DNA from: Alphaproteobacteria bacterium
GTDB lineage: Bacteria; Pseudomonadota; Alphaproteobacteria; Rhodobacterales; Rhodobacteraceae
Length of the DNA stretch: 64,000 nt
Direction: 5' to 3'
NCBI GenBank assembly: GCA_030427405.1
Contig: JAUHXK010000002.1
Coordinates: 310,001 to 374,000 of the forward strand
In this document: one piece after another, positions 1 through 64,000 of the stretch
Position numbering within the stretch: position 1 is the first letter of the stretch
Layout of the letters: every line of letters starts with the position of its first letter
The notes under the pieces: generated by a model
Told to the model about the DNA's origin: nothing
Seen by the model: the letters and a program-made list of their open reading frames with translations, nothing else
The model's database searches: none
Made by a program: the position numbers and the translations under genes

Positions 1-654
1 CACCGATATCTCAAGCGGGGCCGAGGCGGCACTGACCGGCGCCGCACCGCTATCCTCGATCCGCAGGGTCAGGGTCACCGGCTCTCCGATGATGGCAAAG
101 GCGGGTGCATTTCGCACGATCAGCCTGCGGTCCCAGTCGGCGGCGCGGCCGGTCTGCAACAGGTGCATCGGCACGGGCAACTCTGGCGCCTGGTCGGCAT
201 CATGAACAATCCCGTCGGATATCACGAGGATGCCAGCGATCCGCGCGCGCGGTTCTTCCGCGAGGGCGGTGTTCAGCGCGGTCATCACCTGTGTACCTTC
301 GTCGCCTTCGCCGTCGCCGACGCGAATACGGCGCAGTTCGGTATTGTCCCGCGTCAGGATCGCATCGGCCAACGCCTCGGCGGCCAGGGCTGTCTGCTCG
401 GCCCGGTCCGAAAGCGTCTGGCTGGCGCTTTCATCTTCGATCATCAGAACGATATCCGTCAGCGGGGCACGATCCTCGACCTGATAAACCGGCCCAGACA
501 ACGCGGCGACGATCACCGCGACGGCCAACCCGCGCAAGGCCCAGCCCGACAACCCGCGCCACAGCGCCAGCACTATGCCGCCAAGGGCCAGCCCGGCGAT
601 GGCAATCAACACGGGCCACGGGATCAGCGGGTCGAATATGACAGTTCCGGTCAT
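1..654 (-). CDS. Membrane protein of a MoxR/DUF58 operon (3' end outside window)
   Basis: Open frame of 218 codons running off the left edge, so the C-terminus is missing. The ATG overlaps the stop of the DUF4159 gene as ATGA, which supports this start and translational coupling. The first ~50 residues contain two hydrophobic segments (around 15-31 and 40-54), followed by a stretch with a von Willebrand-A-like look (IVLMIEDESASQT near 68, then ILVISDG near 142). That is a membrane-anchored vWA or glutamine-amidotransferase-like layout, as found in such operons. The exact family is not recognised and the role is inferred from context only: it would act in the inner membrane with the neighbouring MoxR ATPase. 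Confidence 0.75.
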   Translation of the reverse strand, partial: MTGTVIFDPLIPWPVLIAIAGLALGGIVLALWRGLSGWALRGLAVAVIVAALSGPVYQVEDRAPLTDIVLMIEDESASQTLSDRAEQTALAAEALADAILTRDNTELRRIRVGDGEGDEGTQVMTALNTALAEEPRARIAGILVISDGIVHDADQAPELPVPMHLLQTGRAADWDRRLIVRNAPAFAIIGEPVTLTLRIEDSGAAPVSAASAPLEISV

Positions 655-3413
655 TGGCCCAACCTATCCAAAAGAGCAGGCACATGAACCTGGTCGGACT
701 TATAATTCCCGGTCAGCACATGCATGACGAGATTGACGCCAAACCGGTTCGCCAATTCGCGCTGGCGTTCTCCGGCATAGCCGCGTCCGACAGGAAGCAA
801 GGCCTGGCCATTGCGATCGACAGCCCAGGCAGCGGCCCAGTCATTGCCGCCAATCACCACCGGCGTGACGTTGTCATTGAGGTTTCGGAACGGCATCCCC
901 TCGATCTGTTCGGCATCCGGCGGGGCCGCTTCGACCCAGACCTCGGTGCCGACGTAACGGCCCGGAAAATCCTGCAACAGATAGAACGCCCGTGTCAGGA
1001 CGTGATCCCGTGGAACAGGCTCTAACGCGGGTATATTCAACGGCGCGGCCAGGTTCTGCAACTTGCGGCCATTGGGGCTTGAGGCGCCGAAACCGGCGAT
1101 GTCGCCGTCCCGCGTGTCGAACAGGATCATCCCGCCCGACCGCAGATAGGCGTTCAGCTTGGCGTAAGCCGCCGCCGATGGCTGCGGCTGATCGGGCGTA
1201 ATCGGCCAGTACAACAACGGGAAAAAGGCCAGTTCGTCGCGTTCAAGGTCCACGCCGATCGGGTCGGCCGGTTCGACCGAAGTGCGGAAATACAGGGTTT
1301 GCGCCAGCCCGCGCATCCCGGCCAGTGCGACATCGTCCACCTGGGCATTGCCTGTCAGGACATGGGCCAGCACAAGCTCCTGGGTTGCGGCAAGCGCAAA
1401 ATCGGTGTCGGCGGCATCCTGGGCCTGCGCCTGTGGCACGGCCAGAAGCACGCCCAGCACCAGGGTCGCCGCGCGTGCCAGCCCCAACCGGCCAGACAAA
1501 GCCAGCGACGCAACGACATCCGCGGTCAAAAGCAACAGGGCAAGGCCAAGCAGCAGGCCGCCAAGCGGGGTTTCGGTGCTGACTTCCTGCCCTTTGACCG
1601 GCACGTTGGCCGGCCATGTCGCCGGGGTCAGACCCGCATCGCCGGATACGGTGTTCAGCGCCAGTTTCTGCTTGCCGCTTTCATAGAGACCGGGCCTCAA
1701 GTCGGGTCCGACCGGACCGGTCAGCAGGTCAACGCCGTCTACCCCCGCAAGATTGCCCGCATCGGACAAGGCACCAAACCCGTCCAGGATCTGGATCGGT
1801 TCCCATGTCGTACCCTGAAGCTGCGCCTCTTGCCGGGTCTTCGCCGCCGAAGCGACCGCCAGACGGTCCAGCATTTCGACAAACAGGCCGGACAGTGGCA
1901 AGCTGGACCATTCCGCGTCTGCGGTGACGTGGAAAAGAACGACCTGGCCCAATCCAAGTGCCTTGCGGGTGACAAGCGGCGTACCGTCTGACAGCGCCGC
2001 GATGACCCGATCTGCAAGGTTAGGGTCTGGTTGTGCCATCACCTGCGTGCTGACCACGACATCGGCAGGGATACCGAGGCCATAAAAGGGCGAGTCCTCG
2101 TCAAACGGTGCCAGACCCTTGGCCTCACCCCAACTCATGGCGCCTCCAACCGACCGACCGCCGCTGCGCAGGCGGACCGGCAGCAAGGCATCCTCTTTGT
2201 CGCGCCCCAGATCGCTGGCGGCCATGCGCGGCCCGGCAAAGCGCAGCAACAACCCGCCCTGTTCGACCCAGTCCACCAGGCCGTCCTGTTCCGCCGGCGA
2301 CAAAGTGGCCACGTCGGCAAGGACAATGACGTCAGGATTGGCCGGCAGGACATCCGGCAGCGCGCCGTCCAGGAAATCGGCGGTCGGGACCAGGACCTGG
2401 GTCAGGTAATGCAGGGGCGACAACAGCTCAAGGCCCTCGCGGTTGCGGGTTCCGGCAATCAGGGCGACCTCGCGGCGGCGCAGGCTGTCATCGGCCAATG
2501 TCACCGCCCCGGCCGAGCGGGTGCCTTCGATTTCAAACCGAGTGATCCGGGCCCGCAATTCCGATGGCAGTGCCAGTTCGACCTCGGCCCGAGTTGCGCC
2601 GCTTTCGAATACAAGCGCCGTGGATTGCAGCGTGCGCATGGTGCCCGCAGGGTCGCGGCCCATGGCTAGCAGATTGACAGTGGCGGCCGGGCCCGGCGCG
2701 GACCGGATCACCGTCAACTGGATGGCCCCGTCCTTGTAGGATGCGGGCAGAACGGCCATCACGGGTGCGGCGGACTGATAAACGGTAACCCCGCCGCGCG
2801 CCTGCAAGGCCGACAGGATCGCCTCGTGCCCCGCGAATGTGATCTTGTCGCTGAACCAATTGGTGTCGAAACCGCCTTCGACCTGTTCAAGCGCCTGCAA
2901 CACCTGATCGATCTGCAACTCGGACGGCTGCCAGGGCATCGGGGCCAGACCGGGCAGACGCCCCCGCCAGGCCTCGGCCGCCTGAAAGACCGGCGGTTCG
3001 GGTTCCGTAAGACGCAGGATCGAAACCGGACGACCCGACCGTCCGGCCTCGACCAGTTGCGCGTCGATCTGGTCCAGCGTGGACGTCCAGCGCGACGCGC
3101 CCGCCCAACTGGCATCAAGAACCAGCAAAAGCGGGCCCGACCCCTGCTGATCGCGCGAGGGGTTCAGGACCGGACCGGCCAGCCCTATGATGATCGCCGC
3201 AGCGGCCAGCATCCGCAGCAGCAACAGCCACCACGGTGTCCGGTCCGAGACACTTTCGTCGTCCTTCAACCCCAGCAACAGCGTGACCGCAGGGAACAGA
3301 CGCCGGATCGGCGCAGGCGGCACCGCACGCAGAACCAGCCACAGGATCGGAAGGGTCAGAAGACCCAGCAGAACCCACGGCGCGGTAAAGCCGATACCAG
3401 CCAGAACCGTCAT
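651..3413 (-). CDS. DUF4159 domain-containing membrane protein (BatA-like N-terminus)
   Basis: About 920 residues. The N-terminus has a BatA-type start (TAPWVLLGLLTLPILWLV) with membrane segments near 5-25 and 60-80. A periplasmic-looking middle follows, then a further membrane stretch near 640-690, and a C-terminal DUF4159 domain with the usual DTRDGD and GRGYAGERQRE-like motifs. The longest open frame starts 33 codons upstream, but the ATG at 3413 overlaps the DUF58 stop as ATGA and begins the conserved hydrophobic N-terminus, so I chose it. It lies third in the moxR operon. The family is thought to work with MoxR chaperones and vWA proteins in envelope complexes; the precise function is unknown. 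Confidence 0.88.
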   Translation of the reverse strand: MTVLAGIGFTAPWVLLGLLTLPILWLVLRAVPPAPIRRLFPAVTLLLGLKDDESVSDRTPWWLLLLRMLAAAAIIIGLAGPVLNPSRDQQGSGPLLLVLDASWAGASRWTSTLDQIDAQLVEAGRSGRPVSILRLTEPEPPVFQAAEAWRGRLPGLAPMPWQPSELQIDQVLQALEQVEGGFDTNWFSDKITFAGHEAILSALQARGGVTVYQSAAPVMAVLPASYKDGAIQLTVIRSAPGPAATVNLLAMGRDPAGTMRTLQSTALVFESGATRAEVELALPSELRARITRFEIEGTRSAGAVTLADDSLRRREVALIAGTRNREGLELLSPLHYLTQVLVPTADFLDGALPDVLPANPDVIVLADVATLSPAEQDGLVDWVEQGGLLLRFAGPRMAASDLGRDKEDALLPVRLRSGGRSVGGAMSWGEAKGLAPFDEDSPFYGLGIPADVVVSTQVMAQPDPNLADRVIAALSDGTPLVTRKALGLGQVVLFHVTADAEWSSLPLSGLFVEMLDRLAVASAAKTRQEAQLQGTTWEPIQILDGFGALSDAGNLAGVDGVDLLTGPVGPDLRPGLYESGKQKLALNTVSGDAGLTPATWPANVPVKGQEVSTETPLGGLLLGLALLLLTADVVASLALSGRLGLARAATLVLGVLLAVPQAQAQDAADTDFALAATQELVLAHVLTGNAQVDDVALAGMRGLAQTLYFRTSVEPADPIGVDLERDELAFFPLLYWPITPDQPQPSAAAYAKLNAYLRSGGMILFDTRDGDIAGFGASSPNGRKLQNLAAPLNIPALEPVPRDHVLTRAFYLLQDFPGRYVGTEVWVEAAPPDAEQIEGMPFRNLNDNVTPVVIGGNDWAAAWAVDRNGQALLPVGRGYAGERQRELANRFGVNLVMHVLTGNYKSDQVHVPALLDRLGQ

Positions 3414-4285
3414 CGCGTTCCCCCATCCAGCGCGCGATAGAGCCACAATAGGGCCATCTGCGCGCTGTCGCCCGTGTGGTGCAGCCCAAGTTGCCATCCC
3501 GTTGCATGACACAGTTGCAACAGCGCATCCTTGCGGCGCGCCATCCTATTCAGATAGCGTTCGCGCAGTTCTCCGGCTTTCAGGGTCTCGTGACGGACAG
3601 TTCCACCGACGCTTTCAAAGATTGTCCGCCCCTGATAGGGAAAAGCTTCTTCGCCCGGATCGAGAACCTGCATCAGGACGCCGCGCACACCGCGATCTGC
3701 GGCTTTGGTCAGCGCCAGTTCAACCTCGTCCAACGGCCCGAGAAAGTCGGAAATGAACACCGCGCGCGCATGGGGGATCATGGCCCGATGTTCCGGCGGC
3801 GCATAATCCGGCGCGGCATCTTCGGACCAGGCCTGTGCCAGACGAACGATTTGGGCATTGCCACGCCGCGGCGGCAAGGTTGTTCCCGTCAACCCAACGC
3901 GCTCACCGCCGCGCACCAGCAGAATCGCCGTGGCCAGACCCAGCAGCCGCGCGCGGTCTGCCTTGGTCGGCAGCGACGGGCCCGAGGCAAACCGCATGGA
4001 TGCCCCCTGATCGACCCACAGCATGATGGATTGCGCAATTTGCCATTCCCGCTCGCGTACGAATTGCTGATCACCGCGGGCAGAGCGTCGATGGTCGATC
4101 ATCCGGCGGCTGTCACCGATCTGCGCCGGGCGGTATTGCCAGAAATCATCGCCCAGACCCGACCGCCTGCGCCCGTGATCGCCCAGCAACACCGTGCCCG
4201 CAAGATGCTCGGCCCGCGCCAGCAATGGCGGCAGGCGAGATGCCTCGGCCTCGGACCGTTCGCGAAGGGTCAGCGCCGCATTCAC
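3410..4285 (-). CDS. DUF58 domain-containing protein
   Basis: 291 residues. The DUF58 signature is clear around residues 39-70: GLGDDFWQYRP, then GDSRRMIDHRRSAR. A vWA-like fold follows (MLWVDQGASM near 88). The gene overlaps moxR upstream and the DUF4159 gene downstream by 4 bases each, a compact operon that keeps the usual order MoxR-DUF58-membrane proteins. The family partners with MoxR AAA+ ATPases; a role in folding or activating envelope or metal-binding proteins is an inference from other MoxR systems. Length is normal for the family. Confidence 0.9.
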   Translation of the reverse strand: MNAALTLRERSEAEASRLPPLLARAEHLAGTVLLGDHGRRRSGLGDDFWQYRPAQIGDSRRMIDHRRSARGDQQFVREREWQIAQSIMLWVDQGASMRFASGPSLPTKADRARLLGLATAILLVRGGERVGLTGTTLPPRRGNAQIVRLAQAWSEDAAPDYAPPEHRAMIPHARAVFISDFLGPLDEVELALTKAADRGVRGVLMQVLDPGEEAFPYQGRTIFESVGGTVRHETLKAGELRERYLNRMARRKDALLQLCHATGWQLGLHHTGDSAQMALLWLYRALDGGTR

Positions 4286-5289
4286 GCCGCTGCCTCGGTG
4301 CGGATCAGACCGGCGGCGGTGCTGTCAATCAGCTCGGCCAGGCTGTCTCCGCGGGCCCGTGCCGCGAAGTTCAGCGCCATGCGATGGCTCAGAACCGGGC
4401 GGGCCATGTCCAGCACGTCTTCGGCATTTGGCGCCAGACGCCCCTGCAACATTGCGCGGGCACGCACCGTCATCATCAGCGCCTGCGCTGCGCGGGGACC
4501 GGGGCCCCAGGCCACGGTTTCGGCGACCCTTTCGGAAACGCCCGCCTCGTCCGGGCGGAATGCGCGCACCAGATCGAGGATCAGCTCCACGACCGACTCG
4601 CCCACCGGCATACGGCGCAACAACACCTGCGCCGCCAACAACTCGTCCTTGGTAAAGATTTCATGCGCGCTGTCTTCTTCGACCCCGGTTGTCGCCAACA
4701 GGATGTCCCGCTCGGTTTCACGGTCGGGGTAATCCACGTCGATTTGAACCAGGAACCGGTCAAGCTGCGCCTCGGGCAGGGGATAGGTCCCTTCCTGTTC
4801 AATCGGGTTTTGCGTTGCCAGAACATGGAACGGCTGATCAAGGGCGCGGTCTTCGCCCGCGACCGTCACGGTGCGTTCCTGCATCGCCTGCAACAATGCC
4901 GATTGCGTTCGCGGGCTGGCACGGTTGATTTCGTCGGCCATCAGCAACTCGCAAAAGATCGGGCCGGGGATGAACCGGAAATGGCGGCTGCCATCCTCGC
5001 CGGTATCCAGAACCTCGGATCCGAGGATATCGGCAGGCATAAGATCCGGCGTGAACTGGATGCGGTTTCCGTGCAGGCCCATCACCGTGGACAGGGTTTC
5101 AACCAGCCGTGTCTTGCCCAGTCCCGGCAGCCCGATCAGCAAAGCATGGCCGCCGCATAACAACGCCGTCAGGGTCAGATCAACGACCCGTTCCTGCCCG
5201 ATGAAGCGGCGGGTGATCGAGGTCTTGGCCTCTTGCAGCTTGTCTTCCAGCGCTTCGATCTCGGATACGAGGTCGGCAGGTTCGGTCAT
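4282..5289 (-). CDS. MoxR-family AAA+ ATPase
   Basis: 335 residues, full length for MoxR. Walker A is GLPGLGKT at 53-60 and Walker B is LLMADE near 115-120, followed by INRASPRTQSALLQAM, the typical MoxR sensor region. The C-terminal AAA lid is complete. It is the first gene of the minus-strand operon, whose next gene starts inside its stop codon. MoxR proteins act as cytoplasmic chaperone-like ATPases on vWA partners, which fits the DUF58 and membrane proteins behind it. A 52-bp gap separates it from the divergent DUF1285 gene, so the promoter must lie there or overlap that gene. Confidence 0.93.
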   Translation of the reverse strand: MTEPADLVSEIEALEDKLQEAKTSITRRFIGQERVVDLTLTALLCGGHALLIGLPGLGKTRLVETLSTVMGLHGNRIQFTPDLMPADILGSEVLDTGEDGSRHFRFIPGPIFCELLMADEINRASPRTQSALLQAMQERTVTVAGEDRALDQPFHVLATQNPIEQEGTYPLPEAQLDRFLVQIDVDYPDRETERDILLATTGVEEDSAHEIFTKDELLAAQVLLRRMPVGESVVELILDLVRAFRPDEAGVSERVAETVAWGPGPRAAQALMMTVRARAMLQGRLAPNAEDVLDMARPVLSHRMALNFAARARGDSLAELIDSTAAGLIRTEAAA

Positions 5290-5341
5290 GACTTTCCCTT
5301 CCGTGGACTAATATGATTGAAGTGTATCGCGCTGAGAGGAA

Positions 5342-5935
5342 ATGGCAAAAGCAATGAGCGGACAAAAACCTGTGACACCTTCGCCCGACGGTCTGGCGGC
5401 CTCGGTCAAATCGGCCAAAACCAAGGGTTTGCCGCCCGTTCACCTGTGGAATCCTCCGTTTTGCGGCGATCTGGACATGCGCATCGCCAAAGATGGGACG
5501 TGGTTTTATATGGGTTCGCCGATCAACCGGTTCGAGCTTGTGAAGCTTTTTTCGTCAATTCTTAAGAAAGAAGGCGACCAGTACTTTCTTGTGACGCCCG
5601 TCGAAAAGGTGGGAATCACCGTCGAGGATGCGCCTTTCATCGCCGTCGACTTTGACGTGCAGGGGGATGGCACCGCGCAGGTTTTGACCTTCACCACGCA
5701 GGTCGGCGATACGGCCATCGCCGGACCGGATAACCCAATTCGAATTGTGACAAACCCTGAAACGGGCACGCCCGTTCCTTATGTCCTGATCCGCCGCAAC
5801 CTCGAAGCGCGGGTTGATCGCAAAAGCTTTTACAGGCTTGCCGAGCTTGGCGTGGACCATGACGGCTGGTTCGGGGTCTGGTCCCAGGGGGCGTTCTTTG
5901 CCCTTGTTCGCTCGGACGAGATGAAAGGCATCTAG
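5342..5935 (+). CDS. DUF1285 domain-containing protein
   Basis: Up to 197 residues. The core reads PPVHLWNPPFCGDLDMRI...GTWFYMGSPI.R, the hallmark of DUF1285, with the typical VTPVEK and FIAVDF stretches after it. Function is unknown; structures of family members show a two-domain soluble fold. Start choice is uncertain: the ATG at 5342 lies right behind a GAGAGGA stretch, too close for a Shine-Dalgarno site, while the in-frame ATG at 5354 has the same purine run 13 bases upstream. The gene is divergent from moxR, an arrangement often seen for this family in Rhodobacterales. Its stop overlaps the 3' end of the convergent transporter gene. Confidence 0.88.
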   Translation: MAKAMSGQKPVTPSPDGLAASVKSAKTKGLPPVHLWNPPFCGDLDMRIAKDGTWFYMGSPINRFELVKLFSSILKKEGDQYFLVTPVEKVGITVEDAPFIAVDFDVQGDGTAQVLTFTTQVGDTAIAGPDNPIRIVTNPETGTPVPYVLIRRNLEARVDRKSFYRLAELGVDHDGWFGVWSQGAFFALVRSDEMKGI

Positions 5936-6873
5936 GCCGGACAGGGCCGTTCGCGATCTTGCGCCAGAACCACGGCCAAGGCGACAATCCCGGCCCCCAG
6001 GGCACGGGTCCAGTTCCATTCCTCGCCCAGCACCAGCATGATGACCATGACATAGAACGGCGCCACGTTGATGTGGAACGAGGCCAGCGCGACGCCCAGC
6101 CGCCCCACCGAGGCAATGAACAGGACCTGGCTCAGCCCCATTGCCAACAGCGAAAAGATCGCAAGCATCCCCAGCTGTTGCCCATCAATTGGCCCCCTCG
6201 GCATAACGTCGACGCCGGCCAGGGCGGACCCCAGCATCAATAGGGTTGCGATGACTAGGCCACCGGACAGCGAAATCGTGGTTCGGCCAAACTGGCTGAG
6301 CCGGGGAAAGTCGCGCGCCGTTGCCATGCTGGCCCAGCAAAACAGGCCCGTGGACACCACCGCACAAGCCGCACCCAGCCCCAGCTGGGCAGGCGCAACC
6401 GCGCTTGTGGCAATCACCCCGCCAACAACCGACACCACAACGCCCAGCGCAAAATTCCACCGCAAACGACGGGTGCCCGACGCAAGCTCAAGCAGCGTCG
6501 CAACCAGCGGCGCGCAGGATGCAATGATCGCCACGGTAACAGGGTCGGTCAGTTTCTGAGCCACGATGATCAGGAACATCCCCGATCCCAGGCCGCCACC
6601 GACCAGCAAAGCCCGCCCCCAAGGTGTCCGCAAGACCCGCTCGGGCCCGTCGATCAGAACCCAGATCGGGATCATGAACAACAGCGCAAAGGCAAACCGC
6701 GCGGTCAGCAACGCAACGGGGGGCCAGCTTTGCAACAGGATCTCGGCCGCCGGGAACCCCGCGGCCCATGTCAACATGGACGCCATCGCCAAACCGTTCC
6801 CCGACAGGGCAGACCGCTGTCGGCCAGACGCAAAAAGGGTGTTCCCGCGTGCGGGGTCTGGGCTCATCGCCAT
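5932..6873 (-). CDS. EamA/DMT-family transporter
   Basis: About 313 residues with roughly ten hydrophobic segments in two EamA-like halves. The first half begins at MLTWAAGFPAAEILL and the second near LGAACAVVSTGLFCW. These are inner-membrane drug/metabolite exporters; the substrate cannot be read from sequence. The longest frame starts with GTG at 6897; the ATG at 6873 has AGAAGG about ten bases upstream and is preferred. It is convergent with DUF1285, with a 4-base overlap of the stops. Two other EamA proteins occur in this window. Confidence 0.85.
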   Translation of the reverse strand: MAMSPDPARGNTLFASGRQRSALSGNGLAMASMLTWAAGFPAAEILLQSWPPVALLTARFAFALLFMIPIWVLIDGPERVLRTPWGRALLVGGGLGSGMFLIIVAQKLTDPVTVAIIASCAPLVATLLELASGTRRLRWNFALGVVVSVVGGVIATSAVAPAQLGLGAACAVVSTGLFCWASMATARDFPRLSQFGRTTISLSGGLVIATLLMLGSALAGVDVMPRGPIDGQQLGMLAIFSLLAMGLSQVLFIASVGRLGVALASFHINVAPFYVMVIMLVLGEEWNWTRALGAGIVALAVVLAQDRERPCPA

Positions 6874-7046
6874 CGAATTCAAACCTTCTGTTGGCACGGC
6901 GGTTTTGAAATGATTCGCCGTGATGGCCCAAAGGTCTCTGATCTGAACGAGGTGATCTGGCCGATTTTCGACAATCTGTCGTTTTCGGTCTCTTTCGCGC
7001 AGAAATTTCCAAGACTAAAGTCCGATCGCCACGCACCGAGGTTTCA

Positions 7047-7799
7047 ATGCACAGATTTGCCGCAAATATTTCCCTGCTTTTTGGCGAACTGCCATATCTT
7101 GACCGGTTTCGCGCAGCGGCCGAGGCCGGATTCGAGGCGGTGGAAATTCTGTACCCCTACGACGTCCCGGCCAAAGAAACCCGCAGGGCGTTGCTGTCAA
7201 ACGGGCTTGATCTGGTTCTGATCAACGCGCCCCCGCCGAATTACACGGGCGGAACACCGGGCTATGCGGCCCTTCCCGACCAGGAAACCCGGTTTCAATC
7301 CGACATACGCCGGGTCCTGCGCTATGCCGATATGCTGCGCCCGGCCTTCATTCATCTGATGGCTGGCTACACCCAAGGCGCGGCGGCGCTGGATTGCTTT
7401 GTGCGCAACCTGCAATGGGCCGCAGATCACGCACCCGCACAGGCCTTTACCATCGAACCGCTCAACCCGGTTTCAAACCCCGGGTATTTCCTGAATGATT
7501 ATGCGCAAGCAGCCGAGATTTTGCAGATGGTCGACCGGCCCAATGTCGGGCTGCAATTTGACAGCTTTCACGCCGACATGATCCACGGCGACCCCGTGGC
7601 CGTCTGGGACGCCTACAGTGAACTGGTCTGCCATGTTCAGATCGGCGCCGCGCCGGATCGCACCGAACCCGGACAGGGACGGCTGGACTTTTCCGCCCTG
7701 CGCGCCGCCATGGCGCAGACCGGGTATAACGGCTGGATCAGCGCCGAATACAAACCTACAACCGCATTGACCCAATCTTCGTTGCAATGGATGGGTTGA
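7047..7799 (+). CDS. hyi: Hydroxypyruvate isomerase-family TIM-barrel protein
   Basis: 250 residues beginning MHRFAANISLLFGE and followed by GFEAVEILYPYD, the usual N-terminus of hydroxypyruvate isomerases of the xylose-isomerase-like TIM barrel. Later motifs are FTIEPLNP, GLQFDSFHADM, HVQIGAAPDRTEPGQG and SAEYKP, which carry the metal-binding Glu, Asp and His residues of the family. The enzyme interconverts hydroxypyruvate and tartronate semialdehyde in glyoxylate metabolism; related 2-oxo-tetronate isomerases cannot be excluded. GAGG lies six bases before the ATG. No other glyoxylate genes are adjacent. Confidence 0.85.
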   Translation: MHRFAANISLLFGELPYLDRFRAAAEAGFEAVEILYPYDVPAKETRRALLSNGLDLVLINAPPPNYTGGTPGYAALPDQETRFQSDIRRVLRYADMLRPAFIHLMAGYTQGAAALDCFVRNLQWAADHAPAQAFTIEPLNPVSNPGYFLNDYAQAAEILQMVDRPNVGLQFDSFHADMIHGDPVAVWDAYSELVCHVQIGAAPDRTEPGQGRLDFSALRAAMAQTGYNGWISAEYKPTTALTQSSLQWMG

Positions 7800-7872
7800 G
7801 TGCGCGCAAATGGCACTGGAACTCACATCTGTTTTGCTGCATATGATGCGCGACCGCGATAAGGAAATCCTC

Positions 7873-8103
7873 ATGCTGCCTGCTCGTTTCGCACCGGTTC
7901 TGTTTGGCTTGCTTCTGTCCGGCTTCATGTCGTGCATCGTGACATGCATCGCCACAGTAAAAGAAGTCGGCCTGGGCCCTCAAACCCTTGCAAGCTGGAT
8001 GGGTGCCTGGAGCCTCAGCTGGCCCGTGGCTTTCATCGTTGTCCTTTTCGTGGCCCCCCTGACACGGCGGCTTGTGGCCCTGCTGGTCCGGTCCGACGCC
8101 TGA
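7873..8103 (+). CDS. DUF2798 domain-containing small membrane protein
   Basis: 76 residues from the ATG at 7873, which has AAGGAA six bases upstream; the longer open frame from 7810 lacks such a site. It starts MLPARFAPVLFGLLLSGFMS and has two membrane helices separated by a short loop, then WMGAWSLSWPVAF and APLTRR, all typical of DUF2798. Function is unknown. It sits 73 bp after hyi on the same strand and converges on polA with 27 bp between the stops. Confidence 0.82.
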   Translation: MLPARFAPVLFGLLLSGFMSCIVTCIATVKEVGLGPQTLASWMGAWSLSWPVAFIVVLFVAPLTRRLVALLVRSDA

Positions 8104-8130
8104 CCAGCCTGCTCGTGGCGGTGGACGGGG

Positions 8131-10932
8131 CTAATGCGCCTCGGCCCAATTGGCGCCCTGACCCGCGTCAACAACAAGGCGGACATCCAGCCTGACCGCA
8201 GGATCGGACGCGCCTTCCATGACGTCCCGCGCTACTCCGATCACATTGTCAACCGCATCCTCGGCCACTTCGAACAGCAATTCGTCATGCACCTGCAGCA
8301 GCATTTTCGCGGGCAATCCGCCGATTGCGTCCGGCATCCGCACCATTGCCCGCCGGATTACATCCGCAGCTGTCCCCTGGATCGGAGCGTTGATCGCGGC
8401 CCGCCGCGCGAACCCCGCATGCGGCCCCTTGGCATTGATTTCGGGCGTATGGATCTTGCGCCCGAACAGGGTCTGAACATACCCGTGCTCTTTGGCAAAG
8501 GCGACGGTGTCGTCCATGTACTGGCGAATACCCGGAAAACGCTCGAAATAACGGTCGATAAAGCCCTGCGCCTCGGCGCGTGGGATACGCAGGTTGCGCG
8601 CCAGCCCAAAGCCCGAGATGCCATAGATCACACCAAAATTGATCGCCTTGGCCTGACGGCGGATATCCGGCGTCATCTCGTCCAGCGGCACGTCGAACAT
8701 CTCGGACGCGGTCATCGCGTGAATGTCCAGCCCATCCGCAAACGCTTGTTTCAACGCCGGAATATCGGCGATATGCGCCAGAATTCGCAGCTCGATCTGG
8801 CTATAGTCTAGGCTGACCATCACATTGCCCGGCTCAGCGATAAACGCCTCGCGGATGCGACGGCCTTCCTCGGTCCGGACAGGAATATTCTGCAGGTTCG
8901 GGTCGGTCGAGGCCAGACGCCCCGTATTGGCGCCGGTGATCGAATAAGACGTGTGCACACGCCCGGTATCGGGGTTGATATGGGTCTGCAACGCATCCGT
9001 ATAGGTCGACTTCAGTTTGGAAAGCTGCCGCCAGTCCAGCACCCGGCGCGGCAATTCATGCTCGGTCGCAAGGTCTTCCAGGATGTCGGCACCGGTCGAA
9101 TACTTGCCGGTCTTGCCCTTCTTGCCGCCCTCAAGCCCCATCTTGTCGAACAGGATCTCGCCCAGCTGCGCGGGCGAGCCTACATTGAAACTTTCGCCCG
9201 CCAGCTCGTGAATATCAGCCTCTAACCCGGCCATTTTCTGAGCAAAGGCGTTCGACATGCGGCTCAGCACATCGCGGTCGACCTTGATGCCATGCATCTC
9301 CATCTCGGCCAACACCGGCACCAGCGGACGTTCCAGCGTTTCATATACAGTCGTGACCTGCACCTGATGCAGCTGCGGTTTGAACAACTGCCAAAGGCGC
9401 AAGGTGATATCGGCATCCTCGGCGGCATAGGCGGTGGCCTCGTCAATCGGCACCTTGTCAAAGGTGATCGCCGATTTGCCCGAGCCCAGCAACGGCTTGA
9501 TCGGGATCGGCGTGTGGCTCAGATACCGCTCGGACAACGTATCCATGCCGTGCCCGTGCTCACCCCCGTGCATCGCATAGGACATCAGCATCGTGTCGTC
9601 GATCGGCGCCACGTCGACGCCGTACCGCTTAAAGATCTTGGCGTCGTATTTCATGTTCTGCCCGATCTTCAGGATCGAAGGATCCTCCAGCATCGGTTTC
9701 AACAGGGTCAAAGCCTCATCCAGCGGCATCTGCCCCTCGGCCAAGGCGTCCGAACCAAACAGATCGTCGCTTGCCCCCTCGCGATGGGTCAACGGGACAT
9801 AGCAGGCCTCGCCCGCCTCAACGCATAGCGAGATACCGACCAGACCCGCGATCATTTCGTTCAGCCCGGTAGTTTCGGTATCAACCGCCACCCAACCGCG
9901 CTCATATGCCTGATCAATCCACTTTTGCAGCGCATCCGCATCGCGCACGCATTCGTATTTCGATGCGTCAAACGGAATGACAACCGCTTCGCTTTCATCT
10001 GTCGCGGGTGCCGGGGCTTCGGCGATCACCGGGGCCTCGGCCCCCAGCTTGTCGGCAATACGCTTGGTCAGCGTCCGAAACTCCATCTCCGCCAGGAATC
10101 CAAGCAGGGTCTCTGGCTCGGGCTCCATCACCTCCAGATCATCCAGCGTAAAGTCCAGCGGCGTGTTCTCGTCCAACTGCACCAGCTTCTTCGACAGCTC
10201 GATCTGCGCGCGCTTTTCAATCAGCGTCTGGCGGCGCTTGGGCTGCTTTATTTCCTCGGCACGATCCAGCAGGGTTTCCAGATCGCCATATTCGTTGATC
10301 AACAGCGCCGCAGTCTTCACACCGATGCCCGGCGCCCCCGGCACATTGTCCACCGAATCCCCGGCCAGCGCCTGCACATCCACCACCCGTTCCGGGCCGA
10401 CACCAAATTTCTCGAACACCCCATCCCGGTCGATGCGCTTGTTCTTCATCGCATCCAGCATCTCAACGCCGTCGCCGACCAGCTGCATCAGGTCCTTGTC
10501 CGAGCTGACAATGGTCACACGCCCCCCCGCATCCCGCGCCTGAACCGCCAGCGTGGCGATGATGTCGTCGGCCTCATAGCCCTCAAGCTCCTTGCAGGCG
10601 ATGTTGAACGCCTTCGTCGCCGCGCGGGTCAATGGCATCTGGGGGCGCAAATCCTCGGGCATAGCCTCGCGATTGGCCTTGTATTGGTCATACAGATCGT
10701 TGCGAAACGTATGCGACCCCTTGTCGAAAATAACCGCGACATGCGTCGGCGCGTCAGGGCCCGCATTGTCCTCGACATATTTCTGCAACATGTTGCAGAA
10801 CCCGGAAACAGCCCCAATCGGCAACCCGTCCGACTTGCGCGTCAGCGGCGGCAGAGCATGATAAGCGCGAAAAATAAAGGCCGATCCGTCGATCAGATGC
10901 AGGTGACACCCTTTGCCAAATGCCATGGTCAT
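8131..10932 (-). CDS. polA: DNA polymerase I
   Basis: 933 residues, full length. An N-terminal 5' nuclease domain (HLIDGSAFIFRAYHALPP) is followed by a 3'-5' exonuclease domain that keeps DTETTGL and YAAEDADITLRLW, so proofreading residues are present. The polymerase domain has motif A (VSLDYSQIELRILAHI), motif B (RRQAKAINFGVIYG) and motif C (LLQVHDELLFEV). It acts in Okazaki fragment maturation and excision repair. AAGGAAGAGG precedes the ATG; a second ATG two codons in is possible. It is transcribed alone, converging with the DUF2798 gene. Confidence 0.97.
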   Translation of the reverse strand: MTMAFGKGCHLHLIDGSAFIFRAYHALPPLTRKSDGLPIGAVSGFCNMLQKYVEDNAGPDAPTHVAVIFDKGSHTFRNDLYDQYKANREAMPEDLRPQMPLTRAATKAFNIACKELEGYEADDIIATLAVQARDAGGRVTIVSSDKDLMQLVGDGVEMLDAMKNKRIDRDGVFEKFGVGPERVVDVQALAGDSVDNVPGAPGIGVKTAALLINEYGDLETLLDRAEEIKQPKRRQTLIEKRAQIELSKKLVQLDENTPLDFTLDDLEVMEPEPETLLGFLAEMEFRTLTKRIADKLGAEAPVIAEAPAPATDESEAVVIPFDASKYECVRDADALQKWIDQAYERGWVAVDTETTGLNEMIAGLVGISLCVEAGEACYVPLTHREGASDDLFGSDALAEGQMPLDEALTLLKPMLEDPSILKIGQNMKYDAKIFKRYGVDVAPIDDTMLMSYAMHGGEHGHGMDTLSERYLSHTPIPIKPLLGSGKSAITFDKVPIDEATAYAAEDADITLRLWQLFKPQLHQVQVTTVYETLERPLVPVLAEMEMHGIKVDRDVLSRMSNAFAQKMAGLEADIHELAGESFNVGSPAQLGEILFDKMGLEGGKKGKTGKYSTGADILEDLATEHELPRRVLDWRQLSKLKSTYTDALQTHINPDTGRVHTSYSITGANTGRLASTDPNLQNIPVRTEEGRRIREAFIAEPGNVMVSLDYSQIELRILAHIADIPALKQAFADGLDIHAMTASEMFDVPLDEMTPDIRRQAKAINFGVIYGISGFGLARNLRIPRAEAQGFIDRYFERFPGIRQYMDDTVAFAKEHGYVQTLFGRKIHTPEINAKGPHAGFARRAAINAPIQGTAADVIRRAMVRMPDAIGGLPAKMLLQVHDELLFEVAEDAVDNVIGVARDVMEGASDPAVRLDVRLVVDAGQGANWAEAH

Positions 10933-11056
10933 CGCGCCCTCTTCCTTGTCCGTCCGACACCACTAATGCCACGGCCCGGTCCACGGGGCCACCCGTGAAC
11001 GCATCTCAGAACTTCATCTTTTCAGAAATACTCGAATCCCGACCCGAACCGCTGGC

Positions 11057-11275
11057 TCAGACGTCAGCTTCATGCCCCTTCAGAACGTATTTGCAATCGC
11101 AATACGGGCACTCGACCCAACCGGTATCTTCGGGGATCTGCAGCCAGACGCGCGGGTGCCCCAAAGCCCCTTCGCCACCATCACAGGCGACACGAGAGGT
11201 TTCGACGATCTTGGTTTCCGGCGCTTTGATGGTCACGGCTGGCGATCCTTCTTCGGTTGTCGGCCTCGCGGGCAT
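11057..11275 (-). CDS. CHCC-type zinc-finger protein
   Basis: 72 residues with the pattern VACDGGEGALGHPRVWL, then ECPYCDCKYVL, the four-ligand C-x-H-CxxC zinc site of the zf-CHCC family. The family includes the mitochondrial complex I subunit NDUFS6 and is common as a small stand-alone protein in alphaproteobacteria. A role in respiratory complex assembly is only suggested by that relationship. It is divergent from the ABC ATPase gene with 15 bp between starts, so promoters probably overlap the coding regions. Confidence 0.88.
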   Translation of the reverse strand: MPARPTTEEGSPAVTIKAPETKIVETSRVACDGGEGALGHPRVWLQIPEDTGWVECPYCDCKYVLKGHEADV

Positions 11276-11290
11276 GTACTAGGTGCGTTT

Positions 11291-12316
11291 ATGAGCGATG
11301 AGCAAACCGGGGGCAAGAGCCACATGAACGATGCGGCAATCAGGATCGAAGCGCTGCGCAAGACCTATCGGGGTGGTAAGGGGCAGCCCCGGAAAGAGGC
11401 GCTGAAAGGGATTGACCTCACCGTCCCTCGCGGCTCGGTCTTTGGCCTCCTGGGTCCCAACGGCGCCGGGAAATCGACGCTGATCAACATTCTGGCCGGT
11501 CTCGTGGTCAAATCTTCGGGCAACGTATCGATCTGGGGGTTCGATCAGGACCAGAACCCGCGCCAGTCGCGCGCCGCGATCGGCGTGATGCCGCAAGAAT
11601 TGAACCTTGACCCGTTCTTCACCCCCCGTGGCGCGCTTGAGGTTCAGGCCGGCCTCTATGGCGTCCCCAGGTCCCAGCGCAAAAGCGACGAGATTCTTGA
11701 ACTTGTCGGCCTCAGCGACAAGGCCGAGGCCTATGCCCGCACCCTGTCCGGTGGCATGCGGCGCCGGCTGCTGCTGGCAAAGGCGCTGGTGCACCATCCA
11801 AAGGTTCTGGTTCTGGACGAACCCACCGCCGGGGTCGATATCGAGCTGCGCCGGATGCTGTGGACCAATGTGCGCCGACTGAACGAACAGGGTATGACCA
11901 TTATCCTGACCACGCATTACCTCGAAGAGGCGCAAGAGATGTGTGACGAAATCGCCATCATCAACCACGGAGAAAAGATTGCGCAGGACAGCACCGCCAA
12001 CCTGTTGGGGCGCATGGACAGCCGCTCGATGGTGATCGTGCCCGACAGCCCCGTGATCGACCTGCCGGTTGCGCCGGGCGTCGAAACCACGCTGCGCGAG
12101 GATGGCACCCTTGTTCTGCAATACCGAACGGCCCAGGCCAGCGCCGAGCAAGTGCTGGAATCCGTGCGCGCCGCCAATATCCGCATTCGCGACGTCCGCA
12201 CCCAAGAGGCTGACCTCGAAGACGTCTTTCTTTCGCTCACCTCGTCCCGCGCCGCGGAAACCCCGGCCCAAGATCAGGACCAGCCGCGTCGCGGACTACA
12301 CCGGGTCAAACTCTAG
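11291..12316 (+). CDS. ABC transporter ATP-binding protein (ABC-2 type exporter ATPase)
   Basis: 341 residues. Walker A is GPNGAGKS, the signature is LSGGMRRRL, Walker B is VLVLDEPTAGVD and the switch His lies in TTHYLEE. The C-terminal tail with the ADLEDVFLSLT motif is that of ABC-2 (CcmA/NodI/drug-export type) ATPases. No membrane permease gene is adjacent, so its partner must be elsewhere. The start at 11291 is chosen by position; an ATG at 11324 (MNDAAIRIEAL) is an alternative. The longer open frame back to 11072 overlaps the zinc-finger gene and is not credible. Its stop overlaps the convergent DUF1203 gene by 4 bases. Confidence 0.9.
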   Translation: MSDEQTGGKSHMNDAAIRIEALRKTYRGGKGQPRKEALKGIDLTVPRGSVFGLLGPNGAGKSTLINILAGLVVKSSGNVSIWGFDQDQNPRQSRAAIGVMPQELNLDPFFTPRGALEVQAGLYGVPRSQRKSDEILELVGLSDKAEAYARTLSGGMRRRLLLAKALVHHPKVLVLDEPTAGVDIELRRMLWTNVRRLNEQGMTIILTTHYLEEAQEMCDEIAIINHGEKIAQDSTANLLGRMDSRSMVIVPDSPVIDLPVAPGVETTLREDGTLVLQYRTAQASAEQVLESVRAANIRIRDVRTQEADLEDVFLSLTSSRAAETPAQDQDQPRRGLHRVKL

Positions 12317-12777
12317 GCGCGGTCGATCCGCGCCTGATAGCAGTTGTTCCGGGCCGACCGGACATGGATATAGGCCACGTCCGGGCGAGAGAATATCTCT
12401 GCCACCGCCGCGCTTATCCGGTCCGTGGGGGTGACAAGGCCTGTGCCATAAACGATCCGGTCATCCTTGCCGTACCCCTTGATCAAATAGTCCGGTGACG
12501 TGGTCAAAATCTCGGGCATCTCTGTGCCGTCAAAGCGTTCACATGGCGCGGCGCACAGAAATATCGGGCCGGTTTCCGCGTATGGATGTGTCTCTAAGAA
12601 AGGGCGATGTGCCAATATCAGCATTTCGGCGCCCTCGGGAACGTGCTTCAGACAGTGACGGCACGGGTTGCCAGCGCCGGTCGAAACGGCGCGTTCCGGC
12701 GTCGCTCCATATGCGTCCGGATGACCGGCCTGCAGGGCGCGAACCTCTGCGGTGGGCAGGGCGGTGATCTTGTACAT
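12313..12777 (-). CDS. DUF1203 domain-containing protein
   Basis: 154 residues starting MYKITALPTAEVRAL, with NPCRHCLKHVPEGAEML, FLCAAPCERF and VRSARNNCYQARI, the typical blocks of DUF1203. Function is unknown; the conserved cysteines might bind metal. The ATG is preceded by AAGGAGA, which overrules the much longer upstream frame. It is divergent from dnaE2 with 109 bp between the starts; the SOS box of dnaE2 lies in that gap and might affect this gene too. Confidence 0.87.
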   Translation of the reverse strand: MYKITALPTAEVRALQAGHPDAYGATPERAVSTGAGNPCRHCLKHVPEGAEMLILAHRPFLETHPYAETGPIFLCAAPCERFDGTEMPEILTTSPDYLIKGYGKDDRIVYGTGLVTPTDRISAAVAEIFSRPDVAYIHVRSARNNCYQARIDRA

Positions 12778-12855
12778 GTCGGGTCTCCTTTTTTGCGACC
12801 TTGCCCGTCCGGCACACCTCAATCGACCCGTTTCCTGCGCAAAGGACTCGAAAAA

Positions 12856-12870
12856 GAACAAAACGTGAAT
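12856..12870 (+). promoter_or_regulatory. SOS box (LexA operator) of dnaE2, one mismatch
   Basis: The sequence GAACAAAACGTGAAT fits the alphaproteobacterial LexA operator GAAC-N7-GAAC except for the last base. It lies 16 bases before the dnaE2 start codon. A perfect copy with a very similar spacer lies before imuB at 19027, which makes chance unlikely. It predicts LexA repression and DNA-damage induction of dnaE2 and of the gene behind it. Confidence 0.8.
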
Positions 12871-12886
12871 ATAATGTGGAATCGCC

Positions 12887-15805
12887 ATGTATGCCGAACT
12901 GTCCATCACGTCGAATTTCACCTTCCTCACCGGGGCCTCACACCCCGAGGAGTATATGGAGCGTGCCGTCACCCTGGGTCTGCCCGCCATCGCGATTGCC
13001 GATGACAACTCGGTTGCCGGGATCGTGCGTGCCCATACCCAAGGACGCGAGATCGCCCGCAAGGTGCGCGAACGGCTGGAGTGGGAGGCGCAGAACACCC
13101 TGATCGGCCCGCCCTGCCCCGATCACATCCCGAAACCGCCCTCATACCCGATCCATGCGGTGCCACGCCTGATCCCGGCGGCGCGGCTGATCTTTACCGA
13201 CGCGCCCACCGTCACCGCCCTGCCCCTGAACCGACAGGGCTGGGCCAACCTGTGCCGTATCCTGTCGACCGGCCGTTTGCGCGCCGATAAAGGCGATTGC
13301 ATCCTGCACCTGTCCGACCTGCTGGATTTTTCCGACGGCCTGCACCTGCTGCTCTGGCCACAAGCAGACCGGTCAAAGGGCGGCGCGAGCGCGTGGCGGA
13401 CACAGGCGCAACAGTTGACGCGCCGCTTTGGTGGGCGGATGCATCTGCTGATGCACCCTCGCTATGATGGCGCAGATGGTACGTATTTCTCTTTATTAGA
13501 GACTGAATCAAAGCAACTCGACATCCCCACCCTCGCAAGCGCCACGCCGCTGATGCATCACGGCACCCGCCGCAAGCTGGCGGATGTGCTGACCGCCATC
13601 CGCCTGCGCCGCAAGGTGGATGACCTGGGCCGCGCCGCACTGGCCAATGGCGAACAGCGGCTGCGGTCCGAGGGGGAAATGCTGCGTATCTTCAAGGGTC
13701 ACGAGGGGGCCGTCACCCGTGCCCATGACCTCAGCGAACAGCTCACCTTCTCGCTTGATGAATTGCGCTATGAATACCCCAGCGAGGGCAGCGCGCAGGA
13801 AACCCCGACCCAACGCCTGCACCGCCTGGCACATGAGGGGCTGCAATGGCGCTATCCGGCGGGGGCGTCGGAAAAGGCCAAAAAGATGCTGGCGCACGAG
13901 CTGACACTGATCGGCAAGCTGAAGTATGAGCCCTATTTCCTGACCGTCCGCGATATTGTCCATTTCGCCCGCGCGCGCGGCATCCTGTGCCAGGGGCGCG
14001 GTTCGGCGGCCAATTCGGTGGTCTGCTTCTGCCTCGGCATCACCGAGGTCAGCCCCGAGATGGGCACGATGGTCTTTGAGCGCTTCGTGTCCGAGGCGCG
14101 AGACGAGCCGCCCGATATCGACGTGGATTTCGAGCATGAACGCCGCGAAGAGGTGATCCAGCATATCTATGAACGCTATGGCCGTCACCGCGCAGGGCTC
14201 TGCGCCACCGTGATCCATTATCGCGGCAAGCGCGCGATTCGTGAGGTCGGCCGCGCCATGGGTCTGACCGAGGACACGATCTCGGCGCTCAGCTCGCAGC
14301 TCTGGGGGTTCTTCTCGGCCGCCGGGCTAGAGGCCGAACGCATGCGCGAGATTGGCCTTGACCCCGAAGACAGGCGTCTGAAACAGACTCTAACATTGGT
14401 GTATGAGATCAATGGATTCCCCCGTCACCTTTCGCAGCATGTCGGTGGTTTCATCATCACCGAGGGGCGATTGGACGAGATCGTCCCGATCGAAAACGCC
14501 ACGATGGAGGACCGCACGGTCATCTGCTGGGACAAGGACGATATCGACTCCTTAGGTATCCTCAAGGTCGATGTCCTGAGCCTTGGCATGCTCACCTGCA
14601 TCCGCAAGGCCTTTGACCTGATCGGACAGCATCATCAGACCGGCTATACGCTGGCCACCCTGCCGCCCGAGGACCCGGCGGTCTATGACATGCTGTGCAA
14701 GGCAGACAGCGTTGGCGTGTTTCAGGTGGAATCACGGGCGCAGATGAACTTTTTGCCCCGGATGCGGCCGCGCAATTTCTATGACCTAGTGATCGAAGTC
14801 GCCATCATCCGCCCCGGCCCCATCCAGGGCGACATGGTCCACCCCTATATCCGCCGCCGAAACGGAGAGGAGGAGGTCAGCTTCCCCTCGGACGCATTGG
14901 GTGATGTGCTGGGCAAGACACTGGGCGTGCCGCTGTTTCAGGAACAGGCGATGCAGATCGCCATTGTCGGCGCAGGCTTCACCCCGGAACAGGCAGACCG
15001 TCTGCGGCGGTCGCTGGCCACGTTCAAGAAACATGGGTCCGTCAGCGAGTTCCGCAGCCTGTTCCTGCGGGGGATGCGGCGCAACGGCTATGACGCCGAC
15101 TTTGCCGAGCGGTGCTTCAGCCAGATCGAAGGGTTCGGGTCTTATGGCTTTCCCGAAAGCCACGCGGCCAGCTTTGCGCTGCTGGTCTATGCCTCGGCCT
15201 GGATCAAATGCCACCATCCGGGGATTTTTGCCTGCGCGCTGCTGAACTCGCAGCCGATGGGGTTTTATGCGCCCGCCCAGATCGTGCGGGATGCCCGCGA
15301 ACACGGCGTTCAGGTGCGCCCGGTCTGCATCAATGCCAGTTTCTGGGACAATGTAATGGAACCCGACGGCCATGGCGGGCTGGCCCTGCGGCTGGGGTTC
15401 CGCCAGATCAAGGGCCTGAGCGAGGAGGACGCCAGCTGGCTGACCGCCGCGCGGGGCAACGGCTATACCCAAGTGGATGACGTCTGGCGCCGTGCGGGGC
15501 TGGGCCCGTCGGTGATCGAACGTCTGGCCGAGGCCGATGCCTTTGCTGCCTGCGACCTGACCCGGCGCGAGGCTCTGTGGCAGGCCAAGGCGATTGCCAC
15601 CGTCAAACCCCTGCCCCTGTTTTCACAGGATCTTGAGGGCGAGTATCTGGACGAGCCCGAGGCCCATCTGCCACAGATGACGCTGGGCGAGCAGGTGGTC
15701 GAGGATTACGTCGCCACCCGTCTCAGCCTGCGCGCGCACCCGGTGGCCCTGTTGCGGCATTTGCTGACGCCGGGACAGCGCGACAAAACCACCCCTGTAG
15801 CATGA
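12887..15805 (+). CDS. dnaE2: Error-prone DNA polymerase DnaE2/ImuC, C-terminally shortened
   Basis: 972 residues. The N-terminal PHP domain (MYAELSITSNFTFLTGASHPEEY) is followed by the polymerase III alpha catalytic core with PDIDVDFEHERREE near 405-418 holding two catalytic aspartates, and YGFPESHAASFALLVYASAW near 755. The protein partners with ImuB in SOS translesion synthesis. Family members usually run to about 1050-1150 residues and end in an OB-fold domain; here the frame ends about 15 residues after LSLRAHPVALLR, just where the OB fold would begin. The stop overlaps the globin ATG. A start other than 12887 is unlikely given the conserved N-terminus. Whether it is still functional is open. 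Confidence 0.93.
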   Translation: MYAELSITSNFTFLTGASHPEEYMERAVTLGLPAIAIADDNSVAGIVRAHTQGREIARKVRERLEWEAQNTLIGPPCPDHIPKPPSYPIHAVPRLIPAARLIFTDAPTVTALPLNRQGWANLCRILSTGRLRADKGDCILHLSDLLDFSDGLHLLLWPQADRSKGGASAWRTQAQQLTRRFGGRMHLLMHPRYDGADGTYFSLLETESKQLDIPTLASATPLMHHGTRRKLADVLTAIRLRRKVDDLGRAALANGEQRLRSEGEMLRIFKGHEGAVTRAHDLSEQLTFSLDELRYEYPSEGSAQETPTQRLHRLAHEGLQWRYPAGASEKAKKMLAHELTLIGKLKYEPYFLTVRDIVHFARARGILCQGRGSAANSVVCFCLGITEVSPEMGTMVFERFVSEARDEPPDIDVDFEHERREEVIQHIYERYGRHRAGLCATVIHYRGKRAIREVGRAMGLTEDTISALSSQLWGFFSAAGLEAERMREIGLDPEDRRLKQTLTLVYEINGFPRHLSQHVGGFIITEGRLDEIVPIENATMEDRTVICWDKDDIDSLGILKVDVLSLGMLTCIRKAFDLIGQHHQTGYTLATLPPEDPAVYDMLCKADSVGVFQVESRAQMNFLPRMRPRNFYDLVIEVAIIRPGPIQGDMVHPYIRRRNGEEEVSFPSDALGDVLGKTLGVPLFQEQAMQIAIVGAGFTPEQADRLRRSLATFKKHGSVSEFRSLFLRGMRRNGYDADFAERCFSQIEGFGSYGFPESHAASFALLVYASAWIKCHHPGIFACALLNSQPMGFYAPAQIVRDAREHGVQVRPVCINASFWDNVMEPDGHGGLALRLGFRQIKGLSEEDASWLTAARGNGYTQVDDVWRRAGLGPSVIERLAEADAFAACDLTRREALWQAKAIATVKPLPLFSQDLEGEYLDEPEAHLPQMTLGEQVVEDYVATRLSLRAHPVALLRHLLTPGQRDKTTPVA

Positions 15806-16269
15806 CCGAACAAACGGGTATTGCCCCTGAACAGAGCCGAAATCCGAGACCGTCCATGTCCAGACCGACCCTGCCGCCACGCTTTCCCGCGACGCCTGCA
15901 CAGATCAACGCCCAGGTCGGTGCGTTCTATGCCCGTGTCCGAACAGATGCGCTGCTGGGGCCGGTCTTTGCCAACCATGTCGACAACTGGCCCGCACATG
16001 AGGCCAAAATCGCCGCGTTCTGGCGCAATGCCATATTGTACGAGCGCAGCTATGATGGAAATCCGCAGCGGGTCCATATCGAACGGCCCGACGTAAGGCC
16101 CGAGCTTTTCGCCCATTGGCTGGACCTGTTCGAAGAGGTCGCCACCCAGACCCTGCCCCCGGAAACCGCCACGCCCTGGGTGGCATTGGCGCGCCGCATC
16201 GGCGTCGGCATGAAGGCCGGCGTTCAATCCGCCCGCCAACCCAAAGGTGCCCCACCAGTTCTGAGGTGA
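15802..16269 (+). CDS. Group III truncated haemoglobin
   Basis: 137-155 residues. The globin part reads LGPVFANHV.NWPAHEAKIAAFWRNAIL, then GNPQRVHI with the likely proximal haem His, then LFAHWLDLFEEV and ARRIGVGMK, which matches class III truncated globins. Such proteins bind oxygen or NO and are linked to NO detoxification or redox sensing. The ATG at 15802 overlaps the dnaE2 stop as ATGA; the ATG at 15856 (MSRPTLPPRF) gives a more usual length and is equally possible. Either way it should be carried on the dnaE2 transcript, so it may be SOS-induced. No other NO genes are near. Confidence 0.85.
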   Translation: MTEQTGIAPEQSRNPRPSMSRPTLPPRFPATPAQINAQVGAFYARVRTDALLGPVFANHVDNWPAHEAKIAAFWRNAILYERSYDGNPQRVHIERPDVRPELFAHWLDLFEEVATQTLPPETATPWVALARRIGVGMKAGVQSARQPKGAPPVLR

Positions 16270-16426
16270 ACCGCAATCCGGGCAGGGCACCGGCGCTTCC
16301 GGGAACGGTGTTAGCGGTAAAATTGGGGCTATGCGCATTCAGAAAATGCGTTTAACCAAGGGACAGCGCGCAATCCGCCGCCCCGCCCCTGTGACCAGGG
16401 CTGACCCTAAGACCGAGGCCAGACAG

Positions 16427-17383
16427 ATGAGCACACAGAACACAATCCTTCGGGGGCTGGGATATGCATTTCTGGGCTTTGCGGTTTTTGCCAGCCATGA
16501 CGCATTGATCAAGGTGCTGGGCGCGACCTATTCGGTGATGCAGATCATCTTTTTCGCCACGCTGTTTTCTTTTGTCCCGATGGCCGTTTCGATGCTGGCC
16601 GACCGAACGCCCAGCAATTTCCGGCCGCATCACCCGTGGCTGGTCCTGTTGCGATCCGGCCTGATGGTCACGGCGATGTCCTGCGCCTTCTATTCCTTTT
16701 CGGTCCTTCCCCTGGCCGAGGTCTATTCGCTGCTGTTTTCCTTTCCGTTGATCGTAACGGTCCTGTCGATCCCGATTCTGGGCGAGGTGGTCCGCGCACA
16801 GCGGTGGGCCGCTGTCGGTGTGGGGCTGATCGGGGTTCTGATCGTCCTGCGGCCCGGCGCAACAGACATAACCGCAGGTCACGTCGCCGCGCTGATGGCC
16901 GCGTTCTGCAGCGCCTTCGCCTCGGTCCTGGTCCGCAAGATCGGCAACGAGGAACGCTCGGCTGTCCTGATCCTTTACCCGATGCTGCTGGCCATCGTGA
17001 CCATGAGCCTTGCGCAACCCGCCGTTTATCAGCCCCCGTCCCTGTTGCATCTGGGCATGATGGCACTGGTCGGCTTGTTCTCGGTCATCGCCCAGCACCT
17101 GATCATCCTGGCCTATCGCGCGGCCCCGGCGGGTGTTGTCGCGCCCAGCCAGTACAGCCAAATCATCTGGGCCACGATTTTCGGCGCTGTGTTCTTTGGT
17201 GAAAGCCCCGATGCCTGGGTTGCCGTCGGCGCCAGCATCATTATCGCATCGGGCGTATTCGTCGTCTGGCGGGAAAGCCGGGCCGATGTCTCGCCGAACA
17301 AGCCGGTCTTGCGGGTTCGGTCACCGCGGTCTGACACGGGGGCGTCTGGCCGGCCGGCCCGGACCGTGGAAACACAGCCCTGA
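16427..17383 (+). CDS. EamA/DMT-family transporter
   Basis: 318 residues with about ten membrane helices in two EamA repeats (GLGYAFLGFAVFASHDALIK at the start; AGHVAALMAAFCSAFASVLV in the middle). The inner-membrane exporter substrate is unknown; similarity in style to riboflavin- or SAM-type DMT carriers cannot be resolved here. The ATG at 16427 begins the conserved helix; the longer frame from 16331 adds a basic, non-conserved tail. It is 157 bp behind the globin gene and convergent with the formaldehyde dehydrogenase gene. Confidence 0.85.
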   Translation: MSTQNTILRGLGYAFLGFAVFASHDALIKVLGATYSVMQIIFFATLFSFVPMAVSMLADRTPSNFRPHHPWLVLLRSGLMVTAMSCAFYSFSVLPLAEVYSLLFSFPLIVTVLSIPILGEVVRAQRWAAVGVGLIGVLIVLRPGATDITAGHVAALMAAFCSAFASVLVRKIGNEERSAVLILYPMLLAIVTMSLAQPAVYQPPSLLHLGMMALVGLFSVIAQHLIILAYRAAPAGVVAPSQYSQIIWATIFGAVFFGESPDAWVAVGASIIIASGVFVVWRESRADVSPNKPVLRVRSPRSDTGASGRPARTVETQP

Positions 17384-17387
17384 AAGC

Positions 17388-17416
17388 AAAAGCGGCGCGG
17401 CTGTCCGCCCCGCCGC
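17388..17416 (-). terminator. Rho-independent terminator of the formaldehyde dehydrogenase gene
   Basis: On the minus strand a GC-rich hairpin (arms GCGGCGGGGCGG and CCGCGCCGC, loop ACAG, with a small bulge) is followed by TTTT. It begins 39 bases after the stop codon of the gene at 17455. It also lies just behind the convergent transporter gene. Confidence 0.7.
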
Positions 17417-17454
17417 CCTGACGCCCAGGTCCGTATGCTGTTGGTTGACCGGGG

Positions 17455-18567
<1,113 letters not shown>

Positions 18568-18697
18568 GTTTCACATCTCCCAGTCGGTTTTGCCCTGACC
18601 CTGCGGCAAATACAGGGTGTTTTCAACTGCGCTTTCATGGCAGGCTGGCTAAATAATTGATATTGCAGAAACGACATTGCCAGAACAAGGAACGCCA

Positions 18698-18991
18698 ATG
18701 CACCGTTTTTTCCCGATCCCGATCCTGATCCTGCTGGCAGCCTGCGCCGAAACGGTGGACCCTCAGGAAACCACGACCACGGCTGATGCCGCTCCGGTCG
18801 ATTTGGCCTTTTGCAAGGGCGAGCCCTTTGCCGACACCGTCGGCCAACCGGTATCCGCCATTCAGGCCGATCTGCCGGAACGGTCCCGTGTGCTTGGCCC
18901 CAACGACATTGCGACGCAGGATTACCGTATCGACCGGCTGAACGTCTTTGTAAACGGCGCCGGGGTCATTCAGCGGCTGACCTGCGGATAA
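18698..18991 (+). CDS. I78-family peptidase inhibitor lipoprotein
   Basis: 97 residues. The N-terminus MHRFFPIPILILLAAC is a lipoprotein signal with the lipobox LAAC at about 13-16. The mature part has FCKGEPFADTVGQPVS, then RVLGPNDIATQDYRIDRLNVFV and RLTCG, the pattern of the I78 (elafin-like) inhibitor family, with two cysteines that probably form a disulfide. It would sit in the periplasm, anchored to a membrane, and may inhibit serine proteases. AAGGAACGCC precedes the ATG at 18698; the ATG at 18677 is less likely. Confidence 0.85.
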   Translation: MHRFFPIPILILLAACAETVDPQETTTTADAAPVDLAFCKGEPFADTVGQPVSAIQADLPERSRVLGPNDIATQDYRIDRLNVFVNGAGVIQRLTCG

Positions 18992-19026
18992 GGGCAGACT
19001 CGACTCGGGGCATGATTCCGCAGTAA

Positions 19027-19041
19027 GAACAAAATGAGAAC
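19027..19041 (+). promoter_or_regulatory. SOS box (LexA operator) of imuB, perfect match
   Basis: GAACAAAATGAGAAC is an exact GAAC-N7-GAAC alphaproteobacterial LexA site ending 17 bases before the imuB start codon. Its spacer resembles that of the dnaE2 box at 12856. It predicts direct LexA control of imuB independent of the upstream I78 gene. Confidence 0.88.
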
Positions 19042-19058
19042 ATTTTGATGTCTGCCCA

Positions 19059-20711
19059 ATGTCCAAACGCCGAATACTTTCGCTGTGGTTCCCCCGTCTT
19101 GGGGCCGAACGGCTGATCCGCGCCGCGCGGGGCCTGCATGCAGGCCCATTGGCCGTGGTGGCCGAGCAGTCGAACATGCAGGTCGTCACCTCGCTGAATA
19201 CCGAGGCACAGGCCGCCGGGCTGCGCGTCGGCCAGCCGGTGCGCGATGCCCATGCCATGTGCGCCGCCCTTGTGACCCGCCCCCGCAACGCCCCGGCCGA
19301 GGCGGCGTTTCTGACCGCGCTGCGCCGCTGGGCGGGCAAGTTCAGCCCCTGGGTCGCCGAAGAATCCCCGGATGGGCTGGTCGTCGACCTGTCGGGCTGC
19401 GCGCATCTGTTCGGCGGGGAAGAGGCGCTGCTGCGCGTGCTTGAAACCGACTGCGCCGATATGGGCCTGAGCGTGCAGATGGGCATCGCTGACACGCTGG
19501 GCGCGGCTTGGGCGCTGGCGCGCTATGCCGGGCAAGAGGCCAGCTCGGACCGCAACGGCGACGCCATCAGCCAAGAGGCCCGCGCCACCCGCGCACGCGC
19601 TGGCAAGCGGCGGCACTGGACCAGAGGCGGGGCTGCGCCGCAGGTGACGGCCCTGGGCGGCGGCGCGCGGATTGCGGCGCCGGGGCAGTCTTATGGGGCG
19701 CTCAGCCCGCTGCCCATCGCGGCGCTGCGGCTGGATGACCCCGTCGTGGCGCAACTGAACCGGCTGGGCCTGCGCCGGATCGGCGATCTGCTGGGGCAGC
19801 CGCGCGCCTCGCTCGCCCGCCGGTTCGGGCGCGGGCTGGTGCTGCGGCTGGACCAGGCCATGGGCAGCGCCCCCGAGCCGGTCTCGCCCGCGCGCCCGCC
19901 GCATCACTTTGCGGTGCGGATGACCCTGCCCAACCCAATCGGCCTGGCCGAGGACGTGATGGCCGCCATCGACCGGGTCTTGCCGACGCTATGTGCCAGG
20001 CTCGAAGAAAAGGGGCGCGGGGTGCGCACCCTGCGGTGTGAGGCGCATCGCGCCGATCAGGCGGCCGAGATCATCGAGGTGGGCCTGGCCCGGCCAACTC
20101 ATGACAAACACCGCATTCGCCCCTTGTTAGAGATGAAAATCGACAAGATCGACGCGGGCTATGGCATCGACATGCTGCGGCTTGCGGCGGTCCAGACCGA
20201 ACCCATCCACGCCCGTACCATGGCCGGTCATGCCGAGGCCCGGCAGGTCGCCCGCAACCGTCTTGAGGGCAATACCGCCGTCGACGACCTTACGGCCAAA
20301 CTGGGCGCGCGGGTCGGGCTCGAGGCGATTACGCGGCGCCACCCGGCGGCCTCGCATATCCCCGAGAAAACGGCGCAGACCCTGGCGGCGGCATGGTCAG
20401 AGCCCGCGCGCGACTGGCCCGCCCCGCCACGCCCCCGGCCCCTGCAGATGTGGCAGCCCGAGCCGGTAACGGCCCCGGAAACCCCGGATGTTCCGACCGC
20501 CTTTCGCTGGCGCGGGCGCAACTGGCATCTGGCACAGGCGACGGGGCCGGAACGCATCGCGCCGGAATGGTGGCTTGACGACCCGAACTGGCGCAGCGGC
20601 GTGCGGGATTACTGGGTTGTGGTGACCGAACAGGGCGAACGGCTGTGGCTGTTTTACGGCCACGGCGGCACGATGTCGGCGGGCTGGTTCTGCCAGGGGC
20701 AGTTCGGCTGA
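19059..20711 (+). CDS. imuB: ImuB, Y-family polymerase-like mutagenesis protein
   Basis: 550 residues. It starts RRILSLWFPRLGAERLIR and has the Y-family palm and little-finger layout (EESPDGLVVDLSGCAHLFGG, then LRLDDPVVAQLNRLGLRRIGDLLGQPR with a helix-hairpin-helix). ImuB proteins lack polymerase activity and act as a hub between the beta clamp, ImuA and DnaE2 in SOS mutagenesis. The C-terminal block with SHIPEKTAQ and RIAPEWWLDDP...RDYW is typical. No imuA gene precedes it: only 67 bp separate it from the I78 gene. Its partner dnaE2 lies 3.2 kb upstream instead of directly behind. I see no obvious clamp-binding QLPLWG-type motif. Confidence 0.93.
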   Translation: MSKRRILSLWFPRLGAERLIRAARGLHAGPLAVVAEQSNMQVVTSLNTEAQAAGLRVGQPVRDAHAMCAALVTRPRNAPAEAAFLTALRRWAGKFSPWVAEESPDGLVVDLSGCAHLFGGEEALLRVLETDCADMGLSVQMGIADTLGAAWALARYAGQEASSDRNGDAISQEARATRARAGKRRHWTRGGAAPQVTALGGGARIAAPGQSYGALSPLPIAALRLDDPVVAQLNRLGLRRIGDLLGQPRASLARRFGRGLVLRLDQAMGSAPEPVSPARPPHHFAVRMTLPNPIGLAEDVMAAIDRVLPTLCARLEEKGRGVRTLRCEAHRADQAAEIIEVGLARPTHDKHRIRPLLEMKIDKIDAGYGIDMLRLAAVQTEPIHARTMAGHAEARQVARNRLEGNTAVDDLTAKLGARVGLEAITRRHPAASHIPEKTAQTLAAAWSEPARDWPAPPRPRPLQMWQPEPVTAPETPDVPTAFRWRGRNWHLAQATGPERIAPEWWLDDPNWRSGVRDYWVVVTEQGERLWLFYGHGGTMSAGWFCQGQFG

Positions 20712-20712
20712 C

Positions 20713-20745
20713 GAAAACCGCCAAGCTTTCGCCCAGCGGTTTTTC
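20713..20745. terminator. Bidirectional terminator between imuB and tRNA-Lys
   Basis: Arms GAAAACCGC (20713-20721) and GCGGTTTTTC (20736-20745) pair across a 14-base loop, giving a U-run on both strands. It directly follows the imuB stop and lies 24 bases beyond the 3' end of the minus-strand tRNA gene, so it can end both transcripts. Confidence 0.7.
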
Positions 20746-20768
20746 GAATTCCGTCAAATCGGTTAAAG

Positions 20769-20844
20769 TGGTGAGCCGTGCAGGATTCGAACCTGCGACC
20801 CACTGATTAAAAGTCAGTTGCTCTACCAACTGAGCTAACGGCCC
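20769..20844 (-). tRNA. tRNA-Lys (anticodon UUU)
   Basis: 76 bases including an encoded 3' CCA. On the minus strand the acceptor arm GGGCCGT pairs with ACGGCTC (one G-U pair). The D arm is GCTCAGTTGGTAGAGC, the anticodon stem-loop has ACTGA / TCAGT around CTTTTAA with anticodon TTT, and the T arm is GCAGGTTCGAATCCTGC. No intron or mismatch stands out. Confidence 0.97.
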
Positions 20845-20985
20845 ACTCTTTCCGGATCATGTCGATCCGCGATGCTCTCTAAGGTATTTCCCCGTTCGGG
20901 TTCAAGCCCTTAAATCACACTCCGTTTCGCCAGATTAAACTTGTTTCCGGCGTCCCGATAGGCGGCCTAATTAGGCAGGTGGTGC

Positions 20986-21006
20986 GGGGGGGTCAACCCC
21001 TTTTTT
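20986..21006 (+). terminator. Possible short terminator-like hairpin before dapF
   Basis: A run of G residues, the loop TCAA and CCCC are followed by six T residues. The stem is only four base pairs and no plus-strand gene ends directly before it, so this may be chance or part of the dapF leader. The rest of 20845-21061 shows no gene. Confidence 0.3.
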
Positions 21007-21061
21007 CAGGAATCTTCCCGGCAGGGTGGATTCATCGCCAGAGCGGCGCTATATGCCCGCC

Positions 21062-21895
21062 ATGCAACATGCGCAGGATATCGGTTTGCCCTTCATGAAG
21101 ATGCACGGGCTGGGCAATGACTTCGTCATTCTGGACGCCCGTGCGCGGCCCGTCCCGGTCACACCTGCGCTGGCCCGTGGAATCGGGCACAGGCATTTCG
21201 GCGTGGGATTCGATCAACTGGCGGTCATCGAATCCGGCCCAGCGGACGCCCACCTGGTATTCTACAACGCCGACGGGTCGACCTCGGCCGCCTGCGGTAA
21301 CGCCACCCGGTGCATCGCGCGCCACCTGATGACCGAAAGCGGCAAGACCCAACTGACACTGACCACGCAACGCGGCACGCTTTATGCGCGTGACGCGGGC
21401 AATGGCCTTACATCGGTCAACATGGGGCAGCCGCAGCTTGACTGGCACGAAGTCCCCCTGTCCGAGGCGATCGACACGCTTGAGCTTCCGATCGAAGGCG
21501 GCCCGACAGCAACCGGCATGGGCAACCCGCATTGCACCTTCTTCGTCGACAATGCCGAGGCCATCCCGCTTGCGGAATTCGGTGCTCGTTATGAACACCA
21601 CCCGCTTTACCCGGAACGGACCAATGTGCAGGTGGCCCAGGTCATCGGCCCCGACCATATCCGCATGCGCGTCTGGGAACGCGGCGTCGGCATCACGCTG
21701 GCGTCTGGGTCGTCATCCTGTGCGACGGCCGTGGCCGCTGCCCGGCGCGGCCTGACCGGACGGGCGGTACAGATCGAGCTGGACGGGGGACCCATCCAGA
21801 TCGACTGGCAGGATGACGGTGTCTGGATGACCGGACCTACCCGCCATGTATTCTCGGGCACCCTGACACCCGAATTCCTGGAGTCGCTGGAATGA
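21062..21895 (+). CDS. dapF: Diaminopimelate epimerase
   Basis: 277 residues. MKMHGLGNDFVILDAR near the N-terminus and the two catalytic cysteine motifs AACGNATRC and ASGSSSCAT are all present. The enzyme converts LL- to meso-diaminopimelate for lysine and peptidoglycan synthesis. The ATG at 21062 is chosen because it keeps a short leader before the conserved block; the frame extends 12 codons further. The next gene, mtaB, starts inside its stop (ATGA), so the two are co-translated. Confidence 0.95.
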   Translation: MQHAQDIGLPFMKMHGLGNDFVILDARARPVPVTPALARGIGHRHFGVGFDQLAVIESGPADAHLVFYNADGSTSAACGNATRCIARHLMTESGKTQLTLTTQRGTLYARDAGNGLTSVNMGQPQLDWHEVPLSEAIDTLELPIEGGPTATGMGNPHCTFFVDNAEAIPLAEFGARYEHHPLYPERTNVQVAQVIGPDHIRMRVWERGVGITLASGSSSCATAVAAARRGLTGRAVQIELDGGPIQIDWQDDGVWMTGPTRHVFSGTLTPEFLESLE

Positions 21896-23148
21896 GCGCC
21901 CCCAAATTCGCCACCCTGGGGTGCCGCCTGAACGCCTATGAGACCGAAGCGATGAAGGATCTCTCGCAACAGGCGGGCGTCACCGATGCGGTCATCGTCA
22001 ACACCTGCGCCGTAACCGCCGAAGCGGTGCGCAAGGCCCGGCAAGAGATCCGCAAGCTGCGGCGTGAAAACCCCGATGCACGGCTGATCGTGACGGGCTG
22101 CGCCGCGCAGACCGAACCCGATACTTTCGCCCGCATGGACGAAGTCGACGTGGTCATCGGCAACACCGAAAAAATGCAGCCCGAAACCTGGAAAGGCATG
22201 GCCGCGGATTTCATCGGCAAGACCGAATCCGTTCAGGTCGACGACATCATGTCGGTTACCGAAACGGCAGGCCACCTGATCGACGGCTTCGGCACACGCT
22301 CACGCGCCTATGTACAGGTCCAGAACGGCTGTGACCACCGCTGTACCTTCTGCATCATCCCTTACGGCCGCGGCAACTCGCGCAGCGTCCCGGCCGGGGT
22401 CGTTGTTGACCAGATCAAACGCCTGGTGGACAGGGGCTATAACGAGGTTGTCCTGACCGGGGTCGACCTGACCTCGTGGGGGGCCGACCTGCCGGCAAGC
22501 CCCAAACTGGGTGATCTGGTCATGCGCATCCTGAAACTGGTCCCCGACCTGCCACGGCTGCGCATCAGTTCCATCGATTCGATCGAAGTGGACGAAAACC
22601 TGATGCAGGCGATCGCGACCGAGCCGCGCCTGATGCCGCATCTTCACCTGTCGCTGCAACATGGCGATGACCTGATCCTGAAACGGATGAAGCGCCGCCA
22701 CCTGCGTGACGATGCCATCCGCTTTACCCAAGAGGCCCGCAAACTGCGCCCGGACATGACCTTTGGGGCCGATATCATCGCCGGGTTCCCCACCGAAACC
22801 GAAGCACAGTTCGTAAATTCCCTGAAACTGGTGACCGACTGCGACCTGACATGGCTTCATGTCTTTCCCTATTCCCGGCGCGAGGGCACTCCTGCCGCGC
22901 GCATTCCGCAACAGGTCAACGGCCAGACCATAAAACAGCGCGCCGCGCGCCTGCGCGCCGCAGGTGACCTGCAGGTTGCCAATCACCTCGCGTCGCAGGT
23001 CGGCAAGACCCATCGCATCCTGATGGAAAATCAGAATATGGGCCGCACCGAACAATTCACCGAAGTGACCTTTGACGCGCCCCAACCCGAAGGTCAGATC
23101 GTGACCGCCACGATCACCGGAACCGGCAATACGCAGTTACAGGCCTGA
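21892..23148 (+). CDS. mtaB: tRNA (t6A37) C2-methylthiotransferase MtaB
   Basis: 418 residues. The N-terminal UPF0004 domain (FATLGCRLNAYETE, VNTCAVTAEA, VTGCAAQ) carries three cysteines for one iron-sulfur cluster. The radical SAM domain has CDHRCTFC near 147-154 for the other, and a C-terminal TRAM-like part follows. The LGCRLN form and the short C-terminus favour MtaB over MiaB. It adds a methylthio group to t6A37 of tRNAs decoding ANN codons. It is coupled to dapF by a 4-base overlap. Confidence 0.92.
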   Translation: MSAPKFATLGCRLNAYETEAMKDLSQQAGVTDAVIVNTCAVTAEAVRKARQEIRKLRRENPDARLIVTGCAAQTEPDTFARMDEVDVVIGNTEKMQPETWKGMAADFIGKTESVQVDDIMSVTETAGHLIDGFGTRSRAYVQVQNGCDHRCTFCIIPYGRGNSRSVPAGVVVDQIKRLVDRGYNEVVLTGVDLTSWGADLPASPKLGDLVMRILKLVPDLPRLRISSIDSIEVDENLMQAIATEPRLMPHLHLSLQHGDDLILKRMKRRHLRDDAIRFTQEARKLRPDMTFGADIIAGFPTETEAQFVNSLKLVTDCDLTWLHVFPYSRREGTPAARIPQQVNGQTIKQRAARLRAAGDLQVANHLASQVGKTHRILMENQNMGRTEQFTEVTFDAPQPEGQIVTATITGTGNTQLQA

Positions 23149-23232
23149 TCCGCTCTTCATCTGGCCAGAAATATCCCGGGGTTGAATTGGCCGAAGGCCA
23201 AGAAGGGGCTGGCCCCTTATCCCCGCCCAAAG

Positions 23233-23263
23233 AAAAACCCCCGCTTCCATCAGGTCGCGGGGG
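23233..23263 (-). terminator. Rho-independent terminator of petABC
   Basis: On the minus strand CCCCCGC and GCGGGGG pair around a 12-base loop and are followed by TTTTTC. It starts 23 bases beyond the petC stop. The plus strand also ends in a T-rich stretch, so it may act for mtaB as well. A second small palindrome (AAGGGG/CCCCTT near 23203-23220) lies closer to mtaB. Confidence 0.8.
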
Positions 23264-23286
23264 CTTCTTTTACGCTCTCAAAGACC

Positions 23287-24084
23287 TCAGTCCTTGCGGA
23301 TCTTGCCCTTGTGCGGCGCCCACAGGCGCTTGTTCACCAGGTACAACAGCACCGACAGGACAGACAGGAAGATCACGCCGACAAAGCCCGCGTTCTTCCG
23401 TCCCATCATCTTGGGCTCTGCCGTCCACATCAGGAACGCGGCAACGTCCTGCGCCATGGCCTCGACGGTGTTTTCATGGCCATCGGCAAACTCGACCTGC
23501 TCGTCGAACAGCGGCGGCGCCATGGAAATCCACCCACCCGGAAAGGCGGTGTTCTCATACAGAACCGCACCGGCCTCTTCCTTTTCGTGACCGGTATAAC
23601 CGTGCAGCAGCGATGCAATATACTCTGCCCCGCCCATGCCTTTGACCAGTTGGTTGATCCCCAGGCCATAGGGCCCGTGGAAACCCGCACGCGCCTTGGC
23701 CATCAGGCTCAGGTCAGGTGCGCCAGCCGCCGTGTTGGCCGGGAAATGGTCGGTTGGAATTGCCGGGCGAAAATCGTCCAGCTCGGGGTCGAACACCTCG
23801 AAGTTGCCCGCCGCATAGGCCCGAACCTGATCCTCTGGCATGCCTACCCCGTCGGGGTCGGACAAAGTGCGCAGGGGCACGTATTTCAGGCCGTGGCACG
23901 CCGCGCAGACCTCGGTATAGATCTGCAGGCCGCGTTGCAGCTGGTTCTGATCATAGGTGCCGAAGGGGCCTTCGAACGAAAAGTCGAAGTCCTCGATATG
24001 TTGCTCACCGCCACCTGCCGCAAAGGTCGAGGCGGGCGCAAGGGCCAAGGCAAACGCGGCACCGATTGCAAGTTTCTTGAACAT
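23287..24084 (-). CDS. petC: Cytochrome c1 of the bc1 complex
   Basis: 265 residues. A signal peptide covers about residues 1-22 ([19 protein letters not shown]). The haem site is CAACH at 60-64 and a Met-ligand region follows later. A single C-terminal membrane anchor lies near 236-256 before basic residues. It passes electrons from the Rieske protein to cytochrome c on the periplasmic side. Last gene of petABC, 17 bp behind petB and followed by a terminator. Confidence 0.96.
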
Positions 24085-24101
24085 GATTCCGGTCCCTCTT
24101 C

Positions 24102-25433
24102 TTACTCGGCCGGCGTGGCGTCGGCGTCAGCCTTGCCATAATGCGCGTTGAAGTCTTCTTCGATGGTTTCCGGCTGCGCCTCGGGCTTCTCGATGACACC
24201 CAGGATCGGCAGGATCACGAAGAAATAGGCGAACCAGTAGGCCGACGCGATCAGCGAGAAGGTCGCATAGGGCTCCTCGGCGGGCATCGCACCCAGCCAC
24301 ATCAGGGCAAAGAAGTCGATGACCAGCAGGTAGAACCACCATTTGAACATCGGACGGTACTTGCCCGAACGCACGGTCGAGGTGTCCAGCCACGGCGCCA
24401 GGGCCATCGCCAAGATCGCACCGAACATCGCCAGAACACCAAAGAACTTGGCATCAACGATGCCGCCGGTGATGAAGCTGGCGAACTGCACAACCCAGAC
24501 CTCGCCGGTAAAGGCACGCAGGATCGCGTAGAACGGCAGGAAGTACCATTCGGGCACGATATGCGCAGGCGTAACCAGCGGGTTGGCTTCGATATAGTTG
24601 TCCGGGTGACCCAGGTAGTTCGGCATGAAGCCGACAACCGCCCAGAACACGACCAGGATCACGGCCAGTGCGAACAGGTCCTTGATCACGAAGTAAGGCC
24701 AGAACGGCAGCGTGTCTTTCTCGGCCTCGGCTTTCGAGCCACGGCGCACTTCAACACCCGTGGGGTTGTTGTTGCCAGTGGTGTGGAAGGCCCAGATATG
24801 CACGATCACCAGTGCCGCAATCACGAACGGCAGCAGGTAATGCAGCGAGAAGAAGCGGTTCAGCGTGGCGTTGTCCACCGCCGGTCCACCCAGCAGCCAG
24901 GTCTGGATCGCGTCGCCGATGAACGGGATCGCGCCAAACAGGCCGGTGATCACGGTCGCACCCCAGAAGGACATCTGACCCCAGGGCAGAACATAGCCCA
25001 TGAAGGCGGTGCCCATCATGCAGAGATAGATCAACATCCCGATGATCCACGTGATCTCACGCGGGGCTTTGTACGATCCGTAGAACAGACCGCGGAAGAT
25101 GTGGATATAGACCGCAACAAAGAACAGCGAGGCGCCGTTCATGTGCAGATACCGCAGCATATAGCCGCCATTCACATTGCGCATGATGTGTTCGATGCTG
25201 GCAAACGCCAGATCGACATGCGGGGTGTAGTGCATCACCAGAACGATACCGGTGACAATCTGCAGCGCCAGGCAGAACGCAAGGACGATGCCCCAGATCC
25301 ACCACCAGTTCAGGTTCTTGGGCGTGGGGATCATCAGGGTGTCATAGAGCAGGCCGACAATCGGCAGGCGGCTGTTCAGCCACTTTTCGCCGTTTGTCTT
25401 CGGCTCGTAATGATCATGGGGAATTCCGGACAT
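24102..25433 (-). CDS. petB: Cytochrome b of the bc1 complex
   Basis: 443 residues, with eight membrane helices expected. The haem and quinol-site motifs are present, including [19 protein letters not shown], the [17 protein letters not shown] block and the PEWYF motif of the Qo site. It starts [25 protein letters not shown] lies eight bases before the ATG at 25433. The frame extends 15 codons further without support. Second gene of petABC, 11 bp from petA. Confidence 0.97.
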
Positions 25434-25444
25434 CTGGGTCTCCC

Positions 25445-26029
25445 TTAGCCGAGTTTGATGGTGCTGGCGTCCGTCCACTCAGCGGGCGGGACAGGCAGGT
25501 TTTCAGGCGCGGGGCCCTTACGGATACGACCGGCAAGGTCATAGTGCGAGCCGTGGCAGGGGCAGAACCAGCCGCCAAAGTCGCCGGCATCGCCCAGCGG
25601 CACACAGCCAAGGTGGGTACAAACGCCCATCTGCACGATCCAGGCACCGGCCGCCTCGCCTTCGGGCGACGGCATCACGCGGTTTGCATCGGTTGCCGGG
25701 GCATCCGCGCTCAGGTTGAAGTTACGCGCCAGCGGATCTGGCAGCGCATCAACGCCTTCTGCGTCCTGCTCCTGTGCTTCCTGGATTTCCGCGCCGGTGC
25801 GGTGACGGATAAACACGGGCTTGCCCAACCACTTAACGGTCAGCTGCGTTCCGGGTTCAACTCCGCTTACATCCACACGGATCGACGACAGCGCCTGAAC
25901 ATCTGCCGAAGGGTTCATCTGGTTGATCAGGGGCCATACGGCGGCCCCGGTGGCAACGACTCCCGCGCCGCCTGCGACGTAGTAAAGGAAGTCTCTGCGG
26001 GTGCCTTCGTGGTCTTCTGCGTGGGACAC
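25445..26029 (-). CDS. petA: Rieske iron-sulfur subunit of the bc1 complex
   Basis: 194 residues. The iron-sulfur cluster motifs CTHLGC (137-142) and CPCHGS (156-161) are intact. The N-terminus has a Tat-type [13 protein letters not shown] followed by one membrane helix. The start is a GTG at 26029, giving the familiar [14 protein letters not shown]-terminus with GGAG eight bases upstream; the ATG-initiated frame from 26068 adds an unrelated basic tail. It is the first gene of petABC; the promoter must lie in the 480-bp gap upstream. Confidence 0.96.
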
Positions 26030-26512
26030 GAGGTTTTCTCCGATTCTCTGGCGCCCGCGGACGGGCATATAGCTCGCGCACCGCGCGAACGCGGTGTCTT
26101 AAACGCGCTATCTATCGGGGAGAATACGGTTCGTCCAGCGTTCTTAGGCGCGCAATACGCCGCATCTGGGCATTATGTCACAACACGAGCCCTGATTTTC
26201 AAGGGATCGCCGCGTGAGAACCAAATCGCTGCGGACCGGCGCAAACCCGCGCCGGTCTGTGATTCGCGTGCAGGCGGCGCCCAGGGTTTCGCCCCATGCC
26301 GCCGATAATACCGGAACCACCACACGATATTGGCGCGCATTGCGCCACAATTCTACCACCTGGTTTCCCCATTAACGCGATTTCGTTGCACGTAAATCAC
26401 TTATTTTACATAGATATTTCTGAACCAGTGCTTTGGGCGCACGGGGTGATTGCACTTTTTGCGGGAAAGGTCGATTGCGGCGCCGACACCCCTGCCCTAC
26501 CGGAGCCACCCA
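26030..26512. other. Intergenic region, divergent petABC / cytochrome c promoters
   Basis: 483 bases without a convincing gene. It must hold the minus-strand promoter of petABC and probably the plus-strand promoter of the cytochrome c gene. The right half (26370-26430) is AT-rich. I could not find a convincing -35/-10 pair or an FNR-type palindrome by eye. Open frames here have no family features. Confidence 0.6.
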
Positions 26513-26959
26513 ATGCCCAGAAAAACGCCCCTTGCGGTCATTCTCGTCGCGATCACGGCAACCCAGTCCCTTGCATCCGGCGACCCGGCAAAGGGCGAAA
26601 AGCTGTTCAACCGGTGTACATCCTGCCACGCGATCATCCGCAATAACGAGGTTCTGGTAAAGGGCGGCATCACGGGCCCGAATCTGTATGACGTCGTTGG
26701 CCGGGTGGCCGGTACGGAAAACGACTATCGGTACGGCGGCCCGCGCCTGCCTGTCGGAATGTTTACCGATGACATGATCCGCGCAGGCGACCAGGGCCTC
26801 GTCTGGACCACCGAGAATATCGCAGCTTATTCCAGGGACCCGATCGGTTTCATCCGCACATTTCTGGCCGACGATACGGCCCGCCCCAACATGAGCGTGA
26901 AACTGAAAAAAGGCGCGGATGACATTGCCGCCTATCTGGCGACATTTTCTGCACCCTGA
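26513..26959 (+). CDS. Class I c-type cytochrome (cytochrome c2-like)
   Basis: 148 residues with a signal peptide (about 1-22, ending SLASG). The haem motif is CTSCH at 35-39 and a Met ligand is likely in RPNMSVKL near 129; the fold pattern GEKLFNRC...GPNLYDVVGR is that of soluble cytochromes c2/c550. It would be a periplasmic electron carrier, a plausible acceptor for the bc1 complex encoded divergently 480 bp away. GGAG lies before the ATG at 26513; the longer frame from 26450 is rejected. Confidence 0.88.
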   Translation: MPRKTPLAVILVAITATQSLASGDPAKGEKLFNRCTSCHAIIRNNEVLVKGGITGPNLYDVVGRVAGTENDYRYGGPRLPVGMFTDDMIRAGDQGLVWTTENIAAYSRDPIGFIRTFLADDTARPNMSVKLKKGADDIAAYLATFSAP

Positions 26960-26968
26960 CCCCGGTGG

Positions 26969-27583
26969 TCAGGGTTTACGCATCAACCCGGCAAGCCGCC
27001 CGGTTTCGCTGCCCAGATCGACACCATCGGCATGATCCGCCGCCGCCAGACGCACCGCGTCGGGTTTGTTCTGGCTCAGCTTCCAGGTGCCCTGGATGTC
27101 ATCGACATGAAGCCGGAAAGGCACGATCATGCGCAGCATTCTGTCCAACGCCTCTTGCGACATCTTTGCCATGTTCCAGGGGGGTTTGGGTGTCAGCCGA
27201 TCTTCGAAAAAGGCCGACTGGCGGTCCAGAAGCCCGGCCAAAGCCCCATCCGGCAACGGCTCCAGGCGCCCGGTCAGATGAACGGCCACATAGTTCCATG
27301 TCGGCACCTGGTCGGGAACACCGTACCAATCCGGCGAGACATACCCATCCGGGCCCGACACCGCGATACGGGCCTCGCTGCGGCCTGACCGAGACCGGAC
27401 AATCGGGTTGGACCGCACAAGGTGAAAATCCGCCACCGAACCATCCTCGGACAGCAAAAACGGCACATGGCTCAGCATCGGCGCACCCTGCGTCGACACG
27501 GCAAGCACGCCAAAGGCCCGACTGCGGGCAAAGGCTATGTTGCGGTCCGGTCCTGCACCGCGAAAAGCGGGATTGGGGTGCAT
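26969..27583 (-). CDS. FMN-binding negative transcriptional regulator-type protein (PaiB family)
   Basis: 204 residues, flavin-reductase-like split barrel. It starts MHPNPAFRGAGPDRN and has AVSTQGAPMLSHVPFLL, then DWYGVPDQVPTWNYVAVHLTGRLEP and IVPFRLHVDDIQGTWKLSQNK, all typical of PaiB. Family members bind FMN; some repress protease or sporulation genes, others may be enzymes. GAGGAGG precedes the ATG at 27583. It is divergent from the FMN riboswitch and ribH2, a flavin-related neighbourhood. Confidence 0.88.
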   Translation of the reverse strand: MHPNPAFRGAGPDRNIAFARSRAFGVLAVSTQGAPMLSHVPFLLSEDGSVADFHLVRSNPIVRSRSGRSEARIAVSGPDGYVSPDWYGVPDQVPTWNYVAVHLTGRLEPLPDGALAGLLDRQSAFFEDRLTPKPPWNMAKMSQEALDRMLRMIVPFRLHVDDIQGTWKLSQNKPDAVRLAAADHADGVDLGSETGRLAGLMRKP

Positions 27584-27647
27584 GGCGATCCTCCTCGTCG
27601 CATTTCTCTTGCCTCTTGCAGAACCACACAACACTTGGCAAGGTCGC

Positions 27648-27793
27648 CGCGTTCTCAGGGCGGGGCGAAATTCCCCACCGGCGGTATGCGGGCCCAGCCC
27701 CGCAAGCCCGCGAGCGGCCCCGTTGACCGGGGTGTCAGCAGATCTGGTGAGAGGCCAGAGCCGACGGTTACAGTCCGGATGAAAGAGAACGCG
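27648..27793 (+). ncRNA. FMN riboswitch (RFN element) upstream of ribH2
   Basis: The closing helix P1 pairs CGCGTTCTC (27648-27656) with GAGAACGCG (27785-27793), nine perfect pairs. Between them are the conserved RFN blocks AGGGCGGGGCGAAATTCCCC, ACCGGCGGTA, AGCCCGCGAGCG, GTCAGCAGATCTGGTGAGA and CCGACGGTTACAGTCCGGAT. It binds FMN and should turn off ribH2 when flavin is plentiful. It lies 74 bases before the ribH2 start. Confidence 0.96.
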
Positions 27794-27822
27794 CAAACGG
27801 GCCGGTGACACGGCGCGTTTGC
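27793..27822 (+). promoter_or_regulatory. Candidate expression-platform hairpin of the FMN riboswitch
   Basis: Arms GCAAACGGGCCG and CGGCGCGTTTGC form an 11-pair stem with one mismatch and a six-base loop, starting on the last base of the riboswitch P1 helix. No T-run follows, so it is either a weak terminator or a structure that affects translation. The ribH2 ribosome site AGGAGA lies about 34 bases further on and is not inside this stem. Confidence 0.5.
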
Positions 27823-27867
27823 TCGTGATCGCCTTGGGTGACGTGTCTGCAACCTCAGGAGATCCAA

Positions 27868-28308
27868 ATGACACACACCCGCTACGCCTTCATCAAAGCC
27901 AACTGGCACTCCGATATCGTCGATCGCGCACTGGATGGGTTTCTCGAACGCATTCCCGCCGCACAGGTCGATATCTTCGACGCGCCCGGCGCGTTCGAAA
28001 TGCCGCTGCTGGCGCGTGACCTGGCCAAAACCGGAAACTATGCCGCCATTGCCTGCGCGGCCTTTGTTGTCGATGGCGGCATCTACCGGCACGACTTCGT
28101 GGCGCAGGCCGTGGTCGACGGGCTGATGCGCGCCGGTCTTGATACCGGCGTTCCGGTGCTCTCGGTGTCACTGACACCGCATCAATACCAAGAGACCGAG
28201 CACCACAACGCCATCTACCGCACGCACTTCGTTCAAAAGGGTCGCGAGGCGGCACAGGCTGCGCTGCACATCACCGAAACCCGCGCCCAAGCCCTGAACG
28301 CGGCCTGA
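27868..28308 (+). CDS. ribH2: 6,7-dimethyl-8-ribityllumazine synthase, type II
   Basis: 146 residues. MTHTRYAFIKANWHSDIVDRA, PGAFEMPLLAR, GGIYRHDFVAQAV and SVSLTPHQYQE match the RibH2 (decameric, Brucella-like) type, in which the loop differs from classical RibH. It makes lumazine from ArP and dihydroxybutanone phosphate in riboflavin synthesis. AGGAGA precedes the ATG at 27868. It stands alone behind the FMN riboswitch; other rib genes are not in the window. Confidence 0.93.
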   Translation: MTHTRYAFIKANWHSDIVDRALDGFLERIPAAQVDIFDAPGAFEMPLLARDLAKTGNYAAIACAAFVVDGGIYRHDFVAQAVVDGLMRAGLDTGVPVLSVSLTPHQYQETEHHNAIYRTHFVQKGREAAQAALHITETRAQALNAA

Positions 28309-28433
28309 TCTTCATCTTTTCTCAAATACTCAAACGCGCCGCCGATCAGGCGGCGCGCACCCACCACAGCCGCAAATCCGCTTGAGGACAAGCCCCGCGC
28401 CCGCTAATCACAACCCGCAAAGGAGCATGCCCC

Positions 28434-29534
28434 ATGTCGATGAACAGCTTTGGACACCTCTTCCGCGTCACCACCTGGGGTGAAAGCCACGGGCCCGCAC
28501 TGGGCGCCACGGTCGACGGCTGCCCGCCGGGCGTCACGATTGACGAGGCGATGATCCAGCACTGGCTGGACAAGCGCAAACCGGGGCAGAACAAATTTAC
28601 CACCCAGCGGCGCGAACCCGATCAGGTCCGGATCATGTCCGGCGTTTTCGAAGGCCAGACCACGGGCACCCCGGTGCAGTTGATGATCGAGAACACCGAC
28701 CAACGCTCGAAAGACTACGGTGATATCAAGGAAAAGTTCCGTCCGGGCCACGCCGATATCACCTACTGGCAGAAATACGGCATCCGCGACTATCGCGGCG
28801 GCGGGCGCAGTTCCGCGCGTGAAACCGCGTCGCGCGTCGCGGCCGGCGGGCTGGCGCGGGAAGCAATCAAGCAGATCGCTCCGAATGTACAGATCACCGG
28901 CTACATGACCCAGATCGGCCCGCATAAGATCGACCGTGCCAATTTCGACTGGTCGCAGATCGAACAGAACCCGTTCTGGACCCCCGATGCGCAAGCCGCC
29001 GGGGACTGGGCAGCTTATCTGGATGACCTGCGCAAATCCGGCAACTCGGTCGGCGCCGTGGTCGAGGTCGTCGCCCGCGGCGTTCCCGCCGGGCTCGGCG
29101 CGCCCGTATACGCCAAGTTAGACACTGATCTCGCCGCCGCGATGATGTCGATCAACGCCGTCAAGGGCGTTGAAATCGGCGAAGGCATGTCTGCCGCCGA
29201 ACTGACTGGCGAGGCCAATGCCGACGAGATATTCATGGGTCAGAACGGCCCGCAATACAGCTCGAACCACGCGGGCGGCATTCTGGGCGGCATCTCGACC
29301 GGGCAAGACATCGTCGTGCGGTTCGCGGTCAAACCAACCTCGTCGATCCTGACCACGCGCAAGACCATCACCAAATCGGGCGAGGAAACCGAGATTATCA
29401 CCAAGGGCCGCCACGACCCCTGCGTCGGCATCCGCGCCGTCCCCGTGGGCGAGGCGATGATGGCCTGCGTAGTCCTTGACCACCTGCTGCTGCACCGGGG
29501 CCAGATCGGCGAAAACCGTGGCCGGATTGGCTGA
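28434..29534 (+). CDS. aroC: Chorismate synthase
   Basis: 366 residues, full length. It starts [24 protein letters not shown] and has [24 protein letters not shown] and [22 protein letters not shown], the FMN- and EPSP-binding motifs. It makes chorismate, the last step of the shikimate pathway, and needs reduced FMN, which may be why it lies behind ribH2 (125 bp). The 3' end overlaps the HD-domain gene. Confidence 0.97.
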
Positions 29535-30180
29535 ACTGCGCAACCGCCTGCGCGCGGTTGTCCGTCAACGCATGATGACGGACCCGGCGCATGACCTGGC
29601 GCATCTGGACCGGGTCTGGGTAAACGCGCAGGCCATCGCAGATGACACTACCGATAGGCCCGTGCTGCTGGCCGCCTGTTACCTGCACGATCTTGTCAAC
29701 CTGTCCAAGGACGATCCCGACCGCCATCTGGCGTCACGCAGATCCGCGGCGGAATCAGAGCCTATTCTGGGCGATCTGGGCTTTGGCAGCGACCAGCTCC
29801 GGGCTGTTCAGCATGCAATCGCGGCCCATAGCTTCTCGGCCAACATCCCGCCCGAAACGCCCGAGGCCCGCATTCTGCGGGATGCCGACCGGCTGGATGC
29901 GCTGGGCGCAATCGGCATTGCCCGAACCTTTTCGGTCTCGGGTGCGCTGGGCCGCGCACTTTACGATCCGGCCGATCCCTTTGCGGCAAACCGGCCGCTG
30001 GACGATCTGCAATTCTCGCTCGACCATTGGAAGGTCAAGCTGCTGGGCCTGCCAGACGGCATGCTGACCGAGACCGGAAGACAGCTCGCGCTGCAAAGGG
30101 CACGGCGCATGATCCGTTTTCTGAACGCCTTCGCAGATGAAATCGGCGTGTCCCTGCCGGAAAATTGGACAGAGGCCTGA
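29518..30180 (+). CDS. HD-domain phosphohydrolase-like protein
   Basis: About 220 residues. The HD motifs are [22 protein letters not shown] and [18 protein letters not shown], which fit a YfbR/YpgQ-type HD phosphohydrolase with one divalent metal site. The substrate is unknown. I chose the GTG at 29518, which overlaps aroC by 17 bases; an ATG only appears at about codon 17 (MMTDPAHD) and would trim part of the first helix. Co-transcription with aroC is likely. Confidence 0.82.
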
Positions 30181-30234
30181 ACCAGCCACGAACGGTCATT
30201 GATCTTTCGCCGGTAAAAGCGCAGGGTCGCGCCG

Positions 30235-31170
30235 ATGGCAAAATCCTTAACATCGCATCGACCTGTCCTTGCCGTGCTGCTTAAGCTGTGCGCCGTATTC
30301 CTGTTCACGGCCATGGCTGCGCTGGTCAAGGCGCTGTCTGACGATTTCCCGCCCGGAGAGCTGGTCTTTTTCCGGTCGCTGTTCGCCATACCGGTTATCG
30401 TGATCTGGCTGATATCGCGCGGAGAACTGGCGCATATGTTCGTGGTCAAAAAGCCCATCGGACATTTCTGGAGAGGCGTTCTGGGGACCAGCGCGATGGC
30501 GCTGACCTTTACCGGCCTCAGCATGCTGCCCCTGCCTGAGGTCACCGCAATCGGGTATGCGACACCAATTTTCACACTGATCCTCGCGGCGCTGATGCTG
30601 GGCGAAAAGATACGCATGATCCGCATCGGCGCGGTCGCGCTGGGGCTGCTGGGTGTCGTGATCATGATCTGGCCACGGCTGGGCAGCAGCCAGATGGAGC
30701 TGACCGCCACCATTGGCGCGCTGTGCATTCTGGCCGCAACCGTCGCCCGTGGTTTTGTGCAGATTCACATCCGCCAGCTTGTTCAGGTCGACCATCCGGC
30801 GGCCATCGTTTTCTATTTCTCGCTGACCGCAACGCTGCTTTCGGCGCTGACGGTCTTTTGGGGCTGGAAACTGCCAAGCTGGGACCAGGCCGCTATTCTG
30901 GTGGCGACGGGTGTTACCGGCGGGGTAGCCCAGATCCTGGTGACGTCATCCTATCGGTTCGGACAGGCCTCGATGCTGGCGCCCTACGATTACACCAGCA
31001 TGCTGTTTGCCGTGGTCATTGGCTATTTCTGGTTCGACGAGCTGCCGACGCTTGCCATTCTGATCGGGGCCACATTGGTGATCGCGGGCAATGTCGTCGT
31101 GATCTGGCGGGAACATCAGCTTGGCCTTGAACGCGGCAAGGCCAGGGCCGTCACCGACCCCAAAGCCTGA
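30235..31170 (+). CDS. EamA/DMT-family transporter
   Basis: 311 residues with two EamA repeats and about ten helices (LAVLLKLCAVFLFTAMAALV; LCILAATVARGFVQIHI). RSLFAIPVIV and EVTAIGYATPIFTLILAALML are typical of the family. Inner-membrane exporter with unknown substrate. It lies 54 bp behind the HD gene on the same strand. Confidence 0.87.
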   Translation: MAKSLTSHRPVLAVLLKLCAVFLFTAMAALVKALSDDFPPGELVFFRSLFAIPVIVIWLISRGELAHMFVVKKPIGHFWRGVLGTSAMALTFTGLSMLPLPEVTAIGYATPIFTLILAALMLGEKIRMIRIGAVALGLLGVVIMIWPRLGSSQMELTATIGALCILAATVARGFVQIHIRQLVQVDHPAAIVFYFSLTATLLSALTVFWGWKLPSWDQAAILVATGVTGGVAQILVTSSYRFGQASMLAPYDYTSMLFAVVIGYFWFDELPTLAILIGATLVIAGNVVVIWREHQLGLERGKARAVTDPKA

Positions 31171-31227
31171 CCTTTACCTTTTGCGATCTTCGCATAGGTT
31201 GGGCCGTACAAACACAGAGGGTTCCCC

Positions 31228-31827
31228 ATGAGCGACGCGCAGGATCACAAGGACAAGATGCAACAGGTGCAGGCCGCACACCGCAAGAAAGTGTCCGAGG
31301 CCTCCGATCCGGGGCGCGGCCTGGTTTTGATCAACACCGGTAAGGGCAAGGGCAAGTCCTCGGCCGCGTTTGGTGTGGTGATCCGGGCGCTGGGCTGGGG
31401 CCAGAAGGTTGCCATTGTTCAGTTCATCAAGGGCAAGTGGAAAACCGGCGAGCGGCGGTTTTTCGAGGATCGCGACCTGGTGACATGGCACACGATGGGC
31501 GAGGGTTTCACCTGGGACACGCAGGATCGCGACCGCGATATCGCTGCGGCGACCGCCGCCTTTGGAAAGGCCTGTGACCTGATGCGCAGCGGAGATTACG
31601 ACCTGGTTGTGCTGGACGAAATCAATATCGCCCTGCGCTATGAATACCTGTCCGTTGATGCGGTGATCGACGGCCTGAAAGCGCGATCAGACAAGACCAG
31701 CGCCTTTCTGACAGGGCGCGATGCGCCGCAGGCGCTGCGCGACTATGCCGATTTGGTCACCGAAATGACCGAGGAAAAGCATCCCTTCCAGGCTGGCATC
31801 AAGGCCCAGCGCGGCGTGGATTTCTGA
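31228..31827 (+). CDS. cobO: Cob(I)yrinic acid a,c-diamide adenosyltransferase
   Basis: 199 residues. The P-loop NTGKGKGKSSAAFG, then GWGQKVAIVQFIKG, TWDTQDRDRDI and DLVVLDEINIALRYEYL, are characteristic of CobO/BtuR. It attaches the adenosyl group to cobalt in vitamin B12 synthesis or salvage, using ATP. No other cob genes are in this window. The ATG follows a weak ribosome site. Confidence 0.95.
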   Translation: MSDAQDHKDKMQQVQAAHRKKVSEASDPGRGLVLINTGKGKGKSSAAFGVVIRALGWGQKVAIVQFIKGKWKTGERRFFEDRDLVTWHTMGEGFTWDTQDRDRDIAAATAAFGKACDLMRSGDYDLVVLDEINIALRYEYLSVDAVIDGLKARSDKTSAFLTGRDAPQALRDYADLVTEMTEEKHPFQAGIKAQRGVDF

Positions 31828-31832
31828 GCCAG

Positions 31833-31861
31833 AAAAAAAAGAGGGCGCCGTTTTTCGGCGC
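31833..31861 (-). terminator. Rho-independent terminator of the small Cys-rich gene
   Basis: On the minus strand GCGCCG and CGGCGC pair around AAAAA and are followed within three bases by eight T residues. It begins directly behind the stop codon of the gene at 31862 and lies behind cobO on the other strand. Confidence 0.78.
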
Positions 31862-32092
31862 TTACTCTTTCGTAGTGCGGGGTCTGTCGAACAGGGTTTC
31901 GAAAACATAGCGGACCGACCGCCTGCGATTGGCGTCGCGGGCATCCGGCGCGTCGGGCGATCCTGCGCGATCCTTGAATTGTGCCTGCTGGCTCTGTTCG
32001 ACATAGGCGGAAAAATCATCGTCGCAGCAAGAACATCCACATGCCGTCGCCGCGTCATGCCTTGCGATGATTTCGTCAAAAGAGTCCTTCAT
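31862..32092 (-). CDS. Hypothetical small Cys-rich protein
   Basis: 76 residues, family not recognised. The N-terminus MKDSFDEIIARHDAATACGCSCC contains a CGCSCC cluster (18-23) that could bind metal, and the C-terminal half is charged (RDANRRRSVRYVFETLF). The ATG at 32092 is preceded by GGGGGAAGGG; the frame extends seven codons further. A strong terminator directly after the stop supports a real transcript. It is convergent with cobO; a link to cobalt or metal handling would be speculation. Confidence 0.55.
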   Translation of the reverse strand: MKDSFDEIIARHDAATACGCSCCDDDFSAYVEQSQQAQFKDRAGSPDAPDARDANRRRSVRYVFETLFDRPRTTKE

Positions 32093-32305
32093 GTCCGGCC
32101 CTTCCCCCGCCACTGTATTCGTTTCCGAGGCGGCGGCGCGCTCTCACTTTATCATGCGCTAAGCCCACTAGGCCACCTCGAAACTCTGGGCTTGATGTCA
32201 TCGCATCTAGCGTTGCCCTTTTCTGATTGTTTTTATCAGATTAATCAAGCGAAAACTCACGAGGGTACGAAATCGGAGTCTACCATTGCATTTATCAGGC
32301 TCTAA

Positions 32306-32343
32306 CAAGGGCAAATGGCAGTCATCGCCGCAGTTTGCCCTTG
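32306..32343. repeat. Perfect 10-bp inverted repeat
   Basis: CAAGGGCAAA (32306-32315) and TTTGCCCTTG (32334-32343) are exact reverse complements around an 18-base spacer. It lies 17 bases beyond the stop of the minus-strand membrane protein gene, so it may be a transcript-end hairpin, though no T-run follows on either strand. The rest of 32093-32359 shows no gene. Confidence 0.6.
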
Positions 32344-32359
32344 CAGGTAACCGCACCGA

Positions 32360-32725
32360 TCAGGCCGTGGCAGCCTGCTCCGGTGCGCTCAGCGAGATCA
32401 CGGCGACGACCGCGGCCCCGTTCAGCCAATAGAACAGCGCATCAATCCCGGTGAACCCAAAAATGCCGGGCGCGAACAGGAAGGTGATGCCGACCAGCAG
32501 GTCAACGGCCAGGTGAAACCTGTAGGGCAGAACGCGCCAGATGCCGAGGTGATGATCAGTCAGCACCGTCAGCACAAAGGCCGCGACACCTGTGACCACC
32601 GACAACCACAACGCCATGGCACCGGACTGCCCAAGGCCCAGAACGAAGGGCAGCACCACAAGCGCGATTGCGACAGGGTAATCGAGATAGGCATGAACGG
32701 TTCGGGTAACGAAACGCAGGGACAT
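32360..32725 (-). CDS. Four-helix membrane protein, unknown function
   Basis: 121 residues with four hydrophobic segments (about 18-31, 36-55, 70-90, 96-113). It resembles small SPW-repeat-like proteins (HAYLDYPVAIALVVLPFVLG), but I do not assign a family with confidence. AAGGAAAA precedes the ATG at 32725; the longer frame from 32950 overlaps the AraC-type gene. It lies 110 bp behind that regulator gene on the same strand and may be its target. Confidence 0.75.
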   Translation of the reverse strand: MSLRFVTRTVHAYLDYPVAIALVVLPFVLGLGQSGAMALWLSVVTGVAAFVLTVLTDHHLGIWRVLPYRFHLAVDLLVGITFLFAPGIFGFTGIDALFYWLNGAAVVAVISLSAPEQAATA

Positions 32726-32835
32726 TTGATTTTCCTTTCCTTGATCAGAGATACCCAAGGATAAGAAGCGCCACCCGAACGTAGCAGCCCAGTTCGTCTT
32801 GAAAAACTTGCAGATCGTTCGAAGGTTTCGGCGGG

Positions 32836-33786
32836 TCAGTGCATCGCCCGATAGGCGGCGGGGGACATGCCAAGCTGTTTCTTGAAAACACGCGAAAATG
32901 CCGCCTCTGAGGCATAGCCGACCTCGGCCGCGGCATCGGCGACGTTCCACCGGCTTTCAGTCAACCCATGGCAGGCGATCTGCATCCGCCAATCGGTCAG
33001 GTATTGCATCGGGGTTGTCCCCATCTTCTCGGCGAAAAGCTGGGCAAAGGCCGTGCGCGACATGGCGGCTTCGCGCGCCAGTCGCGCAACGCTCCAATCC
33101 TGGGCCGGTGACTGGTGAAACGCCGTCAAAGCGCGCGAGATGCGCTGATCCGCAAAACCGGCAAGCGACGCTTCGTCGGGGCTTTGATGTTCCAGATAGG
33201 CGCGAATTGCCTGGGCAAACAGAACTTCGGACAACTTCAACGCAATCAAATCCCCGCCGATCCGCGCGCCGCCCATTTCGGATCCGATCATGCGCAGGGT
33301 TGCCTCGATCCAGGTTCCGGCCTCTTCGCCATAATTCTGGATCAGGATATAGGGTGGCAAGCGGTCGATCAGCATATGCCCGGTGCCGCCGCGCCCGGCC
33401 GGACCGGTAAACGAGAAATGGCCGCAGATCAGTTGCGTGTCGCGGTCATCGTCCGCGCCGCCATAGACCAGGACACCGTCACCCTTGTACCCTGCGCGTT
33501 CAAGCACTTGCTCAAGCGGCAGCGCGTCGGTTGGCCTGACCTCGTTGCACAGCAATGCATGGGGCGCACCATGCGGGATCAGGATCAGGTCACCCTGTTT
33601 CAGGCGCAGGGTCTCGCCGGTTGTTGGGACATGCACTTTCACCTCGCCCCGCTGGACGAAATGAAACCGGGCCACGTTTTCGAACCCCGGCACCTGAACC
33701 CCGAACGGAGGCGTGAAGGATGTGCGAAAATAAAACGTGCCCCGCAGGGACAGACGCGTAAGGATATCGCTGAGAAGGTCCAACAT
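32836..33786 (-). CDS. AraC-family transcriptional regulator with cupin sensor domain
   Basis: 316 residues. The N-terminal cupin domain (GDLILIPHGAPHALLCNE near 65-82) is followed by a C-terminal double helix-turn-helix of the AraC type (SVARLAREAAMSRTAFAQLFAEKMGTTP; NVADAAAEVGYASEAAFSRVFKKQLG). It resembles regulators of the CFTR1 or cupin_6 group that often control an adjacent small membrane protein or oxidoreductase. The membrane protein gene just downstream is the obvious candidate. The effector is unknown. Confidence 0.9.
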   Translation of the reverse strand: MLDLLSDILTRLSLRGTFYFRTSFTPPFGVQVPGFENVARFHFVQRGEVKVHVPTTGETLRLKQGDLILIPHGAPHALLCNEVRPTDALPLEQVLERAGYKGDGVLVYGGADDDRDTQLICGHFSFTGPAGRGGTGHMLIDRLPPYILIQNYGEEAGTWIEATLRMIGSEMGGARIGGDLIALKLSEVLFAQAIRAYLEHQSPDEASLAGFADQRISRALTAFHQSPAQDWSVARLAREAAMSRTAFAQLFAEKMGTTPMQYLTDWRMQIACHGLTESRWNVADAAAEVGYASEAAFSRVFKKQLGMSPAAYRAMH

Positions 33787-33862
33787 CCCTCAAGGATACG
33801 CCATGCGCGCCCCGCGTCCATGGCTGCGGACGATCTGCAAAGGAAATTGCACGACCTGCAAC

Positions 33863-33886
33863 AAAAAACCCCCGCATGGGCGGGGG
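33863..33886 (-). terminator. Rho-independent terminator of ilvE
   Basis: On the minus strand CCCCCGC and GCGGGGG pair around CCAT and are followed by TTTTTTG. The hairpin starts 16 bases after the ilvE stop and lies upstream of the AraC-type gene, so it separates the two transcripts. Confidence 0.9.
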
Positions 33887-33902
33887 TTCAGGAAATGTCA
33901 GA

Positions 33903-34769
33903 TCAGGCGCGGACCAGCTTTTCGTAGTCTTCGGCGATCTCGCGGGTCAGCGCGCCCACCTCGAACGTATAGTCGCCGATCTGGCCCACCGGCGTAACCT
34001 CGGCGGCGGTGCCCGTCAGCCAGCACTGCTGGAAACCGGCCATTTCTTCGGGTTGGATATGCCGTTCATGCACCGTGATGCCCTTGTCCTTAAGCATCTG
34101 GACGACTGTCTGGCGCGTGATCCCGTTCAGGAAACAGTCAGGCAGGGGTGTATGAACCTCGCCGTCCTTGACGAAGAACACGTTGGCGCCGGTGGCTTCG
34201 GCGACAAAGCCGCGATAGTCCATGAACAGGGCGTCCGAACATCCCTTGGCCTCGGCCTTGTGCTTTGAGATGGTGCAGATCATATACAGCCCCGCCGCCT
34301 TGGCATGCACCGGAATGGTTTCCGGGCTGGGGCGTTTCCATTCTGCGATGTCCAGCTTGGCACCCTGCATCTTGGCATCCCCGTAATAGGCGCCCCACGG
34401 CCAGACCGCGACAGCCATGCGGACAGGGTTCTTGGCAGATGCCACGCCCATATCCTCGCCCGACCCGCGCCAGACCAAAACGCGGACATAGGCATCCTGC
34501 AGGCCGCTGGCCTTCAGCGCCTCGTCCTTGGCGGCTTCGATCTGGTCAATCGAATAGGACATGGGCATGTCCAGCGCCTCGGCCGATTTGACCAGCCGTT
34601 CGGAATGTTCGCGGCTCTTGAAGATCTTGCCGTTATAGGCACGCTCGCCCTCGAATACCGAACTGGCATAGTGCATGGCATGGGTCAGAATGTGAACATT
34701 GGCCTCGCGCCAGGGCACCAGCTTGCCATCCAACCAGATGACACCATCACGATCATCATACCCCGCCAT
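33903..34769 (-). CDS. ilvE: Branched-chain amino acid aminotransferase
   Basis: 288 residues. It has WLDGKLVPWREANVHILTHAMHYASSVFEGERAY, SKHKAEAKGCSDALFMDYRGFVAEATGANVFFV and the C-terminal LTGTAAEVTPV of fold-type IV PLP enzymes. It transfers the amino group in the last step of Leu, Ile and Val synthesis and the first of their breakdown. A terminator follows and a 157-bp gap separates it from the divergent petP-like gene, which holds both promoters. Confidence 0.95.
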   Translation of the reverse strand: MAGYDDRDGVIWLDGKLVPWREANVHILTHAMHYASSVFEGERAYNGKIFKSREHSERLVKSAEALDMPMSYSIDQIEAAKDEALKASGLQDAYVRVLVWRGSGEDMGVASAKNPVRMAVAVWPWGAYYGDAKMQGAKLDIAEWKRPSPETIPVHAKAAGLYMICTISKHKAEAKGCSDALFMDYRGFVAEATGANVFFVKDGEVHTPLPDCFLNGITRQTVVQMLKDKGITVHERHIQPEEMAGFQQCWLTGTAAEVTPVGQIGDYTFEVGALTREIAEDYEKLVRA

Positions 34770-34926
34770 GCGAACCTCCTGAACCGGGTTAGTTTTTCAA
34801 ATATTGCGCCACTTAGGTCCGGTGTGGACACATTGTTGCGCAAAAACTGCGATTCGATACTCCTCCGCACTTGGAATGTCAATAACGCTGACATAAAGTC
34901 GACCAAAGTAACGCATGAGGCCTGAA

Positions 34927-35439
34927 ATGTCGGAAATCCGTCCTGCGCCGGTCTTTGATGGCGAAAGCCTGTTGTTCCTGACCGACGAACAACTGCGCAA
35001 GGGCATCGAGGCCATGTTCTTTGCCTATCGCGGGTTTACCGCCGATCCCGACCGCATTCTGTCCCAGATGGCCTATGGGCGGGCGCATCACCGGGCCATT
35101 CACTTTATCAATCGGGCGCCCGGGACGACGGTGAACAACCTGCTGGCCATCCTGGGCGTGACCAAGCAATCGCTGAACCGGGTGCTGCGCACCCTGATCG
35201 CGGACGGGCTGGTCGAAAGCCGGGTCGGGACTGTCGACAAGCGCGAGCGCCATCTGTTCCTGACCGAAAAAGGCAATCTGCTCGAGGCGCGGCTATCGGA
35301 TGCGCAGCGCGAACGCATGCGCGCGGCATACAAGGATGCAGGCCCCGAGGCCGTGGCCGGGTTTCGCAAAGTTCTTGAAGCAATGATGGATGCTGATATG
35401 CGTCGGGCCTACACGAAGTTGCGGGACACGACCTCATGA
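34927..35439 (+). CDS. petP: MarR-family regulator, probable PetP
   Basis: 170 residues. A winged-helix MarR domain is clear (NNLLAILGVTKQSLNRVLRTLIADGLVESRVGTVDKRERHLFLTEKG). It overlaps the following OmpR-type regulator by 4 bases. In Rhodobacter capsulatus a MarR-type gene, petP, and the response regulator petR form such an operon next to petABC and are needed for respiratory or photosynthetic growth; the gene pair and size fit, so I propose PetP. Here the pair lies about 9 kb from petABC. The ATG at 34927 has GAGG upstream; the ATG at 34915 is an alternative. Confidence 0.78.
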   Translation: MSEIRPAPVFDGESLLFLTDEQLRKGIEAMFFAYRGFTADPDRILSQMAYGRAHHRAIHFINRAPGTTVNNLLAILGVTKQSLNRVLRTLIADGLVESRVGTVDKRERHLFLTEKGNLLEARLSDAQRERMRAAYKDAGPEAVAGFRKVLEAMMDADMRRAYTKLRDTTS

Positions 35440-36137
35440 ACGAAATGGACGCCCACCTGCTGATCGTCGACGATGACGAGCGCATTCGTGATCTTCTCAA
35501 GAAATTCCTGATGCGCAGCGGCTTTCTGGTCACCGCGGCCCGCGATGCGGCCCATGCCCGCAGGGTCCTGTCAGGGCTGGATTTCGATCTGATCGTGCTG
35601 GATGTCATGATGCCGGGCGAAGATGGCGTCAGCCTGACGCGCGCGCTGCGCGAAACCCACGCGACACCGATACTTCTTTTGACGGCGCGGGGCGAAACCG
35701 AGCACCGCATCGCCGGGCTTGAGGCCGGGGCCGATGATTACCTGGCCAAGCCGTTCGAGCCCAAGGAACTGTTGTTGCGGATCAACGCGATTTTGCGGCG
35801 CATGCCCGATACGCCCTTGCAGGACGTGATCGCCAAGGTCCTGCACCTGGGGCCGATCCGGTATGACATTGAGCGTGGCGAGATGTGGCAAGGCGAAAGC
35901 CCGGTTCGGCTGACCGCGACGGAAAGCCAGTTGATGAAGATTTTCTCGGCCCAGCCCGGCGAGCCGATCACCCGCGCAAAGCTGGTCGAGGATCTGGGCC
36001 GGGACAAGGGTCAGGCCCAGGAACGCGCCGTTGACGTTCAGATCACGCGGTTGCGGCGAAAGATCGAACAGGATCCGAAACAGCCACGCTATCTGCAGAC
36101 GGTGCGCGGCGCAGGCTATATGCTGGCGCCGGACTGA
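35436..36137 (+). CDS. petR: OmpR-family response regulator, probable PetR
   Basis: 233 residues. The receiver domain has IVDDDERIRDLL, the phosphoacceptor Asp in LIVLDVMMPGEDG near residue 52-53, the switch Thr in LLLTARG and Lys in DYLAKPFEP. The C-terminal winged helix is of the OmpR/PhoB type (VDVQITRLRRKIE, YLQTVRGAGYML). No histidine kinase gene is adjacent, as expected for PetR. It starts inside the stop of the MarR-type gene. Role in regulating respiratory genes is inferred from the PetPR pair of Rhodobacter. Confidence 0.85.
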   Translation: MNEMDAHLLIVDDDERIRDLLKKFLMRSGFLVTAARDAAHARRVLSGLDFDLIVLDVMMPGEDGVSLTRALRETHATPILLLTARGETEHRIAGLEAGADDYLAKPFEPKELLLRINAILRRMPDTPLQDVIAKVLHLGPIRYDIERGEMWQGESPVRLTATESQLMKIFSAQPGEPITRAKLVEDLGRDKGQAQERAVDVQITRLRRKIEQDPKQPRYLQTVRGAGYMLAPD

Positions 36138-36141
36138 CAGG

Positions 36142-36162
36142 GCCGCTGCGCGGCGTTTTTTT
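36142..36162 (+). terminator. Rho-independent terminator of petPR
   Basis: GCCGC and GCGGC pair around TGC and are followed by G and seven T residues. It begins four bases after the petR stop and ends 45 bases before the deacetylase gene. Confidence 0.82.
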
Positions 36163-36206
36163 GCCTTCGGCGAGGATATTTCTGGCCAGATGAACAAGGG
36201 ACCCTC

Positions 36207-37133
36207 ATGAAGACAGCCCTACTGACCCATGCGGATTGTCTGGGACATGTGACGCCGCAGGGGCACCCGGAACAGGTAGCCCGGCTGGAGCATGTGCTGC
36301 ACGCGCTTGAACCGCTGGACCTGAACCGGGTTACCGCGCCGATGGCCGCGGATGACGACCTGTTGCGCATCCACCCGGAAAGCCATGTCCGGGCCCTGCG
36401 CGCCAGCCTGCCCGATGAGGGCTTTGCGCAGATCGACGGGGACACGTTCATGTCGCCGGGATCACTGGACGCCGCCTATCGTGCGGCGGGGGCGGTGGTG
36501 CGCGCGGTAGATATGGTTCTGGGCGGCGCTGCGGCCAATGCGTTTTGCGCCATTCGCCCGCCCGGGCATCACGCGGAATCCGATACGGCCATGGGGTTTT
36601 GCCTGTTCGGCAACGCGGCCCTGGCGGCGAAACATGCGCTGGATCATCATGGCCTGGACCGGGTCGCAGTGGTGGATTTCGATGTGCATCACGGCAATGG
36701 CACGCAGGATCTGCTGTGGGATGAAGGCCGGGCATTGGTGATTACAAGCCAGCAGATGCCCCTGTGGCCCGGCAGCGGGCGCGCCGATGAGACCGGCGCG
36801 CATGATACCATCGTCAACATTCCACTGGCCCCCGGGACAGGCGGGGCAGAGATGCGGGCGGCGTATCAGGCGCGGGCCTTTGCCCGGCTGCGGACGTTCA
36901 GGCCCGAGCTTTTGATTATTTCCGCGGGGTTCGATGCGCATCAGGACGACCCGTTGGCCAATTTGAACTGGTCGACCGAGGATTTTGCCTGGCTGACCGC
37001 GGAACTCTGTGCAATTGCCAAGGACGTTTGCGGCGGGCGTATCGTCTCGACTCTGGAAGGCGGCTATGATCTGAACGCGTTGGCCGGGGCCACGCGGGCC
37101 CATGTGGAACAACTGAAAAAGGCAGCACGATGA
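36207..37133 (+). CDS. Histone deacetylase-family amidohydrolase
   Basis: 308 residues, class II HDAC/acetylpolyamine amidohydrolase fold. Active-site motifs are IRPPGHHAESDTAMGFC, VVDFDVHHGNGTQDLLW and ISAGFDAHQDDPL, with Zn-binding Asp and His residues kept. Bacterial members remove acetyl groups from polyamines, small molecules or proteins; the substrate is unknown. It overlaps xseB by 4 bases, so it leads the isoprenoid operon. Confidence 0.92.
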   Translation: MKTALLTHADCLGHVTPQGHPEQVARLEHVLHALEPLDLNRVTAPMAADDDLLRIHPESHVRALRASLPDEGFAQIDGDTFMSPGSLDAAYRAAGAVVRAVDMVLGGAAANAFCAIRPPGHHAESDTAMGFCLFGNAALAAKHALDHHGLDRVAVVDFDVHHGNGTQDLLWDEGRALVITSQQMPLWPGSGRADETGAHDTIVNIPLAPGTGGAEMRAAYQARAFARLRTFRPELLIISAGFDAHQDDPLANLNWSTEDFAWLTAELCAIAKDVCGGRIVSTLEGGYDLNALAGATRAHVEQLKKAAR

Positions 37134-37372
37134 CCGATACTCCTGTTGAAGAGATGAGTTTCGAACAGGCGATGAAAGAGCTGGAGGCCGTGGTCGGCCA
37201 ACTGGAGCGCGGCGATGTCGCGCTGGACCAGTCCATCGACCTTTACGAACGTGGCGCAGCATTGAAAAAGCGCTGCGAAGGCGAGCTGAAACGCGCCGAG
37301 GAGAAAGTGGCCGCGATCACCTTGGATGCGGGCGGCCAGCCGACCGGGACGAAACCTGTCGAAAGCCAGTAG
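37130..37372 (+). CDS. xseB: Exodeoxyribonuclease VII small subunit
   Basis: 80 residues. The XseB pattern is clear: MSFEQAMKELEAVVGQLERGDVALDQSIDLYERG, then a charged coiled tail. It binds the XseA large subunit (not in this window) to form the nuclease that degrades single-stranded DNA. It is coupled to the deacetylase by ATGA and its TAG is directly followed by the ispA ATG. Confidence 0.95.
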   Translation: MTDTPVEEMSFEQAMKELEAVVGQLERGDVALDQSIDLYERGAALKKRCEGELKRAEEKVAAITLDAGGQPTGTKPVESQ

Positions 37373-38239
37373 ATGTTCCGGGAAATACTTGCGCAGGACG
37401 CTGCGCGGATACAGCAGCAGTTCGGCCTGATACTGGGGGATCTGGACGATCTGGATGTGACCCGGGCGATGATCTATGCCACCCAGGGCGGCAAGGGCCT
37501 GCGCGGGTTCCTGGTACTGGAGAGCGCGCGGCTGCATGATATCGGGACCGATCGCGCGATCTGGCCTGCGACCGGGATCGAGGCGTTGCATGCCTATTCC
37601 CTGGTCCATGACGATCTGCCCTGTATGGATGACGACGACCTGCGGCGGGGTCGCCCGACCGTTCATGTGAAATGGGATCAGGCAACGGCCGTTCTTGCCG
37701 GGGATGCGCTGCAGACACTGGCGTTCGAGCTATGCACCCGGGCAGAGCTTGGCGGTGGCGACGTGCGCGCCGACCTGGCCCTGTCGCTGGCCCGGGCCAG
37801 CGGGGCGCAGGGGATGGTTCTTGGGCAGGCGCTGGATATTGCCGCCGAAACCGCAGATGCGCCACTTGGACTGGCGGATATCACCCGGCTGCAGGAGGGC
37901 AAGACCGGCGCGCTGATCGAATGGTCGGCTTGCGCCGGGGCACGGCTTGCCCAGGCCGACACTGCGCCATTGCGCCAATATGCCCGCGCGCTGGGGCTTG
38001 CTTTTCAGATCGCGGACGACATTCTTGATGTCGAGGGAGATGCCGAAAAAGCCGGTAAGCGCCTGCAGAAAGATGCCGCCGCAGGGAAGGCCACATTTGT
38101 ATCGCTTCTGGGTCTTGAGGCGGCGAAACGCCGGGCTGCCGATCTTGTGGATCAGGCCTGTGCTGCACTGGATGGGTACGGGACAGGGGCCGAAACCTTG
38201 AAGGACGCCGCACGCTTCGTTATTGCCCGGGACAGCTAA
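37373..38239 (+). CDS. ispA: Farnesyl diphosphate synthase
   Basis: 288 residues, normal length. The first Asp-rich motif is [10 protein letters not shown] with RRG behind it and the second is [29 protein letters not shown] near the N-terminus keeps the IPP-binding region. It condenses IPP with DMAPP and GPP to give farnesyl diphosphate. It starts directly after the xseB stop and is followed by dxs, the usual alphaproteobacterial xseB-ispA-dxs order. Confidence 0.94.
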
Positions 38240-38261
38240 GCCGCAAGGAACGCGCCACACC

Positions 38262-40193
38262 ATGACGTCTGATCGACCGCACACACCGCTTCTGGACCTG
38301 GTAAGCCGCCCTGCGGACCTGCAGCAGTTCTCGGATGCGCAGCTGCATCAACTGGCCGCTGAATTGCGGGCCGAGACCATTTCCGCGGTCTCTGTCACCG
38401 GCGGTCACCTGGGCGCGGGCCTGGGCGTTGTTGAACTGACGGTGGCCTTGCATTCGGTCTTTGACACGCCGCGCGACAAGGTGATCTGGGACGTCGGTCA
38501 CCAATGTTACCCGCACAAGATCCTGACCGGGCGCCGCGACCGGATTCGCACTCTGCGTCAAAAGGACGGGCTGAGCGGGTTTACCAAACGCAGCGAAAGC
38601 CCCTTTGACCCGTTCGGGGCCGCGCATAGCTCGACCTCGATCAGCGCTGCGTTGGGGTTCGCTGTTGCCCGTGATCTGGGGGGTGTCACGCCCGAGGGGC
38701 TGGGTGATGCGATTGCCGTCATCGGTGACGGGTCGATGTCGGCCGGCATGGCCTTTGAAGCGATGAACAATGCCGGGCACCTGAAAAAGCGACTGGTCGT
38801 TATCCTGAACGACAATGACATGAGCATTGCGCCGCCGGTTGGGGCGCTGTCCAGCTACCTGTCGCGCATCTATACCGAAGAGCCGTTTCACGACCTGAAG
38901 GCGGCCGCCAAGGGGGCGGTGTCGCTGCTGCCGGAACCCTTCCGCGAAGGCGCCAAGCGCGCCAAGGAAATGCTTAAGGGCATGGCCATGGGCGGAACCC
39001 TGTTCGAAGAGCTGGGGTTTTCCTATATCGGGCCGCTGGACGGGCACGACCTGGATCAACTGCTGCCGGTTCTGCGCACCGTCAAGGCGCGCGCCGCCGG
39101 GCCGATCCTGATCCATGTCCTGACCAAAAAGGGCAAGGGCTATGCGCCCGCCGAGCAGGCCCGCGACAAGGGCCATGCAACCGCGAAATTCGATGTCGTG
39201 ACCGGCAAACAGCAAAAGGCGCCATCGAACGCGCCGTCCTATACGTCGGTTTTTGGGAAAACGCTGGTCGATGCGGCATCACGCGACGACAAGATCGTGG
39301 CCGTGACCGCGGCCATGCCGGACGGAACCGGGCTTGGGCTATTTGCCGAACGCTACCCGTCGCGGTGTTTTGACGTGGCCATTGCCGAACAGCATGGCGT
39401 CACCTTTTCCGCCGCGCTGGCTGCCGGGGGTATGAAACCGTTCTGTGCGATGTATTCGACCTTTTTACAGCGCGGTTACGATCAGGTCGTGCATGATGTC
39501 GCGATCCAGCGGTTGCCGGTGCGTTTTGCAATCGACCGGGCCGGGTTGGTCGGGGCCGACGGCGCGACACATGCCGGGTCGTTTGACATCGCCTATCTGG
39601 CGAACCTGCCCGGCATGGTGGTCATGGCCGCCGCCGACGAGGCCGAGCTGATGCACATGGTCGCGACAGCCGCCGCCCATGACAGCGGACCCATCGCCTT
39701 TCGCTATCCGCGTGGCGAAGGGGTGGGGGTGGACCTGCCGGAACAGGGCGAGGTTCTGGAAATCGGCAAGGGCCGCATGATCCAGGATGGAACCCGGGTT
39801 GCACTTTTGTCCTTTGGCACAAGGCTGGCCGAGGTCCGCAAGGCGGCCGAGGCGCTGGCGGCGCGGGGCATAACTCCAACCATAGCCGATGCCCGTTTTG
39901 CCAAACCTCTGGACCGGGACCTGATCCTGACGCTGGCCGAAAACCACGAGGCGCTGATTACCATTGAAGAAGGCGCCATTGGCGGGTTCGGCAGCCATGT
40001 CGCACAGCTTTTGGCCGATGAGGGCGTATTCGACACGGGGCTGAAATACCGGTCTATGGTGTTGCCGGACACGTTTATCGACCAGGCCAGCCCGGCGGAC
40101 ATGTATTCCGAGGCCGGGATGAACGCTGACCAGATCGAGGCAAAGGTCCTGTCGGTTCTGGGCGTGGCGTCGATCCAGGAAAAGCGCGCCTAG
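38262..40193 (+). CDS. dxs: 1-deoxy-D-xylulose-5-phosphate synthase
   Basis: 643 residues. Key motifs are [18 protein letters not shown], the thiamine diphosphate site [18 protein letters not shown] and [15 protein letters not shown]. It is the first enzyme of the MEP isoprenoid pathway, making DXP from pyruvate and glyceraldehyde 3-phosphate. The ATG at 38262 has AAGGAA upstream; the longer frame from a TTG at 38223 overlaps ispA and is rejected. Last gene of the operon. Confidence 0.96.
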
Positions 40194-40490
40194 CCGCACC
40201 GGGGGGCATCGCGCCCATTTTGTCAGCGGTTCTAACACCGCGCCGTGACAGGTGCGGGCTGGCCAAACGCGCTAAGGCTTAGGCGGAAAACAAGAATTGA
40301 CATCCTTGCGAGATTGGTGTGACTCGTTCGCCATCACTGCGCCAAGCCACAGACGATCCGTCATCCGGGATGATTTTCAGCGTTTCGCACGCGAATCTGG
40401 TATAACGGACTGAATGCCAGCCACGCCTGCGGCCATACAGATGGCAATAGCTCAAGGAACCGACACACGAACCCGGATCGTCCCCCGCAA
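40194..40490. other. Intergenic region before the cyclase operon
   Basis: 297 bases with no supported gene. A TTGACA at 40297 and a TATAAC near 40400 look promoter-like but are not spaced as one promoter. No terminator with a T-run is visible behind dxs. The region should hold the promoter for the cyclase/JmjC pair. Confidence 0.45.
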
Positions 40491-43400
40491 ATGTCACAGG
40501 ATCACCCTCAACTCGACACATGGCTCGAAGATGCCAAGCTGGGTCGCCATGCGGACGCTTTTCGCGACGCTGCGGTTGATCTGGATGTCATCGGTGATCT
40601 GACCGAAAGCGATCTTGTCGAACTGGGTCTGCCCCTGGGCGATCGGCGACGGTTCTGGCAGCACCTCAAAGCTGCCCCCCCGCAAACGGGCGCGGGGTCC
40701 GGGGCCGAGGACCAGGCCCCCGCCCCGGTGACCAAGGCCGAGCATCGGCAGATTACGGTTCTGTTTTGCGACCTTATCGGATGGACCGCCCTGTCGACCC
40801 GGTTCGATTCCGAAGATCTGAGCGAGGCCATTTCCGAATGCCGTGAAATCTGGTCACAGGCGATCGAGCGGTATGACGGGTTTGTCGCCAGCACCCACGG
40901 CGACGGCGTCATGGCCTATTATGGCCACCATCACGCCTATGAGGATGGCGCCGAACGCGCGATCCTTTCCGGGCTGGATATCACCGAAGCGATGGAAGGC
41001 CTCAAGAGGACGGCAACCAGCGAAATCGCCAAACACCTGTCCGTTCGGGTCGGGATTGCGACCGGCAAGGTGTTGGTCAACACCACGACGTCGGGCCAGT
41101 TGGAAGAGGTTGATGTACTGGGCTACACGCCCAACCTTGCCTCTCGGTTGCAGAATGTCGCCAAGCCAAATTCGGTGGTCGTAAGTGCCACGACAGCCGA
41201 TCTTGCCCGCCACCGTTTCCATTTTGCCGTTCAGGACGGTGTCATGGTCAAAGGGGTCGAACAGCCCCTGCGCATCTGCGAGGTGATCGGACAGGTCAAG
41301 GGCGGGGAACGGACGCCGTGGCAGGATGACGAACACGACCGCGGCGTTGTCGGGCGCACCCCCGAGATCGGTCTGCTGGAAGATCGCTGGGACGCCGCGC
41401 GCGAAGGTGACGGCCGCGTTATCCTGGTGTCCGGCGAGGCCGGGATCGGGAAGTCGCGGCTGGCCGACACCATCTATGAACGGGTCAAGGGCCCCGCTGT
41501 GGTGCGGTTCCGGCTGGGATGCTGGTCCTATTACGCCAACAGTTCGTTGCGTCCCTTCGTCGAATTCGTCCAGTCCTGCGCCGGGCTGAGCGATACGGAC
41601 ACATCCGAGGTCAAGCTGGAAAAACTTGGGCGGTTCCTGAACGGTCGCGGGGTCACCGGCGCCAAGGATCAGGCCCTGATGTCCGGCCTGTTGCAGATCG
41701 GGACAGGCGATCAGGCTATGCCCGTGATGTCGTCTGAGCGGCAGAAAAAAGAGATGCTGAACTGCATTGCCCGCCTGCTGCTAAGCACTGCCGACAAGCA
41801 ACCTGCGATCATCCTGTTCGAAGACGCGCATTGGGCAGACCCGACATCCATCGAATTGCTGGAACTGCTGGCAGAAAAAGTGGCCGACCTGCGGGTCCTG
41901 GTGATCATCACCACCCGCGACGACGACGCGATGCCGATCAAGCGCCTGCCCAATGTTTCGAGCCTGCGCCTGAGCCGCCTGTCAAAATCGCAAAGCTTTC
42001 AGATTGTGCGCAATATGTCGCCCGGTCTGGAACTGCCGGTAAGTCTTGTCGACCAGATCCTGGAAAAGTCGGACGGTATTCCGCTGTTTCTGGAAGAACT
42101 GACCAAGACGGTCTGCAACAACTACTCGGAAAGCGGCGCCCAGAACCCGAACCGGCCGGGCGCGCGAACCTACGTTCCGATCCCGGCGACCCTTTATGAT
42201 TCGTTGCTGTCCCGGCTGGACAGGTACCCCGAGGCGCGCAACGTCGCCGGTTGCGCCGCCGCCATCGGTTCGGAATTCTCGGACACGCTGCTGTTTGGCG
42301 TTCTGGGCATGGACCCCGCCGAAACACGGCGCATCATCCGTATCCTGCTAAAGGCCGGTCTGTTTGTCGAAAACCCGCGCAAGGGCGAGGCCAGCTTTAT
42401 GTTCAAGCACGCGCTGGTACATGATGCGATTTACGAAAGCATGACCCGCGACACCCGGCGCGACCTGCATGCCGACATCGCCCGCAAGCTGGAATCGTCT
42501 TTTCCAACGGTGGTCAAGCAATCGCCAGAAATCCTGGCGCAACACTTCTTTCTGGCCAATGACCAGGACAAGGCGCTGCATTACTGGGAACAGGCTGGCA
42601 GGCTGGCGATGGAGCATTCCGCAACGACCGAGGCCCTCTCGCATCTCGACCAGGCGCTGGCCCTGCTGGATGCCCTGCCCCGCGATCAAAAGACGGATCA
42701 CAAGAAGATCGCATTGCTGACCACCTATGGCGCAGCTCTGACCAGCGTCAAGGGATACACCGCGCCGGAAACCGTCGCCGCCTATGATGCGGCGTGGAAA
42801 CTGTCGGAAACGATCGACAAGGATACCCATTTCCACGAAATCATCTATGGAATGTGGAATTCGGCCCAGGTCGGGTCTGATTATGACCGCGCGCAGGCTC
42901 TTGCCAATATGTGCCTGACTTTCTCGCAGAAACAGGAAGATGACGTATCCCGGCTGGTGGCCCACAGCCTGTGCGGGGTTACCGCGACGCTGCGCGGTGA
43001 ACATGAACATGCGCGCGAACACCTGCTGAAATCCGTCGAAATCTACGACCCGGTGCGGTTTCAGTCCCTGGCGCTGAGTACGGGCGAGGACCCCGGCGTC
43101 GAAAGCCTGTCTTATCTGGCGCTGAACCAATGGTATCTGGGGGATACGAAATCCGCCATCGAGACAGCGGACCGGTCGATGAAACTGGCGCAGGAAATCG
43201 CCTATAAGCACTCGGTTCTGTATTCGCTGCTGATGCGCGGTGTCCTGTTGCATATGTCCCGTCTTTCCGACGAACTGCTGGATGTCGCGGACGAGATTGT
43301 CGGCCTGTCCAAAAAGCAGGATTACCCGTTTTTCGTCGAATGGGGCCGCAACCTGAAAGGATGGGCCCTGAGCGAGAACGGCGACCCTGAAAAGGGATTG

Positions 43401-43835
43401 ACGCTGATGTCCAACAAGTGGCGACAGGGGTTCTCGGCGCTGCTGATCGCAAAGGTCAACCTGCATATCGGACGCCGCGATGCGGGCCTGTCCGAGGTCG
43501 ACGATATCATTCGCGAACAGCCCTGGCTGGCCCCCGAAGCGCGTCGCATTCGCGGTGAATTGCTGCTGGTCGGGCCCGACCCGCAACCCAAGGCAGCCCG
43601 TCAATGCTTCCTCCAGGCGCTTGAGCTGGCCAACACGCAATGCGCGGTGTCGCTCAGCCTGAAGGCGGTGAACAGCCTGGCCCGGTCCGAAATTGCGTCC
43701 GGGGTGACTGCTGACACGGCGCAATTGCTGGAACAGGTTGTTGCCTGCGTAAAGGCCTATGAACCGTCGAAAGACCAAAGGCTGGCGCGGGAATTGCTGG
43801 CCTTGTCAGTGCAGGAGCCTACAGATGCAGCCTAG
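40491..43835 (+). CDS. SAM domain / class III nucleotide cyclase / AAA ATPase / TPR protein
   Basis: 1114 residues. An N-terminal SAM domain (about 1-65, DLTESDLVELGLPLGDRRRF) is followed by a class III cyclase domain (about 85-255) with metal Asp in VLFCDLIGWT and THGDGVMAYYG and Asn/Arg in NLASRLQN. An ATPase domain follows with Walker A GEAGIGKS near 314-321 and Walker B ILFEDAHWAD near 441, then a TPR-like helical C-terminus. The usual substrate-selecting Lys before GDG is not seen (STHGDG), so product and even activity are uncertain. Likely a cytoplasmic sensor or signalling protein; the SAM and TPR parts suggest partners. The next gene overlaps it by 11 bases. Confidence 0.9.
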   Translation: MSQDHPQLDTWLEDAKLGRHADAFRDAAVDLDVIGDLTESDLVELGLPLGDRRRFWQHLKAAPPQTGAGSGAEDQAPAPVTKAEHRQITVLFCDLIGWTALSTRFDSEDLSEAISECREIWSQAIERYDGFVASTHGDGVMAYYGHHHAYEDGAERAILSGLDITEAMEGLKRTATSEIAKHLSVRVGIATGKVLVNTTTSGQLEEVDVLGYTPNLASRLQNVAKPNSVVVSATTADLARHRFHFAVQDGVMVKGVEQPLRICEVIGQVKGGERTPWQDDEHDRGVVGRTPEIGLLEDRWDAAREGDGRVILVSGEAGIGKSRLADTIYERVKGPAVVRFRLGCWSYYANSSLRPFVEFVQSCAGLSDTDTSEVKLEKLGRFLNGRGVTGAKDQALMSGLLQIGTGDQAMPVMSSERQKKEMLNCIARLLLSTADKQPAIILFEDAHWADPTSIELLELLAEKVADLRVLVIITTRDDDAMPIKRLPNVSSLRLSRLSKSQSFQIVRNMSPGLELPVSLVDQILEKSDGIPLFLEELTKTVCNNYSESGAQNPNRPGARTYVPIPATLYDSLLSRLDRYPEARNVAGCAAAIGSEFSDTLLFGVLGMDPAETRRIIRILLKAGLFVENPRKGEASFMFKHALVHDAIYESMTRDTRRDLHADIARKLESSFPTVVKQSPEILAQHFFLANDQDKALHYWEQAGRLAMEHSATTEALSHLDQALALLDALPRDQKTDHKKIALLTTYGAALTSVKGYTAPETVAAYDAAWKLSETIDKDTHFHEIIYGMWNSAQVGSDYDRAQALANMCLTFSQKQEDDVSRLVAHSLCGVTATLRGEHEHAREHLLKSVEIYDPVRFQSLALSTGEDPGVESLSYLALNQWYLGDTKSAIETADRSMKLAQEIAYKHSVLYSLLMRGVLLHMSRLSDELLDVADEIVGLSKKQDYPFFVEWGRNLKGWALSENGDPEKGLTLMSNKWRQGFSALLIAKVNLHIGRRDAGLSEVDDIIREQPWLAPEARRIRGELLLVGPDPQPKAARQCFLQALELANTQCAVSLSLKAVNSLARSEIASGVTADTAQLLEQVVACVKAYEPSKDQRLARELLALSVQEPTDAA

Positions 43836-44925
43836 CCTTCTTGTACGCGGCAAACAGGGCGCAGAGGTTTCGCCCCTGGCGCTGTTTCAGCGGCTGGCGC
43901 GCAGCGACCGCAGCCTGCACGCCCCCAACACCATCCAGACCCAGTTGGAGGACACGCGCCTGCGGCCTGTCAGCTTTCGGCCCGAAAGCCTGTTTGACAG
44001 TATCGCTACGCAAGCGCCCATATTGTTCAGCGATTTCCCTGCGCCGCTGCGCCGGGACGACCTGGCCGCGCCCGACGCGCTGATCGGCGCATTGCGGGCC
44101 AGCCGCGGCCAGGACACCTATCCGGTTCGTTTCGGAAGCAGCGACGCCAAGCGCAACCTGACGATCCGGGAAATCATGCAGCGATGGCAGGTTCCGGGGG
44201 CCGTTCTGGGTATCACCGACCTGCCCGTCCGCGACAAGGACCTGTCCGATCTGTTCGATGTGGATTTCCTTGCGCCCTGGAACCTGATGCCAGGTGCGGC
44301 GCCTGAATTGCAGCGGCTTGAGATGCTGACGGCCGTCTTCAGCACCGCCGGGAAACTAACGGATTCCCATTCCGACGACATGGCGGTCTGCAACCACTGT
44401 TTTCACGGCCGCAAACTCTGGCTGGCCTGGGAAACCTATGAGGGGCTGGATGCCGGTCTGGAAGATGTTGAACGGGTGTCGGTTCACACAAAGGCCCGGT
44501 TCGATCTGCAAGCCTTCCTGTCACTGCCCAGCGCTCATTGGTTTCTGGTCGAACCCGGCCAAACGATTTTTCTGCCGGGCAAATTTACGCACCGCGTCTA
44601 TACGCTTGAAAACTATATCGGCGTCGGCAGTTTCTACGTTGCGCTTGCAAACCTGCTGCATACGGCGGGGCGGTGGACAGCGCGCGGGTCGCTGTGGGAT
44701 GAGCCCGGATCGCCCCCGATGGCAGACCGCCTGCTGGCGGACGGTCTGGCCGCGCTGGCACGCCTCAAAAACGCCCCTGCGCCGGTTCAGGCCCAGTACG
44801 GATGGGCCGCTCTGCCGGCATCAGTTGCACATTTCGATCATTGGACAGCCCATGCGGGCGTCACCGTGTCACAAGACCTGGCCCGGGCGGCGGACTGGAT
44901 GCGCGGCCCGGACACCACGGCCTGA
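43825..44925 (+). CDS. JmjC/cupin-like 2-oxoglutarate Fe(II) oxygenase-type protein
   Basis: 366 residues. An HxD motif (SHSDD, His182 and Asp184) is followed by GRKLWLAWE and a distal His256 in PGKFTHRVYTL, the metal triad and basic-residue pattern of JmjC/cupin_8 hydroxylases. Such enzymes hydroxylate proteins or small molecules using 2-oxoglutarate and oxygen. AGGAG lies 10 bases before the ATG at 43825, which overlaps the cyclase gene by 11 bases, so the two proteins are co-translated. The longer frame from 43759 is rejected. The pairing suggests that the oxygenase acts on, or is controlled by, the cyclase protein; this is inference. Confidence 0.8.
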   Translation: MQPSLLVRGKQGAEVSPLALFQRLARSDRSLHAPNTIQTQLEDTRLRPVSFRPESLFDSIATQAPILFSDFPAPLRRDDLAAPDALIGALRASRGQDTYPVRFGSSDAKRNLTIREIMQRWQVPGAVLGITDLPVRDKDLSDLFDVDFLAPWNLMPGAAPELQRLEMLTAVFSTAGKLTDSHSDDMAVCNHCFHGRKLWLAWETYEGLDAGLEDVERVSVHTKARFDLQAFLSLPSAHWFLVEPGQTIFLPGKFTHRVYTLENYIGVGSFYVALANLLHTAGRWTARGSLWDEPGSPPMADRLLADGLAALARLKNAPAPVQAQYGWAALPASVAHFDHWTAHAGVTVSQDLARAADWMRGPDTTA

Positions 44926-44955
44926 ACCCACAGGCCATGGCGATACGCCTGCCGG

Positions 44956-45168
44956 TTATTTCGGCTGCGGGCTTTTCTTGGTCGTTGGGCCGTCGTCACC
45001 GCGGCTCTGGCGCGCGTCGTTGAGAACTTTCAATGCCGAGGTAATATCCTCAATCTGCTGCACCGCGCTGTTTTGCGAACGAAGCAGAACTTCTTCAATC
45101 TTGTTCAGTTGCTTCGTGGACAGATCCTTAAGATCCGTTTCCAGTACAAACAGTGTTAGATCACTCAT
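44956..45168 (-). CDS. Small coiled-coil protein, unknown function
   Basis: 70 residues, family not recognised. Residues about 12-52 are helical and heptad-like (DLSTKQLNKIEEVLLRSQ...QIEDITSALKVLNDAR); the C-terminal tail is basic and polar. GGGGAG lies seven bases before the ATG. It converges on the JmjC-like gene with only 30 bp between stops, so an antisense or regulatory relation is possible. Codon use fits the neighbourhood. Confidence 0.65.
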   Translation of the reverse strand: MSDLTLFVLETDLKDLSTKQLNKIEEVLLRSQNSAVQQIEDITSALKVLNDARQSRGDDGPTTKKSPQPK

Positions 45169-45312
45169 GGTACGCTCCCCAGAAAACTATTTCATATTGC
45201 AGTCGGCCGACAATCTGGCCAAATTCTTAATACCGTTAATCATATGGCCTGACGACACTTATCTGGTGCAGGGACATTTTCGGCGGTTTTGTCATTGCCG
45301 GGGGACGCGCAC

Positions 45313-45690
45313 GTGCCGTCAAAAACCTATTCCTGCGAGACCTGCCCCGGTTTTTGTTGTTCCTATGACGAGATTTTCCTGACCGATGCAGACCTGGCCC
45401 GACTGGGCGAACACCTCTCGACCGATGCCGAGGGGGTGATAACGCGTTTCACGAAATACGGCATGTACAAAGGCAAAAGCAGGTATCCGCTGATGCTCAA
45501 GCACAAGGCCGACAAACATTTTGGAACGATCTGCACGTTCTTCGACACCGATCTGCGCCGATGCACGATCTACGACGCGCGCCCCGCAGCCTGCCGCGAC
45601 TATCCACACGGACCCAAATGCGGCTATTTCGAATTCCTTCAATTCGAGCGGCGCCTTCAGGATGATGACACCTACGTCGCCGTGACCTGA
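45313..45690 (+). CDS. YkgJ-family cysteine cluster protein
   Basis: About 125 residues. It reads YSCETCPGFCCSYDEIFLTDADLARL at the N-terminus and CTFFDTDLRRCTIYDARPAACRDYPHGPKC later, the cysteine spacing of the YkgJ/UPF0153 metal-binding family. Function is unknown; zinc or iron-sulfur binding is predicted. Start codons are weak: GTG at 45313 with GGGGGAC upstream is preferred, while TTG at 45289 or 45295 is possible. It lies divergent from the small coiled-coil gene. Confidence 0.85.
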   Translation: MPSKTYSCETCPGFCCSYDEIFLTDADLARLGEHLSTDAEGVITRFTKYGMYKGKSRYPLMLKHKADKHFGTICTFFDTDLRRCTIYDARPAACRDYPHGPKCGYFEFLQFERRLQDDDTYVAVT

Positions 45691-45853
45691 TATTCTGCCG
45701 CGCAAGCCGAAAAACGGCTGCGGTCTGCGGTTCAGGGCCGGTGCGTAAAAATTCATCTTGCCTCAGTGAAAAGCAGTTATTCCATCAGGATTTATGGATC
45801 ACTGGATACAGAACCCGATTGCCTAATTCTTATTCACTGATAGCCTGCCGCCC

Positions 45854-46945
45854 ATGAATACAGAATCCTCAGGCACCACCACAGCGCCGGACATGAAAAA
45901 CCCCCTTGTTTTTGACGGTCACAACGACCTGCTGCTCAAGATCTACCGCGCGGGCGGAGTTTCGGCGCGCGGCATGTTCGAATCGGGCAGCGATGGTCAT
46001 CTGGATCTTGCCAAGGCGAAAAGCGGCGGGTTTGGCGGTGGGTTCTTTGCCATTTTTGTCCCCTCTTCCACATCGGATGTCGGGGAAGATGAAAAGATGA
46101 AGAACCCGCCTTTTGACCTGCCTCTTCCCGACCCGATTGGCTGGCAGGAAGCCGCGCCCGTGGCGCTGTCTCAGGCAGCGATCCTTCTGAAGCTTGAGGA
46201 AGACGGCCTGCTGCGCATTGCACGCAAATCCGGCGATATCGAAGCGGCCATGAAAGACGGCAAGATCGCCGCGATCCTGCATATGGAAGGCGCCGAGGCG
46301 ATCGACCCCGATCTTGACACTTTGCAGGTGCTTTACGCCGCCGGATTGCGATCACTGGGTCCGGTCTGGAGTCGCCCGACCATCTTTGGTCATGGTGTGC
46401 CATTCCGGTTCCCCTCGGACGGGGACATAGGCCCCGGCCTGACCGATGATGGCGTGCGGCTGGTGCGCCGTTGCAATGAATTGGGGATCATGCTGGACCT
46501 GTCCCACCTGAACGAGGCCGGATTCTGGGACGTTGCCCGCCACAGCTCCAAGCCGCTTGTCGCCACACATTCGAACGCGCACGCGGTGACGCCATCGGCG
46601 CGAAACCTGACAGACAAACAATTGGCAGCAATCGCTGAAACGGACGGCATGGTCGGGTTGAATTTTGCAACCGCCTTTCTGCGTGAAGATGGGCGCATGG
46701 ACGAAAACACGCCGTTGGAAAGGATGATCCGCCATCTGGACCATCTGCTGGAAAAACTGGGCGAAGATCGCGTGGGGCTGGGGTCTGATTTCGACGGGGC
46801 GAAAATTCCGAAGGACATCAAGGATGTCGCGGGCCTGACGAACCTGCGCGCGGCCATGCGCCGTCACGGGTATGACGAACCGCTTGTCGAGAAAATCTGC
46901 AATCGCAACTGGATCAGGGTGCTGCGGTCCAGCTGGAATGAATAA
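45854..46945 (+). CDS. Membrane dipeptidase-family (M19) peptidase
   Basis: 363 residues, renal-dipeptidase TIM barrel. Metal-binding motifs are FDGHNDLLL (HxD), HMEGAEAIDPDLD with the bridging Glu, DLSHLNEAGFWDV, ATHSNAHAVTPSARN and LGSDFDG. It hydrolyses dipeptides, often with a D-residue at the C-terminus. There is no signal peptide, so it is probably cytoplasmic. The dipeptide-type ABC transporter genes follow after 54 bp, which points to uptake and cleavage of the same peptides. Confidence 0.93.
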   Translation: MNTESSGTTTAPDMKNPLVFDGHNDLLLKIYRAGGVSARGMFESGSDGHLDLAKAKSGGFGGGFFAIFVPSSTSDVGEDEKMKNPPFDLPLPDPIGWQEAAPVALSQAAILLKLEEDGLLRIARKSGDIEAAMKDGKIAAILHMEGAEAIDPDLDTLQVLYAAGLRSLGPVWSRPTIFGHGVPFRFPSDGDIGPGLTDDGVRLVRRCNELGIMLDLSHLNEAGFWDVARHSSKPLVATHSNAHAVTPSARNLTDKQLAAIAETDGMVGLNFATAFLREDGRMDENTPLERMIRHLDHLLEKLGEDRVGLGSDFDGAKIPKDIKDVAGLTNLRAAMRRHGYDEPLVEKICNRNWIRVLRSSWNE

Positions 46946-46999
46946 CCCGGCAGCCCGCCAACAGAACGACAAAAATACCGACCAACAGGAGATTTGAAA

Positions 47000-48595
47000 A
47001 TGACCAATCTAGGTAAGCTTTTGACCTCGGCCGCGCTGGGCGTGGCAATGGGGCTGACCGCGCTGCCCGCCATGGCGGAAACGCCGGACAATATGCTGGT
47101 GATCGCAAACCGGATTGACGACATCACGACCCTTGATCCGGCCGAAAGCTTTGAATTTGCAGGCGCCGACGTCATCCGCAACATGTATGGCAAGCTGGTG
47201 AATTTTGACCCGGCAAACCTCGAAGCCGGATACCAGCCCGACCTTGCGGAAAGCTGGGACGTTTCCGAGGATGGCAAGACCATCACATTTACCATGCGCG
47301 AGGGGGTCACCTTTGCCTCGGGCAACCCGGTGCGCGCCGAAGATGCCGCGTTCTCGTTGCGGCGTGTGATCCTGCTGAACAAGACACCAGCCTTCATCCT
47401 GACCCAGTTTGGCTTTACCCCGGAAAACATCAACGACACCATCAAGGTTGAAGGCAACACGGTCTCGATCACGACCGACAAGCCCTATGCAATCTCGTTT
47501 GTCCTGAACTGCCTGACCGCAACCCTGGGCAGCATCGTCGATGAGAAACTGGTGATGGAGAACGAAAAAGACGGCGATCTTGGCAACGAGTGGCTCAAGA
47601 CCAACTCGGCGGGATCCGGAGCCTATGTTCTGGGTGCTTGGCAGCCGAAAGAAAGCGTCATGCTGAATGCCAATGCCGATTTCTACCTCGGCGCTCCGGC
47701 GATGGAGCGGGTGGTGGTCCGCCATGTGCAGGAAAGCGCCACACAGCGCCTGATGCTGGAACGCGGTGATATCGATGTGGCCCGTGACCTGACGCCATCG
47801 GACGTCGATGGCCTGGAAGGCGTGGAAGGCGTTAAAATCATGCGCGAAATGCGCGGTCGCCTGATGTATGTTTCCTTCAACCAGAAACATCCGGAACTGT
47901 CCAAACCCGAAGTCCGTCAGGCTTTGAAATACCTGATCGACTATGACGGGATGGAGAACAGCTTTCTGAAGAACTGGTACGTGACGCATCAGAACTTCCT
48001 GCCGCGCACATATCTTGGCGCGGTCGATGAAAACCCGTTCTCGCTGAACGTTGACAAGGCCAAGGAACTGCTGGCCTCTGCGGGTGTTGAAAACCTCGAA
48101 GTCACCATCGGCGTGCGCGAGGCGCAAGAGCGTCTGGAAATCGCGCAATCGCTGCAAAACACCTTTGGTCAGGCCGGGGTCACGGTAAATCTTGAGGTGG
48201 GCACCGGCAAGCAGATCCTGGCCAAGTACCGGGCGCGCGAGCTTGACATCTACCTGGGTGCCTGGGGTCCTGATTACCCCGACCCGCAAACCAATGCGGG
48301 CACGTTTGCATATAACCCCGACAACTCGGACGAAGCGAACGCAACCGGTCTGTTGGCCTGGCGCAACAGCTGGGACACTGGCGGGCTGACCGAGCAAACA
48401 GCCGCAGCTGTTGTCGAAGGTGACACCGCAAAACGTGAGAAGATGTATCACGATATTCAGGCAACTTTCCGCGAAACAGCGCCCTTTGCCATCATGTTCC
48501 AGCAAACCGAACAGGCCGGGATGAACGAAGCCGTCGAAGGTCTGAGCCTTGGCGGCGCCATCACGGCAGTTTCGTATTGGGCGGTAACCAAGTAA
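47000..48595 (+). CDS. ABC transporter substrate-binding protein, family 5 (dipeptide/oligopeptide)
   Basis: 531 residues with a signal peptide ending around AMA-ETPDN (residue ~28). The SBP_bac_5 pattern is clear: TLDPAESFEF, YQPDLAESWDVSEDGKTITFTMREGV and VRQALKYLIDYDG. It binds peptides in the periplasm. AGGAG lies eight bases before the ATG at 47000; the TTG at 46994 is unneeded. The permease gene starts right after its stop. The M19 peptidase upstream favours dipeptides as substrate. Confidence 0.93.
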   Translation: MTNLGKLLTSAALGVAMGLTALPAMAETPDNMLVIANRIDDITTLDPAESFEFAGADVIRNMYGKLVNFDPANLEAGYQPDLAESWDVSEDGKTITFTMREGVTFASGNPVRAEDAAFSLRRVILLNKTPAFILTQFGFTPENINDTIKVEGNTVSITTDKPYAISFVLNCLTATLGSIVDEKLVMENEKDGDLGNEWLKTNSAGSGAYVLGAWQPKESVMLNANADFYLGAPAMERVVVRHVQESATQRLMLERGDIDVARDLTPSDVDGLEGVEGVKIMREMRGRLMYVSFNQKHPELSKPEVRQALKYLIDYDGMENSFLKNWYVTHQNFLPRTYLGAVDENPFSLNVDKAKELLASAGVENLEVTIGVREAQERLEIAQSLQNTFGQAGVTVNLEVGTGKQILAKYRARELDIYLGAWGPDYPDPQTNAGTFAYNPDNSDEANATGLLAWRNSWDTGGLTEQTAAAVVEGDTAKREKMYHDIQATFRETAPFAIMFQQTEQAGMNEAVEGLSLGGAITAVSYWAVTK

Positions 48596-49654
48596 ATGGC
48601 ACTGGCTGAAAAACAAGCGAAAGGGCGGGTCAGCCCGCCCTTTCCGCGTTGGATGCGCACCACCGCGACCACACTTGCCTCGGTTGCATTCACGATGCTG
48701 GGGCTGTTGTTCATCACCTTCATCATCGGTCGCGTCATGCCGATTGACCCGGTTCTGGCCGTGGTCGGCGAGCGTGCATCACAGGAAACCTATGATGCGG
48801 CATATGAGGCGATGGGGCTGGACAAGCCCCTGCTGGTCCAGTTCGGCTATTACATCTGGGACGTCCTGCACGGCGATTTCGGCGATTCCCTGTTGACGGC
48901 ACGGCCCGTAAGCGAAGACATCGCACGCGTGTTTCCCGCAACATTCGAACTGGCAACCCTGGGCACGTTGATCGGCATCTTTGCCGGGGTTCCCCTTGGG
49001 GTGATGGCCGCCGTGCACCGGGGATCATGGATTGACCAGATTGCCCGCGTGGTCGCGCTTGTCGGCTATTCGATGCCGGTGTTCTGGATGGGCCTGATGG
49101 GGCTTTTGGTGTTTTACGGCATCCTCGGCTGGGTCGCCGGTCCCGGACGCGTTTCGATCTTTTACGAAGGCATGGTGCCAACCGTTACCGGCATGATGCT
49201 TGTCGACGCGGCGCTTGACGGTAACTGGACGGTGTTCCGCGATGCCTTCAGTCATATCATCCTGCCCGCATCCATATTGGGGTATTATTCGCTGGCCTAT
49301 ATCAGCCGAATGACCCGCAGCTTCATGCTTGAACAGCTTTCGGCTGAATACATCACCACCGCGCGGGTCAAGGGCATGTCCGAACGCGCCGTGATCTGGG
49401 GGCATGCGTTCCGCAATATCCGCGTGCAACTGATCACCGTTTTCGCGCTAAGCTATGCCAACCTGCTGGAAGGGTCCGTTCTGACCGAGATCATCTTCTC
49501 GTGGCCGGGGATCGGCTCTTATATCACCACGGCCCTGCTTTCGGCAGACATGAACGCCGTCTTGGGGGGCACCGTGGTTGTCGGCCTGGTATTCATCCTT
49601 CTGAACATCTTCTGCGACCTTCTCTACAAGGTCCTTGACCCGAGGGCGCGATGA
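48596..49654 (+). CDS. ABC transporter permease, DppB type
   Basis: 352 residues with about six helices. ALDKPLL-like GLDKPLLVQFGYYIWDVLHGDFGDS and the EAA loop TARVKGMSERAVIWGHAFRN mark a DppB/OppB permease. The N-terminus is slightly longer than usual. It starts directly behind the binding-protein stop and overlaps the next permease by 4 bases. Confidence 0.94.
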   Translation: MALAEKQAKGRVSPPFPRWMRTTATTLASVAFTMLGLLFITFIIGRVMPIDPVLAVVGERASQETYDAAYEAMGLDKPLLVQFGYYIWDVLHGDFGDSLLTARPVSEDIARVFPATFELATLGTLIGIFAGVPLGVMAAVHRGSWIDQIARVVALVGYSMPVFWMGLMGLLVFYGILGWVAGPGRVSIFYEGMVPTVTGMMLVDAALDGNWTVFRDAFSHIILPASILGYYSLAYISRMTRSFMLEQLSAEYITTARVKGMSERAVIWGHAFRNIRVQLITVFALSYANLLEGSVLTEIIFSWPGIGSYITTALLSADMNAVLGGTVVVGLVFILLNIFCDLLYKVLDPRAR

Positions 49655-50586
49655 CCACTGAAACAACCAATTCGCGCGCTGAACAGTCGTTTCGGGAATG
49701 GCTGCTCAGCGAAACGCCGTCATCGCGGCGTCACGCAAGGCTGGCTGCGGCCTACAAGGGCTGGCTGCGGCTGCGCAGGAACCACATGGCAATGTTCGGC
49801 CTGGGCATTCTGGTTGCGCTGGTCATTATCGCAGCCATTGCGCCCTGGCTGGCGCCCTATGATCCCTATGCACAGGTTCTGTCCGACCGCCTGCTGCCCA
49901 TCGGCAGCGAGGGGCACCTTCTGGGCACGGACTCGCTGGGGCGCGATATCCTGAGCCGCCTGATCTATGGGTCGCGGATCACGCTTTACATCGTGACGCT
50001 TGTTGCGCTGATCGCCCCGGTTGCCGGATTGATGGTTGGAACCATCGCAGGCTATGTGGGCGGCTGGACCGATACGATCCTGATGCGGATCACCGACATT
50101 TTTCTGGCCTTCCCCAAGCTCGTTCTGGCGCTGGCCTTCGTCGCAGCCCTGGGCGCAGGTATCGAGAATGCCGTGCTGGCGATTTCACTGACCGCATGGC
50201 CGCCCTATGCGCGTCTTGCCCGGGCAGAGACACTGACAATCCGGTCATCGGACTTTATCAGTGCGATCCGACTGCAGGGGGCAGGTCCGGTCCGGATCAT
50301 AACAAGGCACATTTGGCCCCTGTGCATTTCATCCCTGATCGTGCGGGTGACGCTTGATATGGCAGGCATCATCCTGACCGCCGCAGGGCTTGGCTTTCTT
50401 GGCCTCGGGGCGCAACCCCCTTCACCGGAATGGGGGGCCATGATCTCAGAAGGGCGCCGGTTCCTGCTGGATCACTGGTGGGTTGCCACGATTCCGGGGC
50501 TTGCCATTTTCACCGTCTCGCTTGCCTTCAACCTGCTTGGTGACGGCCTGCGCGATGTACTGGACCCCAAGGATGGCAAATCATGA
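49651..50586 (+). CDS. ABC transporter permease, DppC type
   Basis: 311 residues. A cytoplasmic N-terminus, one helix (FGLGILVALVIIAAIAPWLAPYDP), then the GTDSLGRDILSRLIYGSRI motif and the EAA loop (IRLQGAGPVRIITRHIWP) of DppC/OppC permeases are seen. It pairs with the DppB-type protein to form the channel. ATGA overlaps on both sides show tight coupling. Confidence 0.94.
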   Translation: MTTETTNSRAEQSFREWLLSETPSSRRHARLAAAYKGWLRLRRNHMAMFGLGILVALVIIAAIAPWLAPYDPYAQVLSDRLLPIGSEGHLLGTDSLGRDILSRLIYGSRITLYIVTLVALIAPVAGLMVGTIAGYVGGWTDTILMRITDIFLAFPKLVLALAFVAALGAGIENAVLAISLTAWPPYARLARAETLTIRSSDFISAIRLQGAGPVRIITRHIWPLCISSLIVRVTLDMAGIILTAAGLGFLGLGAQPPSPEWGAMISEGRRFLLDHWWVATIPGLAIFTVSLAFNLLGDGLRDVLDPKDGKS

Positions 50587-51437
50587 ACCTTCTTGATGTC
50601 GAAGACCTGTGGGTCAGGTTTCCAACCAGTAGCGGTGTATTTGACGCGGTCCGGGGCATTTCCTTCTCGCTCGGGCGCGAACGGCTGGGAATTGTCGGCG
50701 AATCCGGTTCTGGCAAGTCCATGACCGGCCGGGCGATCCTGCAACTCATCCGACCGCCGGGGCGGATCGAGGCCAAACGGATCGACCTGCAGGGGAAGCC
50801 GCTGTTGAACGCCTCTGACAAGGAAATGCGGGCGGTGCGCGGGTCACGGATTTCGATGGTCATGCAAGACCCGAAATTCTCGCTCAACCCGGTGATGACG
50901 GTAGGCGACCAGATCATCGAGGCTTACCGGCTGCACAACAAGGCAAGCCGGCGCGATGCCCGCGCGCGGGCAATTGAAATGCTCGAAGCGGTTTCGATCC
51001 GCAACCCCGAACGGGTGCTGCGCGCCTATCCGCACGAGGTTTCCGGCGGTATGGGGCAAAGGATCATGATCGCGATGATGATGATACCCAACCCCCAGAT
51101 TCTGATTGCGGATGAACCCACATCCGCGCTGGATGTATCCGTTCAGGGGCAGGTTCTGGGTATCATGAACCAGCTGGTTCAGGACCGCGGCATGGGTTTG
51201 ATTTTCATCAGCCATGACCTGAACCTGGTGGCCGAGTTCTGTGACCGTGTCCTGATCATGTATGCCGGGCGGATCGTCGAAGTTTGCGAGGCCGACAAGC
51301 TGCACGAAGCCAAACATCCCTATACCCAGGGTCTGCTGAACTCTCTGCCCCGCCTTGACGAACCCAAGGACCGGCTTGAAGCGTTGGTGCGCGATCCCGA
51401 ATGGCGTCAACAACCCAGCGTGAGTGGCCTGCTATGA
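50583..51437 (+). CDS. ABC transporter ATP-binding protein, DppD type
   Basis: 284 residues. Walker A is GESGSGKS near 38-45, the signature is VSGGMGQRIMIAMMM, Walker B is ILIADEPTSALD and the switch is FISHDLNLVAEF. The C-terminal oligopeptide-transporter extension is short and lacks the full cysteine-rich region of some DppD proteins. Overlaps both neighbours by 4 bases. Confidence 0.94.
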   Translation: MNLLDVEDLWVRFPTSSGVFDAVRGISFSLGRERLGIVGESGSGKSMTGRAILQLIRPPGRIEAKRIDLQGKPLLNASDKEMRAVRGSRISMVMQDPKFSLNPVMTVGDQIIEAYRLHNKASRRDARARAIEMLEAVSIRNPERVLRAYPHEVSGGMGQRIMIAMMMIPNPQILIADEPTSALDVSVQGQVLGIMNQLVQDRGMGLIFISHDLNLVAEFCDRVLIMYAGRIVEVCEADKLHEAKHPYTQGLLNSLPRLDEPKDRLEALVRDPEWRQQPSVSGLL

Positions 51438-52189
51438 AATCTCTATCCGTCAGAAACCTGAATGTCTGGTTTGGCGAGGGCCCGGACCGTGTCGATGCTG
51501 TCAAAGCGGCCTCTTTCGACGTGGCCAGCGGCGGCAGTTTCGGCCTGGTGGGCGAGTCGGGGTCCGGCAAATCGACCATTTTGCGCGCCATTACCGGGCT
51601 TGTTCCGACCTGGTCCGGCGACATCGAGATCGACGGCGACCACGTTCTTCCCAAGCGGGGCCGCGCGTTCTACAAGATGCTTCAGATGGTGTTTCAGGAT
51701 CCGTATGCCTCGCTCCACCCGCGCCATTCCGTGGATCAGGTTCTGTCCGAGACGCTGCAGTTGCACGGGTTCAAGGACATCGACACCAGAGTGAACCGCC
51801 TGCTTGATGATGTCGGGCTTGGGGCCGCCTTCCGGTTCCGATATCCGCATCAATTGTCGGGCGGACAACGCCAGCGCGTGGCGATTGCCCGCGCCTTGGC
51901 CCCGGAACCGGAAATTCTGCTGCTGGACGAGCCGACATCGGCCCTGGACGTATCGGTTCAGGCCGAAATCCTGAACCTGCTGAGCGACCTGCGGACGGAA
52001 CACAAGCTGACATTCGTCATGGTTTCCCATGATTTGTCGGTTGTTGGACATATGTGCGACAACGTCGCGGTAATGCGCGACGGCGAGGTGGTCGAGGTCT
52101 TGGGCATCGAAAAGATGCGGCGCATGGAACCCGACAACGCCTATACAAAGCACCTGTTGGACGTCTCCCTGAACTACGCAAGTTCGTGA
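51434..52189 (+). CDS. ABC transporter ATP-binding protein, DppF type
   Basis: 251 residues. Walker A is GESGSGKS, the QMVFQDPYASLHPRHSV block and signature LSGGQRQRVAIARAL are typical of DppF, and Walker B is ILLLDEPTSALD. The start at 51434 overlaps the previous stop as ATGA; the longer frame lies inside the previous gene. Last gene of the peptide transporter operon. Confidence 0.94.
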   Translation: MKSLSVRNLNVWFGEGPDRVDAVKAASFDVASGGSFGLVGESGSGKSTILRAITGLVPTWSGDIEIDGDHVLPKRGRAFYKMLQMVFQDPYASLHPRHSVDQVLSETLQLHGFKDIDTRVNRLLDDVGLGAAFRFRYPHQLSGGQRQRVAIARALAPEPEILLLDEPTSALDVSVQAEILNLLSDLRTEHKLTFVMVSHDLSVVGHMCDNVAVMRDGEVVEVLGIEKMRRMEPDNAYTKHLLDVSLNYASS

Positions 52190-52547
52190 ATGGGCCAGGC
52201 ATAGGGCGTTGAAAAGGAAGCTGGTGCCTCAAGAGGGCACACGCAACCTATTTCGGGTTGTTCGTTCTTGTGCAGATACTCTTTCAGTTACAACGTTCCA
52301 GCCAAAAAACTGTCCAAACTTGCCTTGCAGTGTTTAGCGCCATCCAACAAGTCGCTCACTCTGGCCGGATCAAAAGTTTGCGACATGTTCCTGCTTGAAG
52401 GTAACCCTAGGTGAACACCCCGAGTTTACGCACGCGACAAACTTCCGTTCTTATACAGATTACCGCTATGTTTTTGCGTAGCCCGTTGTGTTTTCGATCT
52501 GGCATGATACACGCATTTACAGTTCTTTACTTATGTATGTGGCTCAT
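52190..52547. other. AT-richer intergenic region at the edge of the glycan island
   Basis: 358 bases with no supported gene. Directly behind the transporter operon, CAACC and GGTTG (52244-52260) form a weak hairpin followed by TTCGTTCTT, a possible terminator. The base composition falls compared with the left side, marking the border of the region with surface-glycan genes and IS remnants. The frame of the next gene opens at 52488 but its likely start is 52548. Confidence 0.55.
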
Positions 52548-53534
52548 ATGGAACGCGAACATCGAACCCATCACCTGACCATTACGGTCGCTGCCTTGAC
52601 GCGCGGCAGGCCTCAAATGTTGGAGAGGTTGATTTTATCCTGGGGACAGATGGATGTTCCAGATAACGCCACTGTGCGATGCCTGATCGTCGAAAACGAT
52701 GATACTGCACTCAGCGAACAGATTGTATTAAAACACAAACTCCTAGCCAACGGATTGGCCCTTGACTACGTGCTCGAAACCGAGCTGGGAATCCCTTTTG
52801 GACGCAACCGGGCCGCAAAGGAGGCGATCGCGGCGGGTCATGACCTTCTGGCATTTGTAGATGATGACGAATACGTCGCGCAGGATTGGCTGGTACGGCT
52901 CTTGGATGGTTATCGCAACAGCCACGCCGTTCTCTTGGGCGCACCGTTGCGCTGTGCCCCCGCTCAGGACGGTCTCACATCGATGCAGCGGTTGATGCAT
53001 CGCAACATCAAGCAGCGCTACGACCAGAAAGAAGCCCGCGCCGCCAAACTAGCCAGCTTGAATGAAACGCCACGGGTCACTGTAGTGACAAACAACTGGT
53101 TGGCTGAAACGCGGCTGTTCGACAAAGACGGCATTTGGTTCGACGAGAACATGCGGTTTACTGGCGGTACCGACAGCAAGCTATGCGCCGAAGTCAAGGC
53201 GGCAGGCTTCAAAGTAGGATGGGTCGCAGACGCACATGTCTACGAAATCATTCCAGAGGACCGCCTCAGTTTTGGGTATCAATTCGCTCGGGCCCGAGAT
53301 CAGTCCAACACGCATTTTGCGCGTCGCATCGAACGGCAACCGTTTGCGCGATATTCAGTCATCCTGCGCGTTCCGATCAAGCTCATCGAAATTACTGTCC
53401 TGACCATTGCCCTTCCGTTGACCAAAGGCAGGACATTGCTGAAAATTGCTCGTTCCAGCGGTTGGTTGGTGGGCCGGATTGGCGCGTCCTTCGGCCGCCA
53501 GTCTTCTCTTTATCGCACCACTACGGGCTCCTAA
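52548..53534 (+). CDS. Family 2 glycosyltransferase
   Basis: 328 residues. A GT-A fold is suggested by TITVAALTRGRPQMLERL, then FGRNRAAKEAIAAGHDLLAFVDDDEYV with the metal-binding DDD near 103-105, and the acceptor-side GGTDSKLCAEVKAAG. A C-terminal amphipathic or membrane-associated helix (IKLIEITVLTIALPLTKG) follows. It probably adds a sugar to a surface polysaccharide. The ATG at 52548 is preferred over one at 52488. Its 3' end lies about 30 bp from the break of an IS3-type fragment, so the last residues may have been altered. Confidence 0.82.
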   Translation: MEREHRTHHLTITVAALTRGRPQMLERLILSWGQMDVPDNATVRCLIVENDDTALSEQIVLKHKLLANGLALDYVLETELGIPFGRNRAAKEAIAAGHDLLAFVDDDEYVAQDWLVRLLDGYRNSHAVLLGAPLRCAPAQDGLTSMQRLMHRNIKQRYDQKEARAAKLASLNETPRVTVVTNNWLAETRLFDKDGIWFDENMRFTGGTDSKLCAEVKAAGFKVGWVADAHVYEIIPEDRLSFGYQFARARDQSNTHFARRIERQPFARYSVILRVPIKLIEITVLTIALPLTKGRTLLKIARSSGWLVGRIGASFGRQSSLYRTTTGS

Positions 53535-53817
53535 CACTTTCGGTACGGCTTTTGAGCGTTGATCGAATGACATCCTGCAACCTCTCGCGGTCCAGAGTGA
53601 GGTCGGCCACAATCTTCTTCAGCCGAGCATTCTCATCCTCAAGCGCCTTCAGCCGGCGCATCTCGTCCGGCAACAAGCCGCCGTACTTCTTCTTCCAATT
53701 GAAGTAGGTCGCCTGACTGACCCCAGCCTTGCGACAGATCTCCGCGACGGGTGTGCCTTGCTCGCCCTGCTTCAGGATGAAGGTCTTCTGCGCCTCGGTG
53801 AACTTCGATGCTTTCAT
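53521..53817 (-). pseudogene. IS3-family transposase orfA, 3'-truncated, orfB missing
   Basis: 98 codons. MKASKFTEAQKTFILKQGEQ, ICRKAGVSQATYFNWKKKY and LLPDEMRRLKALEDENARLKKIVADL are the helix-turn-helix and leucine zipper of IS3-group OrfA. The normal end near LQDVIR is replaced by unrelated residues (STLKSRTE...), so homology stops at about 53567. No OrfB integrase frame follows. GAGGAG precedes the ATG at 53817. Not functional for transposition by itself. Confidence 0.85.
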
Positions 53818-53893
53818 GCGTTTCCGCTCCTCTCCCAGCCAGGGAAATCTAGCGGAAAACTCTAGCCGCAAATGATCCGGTTTTCAGAGGACA
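53568..53893 (-). mobile_element. Remnant of an IS3-family insertion sequence
   Basis: Contains the upstream end and orfA only. The intact end may begin with TGTCCTCTGAAAACCGG on the minus strand, ending at 53893, but the exact terminal repeat was not confirmed because the other end is lost. The truncated side lies next to the GT2 gene, indicating a deletion or recombination through the element. Confidence 0.65.
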
Positions 53894-53948
53894 TAGCATT
53901 TGTCGACTAGGCCCCAGAGTTTGCGACTCATCCGCATTTTCTCCGGGG

Positions 53949-55178
53949 CTATGGGCTGAGAGACTTGCGTAGCGGCACTTGGTCCGTACACGCCGCAATC
54001 TGACTGAACAGGGTTCTTCTTCCGGTTGCCCAATTCATCGAAAGTGCAGTTTGAAATGCTTTCAACCCCATATCAACCCGTGTTGCAGCGGGGGTGGCGC
54101 AAGCCCGTTGCAACGCGTCTCGCAAACCAGTTTCGGACGAGGGATCATATAGATATCCGGATATTGAGTCGTTGATGACTTCCGGGAATGCGCCCAACCT
54201 TGGGGCAATAACGGGTACACCGAACGATAAGGCCAGCAATGCGGCCCCGGATGTCAACGAAGCTAAATACGGCAGAACAACGAAGTCGGCAGCATTCATG
54301 TAGCGTTGGATATCTGCTGGCGCCACCCAGCCTTCGTGCACTTGTGTTTTGCGGTAGGAAGAGAACAATGTCAGCAAGCTTTCTTTGTCCTGTTTCAGCG
54401 CGCGCCCGGCGATGAGCAGCCGAGCATGTTCGATGCTATCCACAGCCGCGCACAAAGTGTCCAATCCTTTGTACCGGCGCAGCCATCCAACACTGGCAAA
54501 CACAGTCGTATCTGAATCCATGTTCAATGCATCCCGTGCAGCAGCGCGGGACAGTGTGTCTGGGTAGACGCCAATATAGTTACCGTGGTCTATAACAAGC
54601 GTCTTTTCAGTGGCGTTTGGCTGGTCCTGAAGGAATGCAATCTGTGCGGCGCGACCGTGCACGAAGATCCGGTGGGCCAGATCACAAAGAATCTTGCGAA
54701 GATTGCGTTCGAAAGGGCCGTCCTCACGTTGGTGTTCTGTCAAATTGTGGACGGTCCAGAAAAATAGGCCCCCTTCGGCTACAAAAGCTCTCAATTGGTC
54801 AAGAAGTTCCTTGGTGCGTGTTTCGGTGTCCCGTGTGTCTCCTTTGATCCGTCCATACAGAAAATTCAGCCAATGCAAATGGAAGCAAACTGGTCCGGTT
54901 GTCGCGCGACGCAGGTCTGAAAGCGCTTGTTCAATTGTGCCCGGCCGGGAGGTGAATAGATCGGTTTGGGCTCCGTAAAACATCATTTGATATGGGTTGG
55001 CCTCATAGGCAGGCCAGTAATGGAGGCGCACCGGTCTGGGGCCAAGCAGCGCGTCAAATTTCGTGTTCCAATCCGCAGTATGTGGCGGCGTATTTACATG
55101 TGCTGTAGCATCCGATGCGCCGAACAACCGGAACGACAGCTTGGGTTTTCTGTACTTTTGTGACGAAAATAGACGCAA
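53949..55178 (-). CDS. Glycosyltransferase, GT4-like (GT-B fold)
   Basis: 409 residues. The N-terminal half has RPVRLHYWPAYEANPYQ and FHLHWLNFLYG; the C-terminal half has FASVGWLRRYKGLDTLCAAV, HEGWVAPADIQRYMNAADFVVLPYLASLTSGAALLALSFGVPVIAP, the donor-site pattern of GT4-type enzymes. It probably acts at the cytoplasmic membrane in polysaccharide assembly. The start is a TTG at 55178 with CAGGAG eight bases upstream. It follows the GT34-like gene by 34 bp on the same strand, so it may be co-transcribed. Confidence 0.83.
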   Translation of the reverse strand: MRLFSSQKYRKPKLSFRLFGASDATAHVNTPPHTADWNTKFDALLGPRPVRLHYWPAYEANPYQMMFYGAQTDLFTSRPGTIEQALSDLRRATTGPVCFHLHWLNFLYGRIKGDTRDTETRTKELLDQLRAFVAEGGLFFWTVHNLTEHQREDGPFERNLRKILCDLAHRIFVHGRAAQIAFLQDQPNATEKTLVIDHGNYIGVYPDTLSRAAARDALNMDSDTTVFASVGWLRRYKGLDTLCAAVDSIEHARLLIAGRALKQDKESLLTLFSSYRKTQVHEGWVAPADIQRYMNAADFVVLPYLASLTSGAALLALSFGVPVIAPRLGAFPEVINDSISGYLYDPSSETGLRDALQRACATPAATRVDMGLKAFQTALSMNWATGRRTLFSQIAACTDQVPLRKSLSP

Positions 55179-55212
55179 TGTGTAAACTCCTGCCCTGTCC
55201 CAGCGGCGCTAG

Positions 55213-56022
55213 TCACCTGAAAAAAGCCGAAAGGCGGCGAAACAGGCCGAGCTTGGCTTTTTTGCCTTTTGTCGTGATTGGCGGGACATGCGGAAGCACA
55301 GACCTGCGCGACCGGCCGCCAAGGAGATCTTCTTCGATTGCGTCCGGAAGAAGGGCAGGCCCAGTACCTAACAGCTTAGCCGCCCGTTCGGCATCCGCGC
55401 GTTTGCGCTCACGCGGGCCGGTAAAATGAACAAGAAACACACTGTCACGCTCTGCTTGCAAATCTGCAAGGCGGCTGTTGAACGCCATGTAGTCGTGCAA
55501 CACGACGCTGTTTTTGAACCGCTTGTCCTCATGCAAAACATAGACCAGTGCATCCTGATCACCTTTAGTGAACATACCCAGTTCATCGCGCCACCAATCT
55601 TTAACGACATTAATGTCGGTATTCATGACAGTTTCAATTAGGGCAGCGCTTCGCGGGCCGCCGCGCATCAAGAATTGACCGGAACTAAGATAGGTAAAGA
55701 TATCTTTGTTCGAGGGGCTCTTGCAGAATGCCGCCAGCTTGTCTTCGGGTGGTATAAACCGTTCCAAGCCTTGTTCTAGGTCGACGAAGAATGCGTCGTC
55801 GTCGATCCAAAATACATAATCAAAAAGTTCGATATAGTGACGGACATATGCAAACTTTGTCATGTAACGGTTGGTCATGGCGGTCGGCCAGATGCAACTG
55901 ATATAGGTATATCCATGTGCTCGCGCATAGGCATAATGGTTCCAAGCATGCGGAAATTCGCTCGCTGGGAATCGACCCGACAAAATACAAACTTTTGCAG
56001 GGTCCGCGAATAACTGCGTCAT
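55213..56022 (-). CDS. GT34-like (GMA12/MNN10-type) glycosyltransferase
   Basis: 269 residues. It has HAYARAHGYTY-type early motif (YAYARAHGYTYIS), then KFAYVRHYIELFDYVFWIDDDAFFV with a DDD metal site near 74-76, and FLMRGGPRSAALIE, GDQDALVYVL and LVHFTGP. This is the layout of galactosyl/mannosyltransferases of family 34. The sugar is unknown. It overlaps the pyruvyl-transferase gene by 4 bases and ends with a basic tail. Confidence 0.78.
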   Translation of the reverse strand: MTQLFADPAKVCILSGRFPASEFPHAWNHYAYARAHGYTYISCIWPTAMTNRYMTKFAYVRHYIELFDYVFWIDDDAFFVDLEQGLERFIPPEDKLAAFCKSPSNKDIFTYLSSGQFLMRGGPRSAALIETVMNTDINVVKDWWRDELGMFTKGDQDALVYVLHEDKRFKNSVVLHDYMAFNSRLADLQAERDSVFLVHFTGPRERKRADAERAAKLLGTGPALLPDAIEEDLLGGRSRRSVLPHVPPITTKGKKAKLGLFRRLSAFFR

Positions 56023-56906
56023 GCTGCAATGCCTCGTGATCGCAACACTTCCAGGTCAGGAAAGACAAGGTCTTGCGCAGCTACTGACAAGGTTGCCGGA
56101 GAGTTTGGTGCAGATGTGAAATTAGCATCAGCGATAGATCCAAGCGGGGTTGGCATTTTCAGGCCTACTCCGAGGTAGTAGTCTTCAAACTTCGACAGGG
56201 GCTCCTCGGTTGCGGGAACAACCATTTTGACCGGCCGTCCAAGCGCATGGGCAAAGATGATACCGTGCAAGGACGATGAATATACCAGTTCGGCCTGCTG
56301 AATTTTGCGCCCTACAACCAAAGGGTCAGCGTCGATGTCTACCACTTCGATCCCCTTAGGAAGAATAGAAGCAACGTCCCCTCTCTCGCGATAGTGGGGG
56401 ACAAAGATCACCCTCCCTTTTTGCGGATCACAAGGCTCCAATAGTTCGGATATGATCAGGCCGGGGTCGCCATACCAGGCCACTGCGCTGGTATCGAACC
56501 CGTCTTTTTCTAATATTTGATGTGAGATTGGGCCGCGCAAGGCATGAACCAACACGCTGTCGCGCGAAACTTCTGGCCGGGCAAGTACTTCTTTGCTGCC
56601 GACACCGCACAAAACATCACCGTTTTCGACCTTGTGTCCAATTGATCCGACGCACAACAGCCGAGGACCGGTACTACAGTTCTCGGGCTGCAACCCTGGA
56701 TAGAAATACTTGATAATGTTAACTGCGAAAATATCACCGGCATTGCCGGTGGCAAAGTCCCGCCATGCTGACTGCCTTCGCTGGATATGCCGCCGCCGCC
56801 ATGCGGTAAAACGGCCAACAACCCGGTCATGCCAATAAAAAGTTCTGAGCGTGTTCAAATCTGTGGCCTTATTCACCTTGGGGTTGCGATGGGTCCGGCC
56901 ATGCAT
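56019..56906 (-). CDS. Polysaccharide pyruvyl transferase-family protein
   Basis: 295 residues. The N-terminus has NAGDIFAVNIIKYFYP, followed by LLCVGSIGHKVENGDVLCGVGSKE, VRDS-like and ALRGPISHQILEKDG, then PHYRERGD and SSLHGIIFAHALGRPVKMV, typical of the WcaK/CsaB-type family. It would transfer pyruvyl ketal groups from phosphoenolpyruvate to a sugar, adding negative charge. It overlaps the neighbouring genes on both sides (38 and 4 bases). Confidence 0.85.
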   Translation of the reverse strand: MHGRTHRNPKVNKATDLNTLRTFYWHDRVVGRFTAWRRRHIQRRQSAWRDFATGNAGDIFAVNIIKYFYPGLQPENCSTGPRLLCVGSIGHKVENGDVLCGVGSKEVLARPEVSRDSVLVHALRGPISHQILEKDGFDTSAVAWYGDPGLIISELLEPCDPQKGRVIFVPHYRERGDVASILPKGIEVVDIDADPLVVGRKIQQAELVYSSSLHGIIFAHALGRPVKMVVPATEEPLSKFEDYYLGVGLKMPTPLGSIADANFTSAPNSPATLSVAAQDLVFPDLEVLRSRGIAA

Positions 56907-57891
56907 GTTCCGGCAATTGAGCTAGAGCAAAGTCCACGTCATTTATTCCATAAGACACGACAAAATCAAATCCCATTCGTGTCAGACCTGAGACGTATGT
57001 GCAGCTAAGCAAATTCGGGTTGTGCCGGGGCTGGCCGCCGCGCAGCGCACGCAGATTGTGGAACCAAAATGAACTTCCTATGTGGAGACGTTTGTTGGGC
57101 AGATCAACGACCACAGGCCTTCCTGCGTACAACCGCTTTTTGCGGAAATAAAATCGACGATGGGCAACCAGGGCAAAGGTGCCCGCCCCAGGAGAAAGTT
57201 CGACTGGCTGCGTTCCCATGGTCAAAACCGGGCGCGATGATTGGCGGGGCTTTTGGAACGCGGTCTGCTCGGCCTGCATGTGAAGCTGGCTAGCCGAGCG
57301 TTTGTGTTCGGTCAGGACAACAAGAGGGTCAAGGGAATAGAGGGCGCACAGCCTTCCTTCGAATTGGAAGAAGCCCCAGTTTTTCTCGATTGCTTGTCGA
57401 TCCGAAATCTCTATTTTCAGCGGTTGCCCGATCTCGGGCGTCAGCGGCGCGATGTAGATCGAGTTTGGTTTCTCGAAATGGCCGGTGTTAAAAGTGACCC
57501 ATGGCTGTCCATCAAACTCAAACAGCTTGGGGTCTGCAACGGGGTATCCGATGCGTGTGGCAAAGTTTTGCGTCAAATCTAGAACGATTGGGCTCTGATA
57601 AGGGGTGTCGTTGAGCCTAAGCACAAAAGCGCGAAACGGCTTGGGTTGTTGTGCGTGTAGACCGCGAAAAGCGACCCACGTCTGATCGCCAATACGCAAT
57701 ACGGACGGATTGAATATGTTTTCGATGCCGGTTCCGCGCAACGCCTCTGACACCTGGTCTGTCCAAGTTGTCCCGTGACGTGCAAGAGAAAGAAACATGT
57801 TTGGTTCCCTGTGCGAAAGAATGACGGGAAGGCGACCGACGCGCCACGCATGCGCTTCGGGCCTCTTAAAGTATGAAACCGGCACTGACAA
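56869..57891 (-). CDS. Five-bladed beta-propeller glycosidase-like protein
   Basis: About 340 residues. Repeats of the type NPSVLRIGDQTWVAFRG, DPKLFEFDGQPWVTFNTG and EKNWGFFQFEGRLCALYSLDP resemble the GH43/GH130 propeller clan. The catalytic residues cannot be assigned, so it may be a glycan-binding or phosphorylase-like protein. No signal peptide is seen. The start is a TTG at 57891 or GTG at 57885. It lies 40 bp behind the acyltransferase gene and overlaps the pyruvyl-transferase gene. Confidence 0.75.
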   Translation of the reverse strand: MSVPVSYFKRPEAHAWRVGRLPVILSHREPNMFLSLARHGTTWTDQVSEALRGTGIENIFNPSVLRIGDQTWVAFRGLHAQQPKPFRAFVLRLNDTPYQSPIVLDLTQNFATRIGYPVADPKLFEFDGQPWVTFNTGHFEKPNSIYIAPLTPEIGQPLKIEISDRQAIEKNWGFFQFEGRLCALYSLDPLVVLTEHKRSASQLHMQAEQTAFQKPRQSSRPVLTMGTQPVELSPGAGTFALVAHRRFYFRKKRLYAGRPVVVDLPNKRLHIGSSFWFHNLRALRGGQPRHNPNLLSCTYVSGLTRMGFDFVVSYGINDVDFALAQLPEHAWPDPSQPQGE

Positions 57892-57930
57892 GGTTACCGG
57901 ACTGGTCGGAATGCGGATGTATCATGGGCA

Positions 57931-59919
57931 TCAGTCTCGCCCAGGGAGATATGCCGCGATTGCTGGTGCCAAAGCCAAAGAAGCCTTTTGCGTAAGGTGA
58001 TTTCCGTCGCGATAGATAGGAACACCGTTTCGCACTAGCGGGCAGACAACCTCGTCGCACATCAGGGGCCACAACTCAATCTTGCGGATGGGTGTTGCGG
58101 CGGACATCAGCGCACGATTTACCGTGACCTGGCGTGCGTCATAATCTGAACGCAGTGGGTCTAGAGTGAAAGGCGTGTTATTCCAAATCGACCGCGCTTG
58201 CGCATGAGGAACCGACCCCTCAGCCTCCGGGACTTGAGCGACAAAGTATACCTGCACACCCAGTGCCGACAGTTTGGTTAGTGTCCGGTCCAACCCGCGA
58301 TTAAAGACTTCAGAATTTGGTCGCAATGTGTCATCCAGCCGATCCCGATCAATGATAGTGACCGGCGCGCCCACCTCTCGCAAGTAGCGGGTTCCCGTGG
58401 CATAGATCGCCCAGCGAGCCACGAGAAAGACGTGGGTCAGATCTGGGTTGCGTTTAAGTGCACCAAGGATTCCATCGAAAGTTTCCGCACAGTCGTGAAA
58501 GCCCTGCCTGTTTTGATTGATCCCGATGAGCGGCGGGCATCCGCCGCGTGCTACCAAAATACCGTTTGTGCCCATAAGTTCTGCGGCGCGGTCGAATGCT
58601 GGTGACATCGCCTGCGCATGGGAATCCCCCCAGACCAAAAATGTCGGATTATCTGATTGGTCTACGGGTCCAAGCCGGCAAGTGCGTGCCTTGACCGACC
58701 ATGCGACCCGGTAGTCTGCGTGGCACTTTTCGACGGCTGAAATATCTTTTGAGGCCTTCAAAGCGATCCAGGCGGTTTCCGGCAGCCTGTTTTCAAAACC
58801 GCTGGTTTGCATCACGCTGACGGCAAAAGCGCAAAAAACTGCCGATATCGAGATGCCAACTGCTATTGGCTTTGTGGTGCCGCCAGATTTCACCCGCGGC
58901 GTACGAAACGGGCGCTCGACAAAACGCCAAGACAGGATGGCAGGCACAATCGACAGCAAAGCCGCGGCGAGCAAATAGGCGTGCGGTGGTTCCGTAATCG
59001 ACAAATGCCGGACAATAACCAGAACAGGCCAATGCCATAGGTACCAAGAATAGGACACCAAGCCGATGGCCCGCAGAGGTGCCCAACTCAGAACGCGCGT
59101 TTCCAGTCCTTGAGGGCGATTCCGGGTGCTGACGAGCAGAAGAACTGTTCCGACTATGGGTGCCAGCGCCGCCACGCCCGGGAAAGGGGTTAAACTGCTA
59201 TAGCCGAATATCGCAGCGACCAACAGCCCAACACCTAGTAGGGCGCATAGTCCCGACGCGCTAGTTGCAATTCTGGATTTCGGCACATGTATTGCCAGCA
59301 GGGCCCCTGCTAGAAGTTCCCATGCTCTGAGATGTGTGGCGTAAAACGCAAACTTCTCCTTGTTTCCCAAAACGAAAACGCACGACGCCACAAATGAAAA
59401 AACCAAGGCGGCCAAGCAGACAACAAACAAACGCTTTGGAAAAAAACGTATGCCCCCCATCAGCACCAAGGGAAAGACAACATAGAATTGTTCCTCAACA
59501 CTCAATGACCAAAGGTGCAACAAGGGGTGCTTCTCGGCGGCGGGCGAGAAATAGTCCAGTTCGCTCAAAAAATACCAATTTGCGACCCAAAGCACTGCGG
59601 CAGTCATGGATTCCGCAGTTTGCACATAAGTGTCTGGAAGGAATAAGAACCATCCGACTCCACAAACGCCGGCGAGCATGAAAAAGAGAGCCGGAAAAAT
59701 GCGTTGGATACGCCTCGCGTAAAACTTGGCTATGGAAATCCCCCCGGATTTGGCGTCCTGCATCAAGATACGTGTGATCAAGTACCCAGAAAGCACGAAA
59801 AAGATGTCGACACCGACAAAGCCACCGGGGACGAGCTCGGCACTTCCGTGGTATAGAACCACGGACAGAACTGCGATGGCTCTGAGACCATCAATTTCAT
59901 GGCGATATGCGTCTGACAT
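57931..59919 (-). CDS. Acyltransferase-3 / SGNH-domain membrane protein (OafA/YrhL type)
   Basis: 662 residues. It begins YRHEIDGLRAIAVLSVVLYHG with about ten membrane helices and the VGVDIFFVLSGYLITRIL motif of acyltransferase 3. A C-terminal SGNH hydrolase-like domain has VWGDSHAQAMSPAF near 510-525 and GNHLTQKASLALAP near the end. It probably moves acyl (often acetyl) groups onto surface polysaccharide. The ATG at 59919 begins the conserved part; the frame extends 95 codons upstream without homology. Confidence 0.9.
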   Translation of the reverse strand: MSDAYRHEIDGLRAIAVLSVVLYHGSAELVPGGFVGVDIFFVLSGYLITRILMQDAKSGGISIAKFYARRIQRIFPALFFMLAGVCGVGWFLFLPDTYVQTAESMTAAVLWVANWYFLSELDYFSPAAEKHPLLHLWSLSVEEQFYVVFPLVLMGGIRFFPKRLFVVCLAALVFSFVASCVFVLGNKEKFAFYATHLRAWELLAGALLAIHVPKSRIATSASGLCALLGVGLLVAAIFGYSSLTPFPGVAALAPIVGTVLLLVSTRNRPQGLETRVLSWAPLRAIGLVSYSWYLWHWPVLVIVRHLSITEPPHAYLLAAALLSIVPAILSWRFVERPFRTPRVKSGGTTKPIAVGISISAVFCAFAVSVMQTSGFENRLPETAWIALKASKDISAVEKCHADYRVAWSVKARTCRLGPVDQSDNPTFLVWGDSHAQAMSPAFDRAAELMGTNGILVARGGCPPLIGINQNRQGFHDCAETFDGILGALKRNPDLTHVFLVARWAIYATGTRYLREVGAPVTIIDRDRLDDTLRPNSEVFNRGLDRTLTKLSALGVQVYFVAQVPEAEGSVPHAQARSIWNNTPFTLDPLRSDYDARQVTVNRALMSAATPIRKIELWPLMCDEVVCPLVRNGVPIYRDGNHLTQKASLALAPAIAAYLPGRD

Positions 59920-60227
59920 CCGATGTCCCTGCCTTGCGCTTTTCTTGCTGGCTACCCCAATAGGTTGCTGCACAAATCCAGGGTTGAGCGCAATTCCCCT
60001 ATTCCCAAAACGAAGTATTCTAAAAACTCTGTGGTTGATATGCCAAGAGCGGTGTAGCGAATGAGCGTGGCGCGACAGAACTGGATCTCTTCGAACAATT
60101 ACTCGAAGTCTCGCGCCGTAAATGGTTGGCTCAGTCGTTTCACACAATAAACCTTGGTTTTTAGTGTCAGGACCCACTGATTTCCAGTGAGTGGCATGAT
60201 TCACAGCTCAAAAAACGAACGGTGAAT
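59920..60227. other. Intergenic region between the acyltransferase gene and the IS5-type remnant
   Basis: 308 bases with no supported gene. It must hold the minus-strand acyltransferase promoter. A palindrome-like stretch with CACTG / CAGTG around 60175-60189 may belong to the end of the IS5-type element. No terminator was recognised. Confidence 0.5.
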
Positions 60228-60555
60228 ATGTGTTACCTTTCCGGGCTGACAGATACGCAGATTGCGCGCCTTGAGCCCGTTTTTTTAGTCCCACGGCGCG
60301 CCTCGCGTTGCTGACAGGCGGGTACCGAGCGGAATTATCACCATCATTCGCAACGACTTACGATGGCGTGAAGCGCCCACAGCCCATGGCCCCCATAGAG
60401 CCCTGTACAATCGTTGGAAACGGCGGAGCGATAAAGGCATCTTCGCCCGGATGATGGCCGGTCTGGCCGCCAAGCATGGCGAAGCGAAGACCGTGATGAT
60501 TGATGCAACGTGTCTCAATCCGCCCTCAATGTCGAGTTTCCGCCTTTTTTCTTGA
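60169..60555 (+). mobile_element. Remnant of an IS5-family insertion sequence
   Basis: Spans the transposase pseudogene and a probable leader. The left limit (about 60169) is a guess based on an inverted-repeat-like stretch; the right end is lost. Together with the IS3 remnant at 53.6 kb it brackets most of the glycan genes. Confidence 0.5.
60228..60555 (+). pseudogene. IS5-family transposase pseudogene, frameshifted and truncated
   Basis: A frame from the ATG at 60228 reads LSGLTDTQIARLEPVF, the start of IS5 (IS427-type) transposases. At the seven-T run at 60280-60286 homology moves to another frame, which continues SHGAPRVADRRVPSGIITI, LRWREAPTAHGPHRALYNRW, GIFARMMAGLAAKHGEAKTV and MIDATCLN before unrelated residues and a stop at 60555. 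The DDE catalytic region beyond the first Asp is missing. Both the frameshift and the 3' truncation make it non-functional. Confidence 0.85.
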
Positions 60556-60982
60556 TCGCTACGCTTCCGGCTTGTTTCGATGGCATGTGGGACTGTCGAG
60601 TTCAACATACAGCACCTGAAGTCCCTGTTACGTAAATACATCCGCGAGCATCAATCCTCTCATGCCCCATACGCACTCCAAAAGTGTGTTTTCGATGGGT
60701 ATGCGTTCAGCAGATATCGAAAAATAGTCTCTACCTGCGTTAAAGAAACGCAAAGGGCTGTTAGCCCTTTCCCCCCTTGCGCTCAGTACCGCGAAGATGA
60801 CTGCGGACGAGAAGACGCAGGTTCTCTATGGCACACATTTCTCACCTGACCAGCATTTCAGCATAGCTATCAGGAAGGGAGAAAATACACCCGATCACCT
60901 TGTAAACCGCTTTACCAATCCGTCTGGGCGTCTAAGCTGCATCAAGCAACTACATTACGCACACAATCGGAAGGCTATACGG
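60556..60982. other. Gene-poor stretch with an 8-bp perfect hairpin
   Basis: 427 bases without a convincing gene; small open frames here lack family features or ribosome sites. AAAGGGCT (60752-60759) and AGCCCTTT (60763-60770) form a perfect hairpin with loop GTT, followed by C-rich sequence rather than a T-run. The M20 gene promoter probably lies in the right part. Confidence 0.5.
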
Positions 60983-62071
60983 ATGACCCAATCAGACGCG
61001 GTGATCGCCCTGACCCGGCAGCTTCTGGCCTTTGACACGATCAACCCGCCGGGGCAAGAAGCCGCCTGCGTGCGCTTCTGCGCCCGTGCGTTGGAAACAG
61101 CAGGGTTCACCTGCCAGGTGATTGACCACTTGCCTGAACGGTCGAGCCTCATCGCGGTGCGTGGTGCAACTCCCGGTCTATGCTTTAGCGGGCATCTGGA
61201 CACGGTGCCTCTTGGCCAGATGGCATGGAGCTGCGCGCCCTTCGACGGCGAGATTACCGACGATCGCCTGTACGGGCGTGGCAGCAGCGATATGAAAGGC
61301 GGCGTCGCAGCATTCATCGTTGCCGCGCAGGCAACGACGGCGTCCGCCAGCGTTATCTTGACCTGCGGTGAGGAAACCGGCTGCGACGGCGCACGCTGGT
61401 TGACAGAGAACAGCGCCCTGCCTCCGGCTCGGGCCATGGTCGTGGGCGAATCCACTGACAACCAGCCGGTCGCCGGCCACAAGGGCGCGCTGTGGCTGGA
61501 GCTGACCTCTCAGGGCGTCACGGCCCATGGCGCGACGCCGGATCTGGGCCGCAATGCAATTACCGCCATGGCGCCCACACTGGCCCGGCTGGCCGGCTGG
61601 CAGCCGGATTACGCGCACGCGGACATGGGCCGCGCGACCTGTAACCTTGGAACGTTATCGGCCGGTATCAACACCAACTCGGTCCCCGATCACTGTCGAC
61701 TGACGGTCGATTTGCGCTCCGTCGTCGGGGTCAGCCACGAGGCGCTTACGGCGGAACTGCGGGCGCTATGCGGTGCAGAGGTCTCGATCAAGCCGATCAT
61801 TGACCTACCGCCTGTGTGGACCGATCCGTCAGAGCGGTGGTTTCGCGACGCCTGCCAAACCGTGATCGGCATGACGGACCATAACACCCTGCGGTCTTCG
61901 GTGAACTACTTTACCGATGCTTCCCTGCTACAACCGGCGATGGGGGTACCGGTCATGATCCTTGGGCCCGGACAGGTGGACCAGCCGCATGTGACGGACG
62001 AATATGTCCGCATTCCTCGGCTGGTCGAGGCAGTCGCGCTTTATTCTTCGCTAATCGAAGCCTCTGCATAG
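60983..62071 (+). CDS. M20-family deacylase (ArgE/DapE-like; possibly a formylaminopyrimidine deformylase)
   Basis: 362 residues. Zinc-site motifs are FSGHLDTVPLG, GRGSSDMKGG, CGEETGCDG, VGESTDN and the late QPHVTDEYV; HGATPDLGRNAI marks the dimerisation domain. It would hydrolyse an amide bond as in N-acetylornithine deacetylase. Its partner across the 31-bp 3' overlap is a TenA-like gene. In Bacillus the ArgE-like protein YlmB works with TenA in thiamine-pyrimidine salvage, so that role is possible here; this is inference. The ATG at 60983 is preferred; the frame extends 62 codons upstream without homology. Confidence 0.85.
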   Translation: MTQSDAVIALTRQLLAFDTINPPGQEAACVRFCARALETAGFTCQVIDHLPERSSLIAVRGATPGLCFSGHLDTVPLGQMAWSCAPFDGEITDDRLYGRGSSDMKGGVAAFIVAAQATTASASVILTCGEETGCDGARWLTENSALPPARAMVVGESTDNQPVAGHKGALWLELTSQGVTAHGATPDLGRNAITAMAPTLARLAGWQPDYAHADMGRATCNLGTLSAGINTNSVPDHCRLTVDLRSVVGVSHEALTAELRALCGAEVSIKPIIDLPPVWTDPSERWFRDACQTVIGMTDHNTLRSSVNYFTDASLLQPAMGVPVMILGPGQVDQPHVTDEYVRIPRLVEAVALYSSLIEASA

Positions 62072-62706
62072 GCCGCCTCGTGAAACCCGATCTCCAACCG
62101 CTGCACTTGGCCAAAGACTGCAACCGTATGAATTCGCTGCGCTTCGGTCATTGTCTCGCCCAAATTATCCAACCGGTCGCGGAGCCAACGGGCCTGTGCG
62201 GTGAAACTGGGTGCCGCGTGCATTTCGACCCACTCGGCCAGCATGGGGTCGACCATAGGCGCGTTGCGGACCTGTGTGCACCACGTCCAGTACATCCACT
62301 CTGCTGCGAACATCGCCGTGACGATGGCCGTGAAATCGCCATCGCGGGCGATTTCCAACATGCCGTCCCGAAACGCTACCACGCGCGGATCGGCCTGCAA
62401 CGCCGGGTCTGGAGTGATGCCCCGCGCGGCGAAGGCCGCCTCGAAATAGGACATTTGCTCATTGGCTAAGGCATCCAACGTACCGATCAGCTTCCGCCGG
62501 TCGTCGAGATCTTCGGCCTTTGCCACCGCGTATCCGAAGATCGCGATGGCTGTGTCGACAAAGGCTCTTTCAATCAGCAGATACCGGTCGAAGACATCGG
62601 GCGCGAGCGACCCCGACGCGATGTCCCGCACGAAACGGTGCCCGACCATGGCGTCGAAATCGGCGGCGTTTTCGCGTAGGATGCGATCTGTCAGCTCCTC
62701 AGCCAT
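62041..62706 (-). CDS. TenA-like protein, Glu-type variant lacking the thiaminase Cys
   Basis: 221 residues, all-helical TenA/PqqC-like fold. HRFVRDIASGSLAPDVFDRYLLIERAFV matches the TenA N-terminus and the late FGQVQRLEIGFHEAAY its C-terminus. At the place of the catalytic PC(F/Y)W motif it reads AMFAAEWMYWTW (about 131-142), so the thiaminase II cysteine is absent and Glu136 stands nearby, as in the TenA_E group that handles aminopyrimidine products of thiamine breakdown. The ATG at 62706 overlaps the BtpA gene stop by 8 bases. Confidence 0.82.
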   Translation of the reverse strand: MAEELTDRILRENAADFDAMVGHRFVRDIASGSLAPDVFDRYLLIERAFVDTAIAIFGYAVAKAEDLDDRRKLIGTLDALANEQMSYFEAAFAARGITPDPALQADPRVVAFRDGMLEIARDGDFTAIVTAMFAAEWMYWTWCTQVRNAPMVDPMLAEWVEMHAAPSFTAQARWLRDRLDNLGETMTEAQRIHTVAVFGQVQRLEIGFHEAAYAEASISEE

Positions 62707-63541
62707 CAAGCCCCTCCTGCGCCACAGCAACAAAGCGGCGCACTCGCTCGGGCTCGACAGGGTTCCACCAGACGCCGCCCTCTTTCAACGAGGACGCGAC
62801 GATCACGCCGTTCGTCCGGTCCAGGATGGCAACGATGTTGTCTTCGGTCACACCGGACCCCACCAGCAACGGCAGATGTGTCGCGCCCGCAATCTCGTCG
62901 ATCTCTTCCATCGTGGCACTGTTGCCGGTGCGCTGCCCCGTGGCAATCACACAATCTGCGTCAAAGAACGCAAGATCGCGGGTCAGTTCAGGGATCGACC
63001 GGTCGGCGGTGATGGAATGGCTGCCGTGCTTAACGTGGCTGTCGGCAAAAATCTTGACCCGCTCAGCGCGCAGCAGGCTGCGGTAGCGCATGGCCTCGGC
63101 GGCGCGCCCCTCCATGAAACCTTCGTTGGCGACATAGGCATTGGCCCACTGGTTGACCCGAATGAAATCCGCGCCCCCGGCGACAGCGGTCGCAAGCGCC
63201 GGGATCGGCGCATTGGCCAGTACGTTGATGCCCATGGGCACGCCCACCGCACGGCGAACACGATCGGTTACGACGGACAGAAAGGCCGCCGTTTCGTGCG
63301 TGATGTCTTCGGGCTTGGAAAACGGCACATCGCCGTGGTTCTCGACGATCAGCCCGTGCAGACCACCCTCAATCAGCCTCTCGGCGTCGCGCATGCAAGC
63401 ATCGTAGATGCTGTCGAGACTCTCGCCGCGATAGCGTGGTGCACCGGGAAAGGCCGGGCAATGAATCATGCCGATCAGCGCCTTGTGTCGGCCAAAGATG
63501 TCGTGGATCGCGCCGGTCGTCCGGTCAGATATTTGCTGCAT
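62699..63541 (-). CDS. BtpA/SgcQ-family TIM-barrel protein
   Basis: 280 residues. It has LIGMIHCPAFPGAPRY, GLHGLIVENHGDVPFSKP, PMGINVLANAP, GADFIRVNQWANAYV, CVIATGQRTG and LLVGSGVTEDNI, the conserved blocks of BtpA/SgcQ. The founding member is needed for photosystem I in cyanobacteria, SgcQ belongs to a sugar operon of E. coli; the reaction is unknown. It is followed by the TenA-like gene (8-base overlap) and diverges from a PfkB kinase, which fits a catabolic or salvage operon. Confidence 0.88.
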   Translation of the reverse strand: MQQISDRTTGAIHDIFGRHKALIGMIHCPAFPGAPRYRGESLDSIYDACMRDAERLIEGGLHGLIVENHGDVPFSKPEDITHETAAFLSVVTDRVRRAVGVPMGINVLANAPIPALATAVAGGADFIRVNQWANAYVANEGFMEGRAAEAMRYRSLLRAERVKIFADSHVKHGSHSITADRSIPELTRDLAFFDADCVIATGQRTGNSATMEEIDEIAGATHLPLLVGSGVTEDNIVAILDRTNGVIVASSLKEGGVWWNPVEPERVRRFVAVAQEGLDG

Positions 63542-63573
63542 AAAGTACCCTTTCAGAAAAGAAGGAAGATGTG

Positions 63574-64000
63574 ATGAAGGCCTATGTCATAGGCAATGCC
63601 GCCCTGGACGAGACCTTGGCGATTGAGGATTTCCCCAGTCCAGGCGCGTCGATTTTTGGCGAAAGTCTGTCGCGCGACCTTGGAGGGAAAGGGGTAAACC
63701 AGGCCGTTGCGATGGCACGCACCGGCCTGCAATGTGTGTTTGTCGCCGCTCTGGGCGATGATTCGCGCGGGCGTGACATCACCGAACGACTGGCGCATGA
63801 ACCGCTGAACGCTCGACTGATCCGGCTGACCGGCGTCAGCACCGATGCCTCGACCATCTTGATGGCGGCAGCCGGTGAAAATGCCGTGATCACCACGCGC
63901 GAAGCGGCCTCGGCCCTTACACCCGAACAGGCCCTCGCCGGGCTGGACGGCGCACACGCGGACGATCTGCTCGCGGTGCAAGGCAACCTGAGCGCCGAGA
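63574..64000 (+). CDS. PfkB/ribokinase-family sugar kinase (3' end outside window)
   Basis: The first 142 codons of a frame cut by the right edge. It starts MKAYVIGNAALDETLAIEDFP and contains LGGKGVNQAVAMARTG near 36-51, the N-terminal PfkB signature, then AALGDDSRG. The catalytic GAGD motif would be beyond the edge. GAAGGAAG lies a few bases before the ATG. Substrate unknown: ribose, deoxyribose or a nucleoside are usual. It diverges from the BtpA gene with 32 bp between starts. Confidence 0.85.
   Translation, partial: MKAYVIGNAALDETLAIEDFPSPGASIFGESLSRDLGGKGVNQAVAMARTGLQCVFVAALGDDSRGRDITERLAHEPLNARLIRLTGVSTDASTILMAAAGENAVITTREAASALTPEQALAGLDGAHADDLLAVQGNLSAE

Follow-up and report, generated by a model that had tools for sequence, protein, structure and literature searches.

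A class III cyclase-ATPase gene overlapping the gene of a probable JmjC/Cupin_8-like oxygenase: a recurrent gene unit in Rhodobacteraceae and its possible role in signalling

Background

The window analysed here (the whole stretch of DNA under study, 64,000 nucleotides of a Rhodobacteraceae genome) contains a large gene for a cyclase-like ATPase that runs into the gene of a putative oxygenase. One important question is whether the proteins encoded by these overlapping genes belong to one system and, if so, what this system might do. To our knowledge, the inputs of STAND-type cyclases, which are very common, are mostly unknown, and few protein targets are known for bacterial JmjC-type hydroxylases. 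An oxygenase-like gene linked to one cyclase clade, together with a candidate small substrate, would provide a compact and testable case for both hydroxylase targets and cyclase inputs.

Results

The first gene (40491..43835, plus strand) encodes a protein of 1114 amino acids with SAM, class III cyclase, AAA_16 (STAND-type) ATPase and TPR regions, in agreement with the size and multidomain architecture proposed in a preliminary description of this DNA. Pfam analysis of the whole protein provided scores over the cut-off for SAM_1 (33.9 bits, cut-off 23), Guanylate_cyc (PF00211; 73.2 bits, cut-off 21.9), AAA_16 (73.3 bits, cut-off 32.6) and TPR_2 (29.9 bits, cut-off 27); the TPR_12, NB-ARC and NACHT models remained below their own cut-offs. 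The second gene (43825..44925, plus strand) encodes a JmjC/Cupin_8-like protein of 366 amino acids, probably an Fe(II)/2-oxoglutarate oxygenase, when it is read from the ATG at position 43825, which is preceded by the sequence AGGAG, 7 nt upstream. The longest ORF starts at position 43759, and the internal ATG was chosen over it in the window and in one of the related loci (L004, see below). With this start codon the two genes overlap by 11 nt, exactly as had been noticed before.

Relatives of the oxygenase were located by scanning genome contigs, which revealed the gene in Silicibacter lacuscaerulensis (L003), Ruegeria sp. Ofav3-42 (L004) and an uncultured member of the Rhodobacteraceae (L005). 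In these three loci tblastn detected a cyclase immediately upstream of the oxygenase, with 70, 56 and 58% identity, respectively. Matches to the oxygenase were also obtained in four of the 390 genomes sampled from the order, among them G1068, which is identical to L005 over 17,020 bases, in two of the 295 genomes of the family sample (the window genome plus one false match, in G147), in two of the 385 of the class sample (the window genome and G372), and in one of the 349 of the phylum sample (the window genome). Because the samples (family, class, phylum, genus and order) overlap, and G999, G1021 and G1068 repeat L003, L004 and L005, respectively, the genuine and distinct loci amount to six: the window, L003, L004, L005, L045 (genome G1017) and G372. 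A cyclase-ATPase gene adjoins the oxygenase gene at all six, and the pairing therefore extends beyond the single strain in which it had been described. Two further candidates were rejected after inspection by eye: the match in G147 (L002, L040) runs antisense to an ORF resembling ParC/GyrA, and L006 lies in a 386-aa ORF resembling an unrelated flavoprotein-like gene. No relatives of the oxygenase were detected in viral contigs, phages or plasmids. The cyclase matched in 124 plasmid records at E 1e-100, all of them with less than 60% identity (35% for the best one listed).

In the five Rhodobacteraceae loci the conserved unit is larger than the two-gene pair initially proposed, since it comprises four genes. 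In 5/5 loci the genes follow the same order: cyclase, oxygenase, a 70-aa ORF (opposite strand) and a gene encoding a protein with a CxxC motif. The cyclase and oxygenase genes overlap by 8 nt in L005 and by 11 nt in the other four. Within the genus of the window, the oxygenase, the 70-aa ORF, the CxxC gene and a cyclase ortholog (at least 54% identity) were each found in the same four of 54 genomes, and searches at E 0.001 detected none of these four genes in the remaining 50. The next best cyclase match in the genus, among the matches listed and with at most 13 candidates scored per genome, showed 33% identity and one third of the score. A fifth copy of the four-gene unit is located in another genus. 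Two independent genes would coincide on the same four of 54 genomes once in 316,251 draws; these genes, however, are linked physically and are likely to move as a group, and their co-occurrence is to be regarded as that of a unit and not as four independent events. The flanks of the loci differ; an ORF resembling dxs (by eye) lies upstream of the unit in the window and L003, and was absent from the stretches read of L004, L005 and L045.

The active site of the cyclase was compared among the five Rhodobacteraceae loci. The residues D94 and D138 of the window protein, which we take to be the metal-binding Asp, are present, as had been stated, together with N215 and R219, presumably the transition-state residues, so that the domain has the catalytic set of a class III cyclase. 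The AAA_16 region contains a Walker A motif, GEAGIGKS, from residue 315. The metal Asp, the Asn and the Arg are retained in all five cyclases (window, L003, L004, L005 and L045). The position that we assume to hold the purine-selecting Lys of canonical enzymes is occupied by Ser134 in the window and by S, F, Q and F in L003, L004, L005 and L045, respectively; the second selecting position is Y, Y, F, Y and F in the window and these four loci, respectively. The absence of this Lys, which had been singled out as a peculiarity, is thus real. However, it is not a special feature of this protein, because 42 of 55 paralogs also lack it and only 13 have it, and it was discarded as a functional clue. 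Absence of the canonical Lys does not exclude that the protein belongs to the class III cyclases.

Cyclases related to the one in the window are abundant. They were detected in 131 of 295 genomes of the family, where up to two candidates were scored in each genome, and in 54/54 genomes of the genus, with no more than 36% identity outside the unit among the matches listed. These ordinary alphaproteobacterial SAM/class III cyclase-AAA_16 ATPase-TPR paralogs align along most of the window protein. They differ in their surroundings: none of the other three genes of the unit was detected at 55 best-match paralog loci, in flanks of up to about 1.5 kb, several of them much shorter, the sole match under E 1 being 17 residues long (E 0.79). 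In a tree of 60 of the 61 sequences (L022, 685 aa, ends at a contig edge and was left out), the five unit cyclases of the Rhodobacteraceae formed one clade with an SH-aLRT value of 100 and a stem of 1.49 changes per column, as estimated by a quick method. This long stem may reflect adaptation to the partner. The question, raised earlier, of whether the cyclase homologues occur alone has therefore a divided answer: relatives without the oxygenase are common, and only one clade is tied to it.

The assignment of the second protein rests on its putative active site and on weak family matches. An HX(D/E)...H facial triad is described for 2-oxoglutarate oxygenases (PMC4543633). In the window protein the triad consists of H182, D184 and H256, which are invariant in 6/6 homologs, as is K197. 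This Lys, located 15 residues after H182, would correspond to the 2-oxoglutarate ligand of FIH, and a Lys at the same spacing was present in two Cupin_8 proteins used for comparison, L085 (over the Pfam cut-off) and L086 (below it). In an alignment of the window oxygenase (P0001) and its G372 homolog with L085 and L086, the invariant columns included H182, D184, G195, K197, G245, H256 and V258. Profile matches were weak. With E values up to 10, four of the six members matched Cupin_8 (best E 0.004) and two matched JmjC_2, and where a score was shown no member exceeded a Pfam cut-off (12.9 bits against 22 for JmjC_2 on the window protein; 17.5 bits against 27.4 for Cupin_8 on the G372 homolog). 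At E 0.001 neither the window genome nor G1017 yielded a hit to the Cupin_8 model, though both carry the oxygenase gene. The HxD...H oxygenase of the preliminary description thus stands as regards its triad, and its family matches lie below the Pfam cut-offs.

No solved structure matched the window oxygenase at E 1 using phmmer, and a profile search of solved structures retrieved only KDM7 (JHDM1D), JMJD6 and PHF8, with non-significant E values of 0.14-1.7, along with two RNA helicases (E 0.87 and 1.4). A probability of 0.2%, which is not significant, was obtained on profile-profile comparison with L085, a single Cupin_8 protein. The AlphaFold models, with pLDDT values of 37.7 for the full-length protein (four sequences) and 33.5 for the core (the same four), were unusable as support for the double-stranded beta-helix fold of this family. 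The protein shares the HxD, the Lys at +15, the distal His and a PG...H motif with JmjC/Cupin_8 hydroxylases of the YcfD/RoxA, FIH and JMJD6 type, and differs from them in its scores below the Pfam cut-offs, its long unmatched N- and C-terminal parts and its cyclase partner. On balance, we consider it likely that the second protein is a member of the 2-oxoglutarate oxygenase family.

The two remaining genes of the unit lie downstream. The 70-aa ORF (44956..45168, minus strand), convergent with the oxygenase gene and with a Lys-rich tail, is conserved in L003, L004, L005 and L045 (87, 65, 66 and 61% identity, respectively) and matched no Pfam family; no relatives of it were detected in plasmids. 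Its nucleotide substitutions concentrate at third codon positions of the minus strand. In every pair compared, and for all four genes of the unit, non-synonymous change was lower than synonymous change, the latter being saturated, or close to it, in many pairs. For these two reasons the 70-aa ORF is very probably a real gene. The fourth gene (45289..45690, plus strand, with a likely GTG start at 45313 as judged by eye) encodes a CxxCxxCC protein of the YkgJ type (PF03692; 43.6 bits, cut-off 23), and eight Cys are retained in 5/5 orthologs when the alignment is read by eye. The cysteine motif and the eight conserved Cys are common to FliB/PF03692 proteins. Unlike FliB, the protein is small, has PF03692 as its only match over the cut-off, and carries the spacing CX2CX3CC in place of CX4CX3CC.

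The sixth locus, G372, which is the sole sampled genome of its order, shows the swapped arrangement, with the oxygenase homolog (38% identity) upstream of the cyclase-ATPase (28% identity), on the same strand and about 500 nt apart. No SAM match was obtained for this cyclase, and neither the 70-aa ORF nor the CxxC gene was found in 16 kb around the pair. This indicates that the pairing of cyclase and oxygenase outlasts the gene order and the accessory genes. In the G372 cyclase the transition-state Asn is replaced with His; it may work without the usual chemistry, and claims about its product are weakened by this replacement. The protein fell outside the other five unit cyclases, on a long branch (quick method), and a single origin of the pairing in G372 and the Rhodobacteraceae is neither shown nor excluded by these sequences.

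Discussion

The four genes constitute a unit, they co-occur, and the active-site residues are conserved. The tight pairing, the gene overlap and the clade-specific link argue that the oxygenase and the cyclase act together. No description of this combination was found in the largely open-access literature with queries demanding all terms together. Our tentative interpretation, held with somewhat less than even confidence, is that the locus is a signalling and protein-modification unit, in which the oxygenase would hydroxylate a protein of the unit and would be coupled to a STAND-type cyclase switch.

Here we infer the oxygenase activity, its substrate, the coupling and the direction of regulation. 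In the cyclase, the SAM domain would be responsible for oligomerisation, the ATPase would be the switch, the TPR region the sensor and the cyclase domain the output. The co-translated JmjC-type Fe(II)/2-oxoglutarate oxygenase would hydroxylate a unit protein, the target most likely being the C-terminal region of the cyclase or the 70-aa protein, and the CxxCxxCC protein might have an accessory role as a metal or Fe-S protein. The output of cyclic nucleotides would in this way become dependent on hydroxylation and hence on oxygen, 2-oxoglutarate and iron. Hydroxylation of a protein within the unit is favoured in view of the tight pairing and of three precedents: JmjC-type enzymes that hydroxylate proteins, such as YcfD in E. 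coli (PMC4543633), BipG, a JmjC protein reported as an ornithine hydroxylase in the ribosomal peptide pathway that leads to biphenomycin (PMC12707348), and the cysteine motif of FliB, which is described as binding a [4Fe-4S] cluster (PMC8598068).

Sensing of oxygen or 2-oxoglutarate by the candidate unit is plausible. The more specific proposal of an oxygen- or 2-oxoglutarate-gated second-messenger unit, in which the JmjC-type hydroxylase modifies either the STAND cyclase translated together with it or the 70-aa protein as a dedicated adaptor, is in our opinion unlikely. If it were true, cyclic-nucleotide signalling would follow the oxygen, iron or carbon-nitrogen state, in a manner comparable to the HIF hydroxylases that gate animal transcription.

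BipG is also a point in favour of a different, less probable explanation that nevertheless deserves weight, according to which the 70-aa protein would be modified into an active product by the oxygenase, possibly together with the CxxC protein, as in RiPP pathways, and the cyclase-ATPase-TPR protein would be a regulator or scaffold. Within the genus, no 70-aa ORF was found outside the four genomes (of 54) that carry the oxygenase. Adenylate cyclases are reported alongside YcaO and TfuA in gene neighbourhoods for peptide modification (PMC8939145), and in G146 a paralogous cyclase overlaps a YcaO gene by 4 nt (Pfam, 105.9 bits), followed by a TfuA-like ORF (by eye). In addition, the best NCBIfam match of the window cyclase was TOMM_kin_cyc (TIGR03903), residues 81-1064 aligning with the C-terminal part of this kinase/cyclase model. 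However, the score (478.6 bits) is below the cut-off (705.75), no kinase match was obtained, and no YcaO was present among the five window ORFs scanned. Moreover, no exporter, peptidase or leader/core pattern common to the loci was recognised by eye, and the 70-aa ORF is on the opposite strand, lacks a Pfam match and was not detected in the 16 kb surrounding the pair of G372.

An anti-phage or conflict system, in which a patchily distributed STAND-type ATPase-cyclase would work with a partner enzyme that executes or tunes the response, seems quite improbable. The distribution (4/54 genomes in the genus) is indeed patchy and the flanking genes differ. Downstream of the unit in L004 there are WGR, SWIM and reverse transcriptase genes that match PADLOC type XIII models, a Vsr gene and a cytosine methylase gene lie a few kb downstream in L003, and matches to PycC models were obtained with the cyclase domain (best E 9.4e-16). 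The last match would be expected of any class III cyclase, and no defence genes were recognised in the window, L005 and L045, which were read by eye. A Pycsar system combines a PycC cyclase with an adjacent effector; here the two neighbours scanned, the oxygenase and CxxC proteins, matched no PADLOC model at E 0.01.

Finally, it is very doubtful that a small metabolite is the substrate of the oxygenase and that the cyclase only controls the unit, since no transport or pathway genes common to the loci were seen by eye and JMJD6, KDM7 and PHF8, the non-significant structural matches, act on proteins, although a few paralogous cyclase genes do overlap varied enzyme genes by 4 nt, e.g. those of a methyltransferase and a patatin. 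Four of the ORFs following paralogs, picked by eye from 27 candidates, many of them surely spurious, were typed using Pfam as a methyltransferase, a patatin, the YcaO protein and a nucleoside deoxyribosyltransferase-like protein, the last one with a score below the cut-off.

Residue 134 of the unit cyclases

At the position of the canonical purine-selecting Lys, the cyclase of the window carries Ser (residue 134), and the equivalent residues in the other Rhodobacteraceae loci that contain the unit are S in L003, F in L004, Q in L005 and F in L045. The purine-selecting position is thus not constant even inside the unit's own cyclase clade, and because of this variation the substrate choice of these cyclases may not be conserved, or may be independent of residue 134.

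Gene neighbourhoods

Paralogous cyclase-ATPase genes outside the unit were found in other arrangements. In L087 (genome G146; 10593-5547, minus strand), the paralog and a YcaO gene share a 4-nt overlap and are followed by a TfuA-like ORF (identified by eye); this set is a predicted cyclase-linked peptide-modification operon. An overlap of 4 nt was also observed between the paralog of L025 (genome G004) and a patatin-like gene.

Immediately 3' of the unit in L004, WGR, SWIM and reverse transcriptase genes (10130-16864) match PADLOC type XIII reverse-transcriptase models. In L003 (10938-13237), a cytosine methylase and a Vsr-type nicking endonuclease are located close to the unit.

In the window, G+C is reduced to 0.53-0.54 at positions 52000-60000, where ORFs resembling glycosyltransferases and an IS3-type transposase fragment (53521-53871) were recognised by eye.
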